Assembly: GCA_000283635.1 (NCBI GenBank)
Contig: HE613569.1
Coordinates: 1,389,501 to 1,453,500 of the forward strand
Direction of reading: 5' to 3'
DNA from: Streptococcus macedonicus ACA-DC 198
Lineage (GTDB): Bacteria > Bacillota > Bacilli > Lactobacillales > Streptococcaceae
Length of the DNA: 64,000 nt
Below, in pieces: positions 1-64,000 of the stretch; the stretch's first letter is position 1; each line of letters opens with the position of its first letter. The notes beneath the pieces were generated by a model. The model was not told the origin of the DNA, searched no databases, and saw only the letters and a list, made by a program, of their open reading frames with translations. Both the position numbers and the translations under genes were made by a program.

Positions 1-145
1 CAAATTTAGGATCTCCAGGCCAAGCATATCCCCCAGTTTCCAATTTTTTATAAAACCAAGAATACTTAATCGAATCTTTCTCTTCTTTAGGAATCAAGGA
101 TAACTTTTCTTTATCAAATGTAAAGAAAAATTCATAACCCATCAT
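1..145 (-). CDS. Hypothetical protein, partial (C-terminus outside window)
   Basis: An open frame starts at ATG 145-143 (a second ATG follows at 142-140) and runs off the left edge. It gives at least 48 residues beginning MMGYEFFFTFDKEKLSL and continuing with a lysine- and glutamate-rich stretch, then GGYAWPGDP. An AGGA motif lies 9 nt upstream. It follows the AbiE toxin gene with a 14-nt gap, so it is probably the next gene of the same transcript. I do not recognise the family. Confidence 0.5.
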   Translation of the reverse strand, partial: MMGYEFFFTFDKEKLSLIPKEEKDSIKYSWFYKKLETGGYAWPGDPKF

Positions 146-159
146 CTTCAAAGTTCCTG

Positions 160-1014
160 TCAGCATACACTACTAACTCCTAATTGATTTAAAATAATTG
201 CCACCACTTCTATCGACTCCTCAAAACTAATTTCACTGGCATACCTAAATGATTTTTGATAGCGAGACCAAAGCTGTTTCTGGTAATCAGAGCTGCGGAT
301 TTCCTCTAGTTGACTTTCCCAATTTGTCAAAACATCTAAGCTTTCTCTTTTCTTAGCAGTATTGTTTAGAGCAGTTTTCAATATTGGGATATCAATCTCA
401 TCTTTTCGAAGGTGATATAATGTGAAGAGGTCATAGCGATCACGAGGTCTAGTTGAAGCAGCTCCTCGACGAATAATCGTTTCTATTTTTTCAGCAAGAA
501 CAGTTTCTAAATTATAAGTCCAAACTTCTAGTTTATTCTCTGAAAAAACAGACTGCAATTGATAAGTAATTTCTCGTGGCGTTATCCGATCACCTGTTGT
601 TATATCAATAAAGACAACTTCACGTAGGGTATCGAATGTCGCCTTGAGTTTGAGGGTAAAGCCCCCATATTCATCATCTTGTCGAATTGGCTCTAACATA
701 TCAACTTCAAATTGAAAACCTTCGGAAGGTTGACTTACAATTTCTTTGAAGATTGTTTGAATATTTTCCTCGCTAAGAGGTTGACCTTTCAAAGTAACAT
801 CTAAATCCATAGTTGTTCGTTTATCTAAGCCAATCATCTGTCCGATAAGGAATCCACCTTTCACAATGAAAGAATCTTTATACCGACTTTCGGAGATGAG
901 TTTTAAGATTTTTTCAATCAAATAGTTCTGCTGAACTTGTTGAGCAGGTATCCCTTTTTCTCTTGCGATATTCTTAATTTTCGCTTTGAAACTATTGGCA
1001 TTTGAAAATTTCAC
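160..1014 (-). CDS. abiEii: AbiEii/AbiGii-family nucleotidyltransferase toxin
   Basis: A 284-aa protein of the AbiEii (DUF1814) family, the toxin of type IV toxin-antitoxin systems. The family is a DNA-polymerase-beta-like nucleotidyltransferase whose activity arrests growth and can abort phage infection. Visible hallmarks are VKGGFLIG near residue 52 and the catalytic motif RTTMDLDVTL near residue 67, followed by the conserved FDTLREVVFIDI and DRYDLFTLYHL regions. It starts with GTG inside the stop of the upstream antitoxin gene (GTGA overlap), which implies translational coupling. Carriage on an ICE suggests a dual role in element maintenance and phage exclusion. That role is inferred; the family call is solid. 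Confidence 0.9.
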   Translation of the reverse strand: MKFSNANSFKAKIKNIAREKGIPAQQVQQNYLIEKILKLISESRYKDSFIVKGGFLIGQMIGLDKRTTMDLDVTLKGQPLSEENIQTIFKEIVSQPSEGFQFEVDMLEPIRQDDEYGGFTLKLKATFDTLREVVFIDITTGDRITPREITYQLQSVFSENKLEVWTYNLETVLAEKIETIIRRGAASTRPRDRYDLFTLYHLRKDEIDIPILKTALNNTAKKRESLDVLTNWESQLEEIRSSDYQKQLWSRYQKSFRYASEISFEESIEVVAIILNQLGVSSVC

Positions 1015-1604
1015 GACAAGACCTCCACATAAGATTGTAGCTTTTCAGTGACTTTAAATAGTTGTGCATAGTGGTACAACTTGGCATAATTCACAGCTCC
1101 TTTTTTAAAGTAAGCTTGAAACGCTGGAGCAACGACTTGAACATCAACATGATAAGCTGTTCTCAAACACTCTACCAAAGTTCGTTCCATATCATATACT
1201 GAGATAAACTGTCCAGCCTGTCGCTCTAGTTTTATAATACCGATTTCATGATGATTTCTAGCAACAATCGGCTTAACACCAGCTTCTTTCATTAGCCTCG
1301 TGTTCGTCCCAAAAGGAAAAGTCATTACAGGTTCAAATGGAACAGTAAGGGAAAGGCCATGTAACCAAAGTGCTGTGTCTAAGGAATAAATTCCTTTTGG
1401 AAAACGATACTGTAAACTAAAGAAATCATCAATATAGGTATCAGGCAGATGATAAATCCCTCTTTCAATTGATTCCACTTTACCTTTTGAGACCAATTGA
1501 TTCAGTTGTTGGTAAGAAAAGTTAAGCTCTTCTATATCACGAAAAGTTATAACTCCATGATTTTTTTTTATGTAATTATAGACAGGTTTCTCTAACAAAT
1601 CCAC
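1011..1604 (-). CDS. abiEi: AbiEi antitoxin / autorepressor
   Basis: The cognate antitoxin of the AbiE pair, 197 aa. It has an N-terminal winged-helix region (EKPVYNYIKKNHGVITFRDI, residues about 4-23) and a C-terminal AbiEi_1-like domain (SLDTALWLHGL, VYDMERTLVECLR). In this family the protein represses its own operon by binding inverted repeats. I chose GTG at 1604-1602 because AGGAGG lies 7 nt upstream. The longer frame from 1634 would put the first residues on that Shine-Dalgarno sequence and inside the operator palindrome. It is transcribed before, and overlaps, the toxin gene. Confidence 0.87.
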   Translation of the reverse strand: MDLLEKPVYNYIKKNHGVITFRDIEELNFSYQQLNQLVSKGKVESIERGIYHLPDTYIDDFFSLQYRFPKGIYSLDTALWLHGLSLTVPFEPVMTFPFGTNTRLMKEAGVKPIVARNHHEIGIIKLERQAGQFISVYDMERTLVECLRTAYHVDVQVVAPAFQAYFKKGAVNYAKLYHYAQLFKVTEKLQSYVEVLS

Positions 1605-1621
1605 ATTACCACCTCCTAAAC

Positions 1622-1719
1622 AATATGCTAACATTTCACTACAATGTTAGCATATTATTTAGAAAAAATCAATCACAAATAAAATGATATGCTAACAACT
1701 TAATCTTTTGTTAGCATAT
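1622..1719. promoter_or_regulatory. Twin palindromic operators upstream of abiEi
   Basis: There are two related inverted repeats. Arms 1622-1635 (AATATGCTAACATT) and 1643-1656 form a perfect 14-bp palindrome pair. Arms 1687-1698 (ATATGCTAACAA) and 1708-1719 form a 12-bp pair. Both share the core ATATGCTAACA, are 65 bp apart, and bracket the only space where the abiE promoter can lie. AbiEi proteins are known to bind two such repeats and bend the DNA. Assignment as AbiEi operators follows from position and that precedent. Confidence 0.8.
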
Positions 1720-1725
1720 TGTTTT

Positions 1726-4530
1726 CTATTTCATCGTATAGGCAAAGCTAATCGTACTATCGACTCCTGATAACTTACGGAAAGTATAATTAGGATTGCC
1801 ATTATAGTTGGTCTCTGAGATAAGGAAAGACCCATCTGGGTAAACCTTCTCCACAAACGACACGTGACCGTAAGCGGCAGGTGTTCCATGAGCGCCTCCC
1901 GAGAAGGAAATAATCGCTCCTGCTTTTGGTAGCTTACCTATTTCTCCACCAAGACGTGCTGCTGTTGCCACCCAATCTTGACCATTGCCCATGGTACTAA
2001 TGATTGGAATTTTCTCACCATTTCGGCCTTTGAGTTTCAAGCCCAATTGGTTGATACGAGCGGCAACTCCCCACGTACATTGCCCATAGGCATAACCCAT
2101 ACCGTCACCTCCACCTGGAATGGAGTTGTCATAAAGGTCTCCTCGAACCGCTTCCAGCGCTTTTGGATCACTCTGGGCTGTTCCACCATTTGGTTGGCTA
2201 AAGCCTTTCTCAATTTGGTAATACCACTCTGTAGCTCTCGTTTGACGTTCTAAGAGCTTATCACCACTATTTCCTTCCCAATAAATGAGAAAGAGTTGGG
2301 CAAGACTGGCTGGGCTTCCTGAGTTTTTGAAAAAGTCTTTTAACCAGTTGGTATAGTAAGGATTGTCCCCATGGAGCATGAAATCCAGTTGTAAGCCTAA
2401 GTCATACCACTTCTGGTTTTTCCCTTTGGCATACTCTAATAATAAGGTATGTCTGCGTGACCCATCTGCTGTATCTGTCCACTGCCCTAAGCCTAAGCCA
2501 CGTCTTAGAATATTGGGGTACCTGCCATTATAGATAGCTGGACCATTTAGAGACAACCAGCCCTCATCGTCCCAAGAACTGGTACTTGCCCCAACAGGAG
2601 GTGATAAGTAGTCTCCTTCAGCTCGTTTAGGATTGATAGAGGATTCTACTGACCAGTTTCCTAAAATTGCCGCAATGGCTTGATTGGTCGCTCCTTGGCT
2701 CTTCAAATACTCATAGATAGCTTTGGCTCTCGCAAACTCATCGCCTCCAAATTGACCAATGGTAGGTAGAATGGTCGTTTGGAGTTGAATGACTTTAGGA
2801 AAGTAAAAGGCTGGATTGACGTAAACCAGTTTCTCTGAATCATCGTCAACCTTTTGATAGGTCACATTAAGACCAGCACCATCCTTAGTTTGACCAATCA
2901 CTTCCCCTGCTTGGACTTTCTGACCGTCTGTCACTCGACCAGTATGGATATTAAACAAGGTTAATTGTGACTTGTTTAGTCCCTTACCTGACGTGATGAT
3001 AATGTTCTCTCCATCTAGAGAAACCTTACCATCCATAGGAGCCACAATCACTTGATTTTCTTTAGCTTCTAGAATGATATGGTGATGAAGGGTTGGCTTG
3101 TCATCAATCACCTCATAACCATAACGAACTGTCATGGTAAGCGCGTCATCTTCAGTCTGATTTTGGAAAGGATTATCCAATTCTTGGAGGGCAAGGTAGG
3201 TGCCTTCCTCACTTAATTCCTTTAAGTCTTCTCTATCCTCATCAGAGAGTTTGTAGGCAGGCTCCTTGGTCAACTCAAGCATGGATTTTAAAGAATCCCC
3301 ACCGTTTAAGTCCTGCCAAAGCTGACTGAGATAGGCTTGATAAGTTTTATCCCCTTCTTCCATGACCTCATCTAAAGAATAATCTTGATACTTGAGATTC
3401 ATAAAGCCCATGACGTCATCAATCTTGGTGTAGTAGGTAATGCCAGTGGGATTGGTTCGGGTGTTTTCCGCATCTTCCCACGTCATGTGCGTATAGGCTT
3501 TTGTCAGTTCACTCTCATCCTGTTGAATGAGAGTTGTTCCTGAAATTCCTATAACAAAACTCATCATCAAAAGCAAGAAAAACAAGAGACCTGACACGAC
3601 CCAAGTCATAGGATTAAGGGCAATCGATGAAAAGAAGGTCAGGCTATTCTTAATCGCTTGAATAACCCCTCTGAGTCCTGACACACTGTGCCTTCTGGCT
3701 TGCTTGAGAAAGGTGTGATATCGCCTTTTGGGCTTTAAAGGCTTCTGACGGGTGAACCCTCTCCCCTTTTTAAAGTTCTGATACCGCTCCTTACTATGAG
3801 CGGCTTTCGTCTTAGTAAACCGAAGACCTGTCTGCCCACTTTTGACAAGGAGTTTTCCTGACTGATAAGTAAATCTCCCATAGCGTCTTCCTTTAATCAC
3901 AGACTCTTTTAGGGTTCTAATTCCCTCCAAGTCATCATCTTGAGCGATTACATCAAGTGATTCTGAAGTGACATAGCGTAACCCTCGTTTGACCTTGGTC
4001 GAGGGTTTCTTAAACTGATGTGCTTTTTTCAGTTGTTTCACGTCACGCTTAGCTGATTTCACCTCTTTTTCTGCCTGAAGGCGTTCAAGAGATTTTTCTT
4101 TTTGAAACTGAAACCGTGACGTTTTTGATTCTGTGGGCTTTTTCTGATCGGTAAACTTAGAGGTAACAGCCTCCTCTTTTTCGGCTATCTTGACCTCTGC
4201 CAAGTGTTTTCTCGCAACTGCTAGGCGCTGTTTAGCTTGAGGAAGCCGATACTTCTTAATTTCCTTACTTTTTAGCCATCTGGGAGACACATAGGCAATC
4301 GCTTCCTTAAAGGTATCTGTCGCTAGGTCTTTTTCCTCCTGATAGGTTTGTTTCAGAGACTGACGTTGTTCCCTTGTTTCAGCTTTCTCAGCTCGACGCA
4401 TGATAAAGCGTCGTTTAGAAAGTGAGCGTTTTAACCCCTTCTTCTCCCTGCGGTAATGGATACGGCTAGCCTTTAAACTACTCTGAAAGGTTTTACGGGC
4501 AACCTTGACCTTCTGTTGCTCTCTTGTCAT
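1726..4530 (-). CDS. Conjugation-associated peptidoglycan hydrolase (VirB1-like; lysozyme and CHAP domains)
   Basis: A 934-aa membrane-anchored wall hydrolase that would open peptidoglycan for the conjugation channel. The first 290 or so residues are highly basic and helical. One membrane segment follows (WVVSGLLFFLLLMMSFVIGI, about 310-330). A region resembling an M23/lysostaphin lid (APMDGKVSLDGENIIITSG, then GEVIGQTKDGAG) lies near residues 490-560 but lacks the zinc-binding HxxxD and HxH pattern. Next comes a phage-tail-lysozyme domain (AKAIYEYLKSQGATNQAIAA, LGNWSVESSINP). A C-terminal CHAP amidase/endopeptidase domain has the catalytic-type motif YGQCTWGVAAR and a later GHVSFVEKV. The start overlaps the virB4 stop by ATGA, and it is the last gene of the secretion operon. 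Confidence 0.86.
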   Translation of the reverse strand: MTREQQKVKVARKTFQSSLKASRIHYRREKKGLKRSLSKRRFIMRRAEKAETREQRQSLKQTYQEEKDLATDTFKEAIAYVSPRWLKSKEIKKYRLPQAKQRLAVARKHLAEVKIAEKEEAVTSKFTDQKKPTESKTSRFQFQKEKSLERLQAEKEVKSAKRDVKQLKKAHQFKKPSTKVKRGLRYVTSESLDVIAQDDDLEGIRTLKESVIKGRRYGRFTYQSGKLLVKSGQTGLRFTKTKAAHSKERYQNFKKGRGFTRQKPLKPKRRYHTFLKQARRHSVSGLRGVIQAIKNSLTFFSSIALNPMTWVVSGLLFFLLLMMSFVIGISGTTLIQQDESELTKAYTHMTWEDAENTRTNPTGITYYTKIDDVMGFMNLKYQDYSLDEVMEEGDKTYQAYLSQLWQDLNGGDSLKSMLELTKEPAYKLSDEDREDLKELSEEGTYLALQELDNPFQNQTEDDALTMTVRYGYEVIDDKPTLHHHIILEAKENQVIVAPMDGKVSLDGENIIITSGKGLNKSQLTLFNIHTGRVTDGQKVQAGEVIGQTKDGAGLNVTYQKVDDDSEKLVYVNPAFYFPKVIQLQTTILPTIGQFGGDEFARAKAIYEYLKSQGATNQAIAAILGNWSVESSINPKRAEGDYLSPPVGASTSSWDDEGWLSLNGPAIYNGRYPNILRRGLGLGQWTDTADGSRRHTLLLEYAKGKNQKWYDLGLQLDFMLHGDNPYYTNWLKDFFKNSGSPASLAQLFLIYWEGNSGDKLLERQTRATEWYYQIEKGFSQPNGGTAQSDPKALEAVRGDLYDNSIPGGGDGMGYAYGQCTWGVAARINQLGLKLKGRNGEKIPIISTMGNGQDWVATAARLGGEIGKLPKAGAIISFSGGAHGTPAAYGHVSFVEKVYPDGSFLISETNYNGNPNYTFRKLSGVDSTISFAYTMK

Positions 4531-6875
4531 GATTCACCCCTCATCTTTTCTGGATCGGTACTCATGATGTCAAAGAGTTGAGTTTGAAGTGGGATTTTAT
4601 TTCTAAAGGGAACAACCGTTGAGCCTGCCTTAATCAATCCAGCTCCCTTTTCTGGGTTAACCAAGTATTTCTCAAGCTCCTTAGATAAGCCCAAGAGATG
4701 GACCAACTCTTCTCGGTCACTCTTAGCTTGTTTTAGAAGTATCATGAACTCGCTATTAGCGATAATACGTCTCCCGTTGGCATCAAGAAGTAAGGTTTCC
4801 ACGTTCTGGGTAATGCCTGTTGGAATGGCCCCATACTTACGAACACGACTCCAGAGCTTGAAGAAGAAGTCAGAAGCGTACTTATCCAACAAGAGAAGCT
4901 GCATTTCATCAAAGTAAATCCAGGTCTTCTTGCCACGTTTTTGGTTTTTAACCACACGGTTCCAAATCTGGTCAAAAATCACCATGAGGGCAATCTGCTT
5001 CAACTCATCCCCTAACTTTTTGACATTGTAAATGAGGAAATGGCTATCCGTTTTAATATTAGTACGGTGTGAGAAAATATCGAGTGACCCTTCCACATAA
5101 AGCTCCATATCAAGGGCTAAGTCTTTGGCTTCTTGTTCAGGTTGTTTAGAGAGAACAAAGACCCATTCCACGAGAGATGGTGTCTCAAAATGCTTATAGG
5201 TCAACCGTGTCACACGGTCAATCAATGACTTTTCTCGACCATCCATTTTTCGGTCTAAGAGTTTCCCAATCCAAGAGAGAAGAAATTCAGATTTGACCTT
5301 AATAGGGTCTTCATCCATATTGTCATCGGATAAGTCTAAAACGTTTAAGAAAGTCGTAGAGTCAGGCGCAATATCAATGCTTTCCCCACCAAAGGCTTGA
5401 CCAATGATACTGTACTCATTTTCAGGGTCTACAATGATGATTTCGGTATTACTCTCTTCTTCTTTTAACTTGGTTGAGATGATTTCATGCTTAGTCGCCA
5501 TCCCTTTACCAGCACCTGATGTCCCTAGAATCAAGCCTGATGGGGTATTGAGTTTACCACGGTCAATAGTAATAATGTTACTTGAAATCTGGTTTATCCC
5601 ATAGAATTTCCCTCCCTTATCTTGTAGGTCAACAGAGGTCCAGGGGGAATTAACGGCAATATTTGAGGTCAAAAGAGACCGAGACACACCATCAAGGTAG
5701 TTCTTGCCAAATGGCAATAAGCTATTAAAGGCAGCTTCTTGCATATAGGTCAGATTATCAATCACAAGATCATTAGAACCTGCCACTTGTTTGATAATGT
5801 CAAGGGAGTGCTTCAATTGGTCTTCGTCATCCGCAAAGACCCCAATCACAAAGAGGGTATCAAAGAGCTTATCGCCTGTTTGCGTCATGGTTTTAATCAG
5901 CTCATCGGCTTCATCGATGTTACTTTCTAGAACCTGACTAACCTTTTCAAGATATACGCCAGATCGTGCCATCTTTTGTTGTTCCCCAATTTTTTGCGAT
6001 TCCATCAAAGTCTTCTTAGTGCGGAGCTTGGTCATGGCTTCTGACTTGGCTGACCCTTTAGCATGAAGACTAATCATCACTTCTAAATCCGACTGCATGA
6101 GTTCTCGTAAGAACTTATCCCCCAACTCCATCCCATAGTCACGAACATAGACAATCTGAAGCAGTTTATCATCCATTTCAATATGATTTTTGTGCTTAAA
6201 GGACAGACTGGTTGGGGCAATAAAGTGCTTAGTTGTTTGTCCTGAACGCACCAGGTCTTGATAGGTAAAGGGCAAATGATTTTCCCCTCGCAACATATCA
6301 GCCAAGTGATTCACACGGCTTTCTCCACTGAGGAGGGTAAAGTTCGCATCAATTTCAGAAAAACCACTCTTGAAGTATTCCCCAATCTGAGACAGGGAGC
6401 GATAAGCGAGTTTCGGATTTTGGTCTGACTTCCCAAAAGAAATGAGCTTAACCGCTGAAAAGTTATTTTCTCCAGCTTCAAGGTTATTTTCCATGATACG
6501 ATTGAGTTCTTCACGATAGGTATCATACCCATCCTCATGAAAAGGATACAAGACACCCTTTCTAAACTTATCCAAGTTGACCCTCTGGTTAAAAATAGTA
6601 AGTTGGAAATTGGTCTTGTCATCCAAACTGTTAATCAAGTCCGAATAGGTTTCCATAATGGCTCCCTTATCCTCCAAACCAACCGTTTGGTAGTTGACAT
6701 CTCCTAAAAAATAGGACTGGGAAAAATAATCTGGGGTGACTTGCATGAGACCACTAGGAAAAAGGCATTGGTAAAGAAGCGTATTAACAGTTGTTGGTAG
6801 CACTTCTTTTGATTTACGTGTCTTCTTGTGCTTAGAAGAGGTCTTTGGTTTCATTGAGCGATTTGTTTTTTTCAT
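4527..6875 (-). CDS. virB4: VirB4-family conjugation ATPase
   Basis: The 782-aa secretion ATPase of the type IV system. Walker A is LILGTSGAGKG near residue 450 and the Walker B-like KTWIYFDEMQLLL lies near residue 655. The N-terminal half carries the CagE/TrbE/VirB4 domain. The family energises assembly of the conjugation apparatus at the inner face of the membrane. The start ATG has AGGA 8 nt upstream and overlaps the end of the PrgI-like gene by 44 nt; the end overlaps the VirB1-like gene by ATGA. Length is typical for Gram-positive VirB4 (TraE/ConE-like) proteins. Confidence 0.93.
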   Translation of the reverse strand: MKKTNRSMKPKTSSKHKKTRKSKEVLPTTVNTLLYQCLFPSGLMQVTPDYFSQSYFLGDVNYQTVGLEDKGAIMETYSDLINSLDDKTNFQLTIFNQRVNLDKFRKGVLYPFHEDGYDTYREELNRIMENNLEAGENNFSAVKLISFGKSDQNPKLAYRSLSQIGEYFKSGFSEIDANFTLLSGESRVNHLADMLRGENHLPFTYQDLVRSGQTTKHFIAPTSLSFKHKNHIEMDDKLLQIVYVRDYGMELGDKFLRELMQSDLEVMISLHAKGSAKSEAMTKLRTKKTLMESQKIGEQQKMARSGVYLEKVSQVLESNIDEADELIKTMTQTGDKLFDTLFVIGVFADDEDQLKHSLDIIKQVAGSNDLVIDNLTYMQEAAFNSLLPFGKNYLDGVSRSLLTSNIAVNSPWTSVDLQDKGGKFYGINQISSNIITIDRGKLNTPSGLILGTSGAGKGMATKHEIISTKLKEEESNTEIIIVDPENEYSIIGQAFGGESIDIAPDSTTFLNVLDLSDDNMDEDPIKVKSEFLLSWIGKLLDRKMDGREKSLIDRVTRLTYKHFETPSLVEWVFVLSKQPEQEAKDLALDMELYVEGSLDIFSHRTNIKTDSHFLIYNVKKLGDELKQIALMVIFDQIWNRVVKNQKRGKKTWIYFDEMQLLLLDKYASDFFFKLWSRVRKYGAIPTGITQNVETLLLDANGRRIIANSEFMILLKQAKSDREELVHLLGLSKELEKYLVNPEKGAGLIKAGSTVVPFRNKIPLQTQLFDIMSTDPEKMRGES

Positions 6876-7185
6876 TGCGTATTCCTTTCTGTCCAGTTAG
6901 TGTACGGTCTGGTATGGTCATTTCATAATGCCATCGATAATTAAGATAGGTTTCAAAAGGTAAGTCATTAGGGCGATAGACCCCAAATAACATGAGGGGA
7001 ATGGTAAAGGTAAAGATAAGACCATAGACAAACCAATCCCCAAATTGCCAATAAAAGAGGTTTAATCCTAAAATCAGGATGGTAATGGCAATGGCTGGCA
7101 AGACAAAGATGACTTGTCGTGTGGTAAAGCCTAGCCAAGCCCTATGTTGGACTTTTGTGATGTCCTTAAAAACACGTGTATTCAT
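6832..7185 (-). CDS. PrgI-family (VirB3-like) membrane protein
   Basis: A 117-aa PrgI-family protein. It begins MNTRVFKDITKVQHRAWLGF, then has two close membrane spans (VIFVLPAIAITILILGLNLF and WFVYGLIFTFTIPLMLFGVY), then a conserved tail RPNDLPFETYLNYRWHY. PrgI proteins take the VirB3 position, next to VirB4, in Gram-positive type IV systems. I chose the start at 7185 because GGAG lies 5 nt upstream and the family begins at this point; an upstream in-frame ATG at 7212 has no good ribosome site. Confidence 0.82.
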   Translation of the reverse strand: MNTRVFKDITKVQHRAWLGFTTRQVIFVLPAIAITILILGLNLFYWQFGDWFVYGLIFTFTIPLMLFGVYRPNDLPFETYLNYRWHYEMTIPDRTLTGQKGIRNEKNKSLNETKDLF

Positions 7186-7247
7186 AAGACTCCAATCTAA
7201 GATGAGTATCAAAAAAAGATTGGGAGGAACGTCCTTCCCAATCCTCC

Positions 7248-8102
7248 TTACATGCCTAGGATACTTCTGGCAGTCCGTTGACTGCCCACCAAGGCAATGA
7301 TCAATAAAATAGCCTGGACTAAACCACCAAAGGCAGTCGCTAGCGTCTCCATCACTCCCGCACCATTTGAGAGTGCTAATTTCCCAGCTGATTCAAAAAG
7401 GGGAACAAGGGAGATGATTAAGAAAATCAAGACCCCTTGAAGGGCATAGACCATGATATTTTTCAGGTAGCCAATCCCAACGCTTCGCCAGTCATCACTA
7501 AGGAAAGTCGGAATCGTTAAAGGTGCAAAAGGAATCATGAGATAGAGTTGGATAAAGCGAATGGTAATGAGGAGATTCACCACCATCACACTAACCAATC
7601 GCACTAACCATATCAGAATGGCAAAAAATCCTACAATGAGTTTTCCAATAATTCCTGACCCTTTAAGTCCTGAAATGGTCTCATAAGTCGTTCCCCCATG
7701 AGAAACGACACCAGCTACACCTTCAATGATGTGAGAAGCAACGGCTAAAATGGCTTCCACAATAACGGTGGTGTTTGTAATGACCACAGCCACCATAATA
7801 TAAGAGACAATCATAGGAGCAATAGCTTCAAAGGTCATAGCACCACCTGAGTTGGCGATTTTCTTAGCCATCTTCGAGAACTCAAGGACTAAAACGACTG
7901 CTAAAATAGCCACTCCCAAGGGCTGCATCACTCCTTTTGTGATAGCTGACATATAAGACCACACGGTTGGGTTATAATCCGCAAGGGATTTGACCAAGTT
8001 GGCCGTCGATTCCAAGTCCACGTTAAAACCTTCAAAAAGGCTATCGCTTGAAATTTTCTCCGAGGCTAGAAAGGCAAAAGCTGAAAGTAATGTGTTGTTC
8101 AT
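7248..8102 (-). CDS. VirB6/TrbL-like polytopic conjugation membrane protein
   Basis: A 284-aa protein with about six hydrophobic segments, for example LGVAILAVVLVLEF, IVSYIMVAVVITNTTVIVEA, LIVGFFAILIWLVRLVSVMV and VYALQGVLIFLIISLVPLF. It lies between the VirB2-like and PrgI genes, the place of the VirB6-type channel subunit in streptococcal ICEs. I prefer the ATG at 8102, with AGGAGG upstream, over the ATG at 8156 because the longer form would begin inside the preceding gene. Sequence identity within this family is usually low, so the call leans on topology and context. Confidence 0.8.
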   Translation of the reverse strand: MNNTLLSAFAFLASEKISSDSLFEGFNVDLESTANLVKSLADYNPTVWSYMSAITKGVMQPLGVAILAVVLVLEFSKMAKKIANSGGAMTFEAIAPMIVSYIMVAVVITNTTVIVEAILAVASHIIEGVAGVVSHGGTTYETISGLKGSGIIGKLIVGFFAILIWLVRLVSVMVVNLLITIRFIQLYLMIPFAPLTIPTFLSDDWRSVGIGYLKNIMVYALQGVLIFLIISLVPLFESAGKLALSNGAGVMETLATAFGGLVQAILLIIALVGSQRTARSILGM

Positions 8103-8118
8103 GTCATACCTAGCCCTC

Positions 8119-8361
8119 CTAAATGGTAATTTGAGTGATAAAGGCACCTGCGGCACCTACCATAACACCACCCACAATTTCTAAGATGGCATTGCGGACA
8201 CCAGGTCCACCATCTTTGATATTGGTTGACAGGTTAATAATGCCCATGACGACAAGAAAGGCGCCTGTCGCAACCATTCCTTTTTGTAAGAGCGCCATGG
8301 CTTGTGCAAACATGGAACTAGCGTCCACGCCATAAACAAAGCCTGTAAATTTTTGGTTCAT
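8119..8361 (-). CDS. Small membrane protein, VirB2-pilin-like
   Basis: An 80-aa protein with two hydrophobic helices (MFAQAMALLQKGMVATGAFLVV and the glycine-rich VGGVMVGAAGAFITQITI, each read with its flanks) separated by a short polar loop DGGPGVRN. GAGG lies 7 nt before the ATG. Such a small two-span protein directly before the VirB6-like gene is the usual position of the VirB2/TrbC pilin-like subunit in Gram-positive type IV systems. There is no obvious cleavable signal peptide. The function is inferred from topology and position. Confidence 0.7.
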   Translation of the reverse strand: MNQKFTGFVYGVDASSMFAQAMALLQKGMVATGAFLVVMGIINLSTNIKDGGPGVRNAILEIVGGVMVGAAGAFITQITI

Positions 8362-8378
8362 ACGATTCCTCTTTTCTA

Positions 8379-10199
8379 TTAGTGTAGTGTGGTTTCTTTG
8401 CTTAAATCCCTAACCTTGTGGTCTGAGGGTTCAAACGGAACTTCCTCTGTTTGGAGGGGGTCAATGTGGTAATGCCACCAACGTTCATCTGACTCCTTGT
8501 CCGCTAAGTATTTCCAGTTCTTGTGTTTCAAGGGGAAGAACTTTTTTTCCTTAAAGACTGGAACCCCTGCAATTCTCACCAAGCATTCATCACGTTTCAT
8601 GTTTCCGACTTCATCAGGGGTCATGAGATCCCTTGCAATTTTTTGATGAGACGTTGACCCAGACCCTGTTTGGCCATACGACCGACTGGTACTTCTCACA
8701 TCAATGGTTTGTTTGCCTAAGAGACCACTCATGAACTTGAAGGTCTCTTCATCATTGCCTCCAAGATAAAGCAAGCTATCACAGTTTCCTAGAATGGTTT
8801 TCCAAGCCTCTTTCTCCTTATAGAGCCCTTGAAGTTGGGCAATGTTTTGAAGAATGGGTACGAGACTCATGTTCCGTGAGCGAACTGTTGAGGTTTGTTC
8901 CGCAAAGTCTGGAATTTCACCGACATTCGCAAACTCATCCAAGTAACTTCTGACGTGAATAGGCAATTGTCCCTTAAAGTCCACGTCAGCTTGTCTGGTT
9001 AAGGTTGAAAAGACGGTGGAGAAAAAAAGGGCTGAGAGAAAGCGAAAGGTGGTGTCATTATCTGGAATAACGAGATAGACCATGGTTTTCTGCGTCCCCC
9101 ATGTTTTTAAGTCCAAGGTGTCACGTTTGGTTAAATCAATGACGGATTGGATATTAAAGAGGGAAAACTTAGCTGTTGTGACGGCAATGACCGAATCCAA
9201 GGTCTTATCCTTGTAGTTTTGGAAGTCAGCCCAGTTACGCATGGTGAAGTTTTCTGTCCCATATGTCTTGGCATAGGTCTCAAACATCACTTCTAAGACA
9301 CTCTTATCTTGATTTTCTCCTTTGGATAAGAGCTTGATGAGTTTTCCGATTTCAGAAAAAGAGGGGTAGCGGCCTCGCTTACGGCGACTGTCTGCTTCTT
9401 CCTTTGTACTACCTGGAGGATTGTAAAAATCCACCAAGTAAGAGGAAATGGCTCTCACTAAGGTCATGGAAGCTTCATCCCAAAAGGGATCACTGCGACT
9501 GCCATTACCTTTGGTATTATTGAAATAGACCGTAAGCATACGGTTCAAATCATTCTCCGTTTCCACATAGCGAAAAGGATTAAAACCATCTGAGTTTGTC
9601 ATGTTTACGAGGTCTAAGACCTTGACCTGATAGCCATGCTCTAAAAAGAGCTTCCCTGTCTTTTCAGCTAAGTGATCCTTAGGGTCAACGACAATATTGG
9701 AACAGTTGAGCTGAATCAGATTGGGTTTGACAAACCGAAAGGTCTTCCCGCTACCAGACCCACCAATGACCACAAGGTTCTTGTTTCGGTCAAACTGTGG
9801 GGCTTTCTTTTCTAACAGGGTTAGCCTAACGTTTCGTGACAAAATGGTGTCATTGAAAGGATTCTTACTGAGAAAGGCTTTGCGTTCGTGACTGTTTCCA
9901 AAACGGGCAGAGCCATACTCAGCCCCTTCTCGGTAAACCTTTTGACCAGTTGAAACATAAAGATAGACTAGGCCCATCGTCACAAGCCCAAAGCAAAAGC
10001 CTAAAACCGATCTACCAGTAAAATGACCATTCCACAAGGGATTTAAGACCTGATTCTGTCCTTCGCCTAAGAGATAGGCAAGGCGTTCCAAGGGTGGTTG
10101 ATTAGGTAGACTATCGTAAAGCAAGACTAGCCGATGGCAGAAATAGCCAAGAGCAAGTCCTAATACACCAAAAATAAAAACTTTTTTCCCTGAGACCAT
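8379..10199 (-). CDS. virD4: VirD4/TraG type IV coupling protein
   Basis: The 606-aa coupling ATPase that brings the relaxase-DNA complex to the channel. Two N-terminal membrane segments (VFIFGVLGLALGYFCHRLV near residue 7 and VLGFCFGLVTMGLVYLYV near 65) are followed by Walker A VVIGGSGSGKTFRFVKPN near residue 145 and Walker B SYLDEFANVGEIPD near residue 415. Full-length for TraG/TraD proteins. The ATG overlaps the TAA of the PcfB-like gene (TAATG), so the two are translationally coupled. Confidence 0.94.
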   Translation of the reverse strand: MVSGKKVFIFGVLGLALGYFCHRLVLLYDSLPNQPPLERLAYLLGEGQNQVLNPLWNGHFTGRSVLGFCFGLVTMGLVYLYVSTGQKVYREGAEYGSARFGNSHERKAFLSKNPFNDTILSRNVRLTLLEKKAPQFDRNKNLVVIGGSGSGKTFRFVKPNLIQLNCSNIVVDPKDHLAEKTGKLFLEHGYQVKVLDLVNMTNSDGFNPFRYVETENDLNRMLTVYFNNTKGNGSRSDPFWDEASMTLVRAISSYLVDFYNPPGSTKEEADSRRKRGRYPSFSEIGKLIKLLSKGENQDKSVLEVMFETYAKTYGTENFTMRNWADFQNYKDKTLDSVIAVTTAKFSLFNIQSVIDLTKRDTLDLKTWGTQKTMVYLVIPDNDTTFRFLSALFFSTVFSTLTRQADVDFKGQLPIHVRSYLDEFANVGEIPDFAEQTSTVRSRNMSLVPILQNIAQLQGLYKEKEAWKTILGNCDSLLYLGGNDEETFKFMSGLLGKQTIDVRSTSRSYGQTGSGSTSHQKIARDLMTPDEVGNMKRDECLVRIAGVPVFKEKKFFPLKHKNWKYLADKESDERWWHYHIDPLQTEEVPFEPSDHKVRDLSKETTLH

Positions 10200-10687
10200 T
10201 AGAGAATGACCTCCTTTGTTTTCACAGCAGAGGGTTCTGACATCACAATCTGTTCCTTGGCTTGTGCGATTTCCTCATCAAGGGTTTTATCCATAGTTAG
10301 CCCTTTCAGTTTTTCTGGATTGGAAACCAATTTCTGAAGCAACTCATCTAAGTGCTTGTCTAAGAGCGACTTATCCTTAGCATAGAAATGCAGGTAATCT
10401 CCTTGCCAACTAATGGCAATAGGAAGGTTTTCTGATTCCACCAATTCCTTGAATTTCTCCACATCAACTGGTTTATCCAAAATGTCTTTTGAGATATTCA
10501 GCGACTCAATGGCATATGGACTTTGAAGGAGTTCTTCTAACTTTTGAACCCCAACTTTATAAGCCGAGTCTTGTGCTAGGGCGTGTCTGGCTGACCACTC
10601 TAAGAGTTTGAGAAGGACCTTCACCGTAAACATAGCACTGCGTTCCGCATATTGAACCGCTTGGTGTTCCTGTTGTTCGGATGACAT
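10199..10687 (-). CDS. PcfB-like (DUF3801) conjugation protein
   Basis: A 162-aa protein resembling the DUF3801/PcfB family, named for PcfB of enterococcal pCF10, and typically encoded directly before the VirD4 coupling protein, as here. Motifs include a helical N-terminus (AERSAMFTVKVLLKLLEW), ISWQGDYLHFYAKDKSLLDK and a C-terminal helical tail. The second of two consecutive ATGs (10687) sits 5 nt after AGGAGG and was taken as the start. In pCF10 the relative is needed for transfer; the exact role here is inferred. Confidence 0.75.
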   Translation of the reverse strand: MSSEQQEHQAVQYAERSAMFTVKVLLKLLEWSARHALAQDSAYKVGVQKLEELLQSPYAIESLNISKDILDKPVDVEKFKELVESENLPIAISWQGDYLHFYAKDKSLLDKHLDELLQKLVSNPEKLKGLTMDKTLDEEIAQAKEQIVMSEPSAVKTKEVIL

Positions 10688-10723
10688 CATTTCCTCCTTT
10701 ATATGATTCCCCATCAAAACAAT

Positions 10724-10752
10724 AGGGTGCTTTCATGATACGAAAGCACCCT
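10724..10752 (-). terminator. Hairpin between CPBP and PcfB-like genes
   Basis: A perfect 11-bp inverted repeat AGGGTGCTTTC / GAAAGCACCCT with a 7-nt loop, followed on the minus strand by a moderately T-rich stretch (TATTGTTTTG). It separates the accessory ICE genes from the transfer operon. It could reduce read-through rather than fully stop transcription. Confidence 0.6.
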
Positions 10753-10763
10753 TGATTTTGGTA

Positions 10764-11345
10764 TCACAATAAAGATAGGAAAAAGACGATTCCATTCCAA
10801 GACAGGTGAACGAGAGTTGAGCTCAAGCAGTCTGTTTGCCCTCTAACCACACCAAGTGTGAGACCTAAACTCCCATAAAGCACCCAAGTGAATAGACTGG
10901 ATGGGTGATGAGCTAAAGCAAAAAGGGAACTCGTTAACAACACTTGAACCACTGGTTGAGACAAGACTCTCCACAACACCTCTCTATAAAAGACTTCTTC
11001 CACAACACTGGCATTAAGGAGAAAAAGAATAAAGGACAGAACAGGAATCTGGTCTTGAACAGTCACTAACGTTTCTTGGTTTGGTTCGCTTCCTGAAAAT
11101 AGAGCACTCATAATAAGAGCAATACTTACCATGACACCTAGACTACCACACACCCAAAGCCCTCTCTCCTTAAAGGATAGGTTTCTTTTAGGTATCTGGT
11201 ACCTTTTCCAGCTCCACAATATCAGGGCTAGAAACGTCACTTGTAAAACAGGTAACCATGCCCCATTTAGCCAACCAACCAGGTACAAACTCACTAGGAG
11301 ACCATTGACATGAATGGCTCCGTACATCACTAATAGTCGTTTCAT
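10764..11345 (-). CDS. CPBP-family intramembrane metalloprotease
   Basis: A 193-aa polytopic membrane protein of the CPBP (CAAX protease and bacteriocin-processing, Abi) family. Conserved motifs are VVEEVFYREVLWR (EExxxR) near residue 114, FALAHHPSS near 142 and HLSWNGIVFF near the end, which supply the glutamates, arginine and histidines of the active site. Starts after GGAGATAGCG, with the upstream gene's stop codon inside this spacer. CPBP genes are common in this ICE family; bacteriocin immunity or protein processing are possible roles but the substrate is unknown. Confidence 0.85.
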   Translation of the reverse strand: MKRLLVMYGAIHVNGLLVSLYLVGWLNGAWLPVLQVTFLALILWSWKRYQIPKRNLSFKERGLWVCGSLGVMVSIALIMSALFSGSEPNQETLVTVQDQIPVLSFILFLLNASVVEEVFYREVLWRVLSQPVVQVLLTSSLFALAHHPSSLFTWVLYGSLGLTLGVVRGQTDCLSSTLVHLSWNGIVFFLSLL

Positions 11346-11347
11346 CG

Positions 11348-11581
11348 CTATCTCCTAAACAAGTCTTCATAGTCAATCTCTAAGACGCTCACTATTTTCT
11401 CCACCCATTTGCCTTGTGGCATGAGACGATGGGATTTGTAGTGACGAAAGGTTTGGTAGAGACGGTTAAACTCACTAGGGTAGACGTATTGTCCCTTAAA
11501 CATCTGTCGAGCAAGGTCGGCCCATGTCATACCCTTTTCCAAAACAAGACTTTCTAAATTTTCCCAAAAGCGTTCGTTCAT
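11348..11581 (-). CDS. Small HTH-like ICE protein
   Basis: A 77-aa protein starting MNERFWENLESLVLEKGMTW. Residues 18-75 resemble a divergent helix-turn-helix of the Cro/CI type (MTWADLARQM, then FNRLYQTFRHYKSHRLMP and WVEKIVSVLEIDYEDLF). The second half matches the way such proteins end (a helix followed by DYEDLF). It is the middle gene of a tight row between the Spx-like and CPBP genes. Function is not known; a DNA-binding role is inferred from the pattern only. Confidence 0.62.
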   Translation of the reverse strand: MNERFWENLESLVLEKGMTWADLARQMFKGQYVYPSEFNRLYQTFRHYKSHRLMPQGKWVEKIVSVLEIDYEDLFRR

Positions 11582-11590
11582 AGCTCCTCC

Positions 11591-11974
11591 TTATGTCGTC
11601 ATGTCCTTAAAAAGATGTTCACGAAAGGAAACCACTTTTTGACTTCTCGGAAGAAAGGTTCTCGCTTCATCTAAACTCATATCGGGATACACGTTATCCT
11701 CACAAACCACAATTGGGAGACGAAGATTCTGGTCAGGTTTCCGTAGAACTAACGTCACTAACTCACTCAATTTCATCTCTCTATGACCTTTAAACCGTTG
11801 TAGCGAGGGGGATAAGAGCGTAAAACAATCACTGCTTTTGGTAAACAAGCCCAATAAGCCTTCACGTGACAGGTTACTTACTTCTTTACTGGAGTAGGAA
11901 ATACCATGCGAGTCACAAAAAGACAGGAGTTTCTGATTCCGACTGTTATTTCGACTTAAATAGATTTCTAACAT
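11591..11974 (-). CDS. Spx/ArsC-like protein lacking the redox cysteines
   Basis: A 127-aa protein that aligns by eye with Spx/ArsC thioredoxin-fold proteins: MLEIYLSRNNSRNQKLLSF at the start, the ELVTLVLRKPDQNLRLPIVV region (ArsC/Spx RxPIV motif, residues about 70-90) and DEARTFLPRSQKVVSF near the end. Spx normally has CxxC near residue 10; here the place is taken by NNSRNQ, so no redox switch is possible. Spx binds the RNA polymerase alpha subunit, so a constitutive regulator that does not sense oxidation is one possibility. It belongs to the accessory row of the ICE. Confidence 0.7.
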   Translation of the reverse strand: MLEIYLSRNNSRNQKLLSFCDSHGISYSSKEVSNLSREGLLGLFTKSSDCFTLLSPSLQRFKGHREMKLSELVTLVLRKPDQNLRLPIVVCEDNVYPDMSLDEARTFLPRSQKVVSFREHLFKDMTT

Positions 11975-11983
11975 CGCTTCCTC

Positions 11984-12412
11984 CTACACAGATAGCTCCT
12001 TCTCTAATGCTTGAGTTAGTGGGGTAAACACCTTACTCATATCAATAGGTGACCTGCCTTCACAAAAACTCTTTACTGTAATCAGTGTAGTCAATAAACC
12101 ATCTTTTCCATTTGCCATATAATGTTGACCAAATACCCTAAAGGCGAGATTGTTCTCATCCGTTAGATAAGTATCAACACCATTTTTGATGTCTTGGGTT
12201 TCGATAAATTCAAAAATACGATGTAAGTTGGACTCGTAAGCTAACGGATAATTCATTTCTTTGTGGTAGTCATCCTCAAAAGTGACATCAATGTCACAAT
12301 CATAATTGGGTAAAGAAGCAATCATTTCCGAAAATCTCTCTACTTCTGCTTGATGTATGGCTTCTTCTAGATCCGTGCAGTTCCTAATACTTTTACTATG
12401 TAATAATTTCAT
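11984..12412 (-). CDS. Conserved ICE hypothetical protein
   Basis: A 142-aa soluble, acidic protein starting MKLLHSKSIRNCTDLEEAIH. I chose ATG 12412 because GGAAG lies upstream with normal spacing and the overlap with the methyltransferase gene is then only 17 nt; a longer frame from 12460 would overlap by 65 nt. Recognisable stretches are VTFEDDYHKEMNYPLAYE and NLAFRVFGQHYMANGKDG. No motif lets me assign a function. Its tight coupling to the methyltransferase is typical of this ICE family. Confidence 0.72.
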   Translation of the reverse strand: MKLLHSKSIRNCTDLEEAIHQAEVERFSEMIASLPNYDCDIDVTFEDDYHKEMNYPLAYESNLHRIFEFIETQDIKNGVDTYLTDENNLAFRVFGQHYMANGKDGLLTTLITVKSFCEGRSPIDMSKVFTPLTQALEKELSV

Positions 12413-13751
12413 GTTTTTCTTCCTCTTCAATCTTTCTAAATTCTCTAGCAATGGCTTCAATAACAGTGACGGTCACGCTATTGCCTGCTTGTTTATACAA
12501 CTGACTTTTACTGGATACCCTCTCAGCTCTGTCATAAGCCCAATCAGGAAACCCCTGAAGTCTAAAACACTCTCTAGGTGTTAGGCGTCTGATTCTCAAC
12601 CGATACAGTTTTCCCTCTAGGATTATTCCAGTCACTTCATACCACTTGTCCTTACGGTATTCCAAAGCAGCAACTACCACTCCCATATTGTCAGAAGTGG
12701 TTAAGGTATTTGAAATCCCCTTTCCCACTCGTCCTCTGCGTTTGGTAGACTCTGGGTAAGCAAGATTGACAGAATCTCCCACTATTGCCTTGGCATAGCC
12801 TAGTTTGGTCGCTTCCCTAATTTTCAAATGTGGCGCTTCTTCACGACAGAGAATCTTAGGAACTTTATCCCCTCCTTGCATCGTGGTCAGCGTTGGAGAA
12901 AGCCCTGAAAGGTCATAGACTCGTCCAGTTTGGATAAAAGAAGTTGGTAAAGTTCCTGCGACAACTACACCATGCCGATCTTGGCTAGTTAAAGTAAACA
13001 TCGGATCATCGTTCCCTTTAAAGCGTCTCCCATGTTGGCGTTTTTCTAGCCTATCAGGGGTTAAAACTGGAATGGCAATTTTAGTTCCCTCACCTTTTCC
13101 TCTGGTTAAGGTTGGTGCTATCCCACGTGATAAATAGACTTCTCCATTCATCCCTTTGCCTGACGGATTAACATTACCTAATCGTTCAAGACTAGCTGAG
13201 CTGTTTTCTCCTCTGAGAGGAAATAGGAATCGGGGACGGTATCTTCTAGAATGTCCGATAATAAAAATTCTTTCACGGTTTTGCGGCACTTGGAAATCTT
13301 TACTGTTAAGCACCTGCCATTCAACATCATACCCCAACTCATCCAATGTGGTGAGGATTGTTCTAAACGTCCTGCCCTTGTCGTGACTGAGTAAGCCTTT
13401 GACGTTTTCCAAGAATAGAAAACGTGGTTGGATCTGTTTGGCCGCTCGAGCAATCTCGAAGAACAAAGTTCCCCTAGTATCCTCAAATCCCAATCGTCTG
13501 CCTGCGAGTGAAAATGCCTGACAAGGGAATCCCCCACAGATGATGTCCACTTGCCCTCTAAGTTGTCTAAAGTCTTGGTCTGTGACTTGTCTAATGTCAT
13601 GAAATTCTATTTCTCCTTCCGTATCGTATATGGCTTGATAGGATTTCCTCGCAAACTTATCAATCTCACAAAAGCCAATACACTCATGGCCCTGACGGGT
13701 TAACCCCAGTCGAAAGCCTCCAATTCCTGCAAACAAATCTAAAAATTTCAT
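12396..13751 (-). CDS. dcm: DNA (cytosine-5) methyltransferase
   Basis: A 451-aa C5-cytosine methyltransferase. Motif I is FLDLFAGIGGFRLG at residues 3-16, motif IV GGFPCQAFSLAGRR with the catalytic cysteine near residue 75, motif VI FLENVKGL near 105, motif VIII QNRERIFIIG near 157, and C-terminal motifs RRLTPRECFRLQGFP and YKQAGNSVTV. The target-recognition region lies between residues about 190 and 370. I chose the second ATG (13751): AAGGA is 9 nt upstream, whereas the first ATG touches it. No restriction endonuclease gene is adjacent, so it probably protects the element against recipient restriction. Confidence 0.93.
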   Translation of the reverse strand: MKFLDLFAGIGGFRLGLTRQGHECIGFCEIDKFARKSYQAIYDTEGEIEFHDIRQVTDQDFRQLRGQVDIICGGFPCQAFSLAGRRLGFEDTRGTLFFEIARAAKQIQPRFLFLENVKGLLSHDKGRTFRTILTTLDELGYDVEWQVLNSKDFQVPQNRERIFIIGHSRRYRPRFLFPLRGENSSASLERLGNVNPSGKGMNGEVYLSRGIAPTLTRGKGEGTKIAIPVLTPDRLEKRQHGRRFKGNDDPMFTLTSQDRHGVVVAGTLPTSFIQTGRVYDLSGLSPTLTTMQGGDKVPKILCREEAPHLKIREATKLGYAKAIVGDSVNLAYPESTKRRGRVGKGISNTLTTSDNMGVVVAALEYRKDKWYEVTGIILEGKLYRLRIRRLTPRECFRLQGFPDWAYDRAERVSSKSQLYKQAGNSVTVTVIEAIAREFRKIEEEEKHEIIT

Positions 13752-13887
13752 GTCTCTCATTCCTTTCTGACAAAACTATAATGAATTGAATAAAGGTTAG
13801 GACATCGTTAAGTAGCTTTGATGAATTCTAGTCCTATCTGCAACTCCTTGCCTTGTCCTATTCCTCTCTCAATCCATTATAAAAAGG

Positions 13888-13914
13888 ACCTTACTTCTTG
13901 CGTAACGTCCTTTC
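13888..13914 (-). terminator. Terminator-like hairpin after the 31-aa gene
   Basis: Inverted repeat AAAGGAC c TTAC / GTAA c GTCCTTT with a short loop, followed on the minus strand by TTTTTATAATGG. It stands between the small membrane gene (and repA upstream) and the methyltransferase. The rest of the gap up to 13751 shows only a possible methyltransferase promoter (TATAGT near 13780). Confidence 0.6.
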
Positions 13915-14010
13915 TTAACAATGATCTTCCATTTCTGGGGCAGTGATAAGTTCAAAAATAAACCAAATCATTCCTAATCCCCAAATACCTAATAATATCC
14001 ACCAAAACAT
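13915..14010 (-). CDS. 31-aa membrane microprotein
   Basis: A short frame from ATG 14010-14008 to TAA 13917-13915. It encodes MFWWILLGIWGLGMIWFIFE plus an 11-residue tail that ends acidic (PEMEDHC). GGGGGTGA is 5 nt before the ATG, and the ATG comes 1 nt after the stop of the replication gene, so expression by coupling is likely. One strongly hydrophobic, tryptophan-rich helix predicts a membrane location. No function can be assigned; the strong ribosome site is the main reason to call it real. Confidence 0.62.
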   Translation of the reverse strand: MFWWILLGIWGLGMIWFIFELITAPEMEDHC

Positions 14011-14011
14011 C

Positions 14012-14836
14012 TTACTCACCCCCTTTTAGTTCTTTTAAGCGTTGGACCTTGGTCCATTCGGATAAGACGCCATTAAAGACGTATTCCGCTATCGTTTCTG
14101 ATTTATCCGCAAACCTCATATTCTCTAAAGCGTACTGATAACGATGATCAAAATAAATCATGGCATAATCACTAGCAGCCTGTGAAAGACCAACTTGTCT
14201 CAACTGGTCATGAACCAAACCCCAAATATAATCTTTGTCGTATCTTGTGACTCGGTCTACTTTACGTTGAAAATTGTCATTGTCATTTTTCTTACTTGTT
14301 TGACTTTCTTTCTCCTCCTCGTCCTCAATGACTGACTCACTCTCTTTAGTTTCACTCATATCAGTCTCACTAACTTCAGTCTCACTAGTGGCTGAATTTA
14401 AGACCGGCCCCGGCTGATTTTGACCCCCCCCTAGTGTTTTTTGAACACTACCCCCGTTTGAATTTGAGACTGGGGTTGGTTCATGTTCCAACTCCCCCAA
14501 ATAAATCTTATTGGCCAAGCGTCCTTTTTCACTGGAAGATTGTTGGACTTCATCAATCAAACCGTACTCTCGTAAGGTTTTCTTAATCGTCAGTAATTTT
14601 GACTTGGAACAGCCAAGTAGTGCCATGAGTTTGGAGTTGGAATAGACCAAATAGATAGCCCCATCTTCATCTATCCACCCTCTACTTAATGACAATTCCA
14701 AACGATCTTTGAGAACAGCATAAGCGACCTTAACCTCAAGTTTCATGTCCTTGTAGCGGTCACTCTCAAATAAGAGTTTAGGGAGTTTATAGTAACGCTC
14801 TGACGTTTGATAGTGATTTGCGGTGATACGTTTCAT
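14012..14836 (-). CDS. repA: RepA-type replication initiator protein
   Basis: A 274-aa protein with the RepA N-terminal winged-helix domain of Gram-positive plasmids and ICEs (YYKLPKLLFESDRYKDMKLE, then YAVLKDRLELSLSRGWIDEDG, and LMALLGCSKSKLLTIKKTL), residues about 10-110. A serine/glutamate-rich linker follows (about 130-190), then a C-terminal helical domain (YDKDYIWGLVHDQLRQVGLS). In ICEs of this family it initiates replication of the excised circle. The start overlaps the stop of the upstream small gene by ATGA. Confidence 0.83.
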   Translation of the reverse strand: MKRITANHYQTSERYYKLPKLLFESDRYKDMKLEVKVAYAVLKDRLELSLSRGWIDEDGAIYLVYSNSKLMALLGCSKSKLLTIKKTLREYGLIDEVQQSSSEKGRLANKIYLGELEHEPTPVSNSNGGSVQKTLGGGQNQPGPVLNSATSETEVSETDMSETKESESVIEDEEEKESQTSKKNDNDNFQRKVDRVTRYDKDYIWGLVHDQLRQVGLSQAASDYAMIYFDHRYQYALENMRFADKSETIAEYVFNGVLSEWTKVQRLKELKGGE

Positions 14837-15006
14837 GATTGTCCCTCCAACACTAACAGGCCAACATTCCCCATGTCATCAAACTGGATTAAGCCAGACT
14901 CTTCCATTTCAACAACAATCCGCTTTGCTTTCTCGATGTCAATTCTCATGATAGCCATGAGATGCCACATCACAATTTGTCGTGATGACTGTTCATTCTT
15001 TTGCAT
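14833..15006 (-). CDS. Small conserved ICE protein
   Basis: A 57-aa protein, MQKNEQSSRQIVMWHLMAIM at the start, then a charged helix (DIEKAKRIVVEMEESGLIQF) and a short hydrophobic end. I chose ATG 15006 because AGGAGG lies 6 nt upstream; the longer frame from 15039 would start inside a hairpin. The pattern of helices with 'EESGLIQFDDMGNVGLLVLE' reads like a small winged-helix half, but this is a weak impression. It is the first gene of the element and is coupled to repA. Confidence 0.68.
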   Translation of the reverse strand: MQKNEQSSRQIVMWHLMAIMRIDIEKAKRIVVEMEESGLIQFDDMGNVGLLVLEGQS

Positions 15007-15018
15007 GATTTTCCTCCT

Positions 15019-15056
15019 AAAAATAAAAAGCGAGAACACTTATTAGAATGTTCTCG
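15019..15056 (-). terminator. Hairpin with T-tract ahead of the first ICE gene
   Basis: CGAGAACA (15031-15038) pairs with TGTTCTCG (15049-15056). On the minus strand the hairpin is followed by CTTTTTATTTTT and then directly by the AGGAGG of the first ICE gene. It looks like an intrinsic terminator or attenuator in the leader of the ICE operon. It would also stop read-through from rumA, which is transcribed in the same direction. Confidence 0.65.
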
Positions 15057-15215
15057 TTTAGTTAACTTATTACTGACGTATCTATTTTTTGTCTACGCAG
15101 TCGACATCCAAACAGACGTTCACATCAATGTACTTTTTTTGCACCTTTTTTATGTCAAAATCACTCTTTTCAATAAAGACAAAATGCTTGAAAAAGTGCT
15201 TAAAATAAAGGATTT
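15057..15215. other. Terminal non-coding stretch of the ICE
   Basis: AT-rich, with no gene. It holds candidate minus-strand promoter elements only: TAGACA, 17 nt, TAATAA just upstream of the hairpin, and a TTGACA further out with a poorly spaced partner. Nothing else was recognised. Confidence 0.4.
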
Positions 15216-16586
<1,371 letters not shown>

Positions 16587-16643
16587 TCAGCCAATTCTAA
16601 ATTGGCAATGTTCTATTTCTCGGTCTCTTTTCCCTATAATAAA

Positions 16644-16671
16644 AATAGAGAAGCTTAACTGCCTCTCTATT
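16644..16671 (-). terminator. Terminator of the LCP-family gene
   Basis: AATAGAGA / TCTCTATT, 8 bp, followed on the minus strand by TTTTATTATAG. It lies between the LCP gene and rumA. Confidence 0.75.
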
Positions 16672-16686
16672 ATATCATATCTCTTC

Positions 16687-18120
16687 CTACCGCAAGCCAA
16701 GTTCTTTTAACTCTTCTTGATATTTATCAAAATCAATGGCAATTCCTAAGCCGCCATACATATCGTAGTCATCTGTCCAGTCACCTTCGGCTGGAATAGT
16801 TGTTTGCTCGATACCTTCTTGACCGCTCGTGATAAGAGATAAGCCTTCTTTTAGGAGAAATGGATAGGAAATGTTCGTTGAGGTCAAAGCATAGATGTTA
16901 CCAATTGCAGCTGAGCCTGTAAAGAGTTTTGACGGGTCTTTAATCTGGTTGATAATGGCAGAAATAACTTGTTGCTGGCGCTGCGTCCGACCATAGTCAC
17001 CGTCATCATCTTTACGGAAACGGGCATAATTGAGCAAGGTACGACCATCCATTTTTTGTGTTCCAACTTCAATCGTTTGATTTGGAACAGTACCGTCAGC
17101 CTGCATATTGAGGTCATCAGGAACTTCAACAGACGAAACTGCTTGACCATCAACCGTACCAAATTTGGCGTCTATTTCAACACCATTTGGGAACAAGGTA
17201 TCAATGGCTTCTGCAAAGGTTTCAAAGTCAACCATGACATAATATTTGATATTAATATCAAAATTATCTTTCAACGTCTGGCGCATGAGTTCTGCCCCTT
17301 GGTTGTCATCTTGTTCACCAATATTAAATGCGACATTCAATTTTTGGTCATTTGAATAAGCATTGTAGCTGACACCGTCAATATTGACCAAGGTATCACG
17401 CATAAAGCTGACTAATTTAATCTTTCCGTCGCTGTTGCCAATATTCATCACCATAATCGTATCGGTTCGGGCATCCGAAGACCCTTGCGTAATCCGCTGG
17501 TCACTTCCTAAAATGAGAATATTAGTACCGTCATCGCTATCTTCCCCATTGAATGTTTCTGTTACGGCTGCTGTGTAATTTGTCTCACCAGTTGAAACAT
17601 CATTAACACCTTTGAAAAACATGTAAATCATCCCTGCCATGACAAGAATCACTAAGAAACCAAGAAGTTTCAACAGACGCTTAATACGAATTCTGCGACG
17701 CTTCTTTTTGGGTTTCTTTACTTTTTTAGGCGTTACAGGTTCGGGTTCTTGATAAAATGCCTCATCATAATTGTCTTGATAAGTTGGAAAAATCTCTGAC
17801 TGCTGCTCGCTCGTTCTTCTAAAGGAACGTTTCGACTGCTTTTTTTCTTCTGGGTATTTGGGAAGCCCTTGAGATGTCCAATTATCGTCATCATAATAAT
17901 CCATTTGATTATCATAAGCATCGTCATAATAATCATCGTAGTAATTATCATTATAGGCAGACGACGGCTGAGAGCTTGGTGACTCGCTGACCTCACTAGC
18001 TTGTTTTTTATTGTAAAGATAGTCAAATTCTTGTTTTTCGCGCGCACTTAAATACTCAAGATTACTCAAGAGGTATTTGTATCTTAATTCTTCGTGCCGA
18101 CTTAAATTACTTCTTGTCAT
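16687..18120 (-). CDS. LytR-CpsA-Psr (LCP) family cell-wall polymer ligase
   Basis: A 477-aa LCP protein, a phosphotransferase that attaches secondary wall polymers (teichoic acid, capsule or rhamnan) to peptidoglycan outside the membrane. A cytoplasmic N-terminal part of about 150 residues includes an unusual tyrosine/aspartate-rich stretch (YNDNYYDDYYDDAYDNQMDY) and a lysine/arginine cluster. Then comes one membrane helix (LLKLLGFLVILVMAGMIYMF) and the LCP catalytic domain with NILILGSDQR, ARTDTIMVMNI, KLVSFMRDTLVNI and LLNYARFRKDDDGDYGRTQR. Its position after pheA matches the psr locus of other streptococci. Confidence 0.92.
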   Translation of the reverse strand: MTRSNLSRHEELRYKYLLSNLEYLSAREKQEFDYLYNKKQASEVSESPSSQPSSAYNDNYYDDYYDDAYDNQMDYYDDDNWTSQGLPKYPEEKKQSKRSFRRTSEQQSEIFPTYQDNYDEAFYQEPEPVTPKKVKKPKKKRRRIRIKRLLKLLGFLVILVMAGMIYMFFKGVNDVSTGETNYTAAVTETFNGEDSDDGTNILILGSDQRITQGSSDARTDTIMVMNIGNSDGKIKLVSFMRDTLVNIDGVSYNAYSNDQKLNVAFNIGEQDDNQGAELMRQTLKDNFDINIKYYVMVDFETFAEAIDTLFPNGVEIDAKFGTVDGQAVSSVEVPDDLNMQADGTVPNQTIEVGTQKMDGRTLLNYARFRKDDDGDYGRTQRQQQVISAIINQIKDPSKLFTGSAAIGNIYALTSTNISYPFLLKEGLSLITSGQEGIEQTTIPAEGDWTDDYDMYGGLGIAIDFDKYQEELKELGLR

Positions 18121-18194
18121 ATCTTTCCCATTTTCATCAGATTAGAGCAAGCACAAACGCTTAACAATTCCTAAATACCAAAAATCAGAGGATT

Positions 18195-19015
18195 TTATAG
18201 TTTATAAACATCATAACGTCCGAGGATTTTATAGCCAATACTAAGAATACTCAATTCTTCTAGTGCAAATGACACTAGTGTATCATTTTTATTTTCAACA
18301 TCAACGATGAAAAAATATTCTCCCAAAGCTGTTTTTAAAGGGCGACTTTCAATTTTAGTCAAATCAATGCCACGCCAAGCAAAAACAGATAATGCTTTAT
18401 AAAGCGCACCAGGCAAGTTATCTGGCAAGGTCAATGCCAATGAAACTTTTTGATTGAGTTTTGCCAAATCAAACGACCGTTTTTGATGGCCTAGTACCCA
18501 AAAGCGCGTGTAGTTTTCATCCATTTCTTGAATATCTTGGGCAATAATTTCCAAACCGTATTCTTTTGCGGCAGCTACTGGCGCAATGGCAGCAAAGTTT
18601 TCCTCTGGATTTTCGGCAATGAAACGTGCGGCATAAGCCGTACTAACCGTCATCTCAATTTTTGCTGCTGGATAATGTGCTTTAATGTATTTTTTCCCTT
18701 GAGCAATAGCTTGCGGGTGTGAAAAAATCTTTTCAATTTTCTTTGTTTGTGTTGTTGCTAAAAGCTGTTGTTTAATCGGTTGAATGATTTCTGCAATCGC
18801 CTCAATTTCAGCTTGATGAAAAAGGTAATCCAACGTTTCATGCACCGAACCCTCGATTGAATTTTCAACAGGGATAATGGCATAATCCACAAAACCTTCT
18901 TCATAAGATTTGATAACTTCGGTGATATTTGCAAAAGGCATGCGATTAGCTTCTGGAAATGCCTTAACAGCAACATTATGCGTAAAAGAAGCACTTGGTC
19001 CTAAATAGCCAACTT

Positions 19016-19019
<4 letters not shown>
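18195..19019 (-). CDS. pheA: Prephenate dehydratase
   Basis: A 274-aa enzyme making phenylpyruvate from prephenate in phenylalanine biosynthesis. The catalytic domain starts KVGYLGPSASFTHNVAVKAF and contains the PVENSIEGSVHETLDYL and NYTRFWVLG motifs. A C-terminal ACT domain has GALYKALSVFAW and the ESRP motif (IESRPLK) that binds phenylalanine for feedback inhibition. The start overlaps the aroK stop by ATGA; it is the third gene of aroA-aroK-pheA. Confidence 0.95.
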
Positions 19020-20828
<1,809 letters not shown>

Positions 20829-20947
20829 CAGTTCTCTAAAATTACTCTTAACAAAAGCTTGCAAATTCATTATGAAACTATCTCAAAACAAAGACATTTC
20901 GTCCCAAAACCTCTTTCTCACTTTAGCTCGAAGCATTAAAATTTCTC

Positions 20948-20978
20948 AAAAAAACAACTGAAATAAATTCAGTTGTTT
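20948..20978 (-). terminator. lepA terminator
   Basis: Perfect 11-bp stem AAACAACTGAA / TTCAGTTGTTT with loop ATAAA, followed on the minus strand by a T-run (TTTTTTTGAG). It directly follows lepA. Confidence 0.88.
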
Positions 20979-20985
20979 AATCGTT

Positions 20986-22821
20986 TTATTTTTTACTGTT
21001 ATCGTCATCCATTGAAAGCACTGACAAGAAGGCTTCTTGTGGCACTTCAACAGAACCAATAGCCTTCATACGTTTTTTACCTGCTTTTTGTTTTTCAAGC
21101 AATTTACGTTTACGAGAAACGTCACCACCGTAACATTTGGCAAGCACGTTTTTACGAAGAGCTTTAATATCTGAGCGTGCAACGATTTTTTGACCGATAG
21201 CTGCTTGAATTGGCACTTCGAATTGTTGACGTGGAATGATTTTCTTGAGTTTTTCAACGATTAATTTACCACGTTCATAAGCAAATTCGTTGTGAACAAT
21301 GAAGCTGAGCGCATCAACTTTATCACCGTTAAGGAGAATATCCATTTTAACCAATTTTGATTTACGGTATTCTGAAATTTCGTAATCAAAACTTGCATAA
21401 CCACGTGTTGATGATTTCAATTTATCAAAGAAATCAAAGACAATTTCAGCAAGCGGAATCTGGTAAATGATATTGACACGATTTTCATCAATGTAATCCA
21501 TTGTCACAAAGTCGCCACGTTTGCGTTGGGCAAGTTCCATAACTGCTCCGACAAATTCTTGTGGAACCATGATTTGTGCTTTCACATATGGTTCTTCGAT
21601 ACTTGCAACCTTAGTTGGGTCTGGGAATTCAGACGGATTTGACACCTCAAGCATTTCGCCGTCAGTCGTGTTAACATGGTAAACAACGGATGGCGCTGTC
21701 ATAATCAAATCAATGTTGAATTCACGTTCCAAACGTTCTTGGATAACGTCCATGTGAAGCAAACCAAGGAAACCACAACGGAAACCAAAGCCAAGAGCTT
21801 GTGATGTTTCAGGCTCGAATTGGAGACTTGCATCGTTCAATTGTAATTTTTCAAGTGCTTCACGGAGGTCGTTGTATTTATTTGATTCGATTGGGTAAAG
21901 ACCAGCAAATACCATTGGGTTCATTTGTTTGTAACCATGAAGCGGTGCTTCTGCTGGATTTTCAGCAAGAGTTACTGTATCACCCACACGAGTATCAGCA
22001 ACTGTCTTGATTGACGCTGCGATATAACCAACATCACCAGTTGCTAAGAAATCACGTCCAACAGCTTTTGGCGTGAAGATACCAACTTCTGTAACATCAA
22101 ACGTTTTACCATTTGACATCAATTGAATCTTATCACCAGGTTTTACCATACCATTAACGATACGAACTTGCAGAATAACCCCGCGGTAAGCATCATAAAC
22201 AGAGTCAAAGATAAGCGCTTGAAGCGGTGCTTCAACATCTCCTGCTGGCGCTGGCACGTACTCAACAATTTGTTCAAGGATTTCTTCAATCCCGATACCT
22301 GCTTTTGCTGAAGCAAGCACAGCCTCTGAAGCATCAAGACCAATCACATCTTCGATTTCTTGACGCACACGCTCTGGATCTGCTGCTGGCAAATCAATTT
22401 TATTGATAACTGGCAGAATTTCCAAATCATTATCAAGGGCTAGGTAAACATTGGCAAGGGTTTGAGCTTCGATACCTTGTGCCGCATCGACAACCAAAAT
22501 TGCCCCCTCACAAGCCGCCAAAGAACGTGACACCTCATATGAAAAGTCAACGTGTCCTGGGGTGTCAATCAAGTGGAAAATGTAGGTTTCACCGTCTTTA
22601 GCCGTGTAGTTCAACTCAATCGCATTAAGCTTAATCGTGATACCACGCTCACGCTCCAAATCCATGCTATCCAAGAGTTGAGCTTGCATTTCACGACTAG
22701 AAACCGTCTCAGTTTTTTCCAAAATACGGTCAGCCAAAGTTGACTTCCCGTGGTCAATATGTGCAATAATAGAGAAATTACGAATCTTCTCTTGTCGTTT
22801 TTTTAATTCTTGAATATCCAT
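20986..22821 (-). CDS. lepA: Elongation factor 4 (LepA)
   Basis: A 611-aa translational GTPase that back-translocates or remodels stalled ribosomes. G motifs: [15 protein letters not shown] (G1), RGITIK (G2), [11 protein letters not shown] (G3), NKIDLP (G4) and SAKAGIG (G5). The LepA-specific C-terminal domain ends with [20 protein letters not shown] and [16 protein letters not shown]. Full length. The CRISPR array ends about 160 bp upstream and is transcribed toward it. Confidence 0.97.
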
Positions 22822-22912
22822 CTTACAATCCTATACAATTAATCATTGTTTCTATTATAACAGATAAACAGAAACGTTGCTATAAAAAGTTTTAGAAGTC
22901 ATTTCAAGAAAA

Positions 22913-22934
22913 GAAAAAAGCATCATAAGATGCT
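22913..22934 (-). terminator. Terminator at the trailer end of the CRISPR array
   Basis: AGCATC ATAA GATGCT, a 6-bp stem, followed on the minus strand by TTTTTTC. Placed 50 bp beyond the last repeat in the direction of array transcription. Short but well positioned. Confidence 0.6.
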
Positions 22935-22981
22935 AAAAAGGTTAAATATTATAAAATGATTTCGTCTAAAAGCATATTAGT

Positions 22982-25900
22982 GTTTTATGGTTACTTAAAT
23001 CTTGAGAGTACAAAAACTTTCTAATACGAATTTTCGTATATTGTTTTGTTTTACGGTTACTTAAATCTTGAGAGTACAAAAACCTGGATAAATACGGAAT
23101 ACCAGTTAGTAATGTTTTACGGTTACTTAAATCTTGAGAGTACAAAAACTAAAGAAATTACCTTTGAAGTGCCTATTTCGTTTTACGGTTACTTAAATCT
23201 TGAGAGTACAAAAACTGCAAATCGAGCTAGGTTGGATTACTATCGGTTTTACGGTTACTTAAATCTTGAGAGTACAAAAACGAAAAAGTCGTAATGTTTG
23301 ACGGTAAGCCGGTTTTACGGTTACTTAAATCTTGAGAGTACAAAAACCCAGAAGCGTTCGCTGATTTGAAAACAAAATGTTTTACGGTTACTTAAATCTT
23401 GAGAGTACAAAAACTTCATACATCACCTCAAAATACAATCATTTGTTTTACGGTTACTTAAATCTTGAGAGTACAAAAACTAGTACGTGGCATAGGTATC
23501 TACCACAAGCGTTTTACGGTTACTTAAATCTTGAGAGTACAAAAACATGAGAAAACTCTTACATATCAAACACTTGGTTTTACGGTTACTTAAATCTTGA
23601 GAGTACAAAAACTCTGGGCTATAAGTGACATCAACATACGAGTTTTACGGTTACTTAAATCTTGAGAGTACAAAAACCAATGTGCCTAACCAATGAAAAC
23701 AAGCTTTGTTTTACGGTTACTTAAATCTTGAGAGTACAAAAACAGCTTGTTGTGACAAGGTCTTCATGGCTTGGTTTTACGGTTACTTAAATCTTGAGAG
23801 TACAAAAACAATTGTGCTTCTACTGCTCTATTCAGTTCAGTTTTACGGTTACTTAAATCTTGAGAGTACAAAAACAACCTACATACCCTTGTTTACCTGT
23901 TTTACGTTTTACGGTTACTTAAATCTTGAGAGTACAAAAACCTGGTACTGGTTACTTTAACAGCGGTTATCGTTTTACGGTTACTTAAATCTTGAGAGTA
24001 CAAAAACATAAAGTTGTTGACTATGATGAAGAAATAAGTTTTACGGTTACTTAAATCTTGAGAGTACAAAAACATACGCTTTAAAACTAGCTATGACTAA
24101 CGAGTTTTACGGTTACTTAAATCTTGAGAGTACAAAAACCGTATATCAAACTCAGGAATAACCGCATTCGGTTTTACGGTTACTTAAATCTTGAGAGTAC
24201 AAAAACAGTGAACCGCCAAACCACTTGGGGACGGCGGTTTTACGGTTACTTAAATCTTGAGAGTACAAAAACTCGTAGAGACGATACTAACTACAGGCCT
24301 ATGTTTTACGGTTACTTAAATCTTGAGAGTACAAAAACACACGAACTGGGCTGCTTGTTTTGTTTGAAGTTTTACGGTTACTTAAATCTTGAGAGTACAA
24401 AAACTTACTGCGATAGAATTATAGCCTGCTTCATGTTTTACGGTTACTTAAATCTTGAGAGTACAAAAACCTACTTAACGTCCTTACGCATTTCGATGGA
24501 GTTTTACGGTTACTTAAATCTTGAGAGTACAAAAACTAGCGATTGCAGGAATTGCCGCTTTAGTAGGTTTTACGGTTACTTAAATCTTGAGAGTACAAAA
24601 ACAAAACTTATTATGTTTGGTTGCGAAAGGCAGTTTTACGGTTACTTAAATCTTGAGAGTACAAAAACGCTAGAGCCGTATCAACCTAGCTGGAAGTAGT
24701 TTTACGGTTACTTAAATCTTGAGAGTACAAAAACGCTGTTTCAGAAACATTGAGTTTAGCGGTTGTTTTACGGTTACTTAAATCTTGAGAGTACAAAAAC
24801 GTTCATCTTGCGTGAGCCCAGCTTCTTTGCGTTTTACGGTTACTTAAATCTTGAGAGTACAAAAACCACTCGCTTATGTTGAACGTGAGCTTGTAGGTTT
24901 TACGGTTACTTAAATCTTGAGAGTACAAAAACCAAGCATTGTTTTGTAAACTGCCATTTGCAGTTTTACGGTTACTTAAATCTTGAGAGTACAAAAACAC
25001 AGTGCAAAACCTTCATAATTGATGAAAAGTTTTACGGTTACTTAAATCTTGAGAGTACAAAAACGCCAATGGAAACTGATAACAGCTTGTCATAGTTTTA
25101 CGGTTACTTAAATCTTGAGAGTACAAAAACCAAGCATTGTTTTGTAAACTGCCATTTGCAGTTTTACGGTTACTTAAATCTTGAGAGTACAAAAACGTGA
25201 AGACACCTGCATTGAACATCTGCGTCGTTTTACGGTTACTTAAATCTTGAGAGTACAAAAACATATCGCTTATGCTGATAATGCCACAGGCGGTTTTACG
25301 GTTACTTAAATCTTGAGAGTACAAAAACAAGCAGGGCTTTTTCTTTTTGGGCAGGCGCGTTTTACGGTTACTTAAATCTTGAGAGTACAAAAACTTAGAA
25401 GTGCAGATGTTAGAAAAGAAATCAGTTTTACGGTTACTTAAATCTTGAGAGTACAAAAACTGGGAGAAAGATAGCAGTTATCCAATCATTGTTTTACGGT
25501 TACTTAAATCTTGAGAGTACAAAAACAGAGATTGTCAACAAGAACCAATCAACCAAGTTTTACGGTTACTTAAATCTTGAGAGTACAAAAACAAGCAGGG
25601 CTTTTTCTTTTTGGGCAGGCGCGTTTTACGGTTACTTAAATCTTGAGAGTACAAAAACTTAGAAGTGCAGATGTTAGAAAAGAAATCAGTTTTACGGTTA
25701 CTTAAATCTTGAGAGTACAAAAACTGGGAGAAAGATAGCAGTTATCCAATCATTGTTTTACGGTTACTTAAATCTTGAGAGTACAAAAACAGAGATTGTC
25801 AACAAGAACCAATCAACCAAGTTTTACGGTTACTTAAATCTTGAGAGTACAAAAACGCCTTTGATTCACTGGTATGTGTCGTTGCAGTTTTACGGTTACT

Positions 25901-26317
25901 TAAATCTTGAGAGTACAAAAACTCGTTTAGCTTCCAACGCATTCAACTGTTGGTTTTACGGTTACTTAAATCTTGAGAGTACAAAAACTGTTCCTTGTGT
26001 ATAACCACCAAAGACTTCGTTTTACGGTTACTTAAATCTTGAGAGTACAAAAACTTGCCGACAACGCTACTGGTGGCGGATTTAGTTTTACGGTTACTTA
26101 AATCTTGAGAGTACAAAAACCCGAATTTGGCTTGACCTTGTTTTGCAATGTTTTACGGTTACTTAAATCTTGAGAGTACAAAAACCTGATTAGATAGCCA
26201 TTTTCTCGCAGCCATGTTTTACGGTTACTTAAATCTTGAGAGTACAAAAACACCAAAGATATGCTGACAACTACGCAGATTGTTTTACGGTTACTTAAAT
26301 CTTGAGAGTACAAAAAC
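22982..26317 (-). CRISPR. Type II-A CRISPR array, 51 repeats / 50 spacers
   Basis: Repeat length is 36 bp. In the transcribed (minus) orientation it begins GTTTTTGTACTCTCAAG and ends TTAAGTAACCGTAAAAC, very close to the S. thermophilus CRISPR1 repeat. Counting each copy gives 51 repeats with 30-nt spacers, except two of 31 nt (23348-23378, 24140-24170) and two of 29 nt (23613-23641, 26121-26149). The leader-distal repeat (22982-23017) differs by one base (T for C at position 7 on the plus strand), as expected for the oldest end; the others look identical. New spacers are added at the 26317 end. Five spacers are repeats of others, leaving 45 different ones. Confidence 0.99.
25329..25820. repeat. 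Tandem duplication of a four-spacer block in the array
   Basis: Spacers at 25329-25358, 25395-25424, 25461-25490 and 25527-25556 recur in the same order at 25593-25622, 25659-25688, 25725-25754 and 25791-25820. The period is 264 bp (four repeat-spacer units). Identity was read base by base. Confidence 0.97.
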
Positions 26318-26385
26318 CTCAAATCGTCATTTTTAGTTTTTGTATCCTACAAATCGATTATAGTTTGATTAGGCAAAAAAGTCAA
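26318..26385 (-). promoter_or_regulatory. CRISPR leader with pre-crRNA promoter
   Basis: On the minus strand a near-consensus promoter is present: TTGACT (26385-26380), 17 nt, TATAAT (26362-26357). The -35 box overlaps the csn2 stop codon. The leader ends with ATTTGAG directly against the first repeat, the same leader anchor as S. thermophilus CRISPR1, where it guides spacer insertion. The leader also contains GATACAAAAAC, complementary over 9 nt to the start of the first repeat. Confidence 0.88.
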
Positions 26386-27431
26386 TCTTTGTCCTTTAAA
26401 AAGCTTATTTCTAGCGGGTCTATCTTAGGTATTGGATATACAACAGACTTATCATACTGGTATAAACTATTTAAAATCTTAATGGCTACCATATCTGAAA
26501 TTCCTAAACTAATATATGAAATCTGATCACTAAACAGATAACTTGCATTTTTTTGAAGTAATATCAAAAACTCACTTTTACTTGGAATATTATTTGATGG
26601 GTATTTACCAATAAATCTTTCATACATAAAATCTAAGTCAAACAATGATTCAATAAAGTCTGAAACAATGGTAACATGTTCAACTGTTTCTTTAGTAACA
26701 TATAAATAACTTTCATTTGACGGGAAAATTGTACAATAAAAATTAGGAAATTTCTCAGTCATTTGCGTAATAGTCTTACAAATAGTTATAAAAGAAGAAT
26801 AATCAAGATAGTCATCCATATTTTTGAAAATTAAAAGGATATTGTTAGTATCGTTTGATAATCTCTCCTGCAACATCTTAAGCAAAAACATTACTTTAGT
26901 CTCGTTATCGACAAACTCAAAAGAGATATTTCTTCCCTGATAATTAAAATAGGGCTGAAAATATTTGCTCAATAATTGTTCAGAAGTGACAACACAACTC
27001 TCGGTATGGTAAATCACATCTTTAATTGATAAATCAAGGTTATGATTAACTGTTAAGGAAATTTTATCTAATTTATCATTAATCTCATCAACTTCAGTCA
27101 TAACATCAACAGTATTTAAGTGTAGCTTCAAAAAATCACAAGCAACTGTTCCTCTTTTATAAGACATTTGTTCTAGTAAATCTTGAATATCTGAAATTGA
27201 AATGACACTAAAACTGTTTTTCTTTAAACTCTTACCCTCACATAAAATTTCAGGTTCTTCTTGATTAAAAAGCGATAAATCTTCTTCAGAGTATTTTTTA
27301 CCGTCAAAATACCACATAAAAATTTGCCACATGTAGTATTTCAATTGTTGATTTTGACCAATAATCTGCGTAAACTGCCCAAAATTAATATCTAAATTAT
27401 CCTTATAAGGATGTGTAAAATGTAATCTCAT
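26382..27431 (-). CDS. csn2: Csn2 adaptation protein, long form
   Basis: A 349-aa Csn2 of the long subtype found with CRISPR1-type systems. Csn2 forms a ring on DNA ends and works with Cas1, Cas2 and Cas9 in acquiring spacers. Recognisable stretches include the N-terminal MRLHFTHPYKDNLDINFGQF, LLIFKNMDDYLDYSSF near residue 200, and a C-terminal helical end. The length equals the S. thermophilus CRISPR1 protein (about 350). The start overlaps the cas2 stop by ATGA. Confidence 0.93.
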   Translation of the reverse strand: MRLHFTHPYKDNLDINFGQFTQIIGQNQQLKYYMWQIFMWYFDGKKYSEEDLSLFNQEEPEILCEGKSLKKNSFSVISISDIQDLLEQMSYKRGTVACDFLKLHLNTVDVMTEVDEINDKLDKISLTVNHNLDLSIKDVIYHTESCVVTSEQLLSKYFQPYFNYQGRNISFEFVDNETKVMFLLKMLQERLSNDTNNILLIFKNMDDYLDYSSFITICKTITQMTEKFPNFYCTIFPSNESYLYVTKETVEHVTIVSDFIESLFDLDFMYERFIGKYPSNNIPSKSEFLILLQKNASYLFSDQISYISLGISDMVAIKILNSLYQYDKSVVYPIPKIDPLEISFLKDKD

Positions 27432-27751
27432 ATGACCACCAATTTATTATCACTAACCACTTCTTCTTGTTTAGTTTTACCACCAACTATTAAAGTCATT
27501 TCTGAAAACTGTTTTTCCGTTACTGCCAAAAGCCTGACATTACCAGCCGGTAAGTTACTTTGTTGCAATCTCTTATAGAACTTATTAGCAAAACTACGAT
27601 TTGGACACGTTCTATAATAAACAGAAAATTGCAACATTTCAAAACCATTAGCAATCAATTCTTTCCTAAAATTTCGATAAACTCTTTTTTCTTGTGCAGT
27701 TTCCATTGGTAAATCAAAAAAACATAATAATCTCATTGCTGCATACCTCAT
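27428..27751 (-). CDS. cas2: CRISPR-associated endonuclease Cas2
   Basis: A 107-aa Cas2 that bridges two Cas1 dimers in the spacer integration complex. It begins MRYAAMRLLCFFDLPMETAQ, with the conserved aspartate in FFDLP, and continues with FRKELIANGFEMLQFSVYYR. I kept the first ATG (27751), 1 nt after the cas1 stop with GGAG 7 nt upstream, because CRISPR1 Cas2 proteins begin MRY. Confidence 0.96.
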   Translation of the reverse strand: MRYAAMRLLCFFDLPMETAQEKRVYRNFRKELIANGFEMLQFSVYYRTCPNRSFANKFYKRLQQSNLPAGNVRLLAVTEKQFSEMTLIVGGKTKQEEVVSDNKLVVI

Positions 27752-27752
27752 A

Positions 27753-28664
27753 TTAAGACTCCAATTCTAAACTAGAAACGACTGGACAAAAGAATTTACT
27801 TGTATCCTTTTTATCAATGCATTTTATAAATCCTTGAACGTATTTATCCATAGCACCAGTCACCGTACAATTTTCATTGCCATACTTAATTTTGGCATTT
27901 AAAAGATTAGTTAAATTAAGACGATACTCATATTTCAAATACTCTTTATCGCGCAAATTTTGGTAAACCCAAACATCTACTATTTGTCTAAATGGTTCCA
28001 TTAAGTCATCAACTAAATTGAATTGATTATATTCATTTCTATGAAAAATACCAACTAAAGGGTTCAGACCATACCCTTCAATAATCCTTGCCATCTGCGC
28101 CCTAAAAATAGCATAGCCATAATTTAAACCAGCATTAATAACATCAGCTTCCTGTTGAGTCACGCGCGTAAATTGTTTGCCAAAAAGTTCATTAAAATAA
28201 ACTTTGGCGGCGTGTCCCTCACGATTAGTCTTATCCCCTAACTCAATGTTATCCTTGTAATCAGCAAGCAATTGAATAGCATCAATATCTCTTTCAAATA
28301 TTGATAATACATCTTGTTGATTATTGATTTTAAAATAGGTAACAATTTGCCATAGCTTATCCTTTTGTTCTTGACTCCATTCCAATTGTTTTTGTAATCT
28401 TTTATAAGCTCTCGAATGCCCATTAGGCGCATGGTAAATTCCCGTAGGTAGGTGTTGATTATCACAAACAATAAGGGCAATATTGTATTTACTTAAAGCA
28501 CTTAATAATCTAAGAGTAACAACCGTATCTCCACCCTCTGCTACAATAATGGAAATATCACTTAATGGAATAGTATATTCTTCTCCTAATTTCTTGATAA
28601 CAATATTGTCCAGTTTTAAGCGCATTTTCTCACTTTGATTAACATGCACAACTCTCCAAGTCAT
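27753..28664 (-). CDS. cas1: CRISPR-associated endonuclease Cas1
   Basis: A 303-aa type II-A Cas1 integrase. It begins MTWRVVHVNQSEKMRLKLDN. Metal-binding residues are within NRECHAAKVYF-like NREGHAAKVYFNELFG (glutamate, near residue 147), GIFHRNEYNQFNLVDDLMEP (histidine near residue 200, aspartates after it). I chose ATG 28664: AAGGAG is 6 nt upstream. A frame from 28694 would begin inside the tracrRNA terminator hairpin and is rejected. Confidence 0.95.
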   Translation of the reverse strand: MTWRVVHVNQSEKMRLKLDNIVIKKLGEEYTIPLSDISIIVAEGGDTVVTLRLLSALSKYNIALIVCDNQHLPTGIYHAPNGHSRAYKRLQKQLEWSQEQKDKLWQIVTYFKINNQQDVLSIFERDIDAIQLLADYKDNIELGDKTNREGHAAKVYFNELFGKQFTRVTQQEADVINAGLNYGYAIFRAQMARIIEGYGLNPLVGIFHRNEYNQFNLVDDLMEPFRQIVDVWVYQNLRDKEYLKYEYRLNLTNLLNAKIKYGNENCTVTGAMDKYVQGFIKCIDKKDTSKFFCPVVSSLELES

Positions 28665-28686
28665 CATATTCTCCTTTGATACAACG

Positions 28687-28788
28687 AAAAGCACCCCATG
28701 TCAAAACATGGGGTGCTTGAATTCGGCATAAAGCCTTATCTTTGTAGGCTCAGCAAGATTTAAGTAACCGTGCAAGGCGTCCCTTGCA
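28687..28788 (-). ncRNA. tracrRNA of the resident (CRISPR1-type) system
   Basis: It lies between cas9 and cas1, on the cas strand. A 17-nt anti-repeat (28754-28770) is perfectly complementary to the array repeat (CAAGATTTAAGTAACCG). It is followed by CTACAAAGATAAGGC, the nexus-like region known from S. thermophilus CRISPR1 tracrRNA, and a 12-bp terminator stem (28689-28700 / 28707-28718) with a T-tract. An extra 5' hairpin TGCAAGG GACG CCTTGCA occupies 28771-28788. Expected length is about 100 nt. Confidence 0.95.
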
Positions 28789-28794
28789 AGAACT

Positions 28795-28823
28795 ATTATA
28801 TAGCGTTTACATAAAAATTGCAA
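28795..28823 (-). promoter_or_regulatory. tracrRNA promoter
   Basis: TTGCAA (28823-28818), exactly 17 nt, TATAAT (28800-28795) on the minus strand. A start 7 nt downstream falls at the 5' hairpin of the tracrRNA. It lies just past the end of cas9. Confidence 0.9.
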
Positions 28824-28836
28824 CCCCTTATAGTAA

Positions 28837-31800
28837 TTATTTTTTATTATTTTTAAAATCCAATTTAGGTTTGTCACCTTCTTTTTTAACAAAATACTTA
28901 TTACCAAGAACATCTGTGCGAACCTTATATATTGAGATGTTGGGTTTATTTAAACTTTTTATACAACGTCCAACTTTATCTGCTTCTCCCAAAGCTTCAA
29001 CTAATTCTTGAACATTATCAAATTTCTCTTTATCATATGGTTTCAATTCCACATAATGATTTACATTTGGCATTGTTCGAGATAAAAAGCGATAAATTTC
29101 TTGTTCGCCACTAGCTATATCTTTTATCAAAATCAAATCATTTCGGTAAAGAGTAAACTTAAATTCAGATTTTTTACCAATGCCTTCTTTTTCCTTTATC
29201 GCATCATATTTTTCTTGTGAAATATGATAATTACCAGTTCCTTTTTCAAAACTTAAATCAGAATATTTTAATCCCATCAGTTCATATTTTAAAGTCTCTG
29301 GATTAAAGTAAACGTCTGCCCTCCAAGGATTAATTGATTGTAAAATAACTTTATTTCTGCTTTCCTCAGGTGTTATATCAATACAATTTCCTAATTTTTT
29401 ATCATAGTACTTAAGAGATTTAATCGGTGTGCCTTTTCCTTTTTTGCTGTATTTGCAGATTAAGCCGTTTTCTCTACGATATTCTTCAAATGGATTACAT
29501 TTGACATCATTTTTCCCATCTTCAGATTTTTTTGTAGTTGGATAGTCTCCAAGAATCACCTCAATGACATTTTCCCATGTTAAAGGATCTTTTTGATACA
29601 TTAAGAATTGTGTCTTATCTTTGTTATATTTCTTAACAAAGGTATCAAATCCATTTTGACTGTAAATATCTTTGATTTTCCCTAAAACATAAGTTTCTTC
29701 TTTTTTATCTTTTCCAATTTTAGCTTTTCGTGTTGAATAGATAGTTGCATCAGAAACCTTACGATTATATTTTGAATCAACTTGATAAGAGAACAAAATT
29801 TCGTCCTCAAATCCTTTACTTGAAATCGTGTTAACAAAACCTTGATATGGTGGTTGGAATACCAATTCTTTGTATTCATTATCAGAAACGGACAAAATTT
29901 CCCCTGTTTGTTTATCAACAACTTGATTATTTCCATAATCCACAAACATTGGATTGTCTTGTTTTTCCCACAATTTCAATTGACTGGAAGCAGCGATAAT
30001 CAAAGCATCAACAGCGTGATGATGGTATGTTTCACGCGATTTATCAATCTTCCATTTTCGACGTAGTTGTGAGGTGAATTGACCTCTAACAACAGAAACT
30101 TTAGTATCTTTGCCCAACTCTCTTAATGCAGATTGAAGACTATTAAGGACAACGCGTGATGCGTATCGAGTATCTACTAAATTACGCTCAATAAATTTCT
30201 TCTTAACTTCAATTTTATCGATATTCTCTGTTGTTAAAAGATAGTCACGCTTTTTCTTTCCAAGTCCTTTTTGCTTTAAGACATACTCTTTCATTTCTCT
30301 AAATGACCATGCTGCATCCATAGAATCAATTACTTGATAAGGAGTTTTTTGTCCTTTTTCTTGATTTGTCCAAGAATAAACTAATACTTTATTTGCTAAA
30401 CTATCATCAAAAGAAAGCGACAGAGGTAAAATATGATCAATTTCAAAATTATTTGAATTATGTACTAACTCTTGAATTGGAATTGGTTTGCCAGAATACA
30501 AACAACGTTCACCTTGTTGATACCAAAGTCGAATTTTTGTTTCTAACTGTTTATTTCCATGAAAGACCTCATCAGGTAATTTATCAGTACCATTATAAAG
30601 ATAAGCTGCACGTTTTAAAGCGTCATCTTTTTCTTTCTTATTTTCCTTATTCCTTTTATTAATAAATTTCTTCTCATCATCAGCATTCTTATCACGTGGC
30701 ATTTCAATAACAATCTTATCAAAATCACCATATTTTTTAACCGCTGCGTTAATAATCTTTATTGTTTGTCGAACAGATTTAGCTACAACTGGATTATAAA
30801 TTTCATCTGTGATTTCTTTTTCATCAATAGTTTTTATATTTTTTGATGATTTTTTCTTAACTTTGAATTTCTCTAATCTTGTTAGAATTGTCATCTGCTC
30901 ATCAGATGTAGCATACAATTCAGGAATTAATTCATTCATTAGTTTAGCTGAAAAACTATGCCAACCTTTATTGAAAGCTGTGCTTTGACTTTTCCTAACA
31001 TTAATGATTTCAGAGATTTGTTCTTCAGTAAACTGATTTGGCAAATTACGCTTGATGGCATCTTCAATACCTTCGCGTTCTGTATTAAGTGTTAAAATAT
31101 CAGCTAATTTGTCAAGGACTTCTCTTGATAAATAATCAATGTTAACTGAATCTAAGTTGAATTTTAATTTTCGATAAGGCTCAAATGTATGTAAGTCTGG
31201 TTTGCCTTTATCATCTTCACGATATCCTTTAATTTCATCAACTTTACAATCTAGTATTTTAGCAATTTCTTTTAATAATTTAGCAGGACCTAATATTGCA
31301 GTATTTTTAGCAAATTCAACTAAAGATTCCTTTTGTTCAGTAGATAATTTACCAGTTTCTGTTGGAACTTTCAAATTGTTTAAATCATTTAAAAAGTTAT
31401 ATTCTTGTGCGGTATAGGAAGCTTTAGAAGCACGATATTCATCAGGATAAAAGTTACACTTACCAATTAAAATGCCAAAAATATTTTCGAGCGTTGTACC
31501 ATCTGTGCGAAAACGTCCATAATCTGTACGAGATTTTTCATTACCTGGTCCATGGTAATATTTTCTTTTTTGAGTCAAGATTTCAACATAATCATCAATA
31601 AACTCAGCAGTAATTTTTTTATTGTAATCCGCTTGAGTTTCTAAAATTTTACGTGCCTCTTTTTCATAATCAGAAGTTGAAAAAACATTGATTAATCGAT
31701 GAGCCTCACCATTTTCATCATAAACAGTAAAATTGCCTCGTAACTGACCATATTTTTCCAAACGTTCCAATTGAATTTGACCAGGAGTTTTGGTTTTTAG

Positions 31801-32229
31801 CAAGCGACGGTTTTCATCAATAGATTTTGCATAGTCAGTACTACCAGTTGAATCGTCTTCTGCATCATCTAAGTATGAAATCCCTCGTCTTTTTGAGATT
31901 GTTCGTAAAGCAGCAAATAGCTCTTCATTTGTAAGTTGTTCTGTTAACCCTTTTACACGAAGTTCATAAGGATTTAAGTTCAAATTTCTAAAATCAGTAA
32001 CAATCCCATATTTCTCAAATAAATCACGAACTCGTTTAACACGGTGTTTTTTACGACGATTTAAGCGTCTTGAGCCACGGAATCCTCTTCGCTCTGCATT
32101 ATTTTCTGCATTTGCAGCAGAAAAAAGACGTGAATTAGCATGGACTACTTTACCAGTTTTCGCTTCAATAATACCAACACCAACAGATGCAATACCAATA
32201 TCCAAACCTAAAATTTTTCCATTTGTCAT
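28837..32229 (-). CDS. cas9: Cas9 endonuclease, compact type II-A (St1Cas9-like)
   Basis: A 1130-aa RNA-guided nuclease, clearly orthologous to S. thermophilus CRISPR1 Cas9. RuvC-I LGLDIGIASVGVG contains catalytic Asp10. The arginine-rich bridge helix follows (RRLNRRKKHRVKRVRDLF). RuvC-II FDKIVIEMPRD, HNH FEIDHILPLSLSFDDSLANK near residue 600, and RuvC-III TYHHHAVDALIIAAS are all intact. The C-terminal wedge and PAM-interacting region ends ISIYKVRTDVLGNKYFVKKE plus a lysine-rich tail. No truncation is visible. It is the first gene of the cas9, tracrRNA, cas1-cas2-csn2, array series. Confidence 0.98.
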   Translation of the reverse strand: MTNGKILGLDIGIASVGVGIIEAKTGKVVHANSRLFSAANAENNAERRGFRGSRRLNRRKKHRVKRVRDLFEKYGIVTDFRNLNLNPYELRVKGLTEQLTNEELFAALRTISKRRGISYLDDAEDDSTGSTDYAKSIDENRRLLKTKTPGQIQLERLEKYGQLRGNFTVYDENGEAHRLINVFSTSDYEKEARKILETQADYNKKITAEFIDDYVEILTQKRKYYHGPGNEKSRTDYGRFRTDGTTLENIFGILIGKCNFYPDEYRASKASYTAQEYNFLNDLNNLKVPTETGKLSTEQKESLVEFAKNTAILGPAKLLKEIAKILDCKVDEIKGYREDDKGKPDLHTFEPYRKLKFNLDSVNIDYLSREVLDKLADILTLNTEREGIEDAIKRNLPNQFTEEQISEIINVRKSQSTAFNKGWHSFSAKLMNELIPELYATSDEQMTILTRLEKFKVKKKSSKNIKTIDEKEITDEIYNPVVAKSVRQTIKIINAAVKKYGDFDKIVIEMPRDKNADDEKKFINKRNKENKKEKDDALKRAAYLYNGTDKLPDEVFHGNKQLETKIRLWYQQGERCLYSGKPIPIQELVHNSNNFEIDHILPLSLSFDDSLANKVLVYSWTNQEKGQKTPYQVIDSMDAAWSFREMKEYVLKQKGLGKKKRDYLLTTENIDKIEVKKKFIERNLVDTRYASRVVLNSLQSALRELGKDTKVSVVRGQFTSQLRRKWKIDKSRETYHHHAVDALIIAASSQLKLWEKQDNPMFVDYGNNQVVDKQTGEILSVSDNEYKELVFQPPYQGFVNTISSKGFEDEILFSYQVDSKYNRKVSDATIYSTRKAKIGKDKKEETYVLGKIKDIYSQNGFDTFVKKYNKDKTQFLMYQKDPLTWENVIEVILGDYPTTKKSEDGKNDVKCNPFEEYRRENGLICKYSKKGKGTPIKSLKYYDKKLGNCIDITPEESRNKVILQSINPWRADVYFNPETLKYELMGLKYSDLSFEKGTGNYHISQEKYDAIKEKEGIGKKSEFKFTLYRNDLILIKDIASGEQEIYRFLSRTMPNVNHYVELKPYDKEKFDNVQELVEALGEADKVGRCIKSLNKPNISIYKVRTDVLGNKYFVKKEGDKPKLDFKNNKK

Positions 32230-32268
32230 TACTATTTCTTCTCCATTTTTACTTGAGTAATCCCTTAC

Positions 32269-32297
32269 ATTTTACTCTTTTATAAACTAAAAAACAA
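32269..32297 (-). promoter_or_regulatory. cas9 promoter
   Basis: TTGTTT (32297-32292), 17 nt, TAAAAT (32274-32269) on the minus strand, about 40 nt before the cas9 start. The -35 box uses the T-tract of the ndk terminator, so terminator and promoter are fused. Confidence 0.7.
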
Positions 32298-32300
32298 GCG
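32269..32300. repeat. Left copy of a 32-bp direct repeat
   Basis: Reads ATTTTACTCTTT, a 6-bp variable part (TATAAA), then CTAAAAAACAAGCG. The partner is at 33017-33048, with 29 of 32 positions equal. The two copies flank ndk and the tracrRNA relic. Confidence 0.85.
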
Positions 32301-32313
32301 CCATTAGGCGCTT
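32290..32313 (-). terminator. ndk terminator
   Basis: AAGCGCC ATTA GGCGCTT, followed on the minus strand by GTTTTTTAG. Directly downstream of ndk. Confidence 0.85.
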
Positions 32314-32334
32314 ATCCGTTACTAAATTATTAAA

Positions 32335-32751
32335 TTATTCCCCAAACCAGAGGGCGATTTCACGTTCTACTGATTCTGGTGAGTCTGAACCGTGAACAAT
32401 GTTAAATATTGCGCCACCTTCGTCTGGTGCTTGAGCATAGTCTCCGCGGATTGTCCCTGGAAGAGCTTCTTTAGGATTTGTCGCTCCCATCATTGTACGC
32501 CATGAAGTGACGACTTCATTTCCAGACATAACGCCAGTAATTACTGGACCACTTGTCATAAAATCAACGATTAGTGGGAAAAATGGGCGGTCAACCAAAT
32601 CAGCATAATGTTTTTCTAATAATTCTGGGGTTGCCATGCGCATCTCCAATTTTTCAATTGTAAAACCACGTCGTTCAATACGGTGAAGCACCTCACCAAC
32701 AAGCCCGCGTTTCACGCCATCTGGTTTAATCATAAAGAAAGTTTTTTCCAT
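32335..32751 (-). CDS. ndk: Nucleoside diphosphate kinase
   Basis: A 138-aa kinase that equalises nucleoside triphosphate pools through a phosphohistidine. Start [23 protein letters not shown]/Mg-binding [18 protein letters not shown] near residue 88, and the active-site motif [20 protein letters not shown] near the C-terminus. Full length. It separates the CRISPR-Cas locus from the second tracrRNA-like sequence. Confidence 0.97.
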
Positions 32752-32890
32752 GTAAACAATCCAACCTATCTAAATAAATTCAGTTTTTATTTTACCATAA
32801 AAGAAAACTTTTGAAAAATATTAAAAGGTGTTTTCACTAAAACTTTAGTAAGTTTCATGACATTCTATTCCTGCTAAATCCTAAATACCA

Positions 32891-32977
32891 GTTTTGGAAC
32901 CATTCGAAACAGCACAGCAAGTTAAAATAAGGCTTTGTCCGTACACATTTTGGCACCCGATTCGGGTGCGTTTTTTT
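32891..32977 (+). ncRNA. Orphan tracrRNA-like sequence of the S. pyogenes/CRISPR3 type (relic)
   Basis: The sequence reads GTTTTGGAACCATTCGAAAC, then AGCACAGCAAGTTAAAATAA, then GGCTTTGTCC and a terminator stem GCACCC/GGGTGC with seven T. This is the anti-repeat, bulge, nexus and terminal hairpin of Spy/St3-type tracrRNAs. It predicts a repeat beginning GTTTTAGAGCTGTGCTG and ending GAATGGTTCCAAAAC, which is not present in the window. The middle hairpin (AACTTGAAAAAGTG in S. pyogenes) is missing; the sequence jumps from GTCCGTACACA to TTTTGGCACCC. No good promoter is seen upstream. It is on the opposite strand to the resident cas genes. Likely a remnant of a lost second type II-A locus. Confidence 0.85.
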
Positions 32978-33016
32978 GTGCCCTTACAGATAATTTCAAC
33001 AAAACTAAGTAATTTT

Positions 33017-33048
33017 ATTTTACTCTTTAAAATACTAAAAAACAAGCG
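33017..33048. repeat. Right copy of a 32-bp direct repeat
   Basis: Matches 32269-32300 at 29 of 32 positions. It keeps the same promoter-like spacing on the minus strand (TTGTTT at 33045-33040, 17 nt, TAAAAT at 33022-33017), pointing at the tracrRNA relic. Confidence 0.85.
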
Positions 33049-33065
33049 TTTTCAAGGCGCTTGTT
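33035..33065 (-). terminator. Terminator of the 56-aa gene
   Basis: AACAAGCG (33041-33048) / CGCTTGTT (33058-33065), followed on the minus strand by a T-run and AG. Confidence 0.8.
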
Positions 33066-33083
33066 TTCTGTTTTATAATCCCT

Positions 33084-33254
33084 CTAATTCACCAACCAAC
33101 CCCAGAAAAATGGGAGGGCAAAGGCAATTAAGCCACAAATCACAAAGAGGGATTTCAGCCATTTTTGAGGGATAGTCGTTGATTTAATCCAAAGAAGAAT
33201 GGCAAACAGCCACGAAACGGCAAATAATAGCCAATAATACCATGCAAGGGACAT
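33084..33254 (-). CDS. 56-aa two-helix membrane protein
   Basis: A frame from ATG 33254 to TAG 33086-33084. It begins MSLAWYYWLLFAVSWLFAIL, then has a basic loop (WIKSTTIPQKWLKS) and a second helix (LFVICGLIAFALPFFWGWLV). The ATG lies 1 nt after the stop of the DUF1461 gene with AGGA upstream, and a strong terminator follows, which supports it as the last gene of that operon. No function is recognised. Confidence 0.75.
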   Translation of the reverse strand: MSLAWYYWLLFAVSWLFAILLWIKSTTIPQKWLKSLFVICGLIAFALPFFWGWLVN

Positions 33255-33255
33255 C

Positions 33256-33936
33256 TTAATCGTTCCTTTCTACCTTAATGGTTTTCGGATGTTTCTGTTG
33301 GTCTTGCAGACGTTTAGCCAATTGACGGCGAGCAATGACAACTAAGCCAATCATAATAACTTCGTAAGTGACAAAGAAAATGATAAAACAATGCAAGAAA
33401 AATTCCTCTGGTAAAACCCAGATAATTGGGTCTGTGGCTGGGTTGAACAGCCATGTTGAATCACCAGGGAAAAGCACTTCATGAAATAGCGTAAAAAATT
33501 GGTCAAAGCCAATCAGCAATCCTGCTACTGCAATTAGCACAGGTAAAACAGCTGCTAAAGTAAACGCTCTTTGATGTAGAAAAAGTGATTTTTCAGCTCT
33601 GCTATTTTTCCAAAAACGCCAAGACGGATACAGCAGCACCACAAAAACAGCTTGCGCTAGGTGAAATAAATGCTTAACGTCACGAAAATGCTTGAGCCCG
33701 TCTGTTGATGACGGGAAATCTGGCATAGAAAGGGTGTGCGAAAGTGGATTGGTCAGATAGGTCATCAGAATATTAAAGTTTTTCAAGAGGTCGTCTTTTG
33801 TAATCGTGACTTGAAGGGTTAGTTTGAGCCAATCAACTTCCAAAGGGTAAATCAGCCAAGCACCATAAATAGCTACCAAGACAGCTAGAGCAAGGAGCCA
33901 GAGCCAAGTGCTAAACGTCCAAAGTTTATTTTTCAT
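33256..33936 (-). CDS. TIGR01906/DUF1461 integral membrane protein
   Basis: A 226-aa polytopic protein of the lactobacillales TIGR01906 family. It has a first helix ([20 protein letters not shown]), the family motif [17 protein letters not shown] with [12 protein letters not shown] after it, and three further helices ([30 protein letters not shown] and [20 protein letters not shown]). The start at MKNKLWTF (33936) overlaps the stop of the phosphatase gene; an ATG 15 nt upstream is possible. The function is not known; it usually follows a NagD-like phosphatase, as here. Confidence 0.85.
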
Positions 33937-34699
33937 CAAAATTCCATTCATCTAAGCTAGCAAGGACATGGTCAGGTTTTACTGGAAGGGTAGGTACTTC
34001 TTCTGGTTTGGTGAAACCAGTCGTCACAAGCAAAGTAGCAATATCATTTTGAATTCCTGCCATAATATCTGTTAAATAATTATCACCAACCATGATAGCT
34101 TCTTCACGTTTAACCCCCAGAACATCCAAAGCTTTATTCATGATAATCGCATTTGGTTTGCCGATAAAGACTGGCTGCACACGTGTTGCAGTCTCCAAGA
34201 GTTTATTAATCGAACCAGCCCCTGGCATTAACCCACGCTCCGTTGGGATATTCAAATCAGGATTCGTTCCAATAAAGACTGCTCCTTTTTGTATGGCAAG
34301 CGTTGCAATGGCAAGCATTTCATAAGTTAGTTGCGTATCTAGTCCGACAACCACATATGCTGGATTTTCAGTATCTTCAACATAGCCAGCCTCAGCAATA
34401 GCTGTTTTCAAACCCGTTTCACCAATCACATAAACTGTTTTTCCACGATTCATGTCATTCATGTAATCAATCGTCGCCATTGTTGCTGTATAAATCGTTT
34501 CAAGCGGTGTATGCACATTGAATTGTGTCGCAAGCATTTCTTGAACTTTTTCTGGTGTGCGAGTTGTATTATTCGTCACCAAAACATACGGAATATTGCG
34601 TTCTTGCAGACGTTGAATAAAACGTTCCCCAGCAGGAATACGATTTTTCCCTTTGTAAATTGTTCCATCTAAATCAATCAAATAGCCTTTATAAGTCAT
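33926..34699 (-). CDS. NagD-like HAD sugar phosphatase (TIGR01457 type)
   Basis: A 257-aa HAD hydrolase, class IIA. Motif [15 protein letters not shown] (catalytic aspartates, residues 5-18), motif [14 protein letters not shown], motif [17 protein letters not shown] and motif IV ILVGDN-like [14 protein letters not shown]. Substrates of this subgroup are small phosphorylated sugars or nucleotides; the exact one cannot be read. ATG 34699 has GGAGG 7 nt upstream, so the ATG at 34711 inside that site was rejected. Confidence 0.9.
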
Positions 34700-34759
34700 T
34701 CTTTCCTCCATTTTTACAACACTAAAAAGACTTTCTAGCTAAAAAGTCTCTGACCGTCC

Positions 34760-35398
34760 TTAGTCAATTAGTGTTTTCCAATTCTCATCGTGATAAGCAG
34801 TAAAGCACATCACAATCTGCTCTTTCGTTGTCTTAGATTCAGCAAGCTCAGGCAGGTTGTCACACGCAAAATAGCCACTTGCTATCATTTCTAAATTCTT
34901 TGTAAACTGCCCACCTTTGGCATGGCATAATGAAAAAATCTTACAAATCTTGTGAGCAGAAACTGGTTGATTGTGTTTTTCACGGTCTTGAATAGCAATC
35001 TCGCGCTCCAATTGCACATCAAGTCCAGCCTCTTCTTTCACCTCTTTAAGCGTGTTTTCCGCCACAGATTGGTCAACATCACACCAACCACCTGGCAGCG
35101 CCCACTTCCCATTAGCTTCTTGCACTAGTAAAATCTTGTCATCTTGAAAAATAGCTGCGCGTGTATCGATTTTTGGGGTTTGATAGCCCGTTTCGTTAGC
35201 AAACAAATCAGCCACTTTCTGAGCTGGTAACTGCGATAATTCAGCCATCATTGCAACTGAAATCTCTCAAATTTCCTTAAAACGTTCAATATCATACTTA
35301 TCACGACCATAAGCTAGCCCTACTTGTGCCAAAGATTGCAAACGAACAAGCCAATCAACCCACTTCTTATCATCAACAGTTATTATTTTTCCTTCCAC
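34760..35398 (-). pseudogene. Nudix hydrolase broken by an in-frame TGA
   Basis: Residues after the break run from MMAELSQLPAQKVADLF to the end and carry the Nudix box GGWCDVDQSVAENTLKEVKE with EAGLD after it. The same frame continues upstream through TGA (35269-35267) into sequence typical of the N-terminal Nudix_N_2 domain: WVDWLVRLQSLAQVGLAYG, then RDKYDIERFKEI, stop, EISVAM. The stop replaces what is normally an arginine (CGA to TGA). The original start is unclear; GTG 35398 overlapping the thioesterase gene is the only in-frame candidate. A shortened protein from 35251 would keep the Nudix box (163 aa) and may retain some activity. Confidence 0.85.
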
Positions 35399-36111
35399 TC
35401 GATGCGAGCTTGTGCATGAACAGCACCTTGGGTAACAATTTCATGTTTTGTTATCAAACCATCTGTTTCAACACGTGATTTAATATCATGCCCATAATGA
35501 ACTTCTTTTACGTATTTAAGATTAATATGATGCGGAATGTGTTCTTTTAGAAATTCTACGTCCAACACATCATACATCCATTCAAGATATTTACTATTGT
35601 TAACATGACCATTCAAATCAAGGTCAAAAAAGCGAACGTGATAAGTTGTTTCTTCTGGATTTTCCAAGCTTTCGTAACGAGGACCACGATAGATTTTTTT
35701 AATCTTTTCAACCTCATAAACGTCAACGATTTCATCAATAACAGTGTGAACCTTTCTGCTATCATAATCCATGAGGACAAAAGTCGAATGAATCGTCATG
35801 ATTTTATCACCAGATTCACCATAAACATTAAAATCACGGTAACAAAAGAGCTTATTATAAGCCGTAGGTACCGTTTCAATCACGATATTTTCAGTATATT
35901 TTGGCAAACGCTCGATTTCAATCGCATATTCTGTGATAATCCAAACAAGATTGTACGTTTGATAAATATAATCATCACTCATTCCCAGACTAAGTGACTG
36001 TTTCCCTGAAACTTGCAACACTAACGATAAAAGTTGCGGCAATTTCATGTTGTGATTAATGTCACTTTCGTAAAAAGGTACTTGATAATTTTCTTGATAA
36101 CTTAATCCCAT
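35383..36111 (-). CDS. Acyl-ACP thioesterase
   Basis: A 242-aa two-hotdog thioesterase of the FatA/FatB-like bacterial family, releasing fatty acids from acyl carrier protein. It starts MGLSYQENYQVPFYESDINH; the second half contains RFFDLDLNGHVNNSKYLEWM with the asparagine and histidine used in catalysis. The gene sits between hemW and the broken Nudix gene, all on the minus strand. Length matches the family. Confidence 0.9.
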   Translation of the reverse strand: MGLSYQENYQVPFYESDINHNMKLPQLLSLVLQVSGKQSLSLGMSDDYIYQTYNLVWIITEYAIEIERLPKYTENIVIETVPTAYNKLFCYRDFNVYGESGDKIMTIHSTFVLMDYDSRKVHTVIDEIVDVYEVEKIKKIYRGPRYESLENPEETTYHVRFFDLDLNGHVNNSKYLEWMYDVLDVEFLKEHIPHHINLKYVKEVHYGHDIKSRVETDGLITKHEIVTQGAVHAQARIEWKEK

Positions 36112-36115
36112 GTCA

Positions 36116-37246
36116 TTACTCCAATATAAATCTCTCTGCTACCGTGTCTCCTAAAAAGAGACCTTTTTTAGTCATTCGAACCACCTTATCATCTGATACC
36201 AAAAGGCCCTGCTGACAAAGTTCTGTCACGATCTGACCATAATGTTCTTCGAAAGACACGCCAAACTTTTCTTCAAATTTTGCAATAGAAACACCAGATT
36301 TCTTACGCAAGCCCAAGAAAAGTTCTTCTTCCATCATTTCGTCCTTGGTCAAGACCTCCTCTGACAACCTAGCATTTCCTTCAGAAACAGCCTTTAAATA
36401 ATGTTGAATCGGCCCACGGTTACGATAACGAACACCGTTTAAATACCCAGACGCCCCAGCACCGACACCATAATATTCCGCATTATCCCAGTACATCAAA
36501 TTATGACGACTTTCAAAACCTGGCTTGGTAAAATTAGAAATTTCATAATGCTCAAAGCCATTAGCTTCCAATTCAGCAATAATGTACTCAAACATTTCCA
36601 CCTCAAGGTCCTCTTGGGGCAAATTCAATTTTCCACGACGCATTTTATTCATGAAAACCGTGTGATGTTCTAAAATCAAACTATACAAACTCAAATGAGG
36701 AATATCCAGCGCTATCGCCTTAGCAACATTTTCCTTAACATCTTCCATCGTCTGACCAGGAAGTGCATAAATTAAATCAATCGAAATATTGTCAAAGCCT
36801 GCTGTTTTCAAATGGTCAATCGTCGAATAAATTTGTGATTCATTGTGGCTACGCCCAATTCTCTTTAATTGCTTATCATTAAAAGTCTGAACACCAAGCG
36901 ACACACGATTAACAGCAGATTTCTTCAACACTTCAATCTTGTCATCCGTCAAATCCCCAGGATTTGCTTCAATGGTAAATTCTTCTAATACGCTCAAATC
37001 TAAATGCTTTGTCAAATTCGTCAGCAAGTACTCCAGTTGTTCTGCCGTAATTGAGGTTGGTGTTCCACCACCAATATATAAAGTACGCAACTTCTTAATA
37101 TCATAAGACTCAAACTCACGAATAAGAGCCTGCAAATACTCATCGACAGGCTGGTTCTTAATAAATACCTTTGAGAAATCACAATAATAACAAATCTGCG
37201 TACAAAAAGGAATATGTACATAAGCTGATGTTGGTTTTGTTAGCAT
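36116..37246 (-). CDS. hemW: HemW-like radical SAM protein
   Basis: A 376-aa radical SAM enzyme. The CxxxCxxC iron-sulfur motif is visible as PFCTQICYYCDFSKV near residue 13, followed by LYIGGGTPTSI (SAM binding) and SLGVQTFNDKQLKRIGRSH. The second half carries the HemN C-terminal domain. In streptococci it is generally a heme-binding protein/chaperone and not a coproporphyrinogen oxidase; the annotation as coproporphyrinogen oxidase is a common misnomer. Confidence 0.93.
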   Translation of the reverse strand: MLTKPTSAYVHIPFCTQICYYCDFSKVFIKNQPVDEYLQALIREFESYDIKKLRTLYIGGGTPTSITAEQLEYLLTNLTKHLDLSVLEEFTIEANPGDLTDDKIEVLKKSAVNRVSLGVQTFNDKQLKRIGRSHNESQIYSTIDHLKTAGFDNISIDLIYALPGQTMEDVKENVAKAIALDIPHLSLYSLILEHHTVFMNKMRRGKLNLPQEDLEVEMFEYIIAELEANGFEHYEISNFTKPGFESRHNLMYWDNAEYYGVGAGASGYLNGVRYRNRGPIQHYLKAVSEGNARLSEEVLTKDEMMEEELFLGLRKKSGVSIAKFEEKFGVSFEEHYGQIVTELCQQGLLVSDDKVVRMTKKGLFLGDTVAERFILE

Positions 37247-37384
37247 GACGCTATTATAACATTTTTAAGTGAGATAACCAATGAATTATATACAATAAAA
37301 TCTTAGCAAGCAAAAAAGGAGAGCACCACTGTGAACTGCACCCCAAAAGTTAGACAACAAATCTAACTTTTGGGGTGTTTTTCT

Positions 37385-37900
37385 ATGAAATTAAGTTATG
37401 AAGATAAAATTGAAATCTATCGCTTACGACAATCTGGTTGGACATGGTCTAAAATCAGTCAAACATTTAATATTAGTAAGTATAACCTTCAATACATGGT
37501 CCGTCTTATTGATATACACGGATTGGAAAGCGTTTGTAAAAGGAAAAATAGGTATTATTCTCCTGAACTAAAGCAAGAAATCATAAAAGAAGTTCTGATG
37601 AAAGGTAGGTCTCAGCTAGAGGTTTCTCTAGATTATGGATTACCAAATAAGGGAATGCTTCCTAATTGGATAGCGCAATACAAGAAAAACGGGTATACTA
37701 TTCTTGAGAAATCAAGAGGGAGACCTGTAAAAATGGGACGCAAACCAAAGAAAAAACTTGAAGAAATGACTGAATTAGAGCGTCTTCAATATGAAAATGA
37801 GTACCTTAGAGCGGAGAATGCCGTACTAAAAAAGTTGAGAGAACTCCGATTGAGGGACGAAGCAAGGCTCAAAGAGCAACAGAAATCATTCAAGGACTAA
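37385..37900 (+). CDS. IS3-family transposase OrfA
   Basis: A 171-aa DNA-binding part of the transposase: two helix-turn-helix regions ([20 protein letters not shown] and [15 protein letters not shown] [20 protein letters not shown]) and a C-terminal leucine-zipper helix ([20 protein letters not shown]). The ATG 37385 follows the IS end by 53 nt. A slippery A AAA AAG at 37828-37834 lets part of the ribosomes shift to -1 and make the OrfAB fusion. Confidence 0.92.
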
Positions 37901-37935
37901 TCAATGTATTTGATTTAAGAATCCTACTTAATATT

Positions 37936-38733
37936 TTGAAGTTGTCTCGATCAACCTACTATTATCAGGTTAAACGTCTAACCCAGGTAGATAAAAACAA
38001 AGAATTAAAAGAAGCTATTCAAAATATTTATTCTGAGAACAAAGGGAGATATGGTTACCGTAGAATTCACCTCGAACTTAAAAATCGAGGCTATAAAGTT
38101 AACCATAAGAAAGTTCAACGTCTGATGACAGAACTTGGTTTGAAAGCTAGAATCCGTGCGAAACGTCGCTATAACTCTTATAAAGGTGAGGTCGGCAAGA
38201 AAGCTGATAATCTCATTAAGCGTCAATTTAAAGCTGCCCAACCACTTAAGAAGTGTTATACCGATGTAACAGAGTTTTCAATTCCTGCTAGTGATCAAAA
38301 ATTGTATCTATCACCAGTTCTTGATGGCTTTAACAGTGAGATTATTGCATACAATTTATCTACCTCGCCAAACTTACAACAACTTAAAACAATGCTTTCC
38401 GAGGCTTTTCCTGAACAAACTTATCAGGACACTATTTTACATAGTGACCAAGGATGGCAATATCAACACACTTACTACCATCATTTTCTTGAGGAGCATG
38501 GAATGAGACCGTCCATGTCGCGTAAAGGAAATAGCTTAGACAACGGCATGATGGAATCTTTCTTTGGAACATTGAAGACAGAAATGTTTTATGGGTTTGA
38601 GAAGGAATTTACTTCTCTCGAAACATTGAAAACAGCTATTTCAGAATATATCAACTACTACAACACTAAACGAATCAAACTTACATTAAAAGGACTAAGT
38701 CCTGTGCAATACAGAACTCAATCCTTAACTTAA
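37936..38733 (+). CDS. IS3-family transposase OrfB (DDE catalytic part)
   Basis: A 265-aa rve integrase-core protein. The catalytic triad is visible in CYTDVTEFS (Asp), LHSDQGWQYQH (Asp) and DNGMMESFFGTLKTE (Glu). The frame is open further upstream, through the frameshift site at 37834, so the functional product is probably the OrfAB fusion made by -1 frameshifting, not a protein starting at 37936. Confidence 0.93.
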   Translation: MKLSRSTYYYQVKRLTQVDKNKELKEAIQNIYSENKGRYGYRRIHLELKNRGYKVNHKKVQRLMTELGLKARIRAKRRYNSYKGEVGKKADNLIKRQFKAAQPLKKCYTDVTEFSIPASDQKLYLSPVLDGFNSEIIAYNLSTSPNLQQLKTMLSEAFPEQTYQDTILHSDQGWQYQHTYYHHFLEEHGMRPSMSRKGNSLDNGMMESFFGTLKTEMFYGFEKEFTSLETLKTAISEYINYYNTKRIKLTLKGLSPVQYRTQSLT

Positions 38734-38792
38734 ATATTTAGTCTAACATTTGGGGGTCACTTCACTGCTCAATCCTTTTTCATTTATTTTAA

Positions 38793-40145
38793 TTAGTCGA
38801 TTCCAATTTCTTTACGAACGACATCAGCGATAGTATCGACATAGTAGCTTACTTCTTCATCGGTTGGAGCTTCTGCCATAACACGAAGAAGTGGTTCTGT
38901 ACCACTTGGGCGGACCAAGATACGACCGTTTCCATTCATTTCAGCTTCCATTTTACTGATAATATCAGCGATAGCTGGTACTTCCATGGCTTTGCTCTTC
39001 ATGCTATTTTCAACACGAACATTCACTAATTTTTGTGGGTAAATAGTAACTTCGGCAGCCAATTCAGAAAGTGATTTGCCAGTTTCTTTCATCACTTTTG
39101 TCAATTGAATAGCTGTTAACTGACCATCCCCGGTTGTGTTATAGTCCATGATGATAACATGACCTGATTGTTCACCACCAAGGTTGTAACCAGATTTACG
39201 CATTTCTTCAACAACGTAACGGTCACCAACTGCTGTAATCGCTTTGTTAATCCCTTCACGGTCAAGCGCCTTGTGGAAACCAAGGTTTGACATAACCGTT
39301 GTAACGATAGTGTTGTGAGCTAATTGTCCACGTTCTGACAAATATTTGCCGATAATGTACATGACTTTATCACCGTCAACAATGCCGCCATTTTCATCAA
39401 CAGCAATCAAACGGTCGCTATCACCGTCGAATGCCAAACCAACTGCTGCGCCAGATTCCTTAACCAATTCTTGCAATTGTTCCGGGTGAGTCGACCCAAC
39501 ACCATCATTGATGTTAAGGCCATCTGGTTTTTCACCGATAACAGTAATATCAGCATCCAAATCCAAGAAAACATCACGTGCTGATACAGATGCAGCTCCG
39601 TTAGCGGTATCAAGCGCAACTTTCATTCCCTCTAAGCTAACACCTGTTGAAACAAGAAATTTTTCGTATTTACGAAGTCCTTCTGGATAGTCAACTAATG
39701 TTCCTAAACCTTCAGCTGAAGGGCGTGGAAGCGTATCTTCTGGAGCGTCAAGTAATGCTTCTATTTCGTCTTCTTGGTCATCAGCCAATTTAAAACCATC
39801 GCCACCGAAGAATTTAATCCCATTATCCAATGCAGGATTGTGACTAGCTGAAATCATAACACCAGCGCTCGCTTTTTCTGTACGAACTAGGTAAGATACC
39901 CCTGGAGTTGCTAGAACACCAAGCTTGTAAACTTCAATCCCAACAGAAAGAAGCCCAGCAACCAAGGCAGATTCTAACAATTCTCCTGAAATACGTGTGT
40001 CACGTGCCACAAATACTTTTGGACGTCCTGTTTCATGCTGACTGAGAACATAGCCACCAAAACGTCCCAATTTAAACGCCAATTCAGGTGTCAATTCGAT
40101 ATTGGCTTCTCCACGAACACCATCTGTACCAAAATATTTTCCCAT
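38793..40145 (-). CDS. glmM: Phosphoglucosamine mutase
   Basis: A 450-aa enzyme interconverting glucosamine-6- and glucosamine-1-phosphate for peptidoglycan. Starts [20 protein letters not shown]. The phosphoserine loop is [18 protein letters not shown] near residue 100; metal binding by [13 protein letters not shown] near 240; sugar binding by GGEQSGHVI near 325; phosphate binding by [12 protein letters not shown] near the C-terminus. Third gene of cdaA-cdaR-glmM. Its terminator is interrupted by the IS3 element. The Shine-Dalgarno is unusually far away (see the adjoining regulatory entry). Confidence 0.97.
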
Positions 40146-40174
40146 TATTTTACTAGCGAAAAATCGCTTCCTCC
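40146..40174 (-). promoter_or_regulatory. glmM ribosome site with hairpin in the spacer
   Basis: GGAGG (40174-40170) is 24 nt from the ATG. The spacer contains AGCGA TTTT TCGCT (40168-40155), a 5-bp hairpin. If folded, it brings the Shine-Dalgarno to about 10 nt from the start. No closer Shine-Dalgarno or other in-frame start exists. Confidence 0.5.
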
Positions 40175-40286
40175 ATTACTAAATTCATTTCCTAAGATAA
40201 TCTAAAATAATAGTTTCATTATAAAAATCACATTTCCATCTTAAATTATCATTAATTCATTGATATATAATCTTTGTTATTATCTA

Positions 40287-41243
40287 TTATTTTTTCGTTA
40301 CTGTCAACTGAACAGTCACAACAGAAGGGTCAACAGTCACATTATTTGCTGATAAATTCACGCTGACACTTGTGTCTTTTGTAACATTAGCAATATCAAC
40401 ATTAGCAACAACTTCATCCACCGCATCCAAAGCATCCTGACTACCAGAAATCGTTACTTGGCTTTGGCTTAATTTGTATGAAATGTCAGAGATTTTATCA
40501 CTCATCTCTCCTGTTGTTTTCACAGTTACTGGAACTGTTTTTGTCAATTTTTTCACGGTCACTTCTAATTTGGCTTTCGAAGGGTTAATAGCACTAGCTA
40601 AAATTGTGCCGTCTGCTGCCACAGCCTGCAAGGCTACGCGTCCACTGTAATTACTGTCCAATACTTTTGTTTCTGGCAATTTAGCAACCACATGGTCAAT
40701 TTGGTCAATAATTGATTCCGAACTTGTAATTTCAACTTCAGAAATATTTGTCGAAACTTTTTTCAACTCATAGCCAGTAGCCAATTGACTAGAATCTACT
40801 TCACCTTGAACTTCAAATGTTTTTGTTTTCTTTTTACCGATTGTTACTGAAATGCTACTTGGTGAAGCTGTCGCTGTAACCCCTGACGGCAAATCTGTCA
40901 CTTGCAAAGGAACGGTCTGTGTCCCCTCACCCAAGTTTGTCAAATCAGCTACTACCTTAAAACTTCTTGTATCACTATTAATCTCAGAATCCAATTTGAC
41001 ACGATTAATCGATGTCAGATAAACCTCTGTTTCATAAGAATAACCACTAATAAAATACTTATCAGTATCATATTTAATATCAATGGGAACATTCTCCAAA
41101 GTATGGGTATAAGTTTCTGTTGTCCCCGATACTTGCGAGCCTGTCCGTGTGTAATTACTTGATGCGGCTGTTAAAAATAGGAGAATGGAAAAGACAATGG
41201 ATACAATAACCAACCAAAATTGAGTATTGAAAAATTTCTTCAT
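40287..41243 (-). CDS. cdaR: CdaR (YbbR-domain) regulator of diadenylate cyclase
   Basis: A 318-aa extracytoplasmic protein with an N-terminal membrane anchor (WLVIVSIVFSILLFLTAASS) and YbbR-type beta repeats (e.g. PIDIKYDTDKYFISGYS, KVVADLTNLGEGTQTVPLQV, LAVKKLTKTVPV-like TVKKLTKTVPVTVKTTGEMS). CdaR binds CdaA in the membrane and adjusts c-di-AMP production. I chose ATG 41243, with GGAGG upstream, giving an N-terminus MKKFFNTQF; it overlaps the cdaA stop. Confidence 0.92.
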   Translation of the reverse strand: MKKFFNTQFWLVIVSIVFSILLFLTAASSNYTRTGSQVSGTTETYTHTLENVPIDIKYDTDKYFISGYSYETEVYLTSINRVKLDSEINSDTRSFKVVADLTNLGEGTQTVPLQVTDLPSGVTATASPSSISVTIGKKKTKTFEVQGEVDSSQLATGYELKKVSTNISEVEITSSESIIDQIDHVVAKLPETKVLDSNYSGRVALQAVAADGTILASAINPSKAKLEVTVKKLTKTVPVTVKTTGEMSDKISDISYKLSQSQVTISGSQDALDAVDEVVANVDIANVTKDTSVSVNLSANNVTVDPSVVTVQLTVTKK

Positions 41244-42085
41244 TGTTTCTTCCTCCAAATCTTATGATACCAGTTTTCTTCCTCTACTTCTGTGATTAAT
41301 TGTGTTCGAAGAATAGCTTCAAAGTTTTCTTTGGTCAAATCGTGTAAGAATTCACCTTTTGACGTAATTGAAATACCACCTGTTTCTTCTGAAACAACAA
41401 TCGTTAAGGCATCAGAATTCTCTGACAGACCAATCGCTGCGCGGTGACGTGTCCCAAAATTTTTTGAAATCGCCATTGATTCTGACAAAGGAAGATAAGA
41501 ACAAGCCGTCACAATTTTATTGCCTCTGATAATGACAGCACCATCATGCAAAGGCGTATTGGGAATGAAAATATTAATCAATAACTGACTTGAAATATCC
41601 GCGTTCAAAGGAATCCCTGTTGAAATATATTCCTGCAAAGTTTGCGTGCGTTCAATTGCGATCAAAGCTCCAATCTTACGCGGACTCATGTAAGCCACAG
41701 ATTTCACCAGTGCTTCAACCAACTTTTCCTCGTCACTCACTTGCTGTGTTTGTAGGAAAACTTGTGTTGAACGGCCAAATTTCTCAAGACCAGAACGAAT
41801 TTCAGGAGCAAAAATAACCACACCCGCAATAACACCGTAGGTGATGACTTGATTCATCAAGTAAGTAATCGTTGTAAAGCCAATCCATTCAGCTACAAAC
41901 TTTAGTAAAATGAAGAACACGACCCCTTGAATCAAGGACATGATTTTCGTACCCGCAAAGGCTTTGATTAAACGATAAATAAAATACGCAACAATTAAAA
42001 TATCCAAAATGTGAACGACAATTGTCCATGGGTTTTCAACTAAAGTTGCCCAAAATTTAGCATCAATAGCCGTAAAATTACTCAT
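41240..42085 (-). CDS. cdaA: Diadenylate cyclase CdaA
   Basis: A 281-aa membrane cyclase making c-di-AMP from two ATP; the messenger controls potassium and osmolyte uptake. Three N-terminal membrane helices (IVVHILDILIVAYFIYRLI, LIQGVVFFILLKFVAEWIGF, VITYGVIAGVVIFAP) precede the DAC domain with the signature NTPLHDGAVIIRGNKI and GTRHRAAIGLSE. Catalytic DGA and RHR motifs are intact. First gene of cdaA-cdaR-glmM; divergent from murT. Confidence 0.96.
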   Translation of the reverse strand: MSNFTAIDAKFWATLVENPWTIVVHILDILIVAYFIYRLIKAFAGTKIMSLIQGVVFFILLKFVAEWIGFTTITYLMNQVITYGVIAGVVIFAPEIRSGLEKFGRSTQVFLQTQQVSDEEKLVEALVKSVAYMSPRKIGALIAIERTQTLQEYISTGIPLNADISSQLLINIFIPNTPLHDGAVIIRGNKIVTACSYLPLSESMAISKNFGTRHRAAIGLSENSDALTIVVSEETGGISITSKGEFLHDLTKENFEAILRTQLITEVEEENWYHKIWRKKQ

Positions 42086-42157
42086 ACATGCATCTCTTTT
42101 CTCTAACTAATTAAAACTGCCTTTCTATTATACCACGTTTAAAATAGATTTTCTTTA

Positions 42158-42184
42158 TTAGAATATATCTTTTTGTGGTACAAT
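42158..42184 (+). promoter_or_regulatory. Promoter of murT-gatD; likely leaderless transcript
   Basis: TACAAT (42179-42184), preceded by TGG (extended -10), ends only 6 nt before the murT ATG. No clear -35 is needed or seen. Transcription would start at or next to the ATG, and no Shine-Dalgarno exists upstream of it. Confidence 0.55.
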
Positions 42185-42190
42185 ATTTCT

Positions 42191-43534
42191 ATGAAAGTAA
42201 ACACACTTATGGGAATCACAGCTGGGAAGTCAGCTCACTTTGTCCTTTCAAAAATGGGACGTGGCTCAACTTTGCCTGGAAAAATCGCCCTCAAATTCGA
42301 CAAAGATATTTTAGATAATATCGCTAAAGATTATGAAATCGTTGTGGTAACAGGAACAAACGGTAAAACTTTAACCACTGCTCTTACCGTTGGGATTTTA
42401 CGTGAAGCTTTTGGTGAAATCGTCACAAATCCAAGCGGTGCCAATATGATTACTGGGATTACTTCAACTTTCTTGACAGCCAAAAAAGCCAAATCTGGTA
42501 AAAAAATTGCCGTGCTTGAAATCGATGAAGCTAGTCTGCCAAAAATCACAGAATACATCACACCAAGTCTCTTTGTATTCACCAATATTTTCCGTGATCA
42601 AATGGACCGTTACGGTGAAATTTACACCACTTACCAAATGATTTTAGACGGTGCTGCCAAAGCTCCAACAGCAACAATCTTAGCCAACGGAGACAGCCCA
42701 CTTTTTAATTCTACAAACGTGGTAAATCCTGTTAAATATTATGGCTTTGACACTGAAAAACAAACTCCAGAACTCGCACACTATAATACCGAAGGAATTT
42801 TGTGTCCACAATGTCAGCAAATTCTAAAATACAAATTGAACACCTATGCAAACCTTGGTGATTATGTCTGTGACAATTGTGGTTTCCACCGTCCAAAACT
42901 CGATTATGCCTTGACAGAATTGACAAAAATCACCAATACAACTTCTGAATTTGTCATTGACGGTCAAGATTACAAAATCAACGTCGGTGGTCTCTATAAC
43001 ATTTATAACGCTCTTGCTGCGGTGTCTGTTGCTGAATTTTTCGGAGTTGCTCCTGAAAAAATTAAAGCTGGTTTTGATAAGAGTCGCGCCGTTTTTGGAC
43101 GCCAAGAAACCTTTAAAATCGGTGATAAATCTTGTACCTTGGTTCTCATTAAAAATCCAGTTGGCGCTAGTCAAGCACTTGATATGATTAAATTAGCCCC
43201 TTATCCATTTACACTTTCTGTCCTACTCAATGCCAATTACGCTGACGGAATTGACACCAGTTGGATTTGGGATGCTAACTTCGAGGCTATTTTAGATATG
43301 GATATTCCTCAAGCATTTGCAGGTGGTGTTCGTCATTCTGAAATTGCTCGTCGTTTGCGTGTGACAGGCTACGATGAAAACAACATCACCGAAGCCGAAA
43401 GTCTCGAGGATATTATGGCTTTAATTGAATCACAAACAACTGAGCACGCCTATATTCTTGCAACTTATACCGCTATGTTGCAATTCCGAGAAATTCTAGC
43501 TAGTCGCCATGCCGTTGGAAAGGAGATGAATTAA
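42191..43534 (+). CDS. murT: Lipid II isoglutaminyl synthase, MurT subunit
   Basis: A 447-aa Mur-ligase-like subunit which, with GatD, amidates the D-glutamate of lipid II. The ATP-binding motif [20 protein letters not shown] is near residue 52; then [18 protein letters not shown] [15 protein letters not shown] four-cysteine zinc ribbon is inserted (CPQCQQ and, about 26 residues later, CDNCG), typical of MurT. The C-terminal DUF1727 domain contains [15 protein letters not shown] [21 protein letters not shown] chose ATG 42191 ([17 protein letters not shown]) since homologues begin there. Confidence 0.95.
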
Positions 43535-43535
43535 A

Positions 43536-44324
43536 ATGACTTACACTTCGCTACAATCTCCTAACACAAAAGATTACAACTATGAGTTAAACGTTGCCCA
43601 CCTTTACGGCAATCTGATGAATACCTATGGTGACAATGGTAATATCCTCATGATGAAATATGTCGGTGAAAAGCTTGGAGCTAAAATGACCTTTGACATT
43701 GTTTCATTAGGGGATACCTTTGACGCTGATTACTACGATATGGTTTTCTTTGGTGGTGGTCAAGACTATGAACAAACTATTGTCGCCAAAGACCTTCCAA
43801 GTAAGAAAGAAGCCATTGCTGACTTCATCAACAAAGACAAAGTCATTCTAGCTATCTGTGGTGGTTTCCAACTCCTTGGTCAATACTATGTTCAAGCCAA
43901 TGGTGAAAAAATCAATGGTATTGGTGTTATGGGGCATTACACCCTCAATCAAGAAAACAATCGTTTCATCGGAGATATCAAAATTCATAACGATGAATTT
44001 AACGAAACTTACTATGGGTTTGAAAATCACCAAGGTCGAACATTCTTGTCTGATGACGAAAAACCACTTGGTATCTGTGTTTACGGAAATGGTAATAACA
44101 AAGAGGACGGCACTGAAGGTGTTCATTATAAAAATGTCTATGGCAGCTACTTCCACGGACCTATCCTCTCACGTAATGCCAACCTTGCTTACCGCCTAGT
44201 GACAACAGCTCTAAAAAATAAATACGGTTCTAGTATTACACTACCAAGTTACGATGACATTCTTTCAAAAGAAGTCGCCGAAGAATATGCCGATACTAAA
44301 AGTAAAGCTGAATTTGAAAAATAA
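43536..44324 (+). CDS. gatD: Lipid II isoglutaminyl synthase, GatD glutaminase subunit
   Basis: A 262-aa class I glutamine amidotransferase (CobB/CobQ-like) supplying ammonia to MurT. Catalytic cysteine in [14 protein letters not shown] near residue 108; catalytic histidine in [12 protein letters not shown] near residue 205. Its ATG follows the murT stop by 1 nt with AAGGAGATG upstream. Amidated lipid II is needed for efficient cross-linking in streptococci. Confidence 0.95.
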
Positions 44325-44328
44325 CCTT

Positions 44329-44359
44329 AAAAGGATTGCAGTTTATCGCAGTCCTTTTT
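44329..44359 (+). terminator. murT-gatD terminator
   Basis: AAAAGGA T TGC / GCA G TCCTTTT with a TTTTTC tail, directly after gatD. The rest of the gap to 44483 shows nothing else. Confidence 0.8.
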
Positions 44360-44483
44360 CTTTATAACCAAGCTTTCTAATTACCATAACAAAGCCACCT
44401 TAACCAAAAATTAAGCACTTTTAAAGCAGAGATTATTAGGTATTAAACAACCTCTAGCCATATTTAAATTAGCTCTATAATTT

Positions 44484-45868
44484 CTGTAGTGGGTAACTCC
44501 ACTGTGGAATTATAGGGCTTTTTGAATATACACAAAAAGTCCCATATGACTTATAATGAAAAGCGACCAAACTCACATTAGAAAGCATCATATGGAACAA
44601 CTCTATCATACTACACAATTGATTGGAATTAAAGACAAAAATATCACGTTGAACAAAGTTTTGAAACACAAGACACACATTGAGATGATAGCTACACTGG
44701 ACTACGCTCCTGGAAACTGTAATCACTGTCAGGGAAAACAGATAAAATATGACTTCCAAAAGCCATCGAAAATACCATTTCTTGAGGTGGCTGGCTTCCC
44801 CAGTCTTATTAGGCTCAAGAAACGGCGTTTTCAATGCAAGAATTGTCGTAAGGTAACCGTCTCTGAAACCAGCTTGGTACAGAAAAACTGTCAAATCTCT
44901 GAACCTCTCAGACAGAAGGTCGCGCAAGCCTTGGTCAATCGTCAAGCCTTAACACACATTGCTCAGGATTTAGCGATTTCAACCTCTACCGTACACCGAA
45001 AACTCAGGGAATTCACTTTCAAAGAGGACTTCTCTCGTCTGCCTGAAATCCTCTCCATCGATGAGTTTTCGTATCAAAAAGGAAAGCTTGCCTTCATTGC
45101 ACAGGATTTTGAGACCAAGAAAATCATCACCATCCTTGAGAATCGGACACAAACAACCATTCGCAATCATTTCTTCAGGTATTCTAAAGAGGCTAGGAAC
45201 AGCGTGAAAGTCGTTACCGTTGATATGTCTGGCAGCTACATCCCGATGATTCCTAAGCTCTTTCCCAAAGCTAAGATTGTTATTGACCGTTTCCACATTG
45301 TTCAACACATGAGCCGTGCTCTTAATCACACACGTATTCAACTTATGAAACAGTTCGACAAGAAATCTTTAGAATATCGTGCCCTCAAATACTACTGGAA
45401 ATCCGTGCTGAAAGACAGTCGTAAACTCTCTCTAAACAGCTTTCGTTCAAGGACTTTTGGAGAAACGCTCACACCAAAAGAATGTTTGACCGAGATATTC
45501 CACCTTGTCCCTGAGTTGAAAGGGTATTATGACCTCTACCAGCTCCTACTGTTCCACCTGCAAGAGAAAAACGCTGACTACTTCTTTGACTTGATTGAAG
45601 AAGCCTTACCACATCTCAATCAAACCTTTAAAACAGCTCTGAGAACTATCCTTCACCACAAGCAACACGTCATAAACGCTATTGAGCTTCCTTATTCTAA
45701 CGCCAAACTGGAGGCAACCAACAAACTCATCAAAGACATCAAGCGTAATGCCTTTGGATTCAGGAACTTTGACAACTTTAAAAAACGTATCTTTATCGCT
45801 TTAAACATGCAAAAAGAGAAGACGCATTTCGTCTCCTCTCGTGCTTAGCTATAAGTCACCCACTACAG
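44484..45868 (+). mobile_element. ISL3-family insertion sequence
   Basis: About 1385 bp. Inverted ends CTGTAGTGGGTAACTC (44484 on) and, on the complement, CTGTAGTGGGTGACTT (from 45868). One transposase gene. The 8-bp target duplication usual for ISL3 elements is not evident in the flanks (TATAATTT versus TTGACAAT), so the boundaries may be a little off or the element has recombined. A short hairpin (GGGCTTTTTG / CAAAAAGTCCC) lies between the left end and the gene. Confidence 0.85.
44592..45848 (+). CDS. ISL3-family transposase
   Basis: A 418-aa DDE transposase. The N-terminal zinc-finger-like part has CNHCQG and FQCKNCRKVTV; a helix-turn-helix follows (ALTHIAQDLAISTSTVHRKL). The catalytic part includes LSIDEFSYQKGK (Asp), VTVDMSGSYIPMIP (Asp), IDRFHIVQHMSRALN, and the C-terminal YSNAKLEATNKLIKDIKRNA with the glutamate. 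I chose ATG 44592 (MEQLYHTTQLIGIKDKN), the usual N-terminus. No stop or frameshift; it seems intact. Confidence 0.93.
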   Translation: MEQLYHTTQLIGIKDKNITLNKVLKHKTHIEMIATLDYAPGNCNHCQGKQIKYDFQKPSKIPFLEVAGFPSLIRLKKRRFQCKNCRKVTVSETSLVQKNCQISEPLRQKVAQALVNRQALTHIAQDLAISTSTVHRKLREFTFKEDFSRLPEILSIDEFSYQKGKLAFIAQDFETKKIITILENRTQTTIRNHFFRYSKEARNSVKVVTVDMSGSYIPMIPKLFPKAKIVIDRFHIVQHMSRALNHTRIQLMKQFDKKSLEYRALKYYWKSVLKDSRKLSLNSFRSRTFGETLTPKECLTEIFHLVPELKGYYDLYQLLLFHLQEKNADYFFDLIEEALPHLNQTFKTALRTILHHKQHVINAIELPYSNAKLEATNKLIKDIKRNAFGFRNFDNFKKRIFIALNMQKEKTHFVSSRA

Positions 45869-45921
45869 TTGACAATGAGTCTTTAAATTTTAATCACAGA
45901 ATTCAGCTATCCTTTATACAC

Positions 45922-45954
45922 AAAAAAAGAGCCTATCCAAAATAGATAGACTCT
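45922..45954 (-). terminator. eno terminator
   Basis: AGAG c CTATC / GATAG a CTCT, followed on the minus strand by TTTTTTTGTG. Confidence 0.82.
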
Positions 45955-45976
45955 CAAAACGTTGATATATCAACGA

Positions 45977-47346
<1,370 letters not shown>

Positions 47347-47484
47347 ATAAAAACGAGAAATTTTGAAAAACCAATTTAACTTTCATACCCTTTTTTCAAA
47401 ATACTTTATGCGCTTACGGCTGAGAAATGACAGTTTCATAAATTTAACTTATAATGAAGTTAAGAAATAATCGAGGTTAATAGT

Positions 47485-47934
47485 ATGAGTGATTTAGAAA
47501 GTAAAGTTTTACATGCTGCTGCAGGGGAAAATCGACTTAATCCTGATGAACAACGACGCTATTTTGGAACATTTGCCGAACGTGTGGTCTTGTCAATACC
47601 ACTTGATGACAGTCATTTGGAAGATACTAAAGCACGTTTCGAGGATATTTTAAAACATCTAGCGAGTGATTATGACACGTTATTTGTCAAAATTTCGCCA
47701 AAATTAGCGGTTGCCGACCAATGTTACTATATGAAAATAGCGCAAAATCTTGAAATTCAAGCAACAATCGTTGATGAAAAAAATGTGCATTCACCTTATG
47801 GGATTATCGTTCATTCGAATCAAGCTGAAAATGTTGACAATCCACTGTTAGCAGTACGTTTTCCACAAGCACATAACAAACCAAAAGAAGCCCCTAAAAA
47901 GAGCTTCTGGTCAAAATTATTCAATAAAGATTAA
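47485..47934 (+). CDS. YueI-like DUF1694 protein
   Basis: A 149-aa cytoplasmic protein of the DUF1694 (B. subtilis YueI) family. It has an RYFGTFAERVVLSIPLDD motif near residue 25 (the conserved FGTF.ERV), YDTLFVKISPKLAVADQCYY in the middle, and a lysine-rich tail. Function unknown. Its stop overlaps that of the convergent glycerate kinase gene by 4 nt, so the two genes share their ends. Confidence 0.87.
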   Translation: MSDLESKVLHAAAGENRLNPDEQRRYFGTFAERVVLSIPLDDSHLEDTKARFEDILKHLASDYDTLFVKISPKLAVADQCYYMKIAQNLEIQATIVDEKNVHSPYGIIVHSNQAENVDNPLLAVRFPQAHNKPKEAPKKSFWSKLFNKD

Positions 47935-49046
47935 CGTTTGGTAAAGGCTAGCAGATTGCCAATATTTTGGGCGGTGCGTTCTAGATTTTGAGGTGCCTGC
48001 GCTAGCGTATTTTCCAAAGAATCAACGCCTGAGATAATCGGAAAAGCTGCTTGAATATTAGCAACTGGAAAGTCTGGCAAATCATCTTTTAAGCTACCGC
48101 AAATGGCAATAACTAATTTGCCTCTTGGCGTACGACTAGCAACGCCAAAAGGGGCTTTTCCAGACAAGCTTTGCTTATCCATGCGTCCCTCACCAACAAT
48201 GACGACATCCGCAACTTGGACTCGACGGTCAAAGTTAAGCATATCAAGGACTGCGTCGATACCAGAGATAATTCGTCCGCCAGTAAACGCAGCTAGCCCT
48301 GCTGCCATTCCGCCGCCTGCTCCTGCTCCCGCTAAATCGAGGATTACTGGGAAGAAGTTTTGGTAAAATTGCTCCATATCCTTATCAACACTTGCAAATT
48401 TTTCGTTTGCAAGTCCTTTTTGACCACTAAAAACATAGGTTGCGCCATTAGGACCGCATAGTGGATTGGTAACGTCAGTAATAATTGTTAGCTCAACTTG
48501 TGATAAATCCCAATGGTAATCTTCATAGGAAATCGTTGTGATGTTTCCAAGATTATCACCAACTGCAGCAACTTTTTGGCCAGACTCGTCAAAGAAACGA
48601 TAGCCTAATCCTGCTGCCATTCCGATACCACCATCATTAGTGGAACTGCCACCAACGCCAATCATGATTTTTTTGATACCAAGGTCAACAAGATGTCCAA
48701 TCATTTCACCAACACCTTTTGTCGTTAATGTTAACGGATTGCGCTTACCAAGTGGAACTTTTTCCAAGCCACATATGTCAGCCATTTCAAAAACAGCTAA
48801 TTGACCATTGGTCGCATAGTGAGCTTCCACAGGCTGACCTAATGCTCCCGTAACAATATGGCTATCACGCCTTAGGTGCAAGCCATCAGTTAAGGTCTCC
48901 AAGGTTCCTTCGCCACCGTCGCCAATCGGCATTAAGTCAAAGGTCGCATTTGGCAGTGCTTTTTTAAATCCCCTTTGAATGTCTTTTGCCACATTAAGGG
49001 CAGATAAACTTTCCTTAAATGAATCGGGTGCTATCAATATGTGCAT
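47931..49046 (-). CDS. garK: Glycerate kinase
   Basis: A 371-aa type-1 glycerate kinase (GarK/GlxK family), phosphorylating D-glycerate. It starts MHILIAPDSFKESLSALNVA and has the family motifs PIGDGGEGTLETL, GVGGSSTNDGGIGMAAGLG near residue 130 and GAGAGGGMAAGLAAF near 245, and VIVGEGRMDKQSLSGKAP. Divergent from the Nudix gene. Convergent with the YueI-like gene. Confidence 0.95.
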   Translation of the reverse strand: MHILIAPDSFKESLSALNVAKDIQRGFKKALPNATFDLMPIGDGGEGTLETLTDGLHLRRDSHIVTGALGQPVEAHYATNGQLAVFEMADICGLEKVPLGKRNPLTLTTKGVGEMIGHLVDLGIKKIMIGVGGSSTNDGGIGMAAGLGYRFFDESGQKVAAVGDNLGNITTISYEDYHWDLSQVELTIITDVTNPLCGPNGATYVFSGQKGLANEKFASVDKDMEQFYQNFFPVILDLAGAGAGGGMAAGLAAFTGGRIISGIDAVLDMLNFDRRVQVADVVIVGEGRMDKQSLSGKAPFGVASRTPRGKLVIAICGSLKDDLPDFPVANIQAAFPIISGVDSLENTLAQAPQNLERTAQNIGNLLAFTKR

Positions 49047-49119
49047 GGTACCAACTCCCCTTCATATGTTACTATATATACTATTATATAATTTTTTGAA
49101 CGAAAGAAGTTAGAAAAAC

Positions 49120-49614
49120 ATGAAAAAATGGGATGCTTATTTAGCAAATGGGCAGAAAACAGGTCATATCTTAACACGTGGTCAGTCAATTCCTGATGAT
49201 TTGTACCACTTGGCAGTAGATTGTTTGGTGCAAAATGTTAACAATGATATTTTGTTTGTGCAAAGACATTCAGAAAAAGAATCTTTTCCAGGATTTTTTG
49301 AAGCTAGTGCAGACGGATCTGCTCTTTATGGTGATGTTTCTAAACAAGCTGTCCGATATGAGTTACTGGAAGAAACTGGGCTTGTACCAGTTGAATTAAT
49401 ATTTTCAAAAAGGACTGTTTACAAAGATGACAACTGTATCATGGATAGCTACCTTACTCTGGTAAATTCTCCCAAAGATACCATAACTCCCCAAAATAGC
49501 GAAACCATCTCGTACCAATGGGTGGCAAAAGAAAAGTTAAAAGCATTTTTAGAAACACACCCAGTCGTTCCACGACACCGCTTACTGATAGAAACATTGT
49601 TTTTAGATGATTAA
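49120..49614 (+). CDS. Nudix hydrolase
   Basis: A 164-aa Nudix protein of the IPP-isomerase-like group, starting MKKWDAYLANGQKTGHILTR. The Nudix box is near residue 68: GSALYGDVSKQAVRYELLEE then TGLVP. Some canonical positions are altered (Asp for the first Glu; YELLEE instead of REUxEE), so catalytic potential is uncertain. It has its own terminator and stands alone between glycerate kinase and the pullulanase gene. Confidence 0.85.
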   Translation: MKKWDAYLANGQKTGHILTRGQSIPDDLYHLAVDCLVQNVNNDILFVQRHSEKESFPGFFEASADGSALYGDVSKQAVRYELLEETGLVPVELIFSKRTVYKDDNCIMDSYLTLVNSPKDTITPQNSETISYQWVAKEKLKAFLETHPVVPRHRLLIETLFLDD

Positions 49615-49647
49615 GAGGCTAGGATTGTATTCCTAACCTCTCTTTTT
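49614..49647 (+). terminator. Terminator of the Nudix gene
   Basis: AGAGG c TAGGA / TCCTA a CCTCT then CTTTTTG. In the minus direction there is no T-run, so it does not clearly serve the pullulanase gene. Confidence 0.8.
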
Positions 49648-49661
49648 GTGCCTACTGTAAG

Positions 49662-52600
49662 TTATTGTGATTTTTTGCGGCGTTTGAGTTCGAGCAAAGC
49701 TATGCTTGCTAGGCTTAAAACACCTGAAAAGGTAAGAATTGTGCCATCTTTTTCACCTGTCGCTGGTAAAGTATCAGTAGCATCAGTACTTGATAGTGTT
49801 TCAAGATTGGCATCTACTGTGATAGGTGTAGTTGTCGTTTCCACGACAGAAGCTTGTGCTTGATCATCAGGTGTCACGCCATTTTCAGCTGAGGTTTGTG
49901 TTGTCATATCTGATGATGATTGAGTAGCTTCTTGAGCATAAATAATGCCGTATTGACTAAAATGTTCCGTATCAAAGATGACAAATTTCAATGTTTGTCC
50001 TGCCACAGTACGGCTGATTTCTTCAAATGCTAGTGACTGTGGTTGTCCGTTTTCTGGGAGATAAAAGACTTGAGCAACAGTCTTACCAGCATCAATTGGT
50101 AAAATAACTCGCGCTGTTTTTGTAATAGCTAAGACATTTCCAAAATTGTCGGTTGGCTGAATATCAAACAAATCGTAATCTGTTCCCTTTATAACTTCTG
50201 GTGTTTTGACATCATTTGTTTCTTGGTGACTTACCTTGATTTTCTTAATGTCATCACGTTCACCTGCTCCTAAAATAACGCTAACACCACTTGCTTCATC
50301 ATAAAGCGTGCGTTCCGTTTCAGCGCTAGCTTTTTTCAAACGTAAAATGGTAGCTGTTAGTGGCTCGAGGGTTAATCCTGTTTCAGTCATTGTGACACCG
50401 CTTGGATTTTCTATCGCTTCTACTCCTGCTTGTTTACCATCTGCAATGATTTCAGCTGATAGGAGATTTCGGTAATCATCTGTCAATACGAAATCACGCG
50501 CCACGGTATCTGCATTGATAAAAACAGCGTAAATATCGCCATTGCCAGCAATTGTTTGATAAGCAATAATCAAATCTTCTTGGCCAACACCATTTTCATT
50601 TGGAATGGTTATCAAGCTCACATTGCGGTCAACTTCTTCTTTGGTTTTAAGCGTAAAAGCATCGGTTGAGCGGCGAATGGCAATCAAACCTTTTGTGTAA
50701 GCTTGGCTTTGCGTATTTTCTGGGTAAGCTTCGCTATCTGTGGCTTTAGCCCAATCAAAATGATTAATCGCATCTGTCGAATCATAAGAATCACTGATGA
50801 AATATGGGTATTCAAACGGTGTGCCGTCAGCATTGGTCAAGAAATCAGATTTTGCTGGCACTTTATCTGCTGAAACTGGTGTCTTGTAATCCTCGTCAAG
50901 GAATTGTTTCGTACGACCGTACTCTTGACCAGAATGAATAAAGGCAGTTCCTTGTGATGTCAAGACAATAAGGTTTCCTAAACGCAAACGACGTTGGATT
51001 TCTGCCTCATTTTCAGCAACAGCTGGATCTTTTTGAATGGATTTTGCAATCACATCATGAAGCGTTAAATTGTCATGAGCAGCAATGTATTGAATCACAT
51101 CACCTGTGTCATCTGCAGTAAAATTGCTTGGCTGAGCTTTAATATTATTAAAGAGTGTTTGCAAATCTTTTGCGCCACCTGTAATAAATGCTGCCGCTCC
51201 TTCACTTGGATAACCTGATTTGAGGAGGTTACGAATGTCATCAGAGAAAGAAGCGACGCTATCAGTTTGTGACATCCAAGTCTGGTCTGCTGGTTGTCGG
51301 CTATCATTAGCATCTCCAGCATAAGAAATCCAGCCCTCGCCCAGCATGATAATATTCGGATTCAGTGCTTTAGCCGTATCATATGCCATTTGCACCGTTT
51401 CGGCATCCAAATCTCCCATCATATCAAAACGGAAACCGTCAACTTTGAACTCATCAACCCAATAAGCAATTGAATCAAGCACCAAACGTCTTGTCATATA
51501 ATGCGTTGTTCCTGGTCGACCGCCACCAAAGCTTGTTTTAGCTGTTCCATCAGCTTCCATAAAATGATAATAATTTGGCTCCAAATCTTCAAGAATAGCA
51601 AGGTCAGCTGTGTGATTGTAAACCACATCAAGAATAACACCCATCCCACGTTTATGGATTTCAGCAATCAAATTCTTAAATTCCTCAATGCGTTTTGCTG
51701 GGTCAGTTGGGTCTTCTGAATACATTCCTGTCAAAGCAAAGTAGCTCTGTGGGTCATATCCCCAGTTATAATTCGTATTGCTAGAAGCATAGTCCGTCAA
51801 ACGCTCAGCATTCGCCAATTCATTGACATAATAATAGCTCATCACTGGCAAAAGTTGAATATGCGTCACGCCAAGCTCTTGAAGGTAATCTAATTTTTCA
51901 ACAAAGGCTGCAAAAGTCCCAAATTGATGTTGGAGTTCATCTGAAATAGCGGTATCTGATGTGAAATCACGAACGTGTGCTTCGTAAATAATAGCATCTT
52001 CACGGTCTGTGTATCCGCTAATATCAGCGTAGGTCAATTCTTGATTGCCAATTGTACTAGTATCTACAATCGCAGCTTTTGCTACCTTGTATGACGGGTC
52101 AGTTCCAATCAAATCACTATTCCATTCCGCTAACGATTTGGCATAAGGGTCAAGTGCGAGAACTGTTTCATCTCCACGTGTGATTTCATAATGATAATAA
52201 TAACCACGATAATCAGAAACACCAAGACCTGATTCTTGCGTCAAAGCTGCTAACCATTCGCCCTTATCACCTTTAACCATAGCAATCTTTCCAACAACCT
52301 TAGTTTGGTCATCGTTATCATAAAGAACCACCGAAACACTATCTGCACTTGGTGACCAAACGGTCAAATCAACACGTGCTCCTTCTTCTGACACGCGCGC
52401 GCCTAACTCACCATCATAGGCATAAAGAGAATCTGTATGTTGCCAATTGGTCTTAGCTTGATAGTCATCACCAGCATAACTAACAGTGTATGGTGCTAAA
52501 AGTTGTGAAAAATCACCAACAATCGTTAACTGATTAGCTTCAGGATTCAATACAAGGTCAGAAATAGTCATCAGATTACCATCTTTATCAGTTACCTTAA

Positions 52601-55600
52601 CATTTTCAAACAAGTCATCCTTATCAGCGTCAGCTAAATTGCTAACGATAGCAACAATCTCTGTCGGACTTGTTTGCCGAGCTGATGTCAAACGAACAGT
52701 GCTTACAAAATATGGATTCGTGTAAATTGTCTTATCCTCGTCTTTCAAGAAAATTTGTGTGTGATTAGCTAAATCTTTAAAGCTATAATTGTCTGGCTGA
52801 ATTTTGGCATCATCGCCCTCCTTAGACTCATCTAGTAAGAGAAATCCAAGTTCATTGAAATCTGATAGGGCAATATCCACATAAACGCCATATTTACCTA
52901 CATTTTCAAAATCAATGCCGTCTGGCCATGACCCCAAACGGTCTGTAACGGAAGAATCAACACTTCCCCAAAGCCAAAGGGCTAAATTGTCATAATTGCC
53001 ATCACTACGATAGTAATTAATTCGAATCGTTCCTTCTTCAAGTGGTTCGTAATAATTAATCGCGTAGTTCTCATCAAACCAAACTTCATTCATCTCTTGA
53101 CTGATTAAATTGACAACTTTATCGCCTGTCAAATTATCACCATTGGTATTATTGATGAGCAACCCTACTTTCTGACGATTTCCGTCCACCAATTTCATAT
53201 CAATATAATAGCCATAGCTATCTTGTTTTAGATTGGATAAATTGATAGCGCCATTTGGCCAAGATTCTGACGGTGTTTCAACGTCTTCCCAAGTCCACAA
53301 TCCCAAACTAGACAAATCATCTGTCGGCAAGGTTTTAAAATGAATGCGAATGGTATTTTCGGCAATTGGTTCTTCTTCAGTTTGTGCAATAAAAGCAGAC
53401 GTAATTGCCCCTGTTGACACTTTAAGAAGCATGGTACCGCCAGCTGAAATGGCTGGTGTTTCAAGGTCAAGATAATAAGCGCCATCTTCGCCAAGCACCG
53501 CTTGGTAAGTTTGACCGCTATAATAATCTGTCACCACGGCATCATCAGACAATAACAAACGAAGAGTCTGGCTTTCATCTTTAAGATTATACAAAATGTA
53601 CGCAGCATCCGTATCATTTTCACGTTTAGCCAGTAGCCATTGTTGACTATCATTAACCGCTACCGTGCTATGTCTCCCATGTGCTAACAATTCACTGTTG
53701 TCACGACGAAAGGCTAATAATTTTTGGTAATGTTCCAGAACATCATTGCCCTCAACATCATCCCAGTCAAACCCGTAACGATTATCGTAATAAGGCCAGT
53801 TATTGGCACCAGATTGACCGAGTTCCTCACCATAATAAATCACAGGCTGACCTTTGGCGGTCAATAAGAGCGTTGCAGCAACTTTTAATTTGGAAAGGTC
53901 ACCACCAATGCTATAAAGGAAACCATCTTCGTCATGACTACCAAGGAATTGTGCCAAAGTGTAAGAACTTGTCAACACATCATTACGCGCGATTAATTCT
54001 TCATTGGCTTGTTTCAGATTGCCGTTAACAAGCAACTTCGCAATATCTTTAAAGCCAAAGTCCAGTAAGCTATCCATGCTGCCAGTACCCAAGTCGCCTT
54101 TGGTGTCCTTATAGCTCGCTCCCCAACTTTCACCTACCAGATGAAAATCCGCATCTTTCAGCGCCAGCTCATTTTTAAAATATTGCCAAGTAGTGTCATC
54201 AACGTTCTTGACAGTATCTACACGAAAGGCATAGATACTATTGCCTTTTGCAGTTGTTGACTTTTCAAGCCAAGCTGTTTGCCATGCTACCAACTGCTCA
54301 CGGACAGTTTTTTCTTCAGTTTTGAAATCAGGCAGACCAGATTGCGAACCTTGAATGTCGTCGCCCTTGTCCTCCTCTGCTGTCCGAACCATACCTGCAA
54401 ATGTTTCTTCCGTACTATAACCAGAATGGTTCAAAACCACATCTACAATAATATTGATACCACGCTCTGCCGCTTCGTCAATTAATTCATGGAAATCATC
54501 AAGTGTTCCAAGATGTGGATTGAGCGTTTCAAAATCACTTGCCCAGTAACCATGATAAGCATAGTATTCCATGCCTTCTTCGGTACCCACATTTTGTGGA
54601 ATATTTTCCACAATTGGTGTTACCCAAATGCTCGTTACGCCTAGTTTCTTAAGATAATCTAATTTTGCTGTTACTCCTTTGAAATCCCCACCTTTATAAG
54701 TACCAGCTTGGTTAATCACTCCATCATAATCTTGATTGTAAGGATTGTCATTGCTAGTATCACCATTATAAAAACGATCTGTCAGCATGAAGTAAATCAC
54801 TTGTTCATCCCAATCAAGTTCACCTTCTTGCTTAACACGTTCTGTAATGGTTACCATAACAGTTGTATCATAATAACCGTTGTCACTATCATAGACACGG
54901 ACAGGTAAGTCATAGTCTCCAGGCGTTATGTCGGAAGTTGCTGTGATTGTCACACGATTAAGCTCAGGTGAAATTTCAATAATGCCTCCACCAATTGCTG
55001 TTGTATCGACTTGCATACGTGTAATGTCAACATTTTCAGGATTCGTAACAACAACATCAATCAAGTCAGTTTCGTTATAATTAAACGAACGATAACTGCT
55101 GGCTGATACAGTCACTTGATGAACACCAGGCGTGGCTTTTGAAAAATCTTGCCCAGTAACTGTCGCAATATAATATGGGTTGGTGTAAACTGTCGTATCA
55201 TCATTGTGCAAGAAGATTTGGCTATGACTATCGCGTTCTGAGAAGCTCAAATCAATCGTTTTATTGCCGACACCATCTGGGTCATTTTGATTAACCAATA
55301 AAAAGCTAATGTTAGAATCTAATAATTTTGATAGCGGAACATCAACATAATGTCCGTATGCTCCCTCTTGCGTGAAATCAAGGGCATCAGTTGGCCAAGT
55401 TGAAAATTCACCTGCCACATCTCCCCATACCCAAACGCCCCAACCATCATAATCGCCGTCATCACGTTGGTAATTTATTCGAATAATACTATTATCAGCT
55501 AGAGGTTTGTAGGTATATGTCTTAAAATCAGAGGTCACCCAAACTTCGTTAACGTCTTGAGATAAAGGCGTTATATTCTAGTCAGAATCGCTGATTTTCT

Positions 55601-56516
55601 CACCATTTTTTAAGAGAAGGTAGTCAATCTCACCATGGCTAGCAGTCTGTTTGACATCAATGTAGTAGCCAAAATCATTTTTTTGATTTTCTGAAAAAGC
55701 CATTGCGGCTGCTGGCCAATTATTCCCGTCAGACGGTTCAGCAACAGCACCCCAAGTCCATAAACTATACTGACTAAAATTGTCATCAGTCACTTCTTGA
55801 AAATGCACTCGAATGGTATCTTCTGCAATGGCAGGTGCCGTATTCTCAGCAGTTTCTGGTGTGGCGTTAAGAAGTGTAACCTCGCTAGTTTGTGTAGTGT
55901 TTTCAGCAGTTGCATCCGTTGCTAACTGGTCAAGGCTAGTAGTGTCATTACTCGCCTCTTGAACATTAACTTCTGCTACGTTTTCAGTTGTGACTACTTC
56001 CTCAACAGCTTGGTCAACATCAGTTTCAGCCGCAACAGTTTGAGTATTAACTTCTGCTACGTTTTCAGTTGTGACTACTTCCTCAACAGCTTGGTCAACA
56101 TCAGTTTCAGCCGCAGCAGTTTGAGTATTAACTTCTGCTACGTTTTCAGTTGTGACTACTTCCTCAACAGCTTGGTCAACATCAGTTTCAGCCGCAGCAG
56201 TTTGAGTATTAACTTCGCTAACTATTGATTCAGTTTTTTCAACTTCAATTTGCGTATCAACCTCAGTTTGTGTGTCAGCCAAGGTATCAATCTCACTTTG
56301 TGCGACATCAATAGCTTGCTCTGCTATTTCCGATTGATTTGTTACCAATTCTGTTGCCGTTTCAGCGCTGATTTGGTCAGCAGAGACGCTATTTGCTAAA
56401 CTGGCACTCCAAAAAAGAGCCGTCGCAATAGTAACAGAAGCAACGCCAACTTTTAGCTTACGAATTCCAAAAAACTGCCGTTTTTCAAGAAAAGAAAGCC
56501 GACTTATCTTTTTCAT
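49662..56516 (-). pseudogene. pulA: Cell-wall-anchored amylase-pullulanase, interrupted by an amber codon
   Basis: One frame of about 2285 codons is broken by a single TAG at 55580-55578; reading continues in the same frame on both sides (KNGEKISDSD, stop, NITPLSQDVNEVWVTSDF). The first part (312 aa) has a YSIRK-type signal (FGIRKLKVGVASVTIA), threonine/alanine/valine repeats and a starch-binding module. The second part, read from GTG 55538 (1958 aa), holds starch-binding modules, a GH13 amylase module (FRVDTVKNVDD, HLVGESWG, FLGSHDEDGF), more modules, a type I pullulanase module (YNWGYDPQSYFAL, DGFRFDMMGDLD, MLGEGWISY, AAHDNLTLHD) and an LPATG anchor. The second part has no signal peptide, so neither fragment should give an anchored enzyme unless the stop is read through. 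Confidence 0.9.
55967..56209. repeat. Three tandem 81-bp repeats in the pullulanase N-terminal region
   Basis: Three nearly identical units encode 27 residues each (EVNTQTAAAETDVDQAVEEV then VTTENVA). Units start near 55967, 56048 and 56129. High base identity points to recent expansion, and such repeats often vary in number between strains. Confidence 0.9.
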
Positions 56517-56560
56517 ACAGAACCTCCGTATCTTTCAACATAATGATTTTTTATGCTTTC

Positions 56561-56598
56561 AGTATAGTAAAAATTTTTTAATTACGCAAGCGTTTTCG
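56561..56598 (-). promoter_or_regulatory. Pullulanase promoter with overlapping cre-like site
   Basis: On the minus strand: TTGCGT (56589-56584), 17 nt, TATACT (56566-56561). The sequence CGAAAACGCTTGCG (56598-56585) matches the CcpA cre consensus except at the two end positions and covers the -35 box. Repression by CcpA in the presence of glucose is therefore expected. Confidence 0.7.
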
Positions 56599-56663
56599 TA
56601 AATATTTTTTATATTTATTCAAAACTTCAAAAATAAATAATATATAATTTGCGTTGTATTAAG

Positions 56664-56677
56664 TGCAATCGATTGCT
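56664..56677. promoter_or_regulatory. Second cre/LacI-type palindrome upstream of the pullulanase gene
   Basis: TGCAATCGATTGCT contains the perfect palindrome GCAATCGATTGC, and fits the cre consensus with one mismatch. It is about 75 bp upstream of the -35 box. It could be a CcpA or MalR-type operator. Confidence 0.55.
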
Positions 56678-56687
56678 TAGAAAAATA

Positions 56688-56710
56688 CAAAAAAACCGAG
56701 CATGGCTCAG
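56688..56710 (-). terminator. his operon terminator
   Basis: On the minus strand CTGAGC CAT GCTCGG (one G-U pair) followed by TTTTTTTG. About 40 nt after hisE. Confidence 0.7.
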
Positions 56711-56748
56711 CTTCTTTGGTTATATCGTTAAACATGCAAATGCAGTGC

Positions 56749-57063
56749 TTAATAATTAGTAATTTCTGGTCGGTCGTGGACATTACTTTTCTTACCTTGG
56801 CGTGCTTTTAAAACAGCATCTACATCTTCAATACTAACGCCAGTTTCGACCAACATTACTGCCAAATGGTACAGAACATCTGCTATTTCATTAGCGATTT
56901 CATCTTTGTCTGCATTTTTGGCTGCAATAACAACTTCTGTCGCTTCTTCCCCAACCTTTTTAAGAATTTTATCCAATCCTTTATCAAAAAGGTAATTGGT
57001 ATAAGAGCCTTCCTTTGGATTTTCTTTACGGTCTATTGCTTCTTTATATAATGTTTCTAGCAT
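56749..57063 (-). CDS. hisE: Phosphoribosyl-ATP pyrophosphatase
   Basis: A 104-aa all-helical enzyme, second step of histidine synthesis. MLETLYKEAIDRKENPKEGS, then KVGEEATEVVIAAKNADKDE with the metal-binding EExxE, and NEIADVLYHLAVMLVE (ExxD). Separate from hisI, unlike the fused HisIE of enterobacteria. Last gene of the operon. Confidence 0.96.
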   Translation of the reverse strand: MLETLYKEAIDRKENPKEGSYTNYLFDKGLDKILKKVGEEATEVVIAAKNADKDEIANEIADVLYHLAVMLVETGVSIEDVDAVLKARQGKKSNVHDRPEITNY

Positions 57064-57085
57064 GTCTTTTTATCCTTTTCTATCA

Positions 57086-57406
57086 TCACAAAATATCATT
57101 GAAAAAACAGCTGTAAGCGCCCGTATGACAAGCAGCGCCCTCTTGCTTAACAGCAACCAATAAGGTATCACAGTCGCAATCCGTTTTGATTGATTTGACG
57201 TATTGATAATGACCGCTGGTTGCCCCTTTATGCCAGATTTCTTGACGTGAGCGGCTCCAGTAGTGCATTTGTTTGGTTTCCAATGTTAAGTGATACGCTT
57301 CTTCGTTCATGTAGGCTAACATCAGTACTTGTCCTGTTTGGTAATCCGTCACAATCACAGGAACAAGACCATCTTGTTTCGCAAAATCAAGTTTTATTTC
57401 ACTCAT
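57086..57406 (-). CDS. hisI: Phosphoribosyl-AMP cyclohydrolase
   Basis: A 106-aa zinc enzyme, third step. It has [20 protein letters not shown] near residue 20, [20 protein letters not shown] near 48, and the metal-binding DCDCDTLL and CHTG (cysteines). Overlaps hisF by ATGA. Confidence 0.96.
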
Positions 57407-58161
57407 TGTCTCACCTCAATTCCTGCAGCAGCCATGGCAGCTTTGGTGTCAGCAATTGAAACTTCGCCAAAGTGGAAAATGGAAGCGGCAAGCGCACCTG
57501 TTGCAGTTGTTTTTTCAAAAACGTCAACCATATGGTCAATATTTCCTGCACCACCAGACGCAATGATTGGGACATTAACCACATCAGTGACAGCATTTAG
57601 CATATCCAAATCAAATCCTGACTTCGTGCCGTCTTTATCCATACTGGTTAGTAAAATCTCACCTGCACCAAGGCTGACAACAGTCTTTGCCCATTCAGTC
57701 AAATCAATGCCAGTATCCTTGCGCCCACCTGCCACATAAACATGCCAAGTGCCATCAGCTTCTTTATGAGCATCAATAGCCAATACCACACATTGATTGC
57801 CAAATTTTTCAGCGCAATCTTTGATGAGTTGAGGATTGGCTACTGCGGAAGAATTAACTGCGACCTTGTCCGCACCCGCTTTGAGCATTTTATTCATGTC
57901 CTCAATCGAGCGAATGCCACCGCCAACTGTAAAAGGAATGAATACTTGGTCAGCCACACGCTTCACCATTTCCACAGTTGTGTCACGTTTTTCATGTGTT
58001 GCGGTAATGTCCAAGAACACCAATTCATCACACCCAGCTTCATAATAAGCACGCGCCGCATCAACAGGATCACCAACATCTGTTAAATTAACAAAATTAA
58101 CCCCCTTAACCACGCGCCCATCTTTAACATCAAGACAAGGAATAATGCGTTTTTTCAGCAT
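57403..58161 (-). CDS. hisF: Imidazole glycerol phosphate synthase, cyclase subunit
   Basis: A 252-aa TIM-barrel. It begins [20 protein letters not shown] with the catalytic aspartate (CLDV), and continues with [13 protein letters not shown] and, on the other half, [16 protein letters not shown] (second catalytic aspartate) and [14 protein letters not shown]. Forms a complex with HisH, making imidazole glycerol phosphate and AICAR. Confidence 0.97.
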
Positions 58162-58164
58162 AAG

Positions 58165-58884
58165 CTATCCTCCAAAAGCTTTCAATTCGTCAAGGCTAAT
58201 ATTGCCGTTGTAATAAGCTTTACCAACGATTGTCCCAGCAACACCAATTTCTTGCAATTTCACCAAATCATTCTTCTCAGCAATGCCACCAGAAGCAATA
58301 ACTTTAGCCGTCGTTAACTCAGCCACCAAACGTTCATAATGTTCAAAATTTGGTCCTATTAGCGTGCCATCACGGTCAACATCTGTATAGACAAATAAGG
58401 TCACCCCCATTTTCTCCATGGCTTTAGCTAAGCTGATATAGTCAACGTTACTCGTTTTTAGCCAACCCTCAGTTGCCACAAAACCATTTTTAGCATCAAT
58501 ACCAACCACAATTTTATCACTACCAAATTTATCTAAAGCTGCCTTGACAAAATCTGGATTTTTCACTGCCATAGATCCGATAATCACACGGTCAATACCA
58601 ACTGCTAGGTAATCTTCAATTTGCTCAAGGGTACGAATACCGCCACCAACTTCGACAACAAGCCCTGATTTTTGCTTCAGCTTGGCAATTAAATCGCGAT
58701 TCGTTGCTCGCCCATCAAGCGCTCCGTCCAAATCAACAACGTGAATAAATTCAATACCAGCTTGCGCAAAGATTTTTGCTTGTCCAAGCACATCTGGATT
58801 AACAACCGTTTTTTGGTTGAAATCACCTTTAAAAAGACGAACTGCCTGTCCTTCTTTAATATCAATCGCTGGAAGAATCTGCAT
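58165..58884 (-). CDS. hisA: ProFAR isomerase
   Basis: A 239-aa TIM-barrel performing the Amadori rearrangement of fourth-step intermediate Pro[23 protein letters not shown] contains the catalytic aspartate (AIDIK); [40 protein letters not shown] and [13 protein letters not shown] follow. 3 nt from hisF. Confidence 0.97.
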
Positions 58885-58935
58885 ATAAACTCCTTTTCTT
58901 TATAAAACGCTACTCTAAGCAACTTAAAATCATTC

Positions 58936-59544
58936 TTAGTCACCACAAAGGGAAATAAATTTTTCAAGAATTCCTAAACCGACGTCACCTGATTTTTCAG
59001 GGTGGAATTGCGCTCCGTAAACATTATCTTTGTGAATCATGGCTGGTACTTCAATACCATAATCAGCAGTCACATCAATGTATTCTTTCGGAACATCTGT
59101 AAAATAGCTATGCACAAAATAAACGGATTTGCCAGCAAGCCCTGCTGTTAACGGACTATCTTGTTTCACTGTCAAATCATTCCATCCCATATGCGGAACA
59201 GGCATAGTCTTAGTTGCTTGAATTTCACGACAAACACCTGGGATAAAGCCAAGTCCTTGTGTTTCTTGGTGTTCCAAGCCAATCTCTGTCAAGACCTGCA
59301 TTCCTAAACAAATGCCCAGTAACGGCGTTCCCTTAGCTACTGCTTCCTTGATAGCAGAAACCAAGCCACGCTGTTGTAACTCAGCCATGGCAGCAGGATA
59401 AGCACCAACCCCTGGCAAAATCAGACCGTCCGCAGCTAAAATCTTGTCTCGATTACTAGACAATTCAGCCTGAACACCGATTTTCTGTAAAGCTCTTAAC
59501 ACATTAGCAGTATTACCTGCATCATAATCAATCACAATTATCAT
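58936..59544 (-). CDS. hisH: Imidazole glycerol phosphate synthase, glutaminase subunit
   Basis: A 202-aa class I glutamine amidotransferase. MIIVIDYDAGNTANVLRALQ, then GLILPGVGAYPAAM (oxyanion strand), PLLGICLGMQVL with the nucleophile cysteine near residue 80, and GAQFHPEKSGDVG with the catalytic histidine and glutamate near 182. Works with HisF. Confidence 0.97.
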   Translation of the reverse strand: MIIVIDYDAGNTANVLRALQKIGVQAELSSNRDKILAADGLILPGVGAYPAAMAELQQRGLVSAIKEAVAKGTPLLGICLGMQVLTEIGLEHQETQGLGFIPGVCREIQATKTMPVPHMGWNDLTVKQDSPLTAGLAGKSVYFVHSYFTDVPKEYIDVTADYGIEVPAMIHKDNVYGAQFHPEKSGDVGLGILEKFISLCGD

Positions 59545-59614
59545 ATCTCAGCTCTCAAGCCTTCCACACACTACTAAATGAGACGTGTCACGGCTGATTT
59601 CCTTTTTCTGTATT

Positions 59615-60199
59615 TTAAAGCAATCCTTTTGTTGAATTAACACCATAGATTTCAGGGTTAATGGTAATCGCTTCGCGAAGAGCACGACCAGTTGCCTTAA
59701 AAAGACTTTCTGATTTATGGTGATTATTTTTTCCGTGTAAAATCTTCAAATGCAAATTCATTTGAACATTAAATGCCAAGGCTTGGAAAAATTCTTCAAC
59801 CAATTCTGTATCAAAATTGCCAAGTTTTGGATTATCAAACTCACAATCAAAAACAAGGTAGCTACGCCCTGATAGATCAAGACTTGCCATACCAAGCGTT
59901 TCATCCATGGGAACAAAAGCTGTACCATAACGATTGATGCCAGCCTTATCACCAAGGGCTTTTTTCAAAACTTGTCCTAAAACAATTCCCACATCTTCAA
60001 CCGTATGGTGACTATCAACATGCAAATCACCATCTGCTTTTACCACAAGAGAAATACGGCTATGTCTTGCAAAAAGGGTCAACATATGGTCAAAAAAACC
60101 AACACCAGTATCAATCTCTACTGGTTCTTGAGCATCTAAATTAAGGCTCAACTTAATCTTTGTTTCAAAGGTATTACGTTCAATCTCTGCTTGTCTCAT
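59615..60199 (-). CDS. hisB: Imidazoleglycerol-phosphate dehydratase
   Basis: A 194-aa monofunctional HisB, sixth step. [40 protein letters not shown] with metal-binding histidines, [15 protein letters not shown] and, in the second half, [20 protein letters not shown] chose ATG 60199 with AAGGA upstream; an ATG at 60247 would overlap the next gene. There is no fused phosphatase domain. Confidence 0.96.
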
Positions 60200-60233
60200 A
60201 AAATATCCTTTTCTTTCTGTGCAAGTAACGTCA

Positions 60234-60878
60234 CTAGTTTTTACCATCTAAAATATCAATGACTTTGTACAAATCTGCTTCATTGATTTGGTAAGGCGCT
60301 TCTTTTCGTACAACTGGCTTAGCACAAAAAGCGATACCAATACCAGCTGTTTTTATCATTGGTAAATCATTAGCACCATCTCCCATAGCAATGGTTTGAC
60401 TTAATTCTAAGCTATTTTCAGCTGCCCACTCAATCAAGCTAGCTTTCTTGACGTCTTTAGTGACGACCTCGCCAAGAACCTTGCCTGTCAAAACACCGTC
60501 TTTAACTTCTAAGCGGTTAGCCTTGACATAATCAAGTCCGATACGTTTTGCCAACACATCAACCGTTTCATGGAAACCACCTGACACGACAGCCACTTTA
60601 TAACCACGACGATGCAATTCTGCCACTAATTTTTCAGCACCATTTGTAAAATGCATGCGCGCAAGCACCTTATCAAAAATGCTTTCTGGCAACCCCTTCA
60701 ATAAACCGACACGTTCATCTAACGCTTGTTTAAAATCAAGTTCACCATTCATGGCACGCGCAGTAATGTCAGCAATCTTCTCACCAACACCCGCTTCTTC
60801 ACCCAATAAATCAATTCCTTCTTCTTGAATGAGGGTAGAGTCCACATCCATTACCAATAATCCATTTACCCTAGTCAT
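60234..60878 (-). CDS. serB: SerB-like HAD phosphatase inside the his operon
   Basis: A 214-aa HAD-family phosphatase. Motif [21 protein letters not shown] (catalytic aspartates) near residue 7, motif [15 protein letters not shown], motif [15 protein letters not shown] and [20 protein letters not shown]. This is the phosphoserine phosphatase pattern. ATG 60878 overlaps the hisD stop and has GAGG upstream. Its place between hisD and hisB, with no other histidinol-phosphatase in the operon, makes a role in histidine synthesis possible, but the motif pattern says serine. Confidence 0.88.
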
Positions 60879-62148
60879 GACGCACCTCAATAGCTCTAGC
60901 ATGAGCTTGTAATCCTTCAGCATAAGCAAGTGTTGTAATATCGTGACTAGCTGCATTCACAGCAATTTTTGAATATTGCATATACTGGATACGTTTGACA
61001 AAATCATGCACACCTAGCGCTGATGAGAAACGGCTTGTGCTAGTTGTTGGCAAAATATGATTTGCCCCTGCGTAATAATCACCGATTGGTTCACTCGTGA
61101 AATGCCCAAGGAAAACAGAACCCGCATTTTCAATCGTATCAAGATAATCATAAGCATTATCCATAGCAATTTCCAAATGTTCTGGCGCCACTTGGTTCAT
61201 CAATTCAAACATTGCCTCAACAGAATCTGAAATGATGATACGACCATTATTTTCAACAGAAGCACGCGCAATTTCTTCACGTGGCAAGGTTTTAAGTTGT
61301 TCTTCGATTTCCTTTTCAACCGCATCCGCTAACGCTGCTGAATTTGTCACCAAAATCGCACGCGCACGCACATCATGTTCAGCTTGTGAGAGCAAATCTG
61401 CTGCAACATATTTTGGATTGGCTGTGTCATCTGCGATCACACCAATTTCAGACGGACCTGCAATCATATCAATACCAACAATACCGTAAACAAGTTTTTT
61501 AGCTGTCGCAACAAAAATATTTCCTGGTCCAGTAATCTTATCAACACTAGGAATCGTTTCTGTACCATATGCCAAAGCAGCAACACCTTGAGCCCCACCA
61601 ACTTGATAAATCTTATCAACACCAGCTAACGAAGCAGCCACCAAAATCGCAGGTTCGAAATGCGCTTGTGGCGGTGTAATCATGATAATTTCTTTAACAC
61701 CAGCAATCTTAGCTGGAATGACATTCATCAAAACAGATGACGGATAAGCAGCAGTTCCACCTGGGACATAAACCCCAACACGCTCAATCGAACGAATCAA
61801 TTGCCCACGAACAATGCCTTCAGTTGGTTGGTCCTGAAATCCTTTTTCCAACTGTTGCTTGTGATAACTTTCAATATTCGCTTTGGCATTTTTGAGAGCT
61901 TCCAAAACCTCGGCATCAATTTCCTCAAACGCTTGGTCAACCAACTCCTTGCCAACTTCAAAATTATCAAGCGTAATCTTGTCAAATTTTTCTGAATAGG
62001 CTTTAAGTGCTTTATCACCATTTTCTTTGACATCTTCTAAAATTTGACGAACTGCATCATCAACATCAAGATTTTCTTTACTTAATTCTAATTGTTCTTG
62101 GTAGAGAATTTTTGAAATTTCTTCTGTCGTTCCTGTTAAACGTTTCAT
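60871..62148 (-). CDS. hisD: Histidinol dehydrogenase
   Basis: A 425-aa zinc/NAD enzyme, last two steps of the pathway. [20 protein letters not shown] near residue 130, [14 protein letters not shown] near 207, [15 protein letters not shown] near 232, [13 protein letters not shown] near 257 (zinc-binding glutamine and histidine) and VAPEHLEI near 325. Overlaps hisG by 4 nt. Confidence 0.97.
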
Positions 62149-62792
62149 TTAAAAGCTACCTCCTCATTTCCAACGATACTTTCCAATTTTTGGATAAATG
62201 GCATGATTTCAGAATTATTTTTCAAAGCCGCTTTGTTCACAATCAATCGTGCTGAAATGCGACAAATATCTTCATAAACTTTAAGACCGTTAGCAACTAG
62301 CGTATTTCCAGTCTCAACAATATCAACAATAGCGTCCGCTAAACCAATAACAGGAGCAATCTCAACACTTCCTTGAATTGAAATGATTTCGACATCTTCT
62401 CCTTTTTTATTAAAATAATCGGTCGCAATGGTTGGGTATTTTGTGGCAATTCGTTTTCGTTTATGGTCATGTGGGTCATAAGAATCCGTTGAAGCTACTG
62501 AGAATTTACATAAACCAAAATTCAAATCAAGCATTTCAAGATAGCCTGTTGGGTGCTCAATCAACAAGTCCTTTCCAACCACACCAAGGTCAGCCACACC
62601 ATGGCGCACATACGTTGTCACATCAGGTGCCTTGACGAGCAAAAAACGGAATTTTTTATCTGGGCTTTTAAAAATAAGATTACGTCCCTTATTTTCCATA
62701 AACGTCATATCAAAACCCGCTTTTTCCAGAAGTTTCACCGTATCTTTTTCAATACGTCCTTTGGTTAAAGCAATCGTAATTTGATTTTCCAT
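62145..62792 (-). CDS. hisG: ATP phosphoribosyltransferase, short catalytic subunit
   Basis: A 215-aa HisG of the short type that lacks the C-terminal regulatory domain and depends on His[21 protein letters not shown] at the start, [16 protein letters not shown] near residue 65, and [20 protein letters not shown] (phosphoribosyl-pyrophosphate site) near 160. First step of the pathway and its control point. It shares one base with the hisZ stop. Confidence 0.97.
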
Positions 62793-63760
62793 TAGGCACC
62801 TCCTTCTAAATTATCAAGTACAGCTTGGTAAACAGCATCAACATCTACTGCCCAACCGACCGCAGTCAATTTTTTAGCCCCAAAACGTTCAAAAAGTTTA
62901 TCGTAACGCCCACCTGAGGCAAAAGCGTCTGGCACCTTATCTCCAAAGACTTTGAACATCACGCCAGTATAATACGGCATTGTCGGAATTTGTGCCAAAT
63001 CAATGTTGCTCTTTGGTAACATTTCAGATACTTGATTAAGCAAGTTTTCCAAATCTGTCAAAGCAGCCAAAATCGCTTGATTCTTGACAAGTTCACGCGT
63101 ACTTTCTAAAACTTGATGACTTTCTCCAAAAAGATAAGGCAAATTTTTCAAAAACTCATCAAATTCACTCGGATATTTTTTGGTAAATTCATTTAACTGA
63201 GTGATATTTTTATCTTTAATCGCTTGTGCCAAAGTTTCTTCAACTGCTTGTGACAAAGCCAAAGTTTCAAAAATGGTTTGTAAAATCGCAGCATGTGAAA
63301 ATTCAAATTGATAAGACGGGATATCCGCTCTATCAAGGGCTTTCTTGGCTGATTGGATTGCCTCAAAAACAGCTTCCTTAGCTGGAAAACCAACAATCTC
63401 AACACCAGCTTGCGTGTGCTCATTCATCAAACCACGCATTTCTTCGTTGTATTTGAAAACCTTGCCCGAATAGGAGAATTTAATCGGCGTTTCAACTTGC
63501 GTCGATGCAATGACACGTCCAATCTGACTGGTAATATCAGGACGAAGCGTCAGCAATTCAGCACTTTTATCAAAGAAATTGTAATTATTTTTCGTAATCG
63601 TATCACTAAAGACTTCAAAATGTTCCAAGGTCGGTGTTTCAATTCGATTGAATCCCTGACTCATCAAGAAATCACTGATATCACGTTCTATTTTGTAGGT
63701 AACACGCGCACGTTTGAATAACTTATCATGCATTCCCACAGGTAACGTTGTTTTTTTCAT
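62792..63760 (-). CDS. hisZ: ATP phosphoribosyltransferase regulatory subunit
   Basis: A 322-aa HisRS-like paralogue without aminoacylation activity. [20 protein letters not shown], class II synthetase motifs ([33 protein letters not shown]), [19 protein letters not shown], and at the end [21 protein letters not shown] chose ATG 63760, preceded by GGAGTTGACAAG; an ATG at 63781 is less likely. It forms a complex with HisG for histidine feedback. Confidence 0.95.
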
Positions 63761-63786
63761 CTTGTCAACTCCTAACATCATTAAAA

Positions 63787-64000
63787 TTAGGCTTTCTGAT
63801 ATTCTTTAATCTCTTCAATCACTTGTTCCATTTCAGCCTGCGTTCCGATTGAAATTCGCAAATGATTTTTGATACGTTCAACTTTCGGAAAATAACGAAC
63901 ATAGATATTCTTAGCTTGCAAATAATCAAATAAATTCGCTGCATCATTTTGAGGACATTCCGCTAAGACAAAGTTGGTCTTTGATTCTAAAACTGAAAAG
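63787..64000 (-). CDS. hisC: Histidinol-phosphate aminotransferase, C-terminal part
   Basis: The frame enters from the right edge and stops at TAA 63789-63787; 70 residues are visible. They include [20 protein letters not shown] and [20 protein letters not shown] with the PLP-phosphate and substrate-binding arginine (LRISIGT), the C-terminal signature of HisC. Seventh step of the pathway and the upstream member of this operon. Confidence 0.93.

Follow-up and report, generated by a model that had tools for sequence, protein, structure and literature searches.

A solitary tracrRNA in Streptococcus macedonicus as the probable scar of a CRISPR-Cas9 locus deleted between repeat and anti-repeat

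We analyzed a stretch of 64,000 nucleotides from Streptococcus macedonicus ACA-DC 198 (referred to as the window), which contains a Spy/CRISPR3-type II-A tracrRNA standing alone between ndk and a lit-like gene. With a probability of about 0.92, this lone tracrRNA is the scar of a second CRISPR-Cas9 locus that was deleted by recombination between a CRISPR repeat and the tracrRNA anti-repeat. Three features point to one deletion, which would span approximately 8 kb in an intact relative: the identity of the first 28 nt to a CRISPR repeat, the missing promoter box, and an upstream flank which in relatives lies at the array-distal end of the locus. Recombination of this kind looks like a recurrent route of loss for Spy-type loci in streptococci and in a few other Lactobacillales. 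For the coordinates of all features see Table 1.

Identity and surroundings of the lone tracrRNA

The element matches the covariance model RF02348 with a score of 80.6 bits against a gathering score of 70 bits, on which grounds a chance match was rejected as its origin. A failed covariance search had been named as a possible refutation by the original prediction, which was made from the letters of the sequence; the search instead matched a Spy-type tracrRNA over the gathering score. The element shares with other tracrRNAs of the Spy/CRISPR3 type an anti-repeat, a nexus, a terminator (a stem at 32953-32969 with a T-rich tail) and the full-length model match. It differs from them in that its 5' end is a CRISPR repeat, the promoter box is missing and no partner Cas9 or array was found in the genome. 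The anti-repeat is predicted to form a duplex of -49.9 kcal/mol with the Spy-type repeat of S. gallolyticus BI02 (200 shuffles: mean -12.4, lowest -23.7 kcal/mol). A match to RF01335 (CRISPR-DR22; 51.2 bits, gathering score 50 bits) at 32891-32926 on the plus strand overlaps the 5' part of the element and is a clue to its origin from a CRISPR repeat. The original prediction had missed this origin, which indicates how the locus was lost.

Table 1. Features of the window around the lone tracrRNA.
Feature	Position	Strand	Evidence or remark
lepA	20986-22821		
Resident CRISPR1-type array, 51 repeats	22982..26317	-	
Resident cas1, cas2, csn2 (349 aa)	26382-28694		downstream of resident cas9
Resident tracrRNA	28687..28788	-	same strand as resident array; anti-repeat inverted relative to the repeats on the DNA
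Resident CRISPR1-type cas9 (1130 aa)	28837..32229	-	not the partner of the lone tracrRNA
ndk, chromosomal neighbor on the array side	32335..32751	-	Pfam NDK
Former array-distal flank, ndk start to hybrid	32752..32890	.	matches 155 nt before BI02 repeat 1
tracrRNA (RF02348) match	32892-32975	+	all 92 model positions, 80.6 bits, E 2.4e-11
Hybrid repeat/anti-repeat, fused to tracrRNA body	32891..32918	+	28/28 identical to reverse-complemented ATCC 43143 repeat; RF01335 over cut-off
Inferred crossover tract, 17 nt common to repeat and anti-repeat	32902..32918	+	diagnostic letters
tracrRNA body: remaining anti-repeat, nexus, linker without middle hairpin, terminator	32919..32977	+	model alignment and terminator scan
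Former tracrRNA-side flank up to lit	32978..33255	.	18/298 aligned letters differ from BI02 (300 nt after tracrRNA)
lit-like gene, chromosomal neighbor on the tracrRNA side	33256..33951	-	Pfam Lit

In the whole genome (2,142,762 bases, 2 contigs) the lone tracrRNA is the only RF02348 match. A Spy-type Cas9 query found nothing in the genome at E ≤ 1e-50 with two candidates scored, and the resident Cas9 as query returned itself and no second Cas9. The genome-wide search for GTTTTAGAGCTGTG yielded no site with fewer than two mismatches and 14 sites with two, compared with 19 for the reversed control. Within the 64-kb window the Spy-type repeat, at up to 8 mismatches, matched only the tracrRNA element itself. 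The cas genes and the array of the window belong to the resident CRISPR1-type locus, and a second type II-A locus with Spy-type cas9, cas1, cas2, csn2 and array was absent from it. A search of plasmids gave one weak match to ndk. These genome-wide RF02348, Cas9 and repeat searches led us to reject a second Cas9 or array hidden in the genome. The predicted tracrRNA without matching array or cas9 is thereby confirmed, and both a second cas9 with its cognate repeat and a CRISPR3-type Cas9 served from elsewhere in the genome, which the prediction had also considered, failed to turn up at these thresholds. The available part of PMC4051162 mentions one CRISPR locus for S. macedonicus ACA-DC 198.

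The alignment to RF02348 has an 8-nt gap at the middle hairpin, whose absence had led the original prediction to describe the tracrRNA as partly deleted. A hairpin-less tracrRNA of 84-86 nt is, however, also found next to cas9 in five relatives (G050, G264, G265, G252 and G136). Since these loci are intact, the absent hairpin is a normal variant, and its loss by local deletion or damage is ruled out; the prediction itself had stated that the same deletion in strains with a working locus would count against it, and on this point it does. Altered terminators in G077, G120, G222 and G126 were likewise rejected as signs of decay because the intact relatives G118 and G245 share the terminator (compared by eye for L102 and L104).

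The order of the window is lepA, resident CRISPR1-type II-A locus, ndk, lone tracrRNA and lit-like gene. Within the species complex, ndk is flanked by II-A loci on both sides; the window retains the CRISPR1-type locus on the lepA side, and S. gallolyticus BI02 only the Spy-type locus on the lit side. A 32-nt direct repeat (91% identical) lies at 32269-32300 and 33017-33048, so that its two copies enclose ndk and the scar; the second copy runs into a terminator-like hairpin. The Streptococcus small RNA Srn266 (RF02822, 96.8 bits) is found at 44471-44579 on the minus strand.

Related loci and the junction

Relatives keep a Spy-type locus at the corresponding position. In S. gallolyticus BI02, one contig carries in order cas9 (1370 aa), cas1, cas2, csn2, an array of 9 repeats, ndk and lepA, and another contig carries lit followed by the tracrRNA; the gene names were assigned by order, size and Cas9 match. 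In the relative G041 the locus is found on one contig, both flanks match the window and the distance from the first repeat to the tracrRNA is 8.0 kb. In a more distant species (G002), lit, tracrRNA and cas9 are arranged and oriented to one another in the same way. For S. gallolyticus ATCC 43143, the available text of PMC3102119 describes two neighboring CRISPR loci, one with the resident repeat type and one with GTTTTGGAACCATTCGAAACAGCACAGCTCTAAAAC. Taken together, these arrangements place the second, Spy-type locus at the ndk-lit site. They support the predicted former presence of a second II-A system, for which an intact locus was indeed found in the ndk region of BI02 and G041. The two adjacent II-A loci that the prediction mentioned for S. 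gallolyticus are borne out by the published genome, which, as far as that text goes, has exactly both repeat types.

Another relative, G039, was dropped as an example of an intact locus because Spy-type repeats occur on both sides of its ndk; G041 is clean in this respect. In G039 (L155), 19 and 18 Spy-type repeats (8540-9730 and 10374-11503, oriented) flank the ndk-matching stretch, which gives the appearance of an array split around ndk. In S. equinus Sb05 neither Rfam nor alignment found a tracrRNA in the lit-ndk interval (L042), where the sequence is unrelated to the tracrRNA region and, by eye, contains a possible short coding frame.

The element of the window begins GTTTTGGAACC and agrees over its first 28 nt, letter for letter, with the Spy-type repeat of ATCC 43143 as given in the accessible part of PMC3102119. 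The diagnostic letters are repeat-type at hybrid positions 1, 3 and 11, and tracrRNA-type from position 29 on. Compared with BI02, the hybrid has one difference to the repeat within the first 28 positions and differs from the tracrRNA at positions 1, 3, 11 and 22. The crossover is thereby narrowed down to the 17 nt that follow position 11.

In intact loci the anti-repeat mostly starts with TGTTGG, a few bases past a TATAAT-like box. Its third letter is G in 58 of 64 rows, and a GTTTTG start occurs in none of the 64 intact loci versus 15 of the 44 tracrRNA-bearing genomes in which no Spy-type Cas9 was detected (referred to as orphans, see below). The best upstream match to TATAAT reaches 5 or 6 of 6 letters in all 64 intact loci and 3 of 6 in the window. 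No plus-strand promoter-like site was found upstream of the lone tracrRNA, which thus differs from a tracrRNA gene with its own promoter.

Upstream, the window is 95% identical to BI02 over 570 nt, mostly ndk with approximately 140 nt of non-coding sequence, and the similarity ends 3 nt before repeat 1. The non-coding part aligns with 132 matches, 7 mismatches and 16 gap columns; the tracrRNA itself differs at 6 of 84 letters. The aligned sequences demonstrate both the hybrid nature of the junction and the collinearity of the flanks. A deletion scar between direct repeats has just these two features, with the undeleted counterpart here split over two contigs in BI02 and contained in one contig in G041. 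Two details count against a deletion scar: between flank and repeat, BI02 carries an additional GAC (3 nt) that is absent from the window, and the BI02 tracrRNA and cas9 lie on different contigs.

Recurrence of the fusion and its rivals

We searched 284 Streptococcus genomes, one per species, with RF02348 (E ≤ 1e-3) and a Spy-type Cas9 (E ≤ 1e-50). There were 120 tracrRNA matches in 118 genomes, and Cas9 was detected in 78. Of these matches, 70 lie within 6 kb of a Spy-type Cas9 and 6 in genomes with Cas9 elsewhere, which leaves 44 of the 118 tracrRNA-bearing genomes without a detected Cas9. The filters applied across the genus were stricter, and no more than two Cas9 candidates were scored in each genome, so that some Cas9 may have escaped detection. 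A tblastn search of the orphan regions for cas9 gave no match, and the 43 regions other than the window had no match to cas9, cas2 or csn2. In G190 (L101) a weak cas1-like match (25-26% identity; 2018-2821, oriented) lies approximately 7 kb from the orphan tracrRNA and belongs perhaps to another CRISPR type. As the orphan genomes are related to each other, the 44 cases should not be taken as independent events.

All 44 orphan regions, including the window, were read. In 22 of them the sequence upstream of the tracrRNA aligns collinearly, as far as a repeat, with the array-distal flank of an intact relative, and 8 contain a leftover repeat 31-32 nt before the tracrRNA match, as one spacer predicts. 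Altogether 27 show one or both signs of an array::tracrRNA fusion. The remaining 17 show neither, so other routes of loss exist. Two observations run against the fusion: G082 and G053 have a leftover repeat, yet tracrRNA-type first letters, and upstream of the tracrRNA in 12 of 39 orphans, 5 of the 6 letters of TATAAT are matched.

The numbers of loci differ between these counts. Of the 70 intact loci, 64 entered the start-letter and promoter counts, 5 more were read separately and G048 was left out; G002 was entered twice in the table of anti-repeat letters. Five of the 44 orphans are not part of the letter table, the divergence and rate comparisons and the promoter count (39 there), and 3 of the 39 have no alignable core.

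Counted from the distal end, 19 of the 22 mapped fusions involve the first repeat, 2 the second and 1 the third, whereas even use of the relatives' repeats would give approximately 3.5 of 22 among the first three. This bias calls for a further step, such as later erosion, in which leftover repeats may have been removed by subsequent recombination with the fusion. Two orphans have other arrangements. In G089 (L289), at approximately 3979 of the oriented locus, the repeat end TCTAAAA is joined directly to the tracrRNA body ATAAG; this is a fusion with the crossover further downstream. In G216 (L058) an inverted Spy-type repeat, perhaps the product of an inversion, stands just before a truncated tracrRNA remnant.

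Outside the genus, 56 further genomes with a tracrRNA match were found among 395 sampled in the order, and 9 of the 56 had no Cas9 match at 1e-30. Four of the nine were read as fusions, G531 with its flanks and G434, G303 and G310 by eye. Compared with its congener G314, which kept the locus, G531 has a leftover repeat, a 30-nt gap and then the fusion; approximately 7.6 kb are missing between repeat 2 and the anti-repeat, and the downstream flank is 97% identical.

These junctions bear on an alternative route, in which transposons or an illegitimate deletion removed the locus and happened to stop at the tracrRNA. In S. pasteurianus, the sister of S. macedonicus, the loss has been tentatively ascribed to transposases by Lin et al. 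(PMC3102119, in the portion available), and in BI02 the contigs break between tracrRNA and cas9, with a putative transposase-like reading frame beyond the tracrRNA. The window junction, however, lies within the homology of repeat and anti-repeat and carries repeat letters, and 27 of the 44 orphans are array::tracrRNA fusions, which makes this route very improbable.

Slightly less probable still is that the tracrRNA has been kept as an RNA that functions in the absence of a Cas9 of its own, for instance as a riboregulator. In favor of this, the window copy has a well-preserved anti-repeat, nexus and terminator, but no promoter-like site precedes it on the plus strand, its upstream half is derived from the array, and orphan tracrRNAs change about as fast as their flanks. 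In nine related orphan pairs the rate of the tracrRNA relative to the upstream flank was 0.93 (bootstrap 0.44-1.52; 43/796 vs 157/2676 sites), compared with 0.22 (0.09-0.38; 14/735 vs 203/2245 sites) in eight pairs of intact loci. These pairs are few and hand-picked, with no locus used twice; the divergence listing has 14 and 10, partly overlapping. As the orphan tracrRNA changes about like its flank, versus one fifth of that rate in intact loci, the copy in the window is probably a relic and silent. With the promoter box gone as well, active transcription is unlikely, and the fusion, judged from these sequence features, probably yields no transcript and serves no function.

Use of the tracrRNA by the resident CRISPR1-type Cas9, whose gene lies within 1 kb, was rejected as practically excluded, because the predicted duplex with the resident repeat reaches only -5.4 kcal/mol (vs -49.9 kcal/mol with the BI02 repeat) and because dual-RNA and Cas9 can be exchanged only between close relatives, according to the available part of PMC3936727.

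Proposed mechanism and meaning

Based on the junction and the related loci we propose the following mechanism for the loss. A Spy/CRISPR3-type II-A locus consisting of array, csn2, cas2, cas1, cas9 and a divergent tracrRNA gene would once have stood between ndk and lit. As the tracrRNA lies on the strand opposite to the array, its anti-repeat runs in the same direction along the DNA as the CRISPR repeats and forms direct repeats with them. An array-distal repeat would then recombine with the anti-repeat within the approximately 17 shared nucleotides, and everything in between, namely the array, the cas genes and the tracrRNA promoter, would be lost. The product left behind would be a repeat::tracrRNA fusion with an intact terminator. 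We infer that the deletion was a single event and that it occurred by homologous recombination or slippage. A tract of 17 nt is short for RecA-dependent recombination, a point against the proposed mechanism.

The resident CRISPR1-type system provides a comparison. Its tracrRNA is on the same strand as the array, and anti-repeat and repeats are thus inverted on the DNA. A CRISPR1-type Cas9 (E ≤ 1e-100) was found in 36 of the 284 genomes and the tracrRNA core (up to 3 mismatches) in the same 36. Orphans therefore number 0 of 36 for this type versus 44 of 118 for the Spy type (Fisher p 1.1e-6, for genomes that are related and not independent); with matches over the Rfam cut-off only, 28 of 93 Spy-type tracrRNAs are orphans versus 0 of 36 (p 3.1e-5). 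The CRISPR1-type tracrRNA, however, lies between cas9 and cas1, so that most deletions remove it too, whatever its orientation. It is the junctions and not the count of 0/36 versus 44/118 that carry the argument.

Orphan arrays and degenerate loci are already known, as is recombination between CRISPR repeats. Loss of spacers by recombination between repeats is likewise a deletion between near-identical direct repeats, and has been described for a plasmid-borne spacer in the part of PMC6990116 at hand; here, the partner is the tracrRNA anti-repeat and the cas operon is lost as well. Orphan arrays and degenerate loci, as treated in the available sections of PMC8616872, are also remnants after the loss of cas genes, but in the present case the array is lost and the tracrRNA body is kept, with a defined junction. 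The loss of the second locus in S. pasteurianus ATCC 43144 concerns the same species complex and, to judge from the type of repeat, the same locus, but is attributed to transposases in what is available of PMC3102119. Our literature search, which was limited in coverage, found no description of recombination between anti-repeat and repeat or of orphan tracrRNAs as its product; this statement is provisional.

Loss of CRISPR-Cas is usually inferred from absence. Recombination between repeat and anti-repeat leaves a readable signature, with repeat letters fused to a tracrRNA body that has lost its promoter, which makes it possible to count losses in genome sequences; this route is visible in 27 of the 44 orphan Streptococcus genomes. 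It follows for annotation that an Rfam tracrRNA match is no proof of a working CRISPR-Cas9 system. The comparison of the two types suggests that the orientation of the tracrRNA affects the stability of a type II locus. More tentatively, the divergent tracrRNA layout may render Spy-type II-A loci self-excising, with recombination between repeat and anti-repeat as their main natural exit and the scar as a site of re-acquisition. If this is true, the scar, with both flanks and the repeat::tracrRNA fusion, would also serve as a homologous landing site where transformation could restore an intact locus from a relative, and the loci would alternate between present and scar states within a species.
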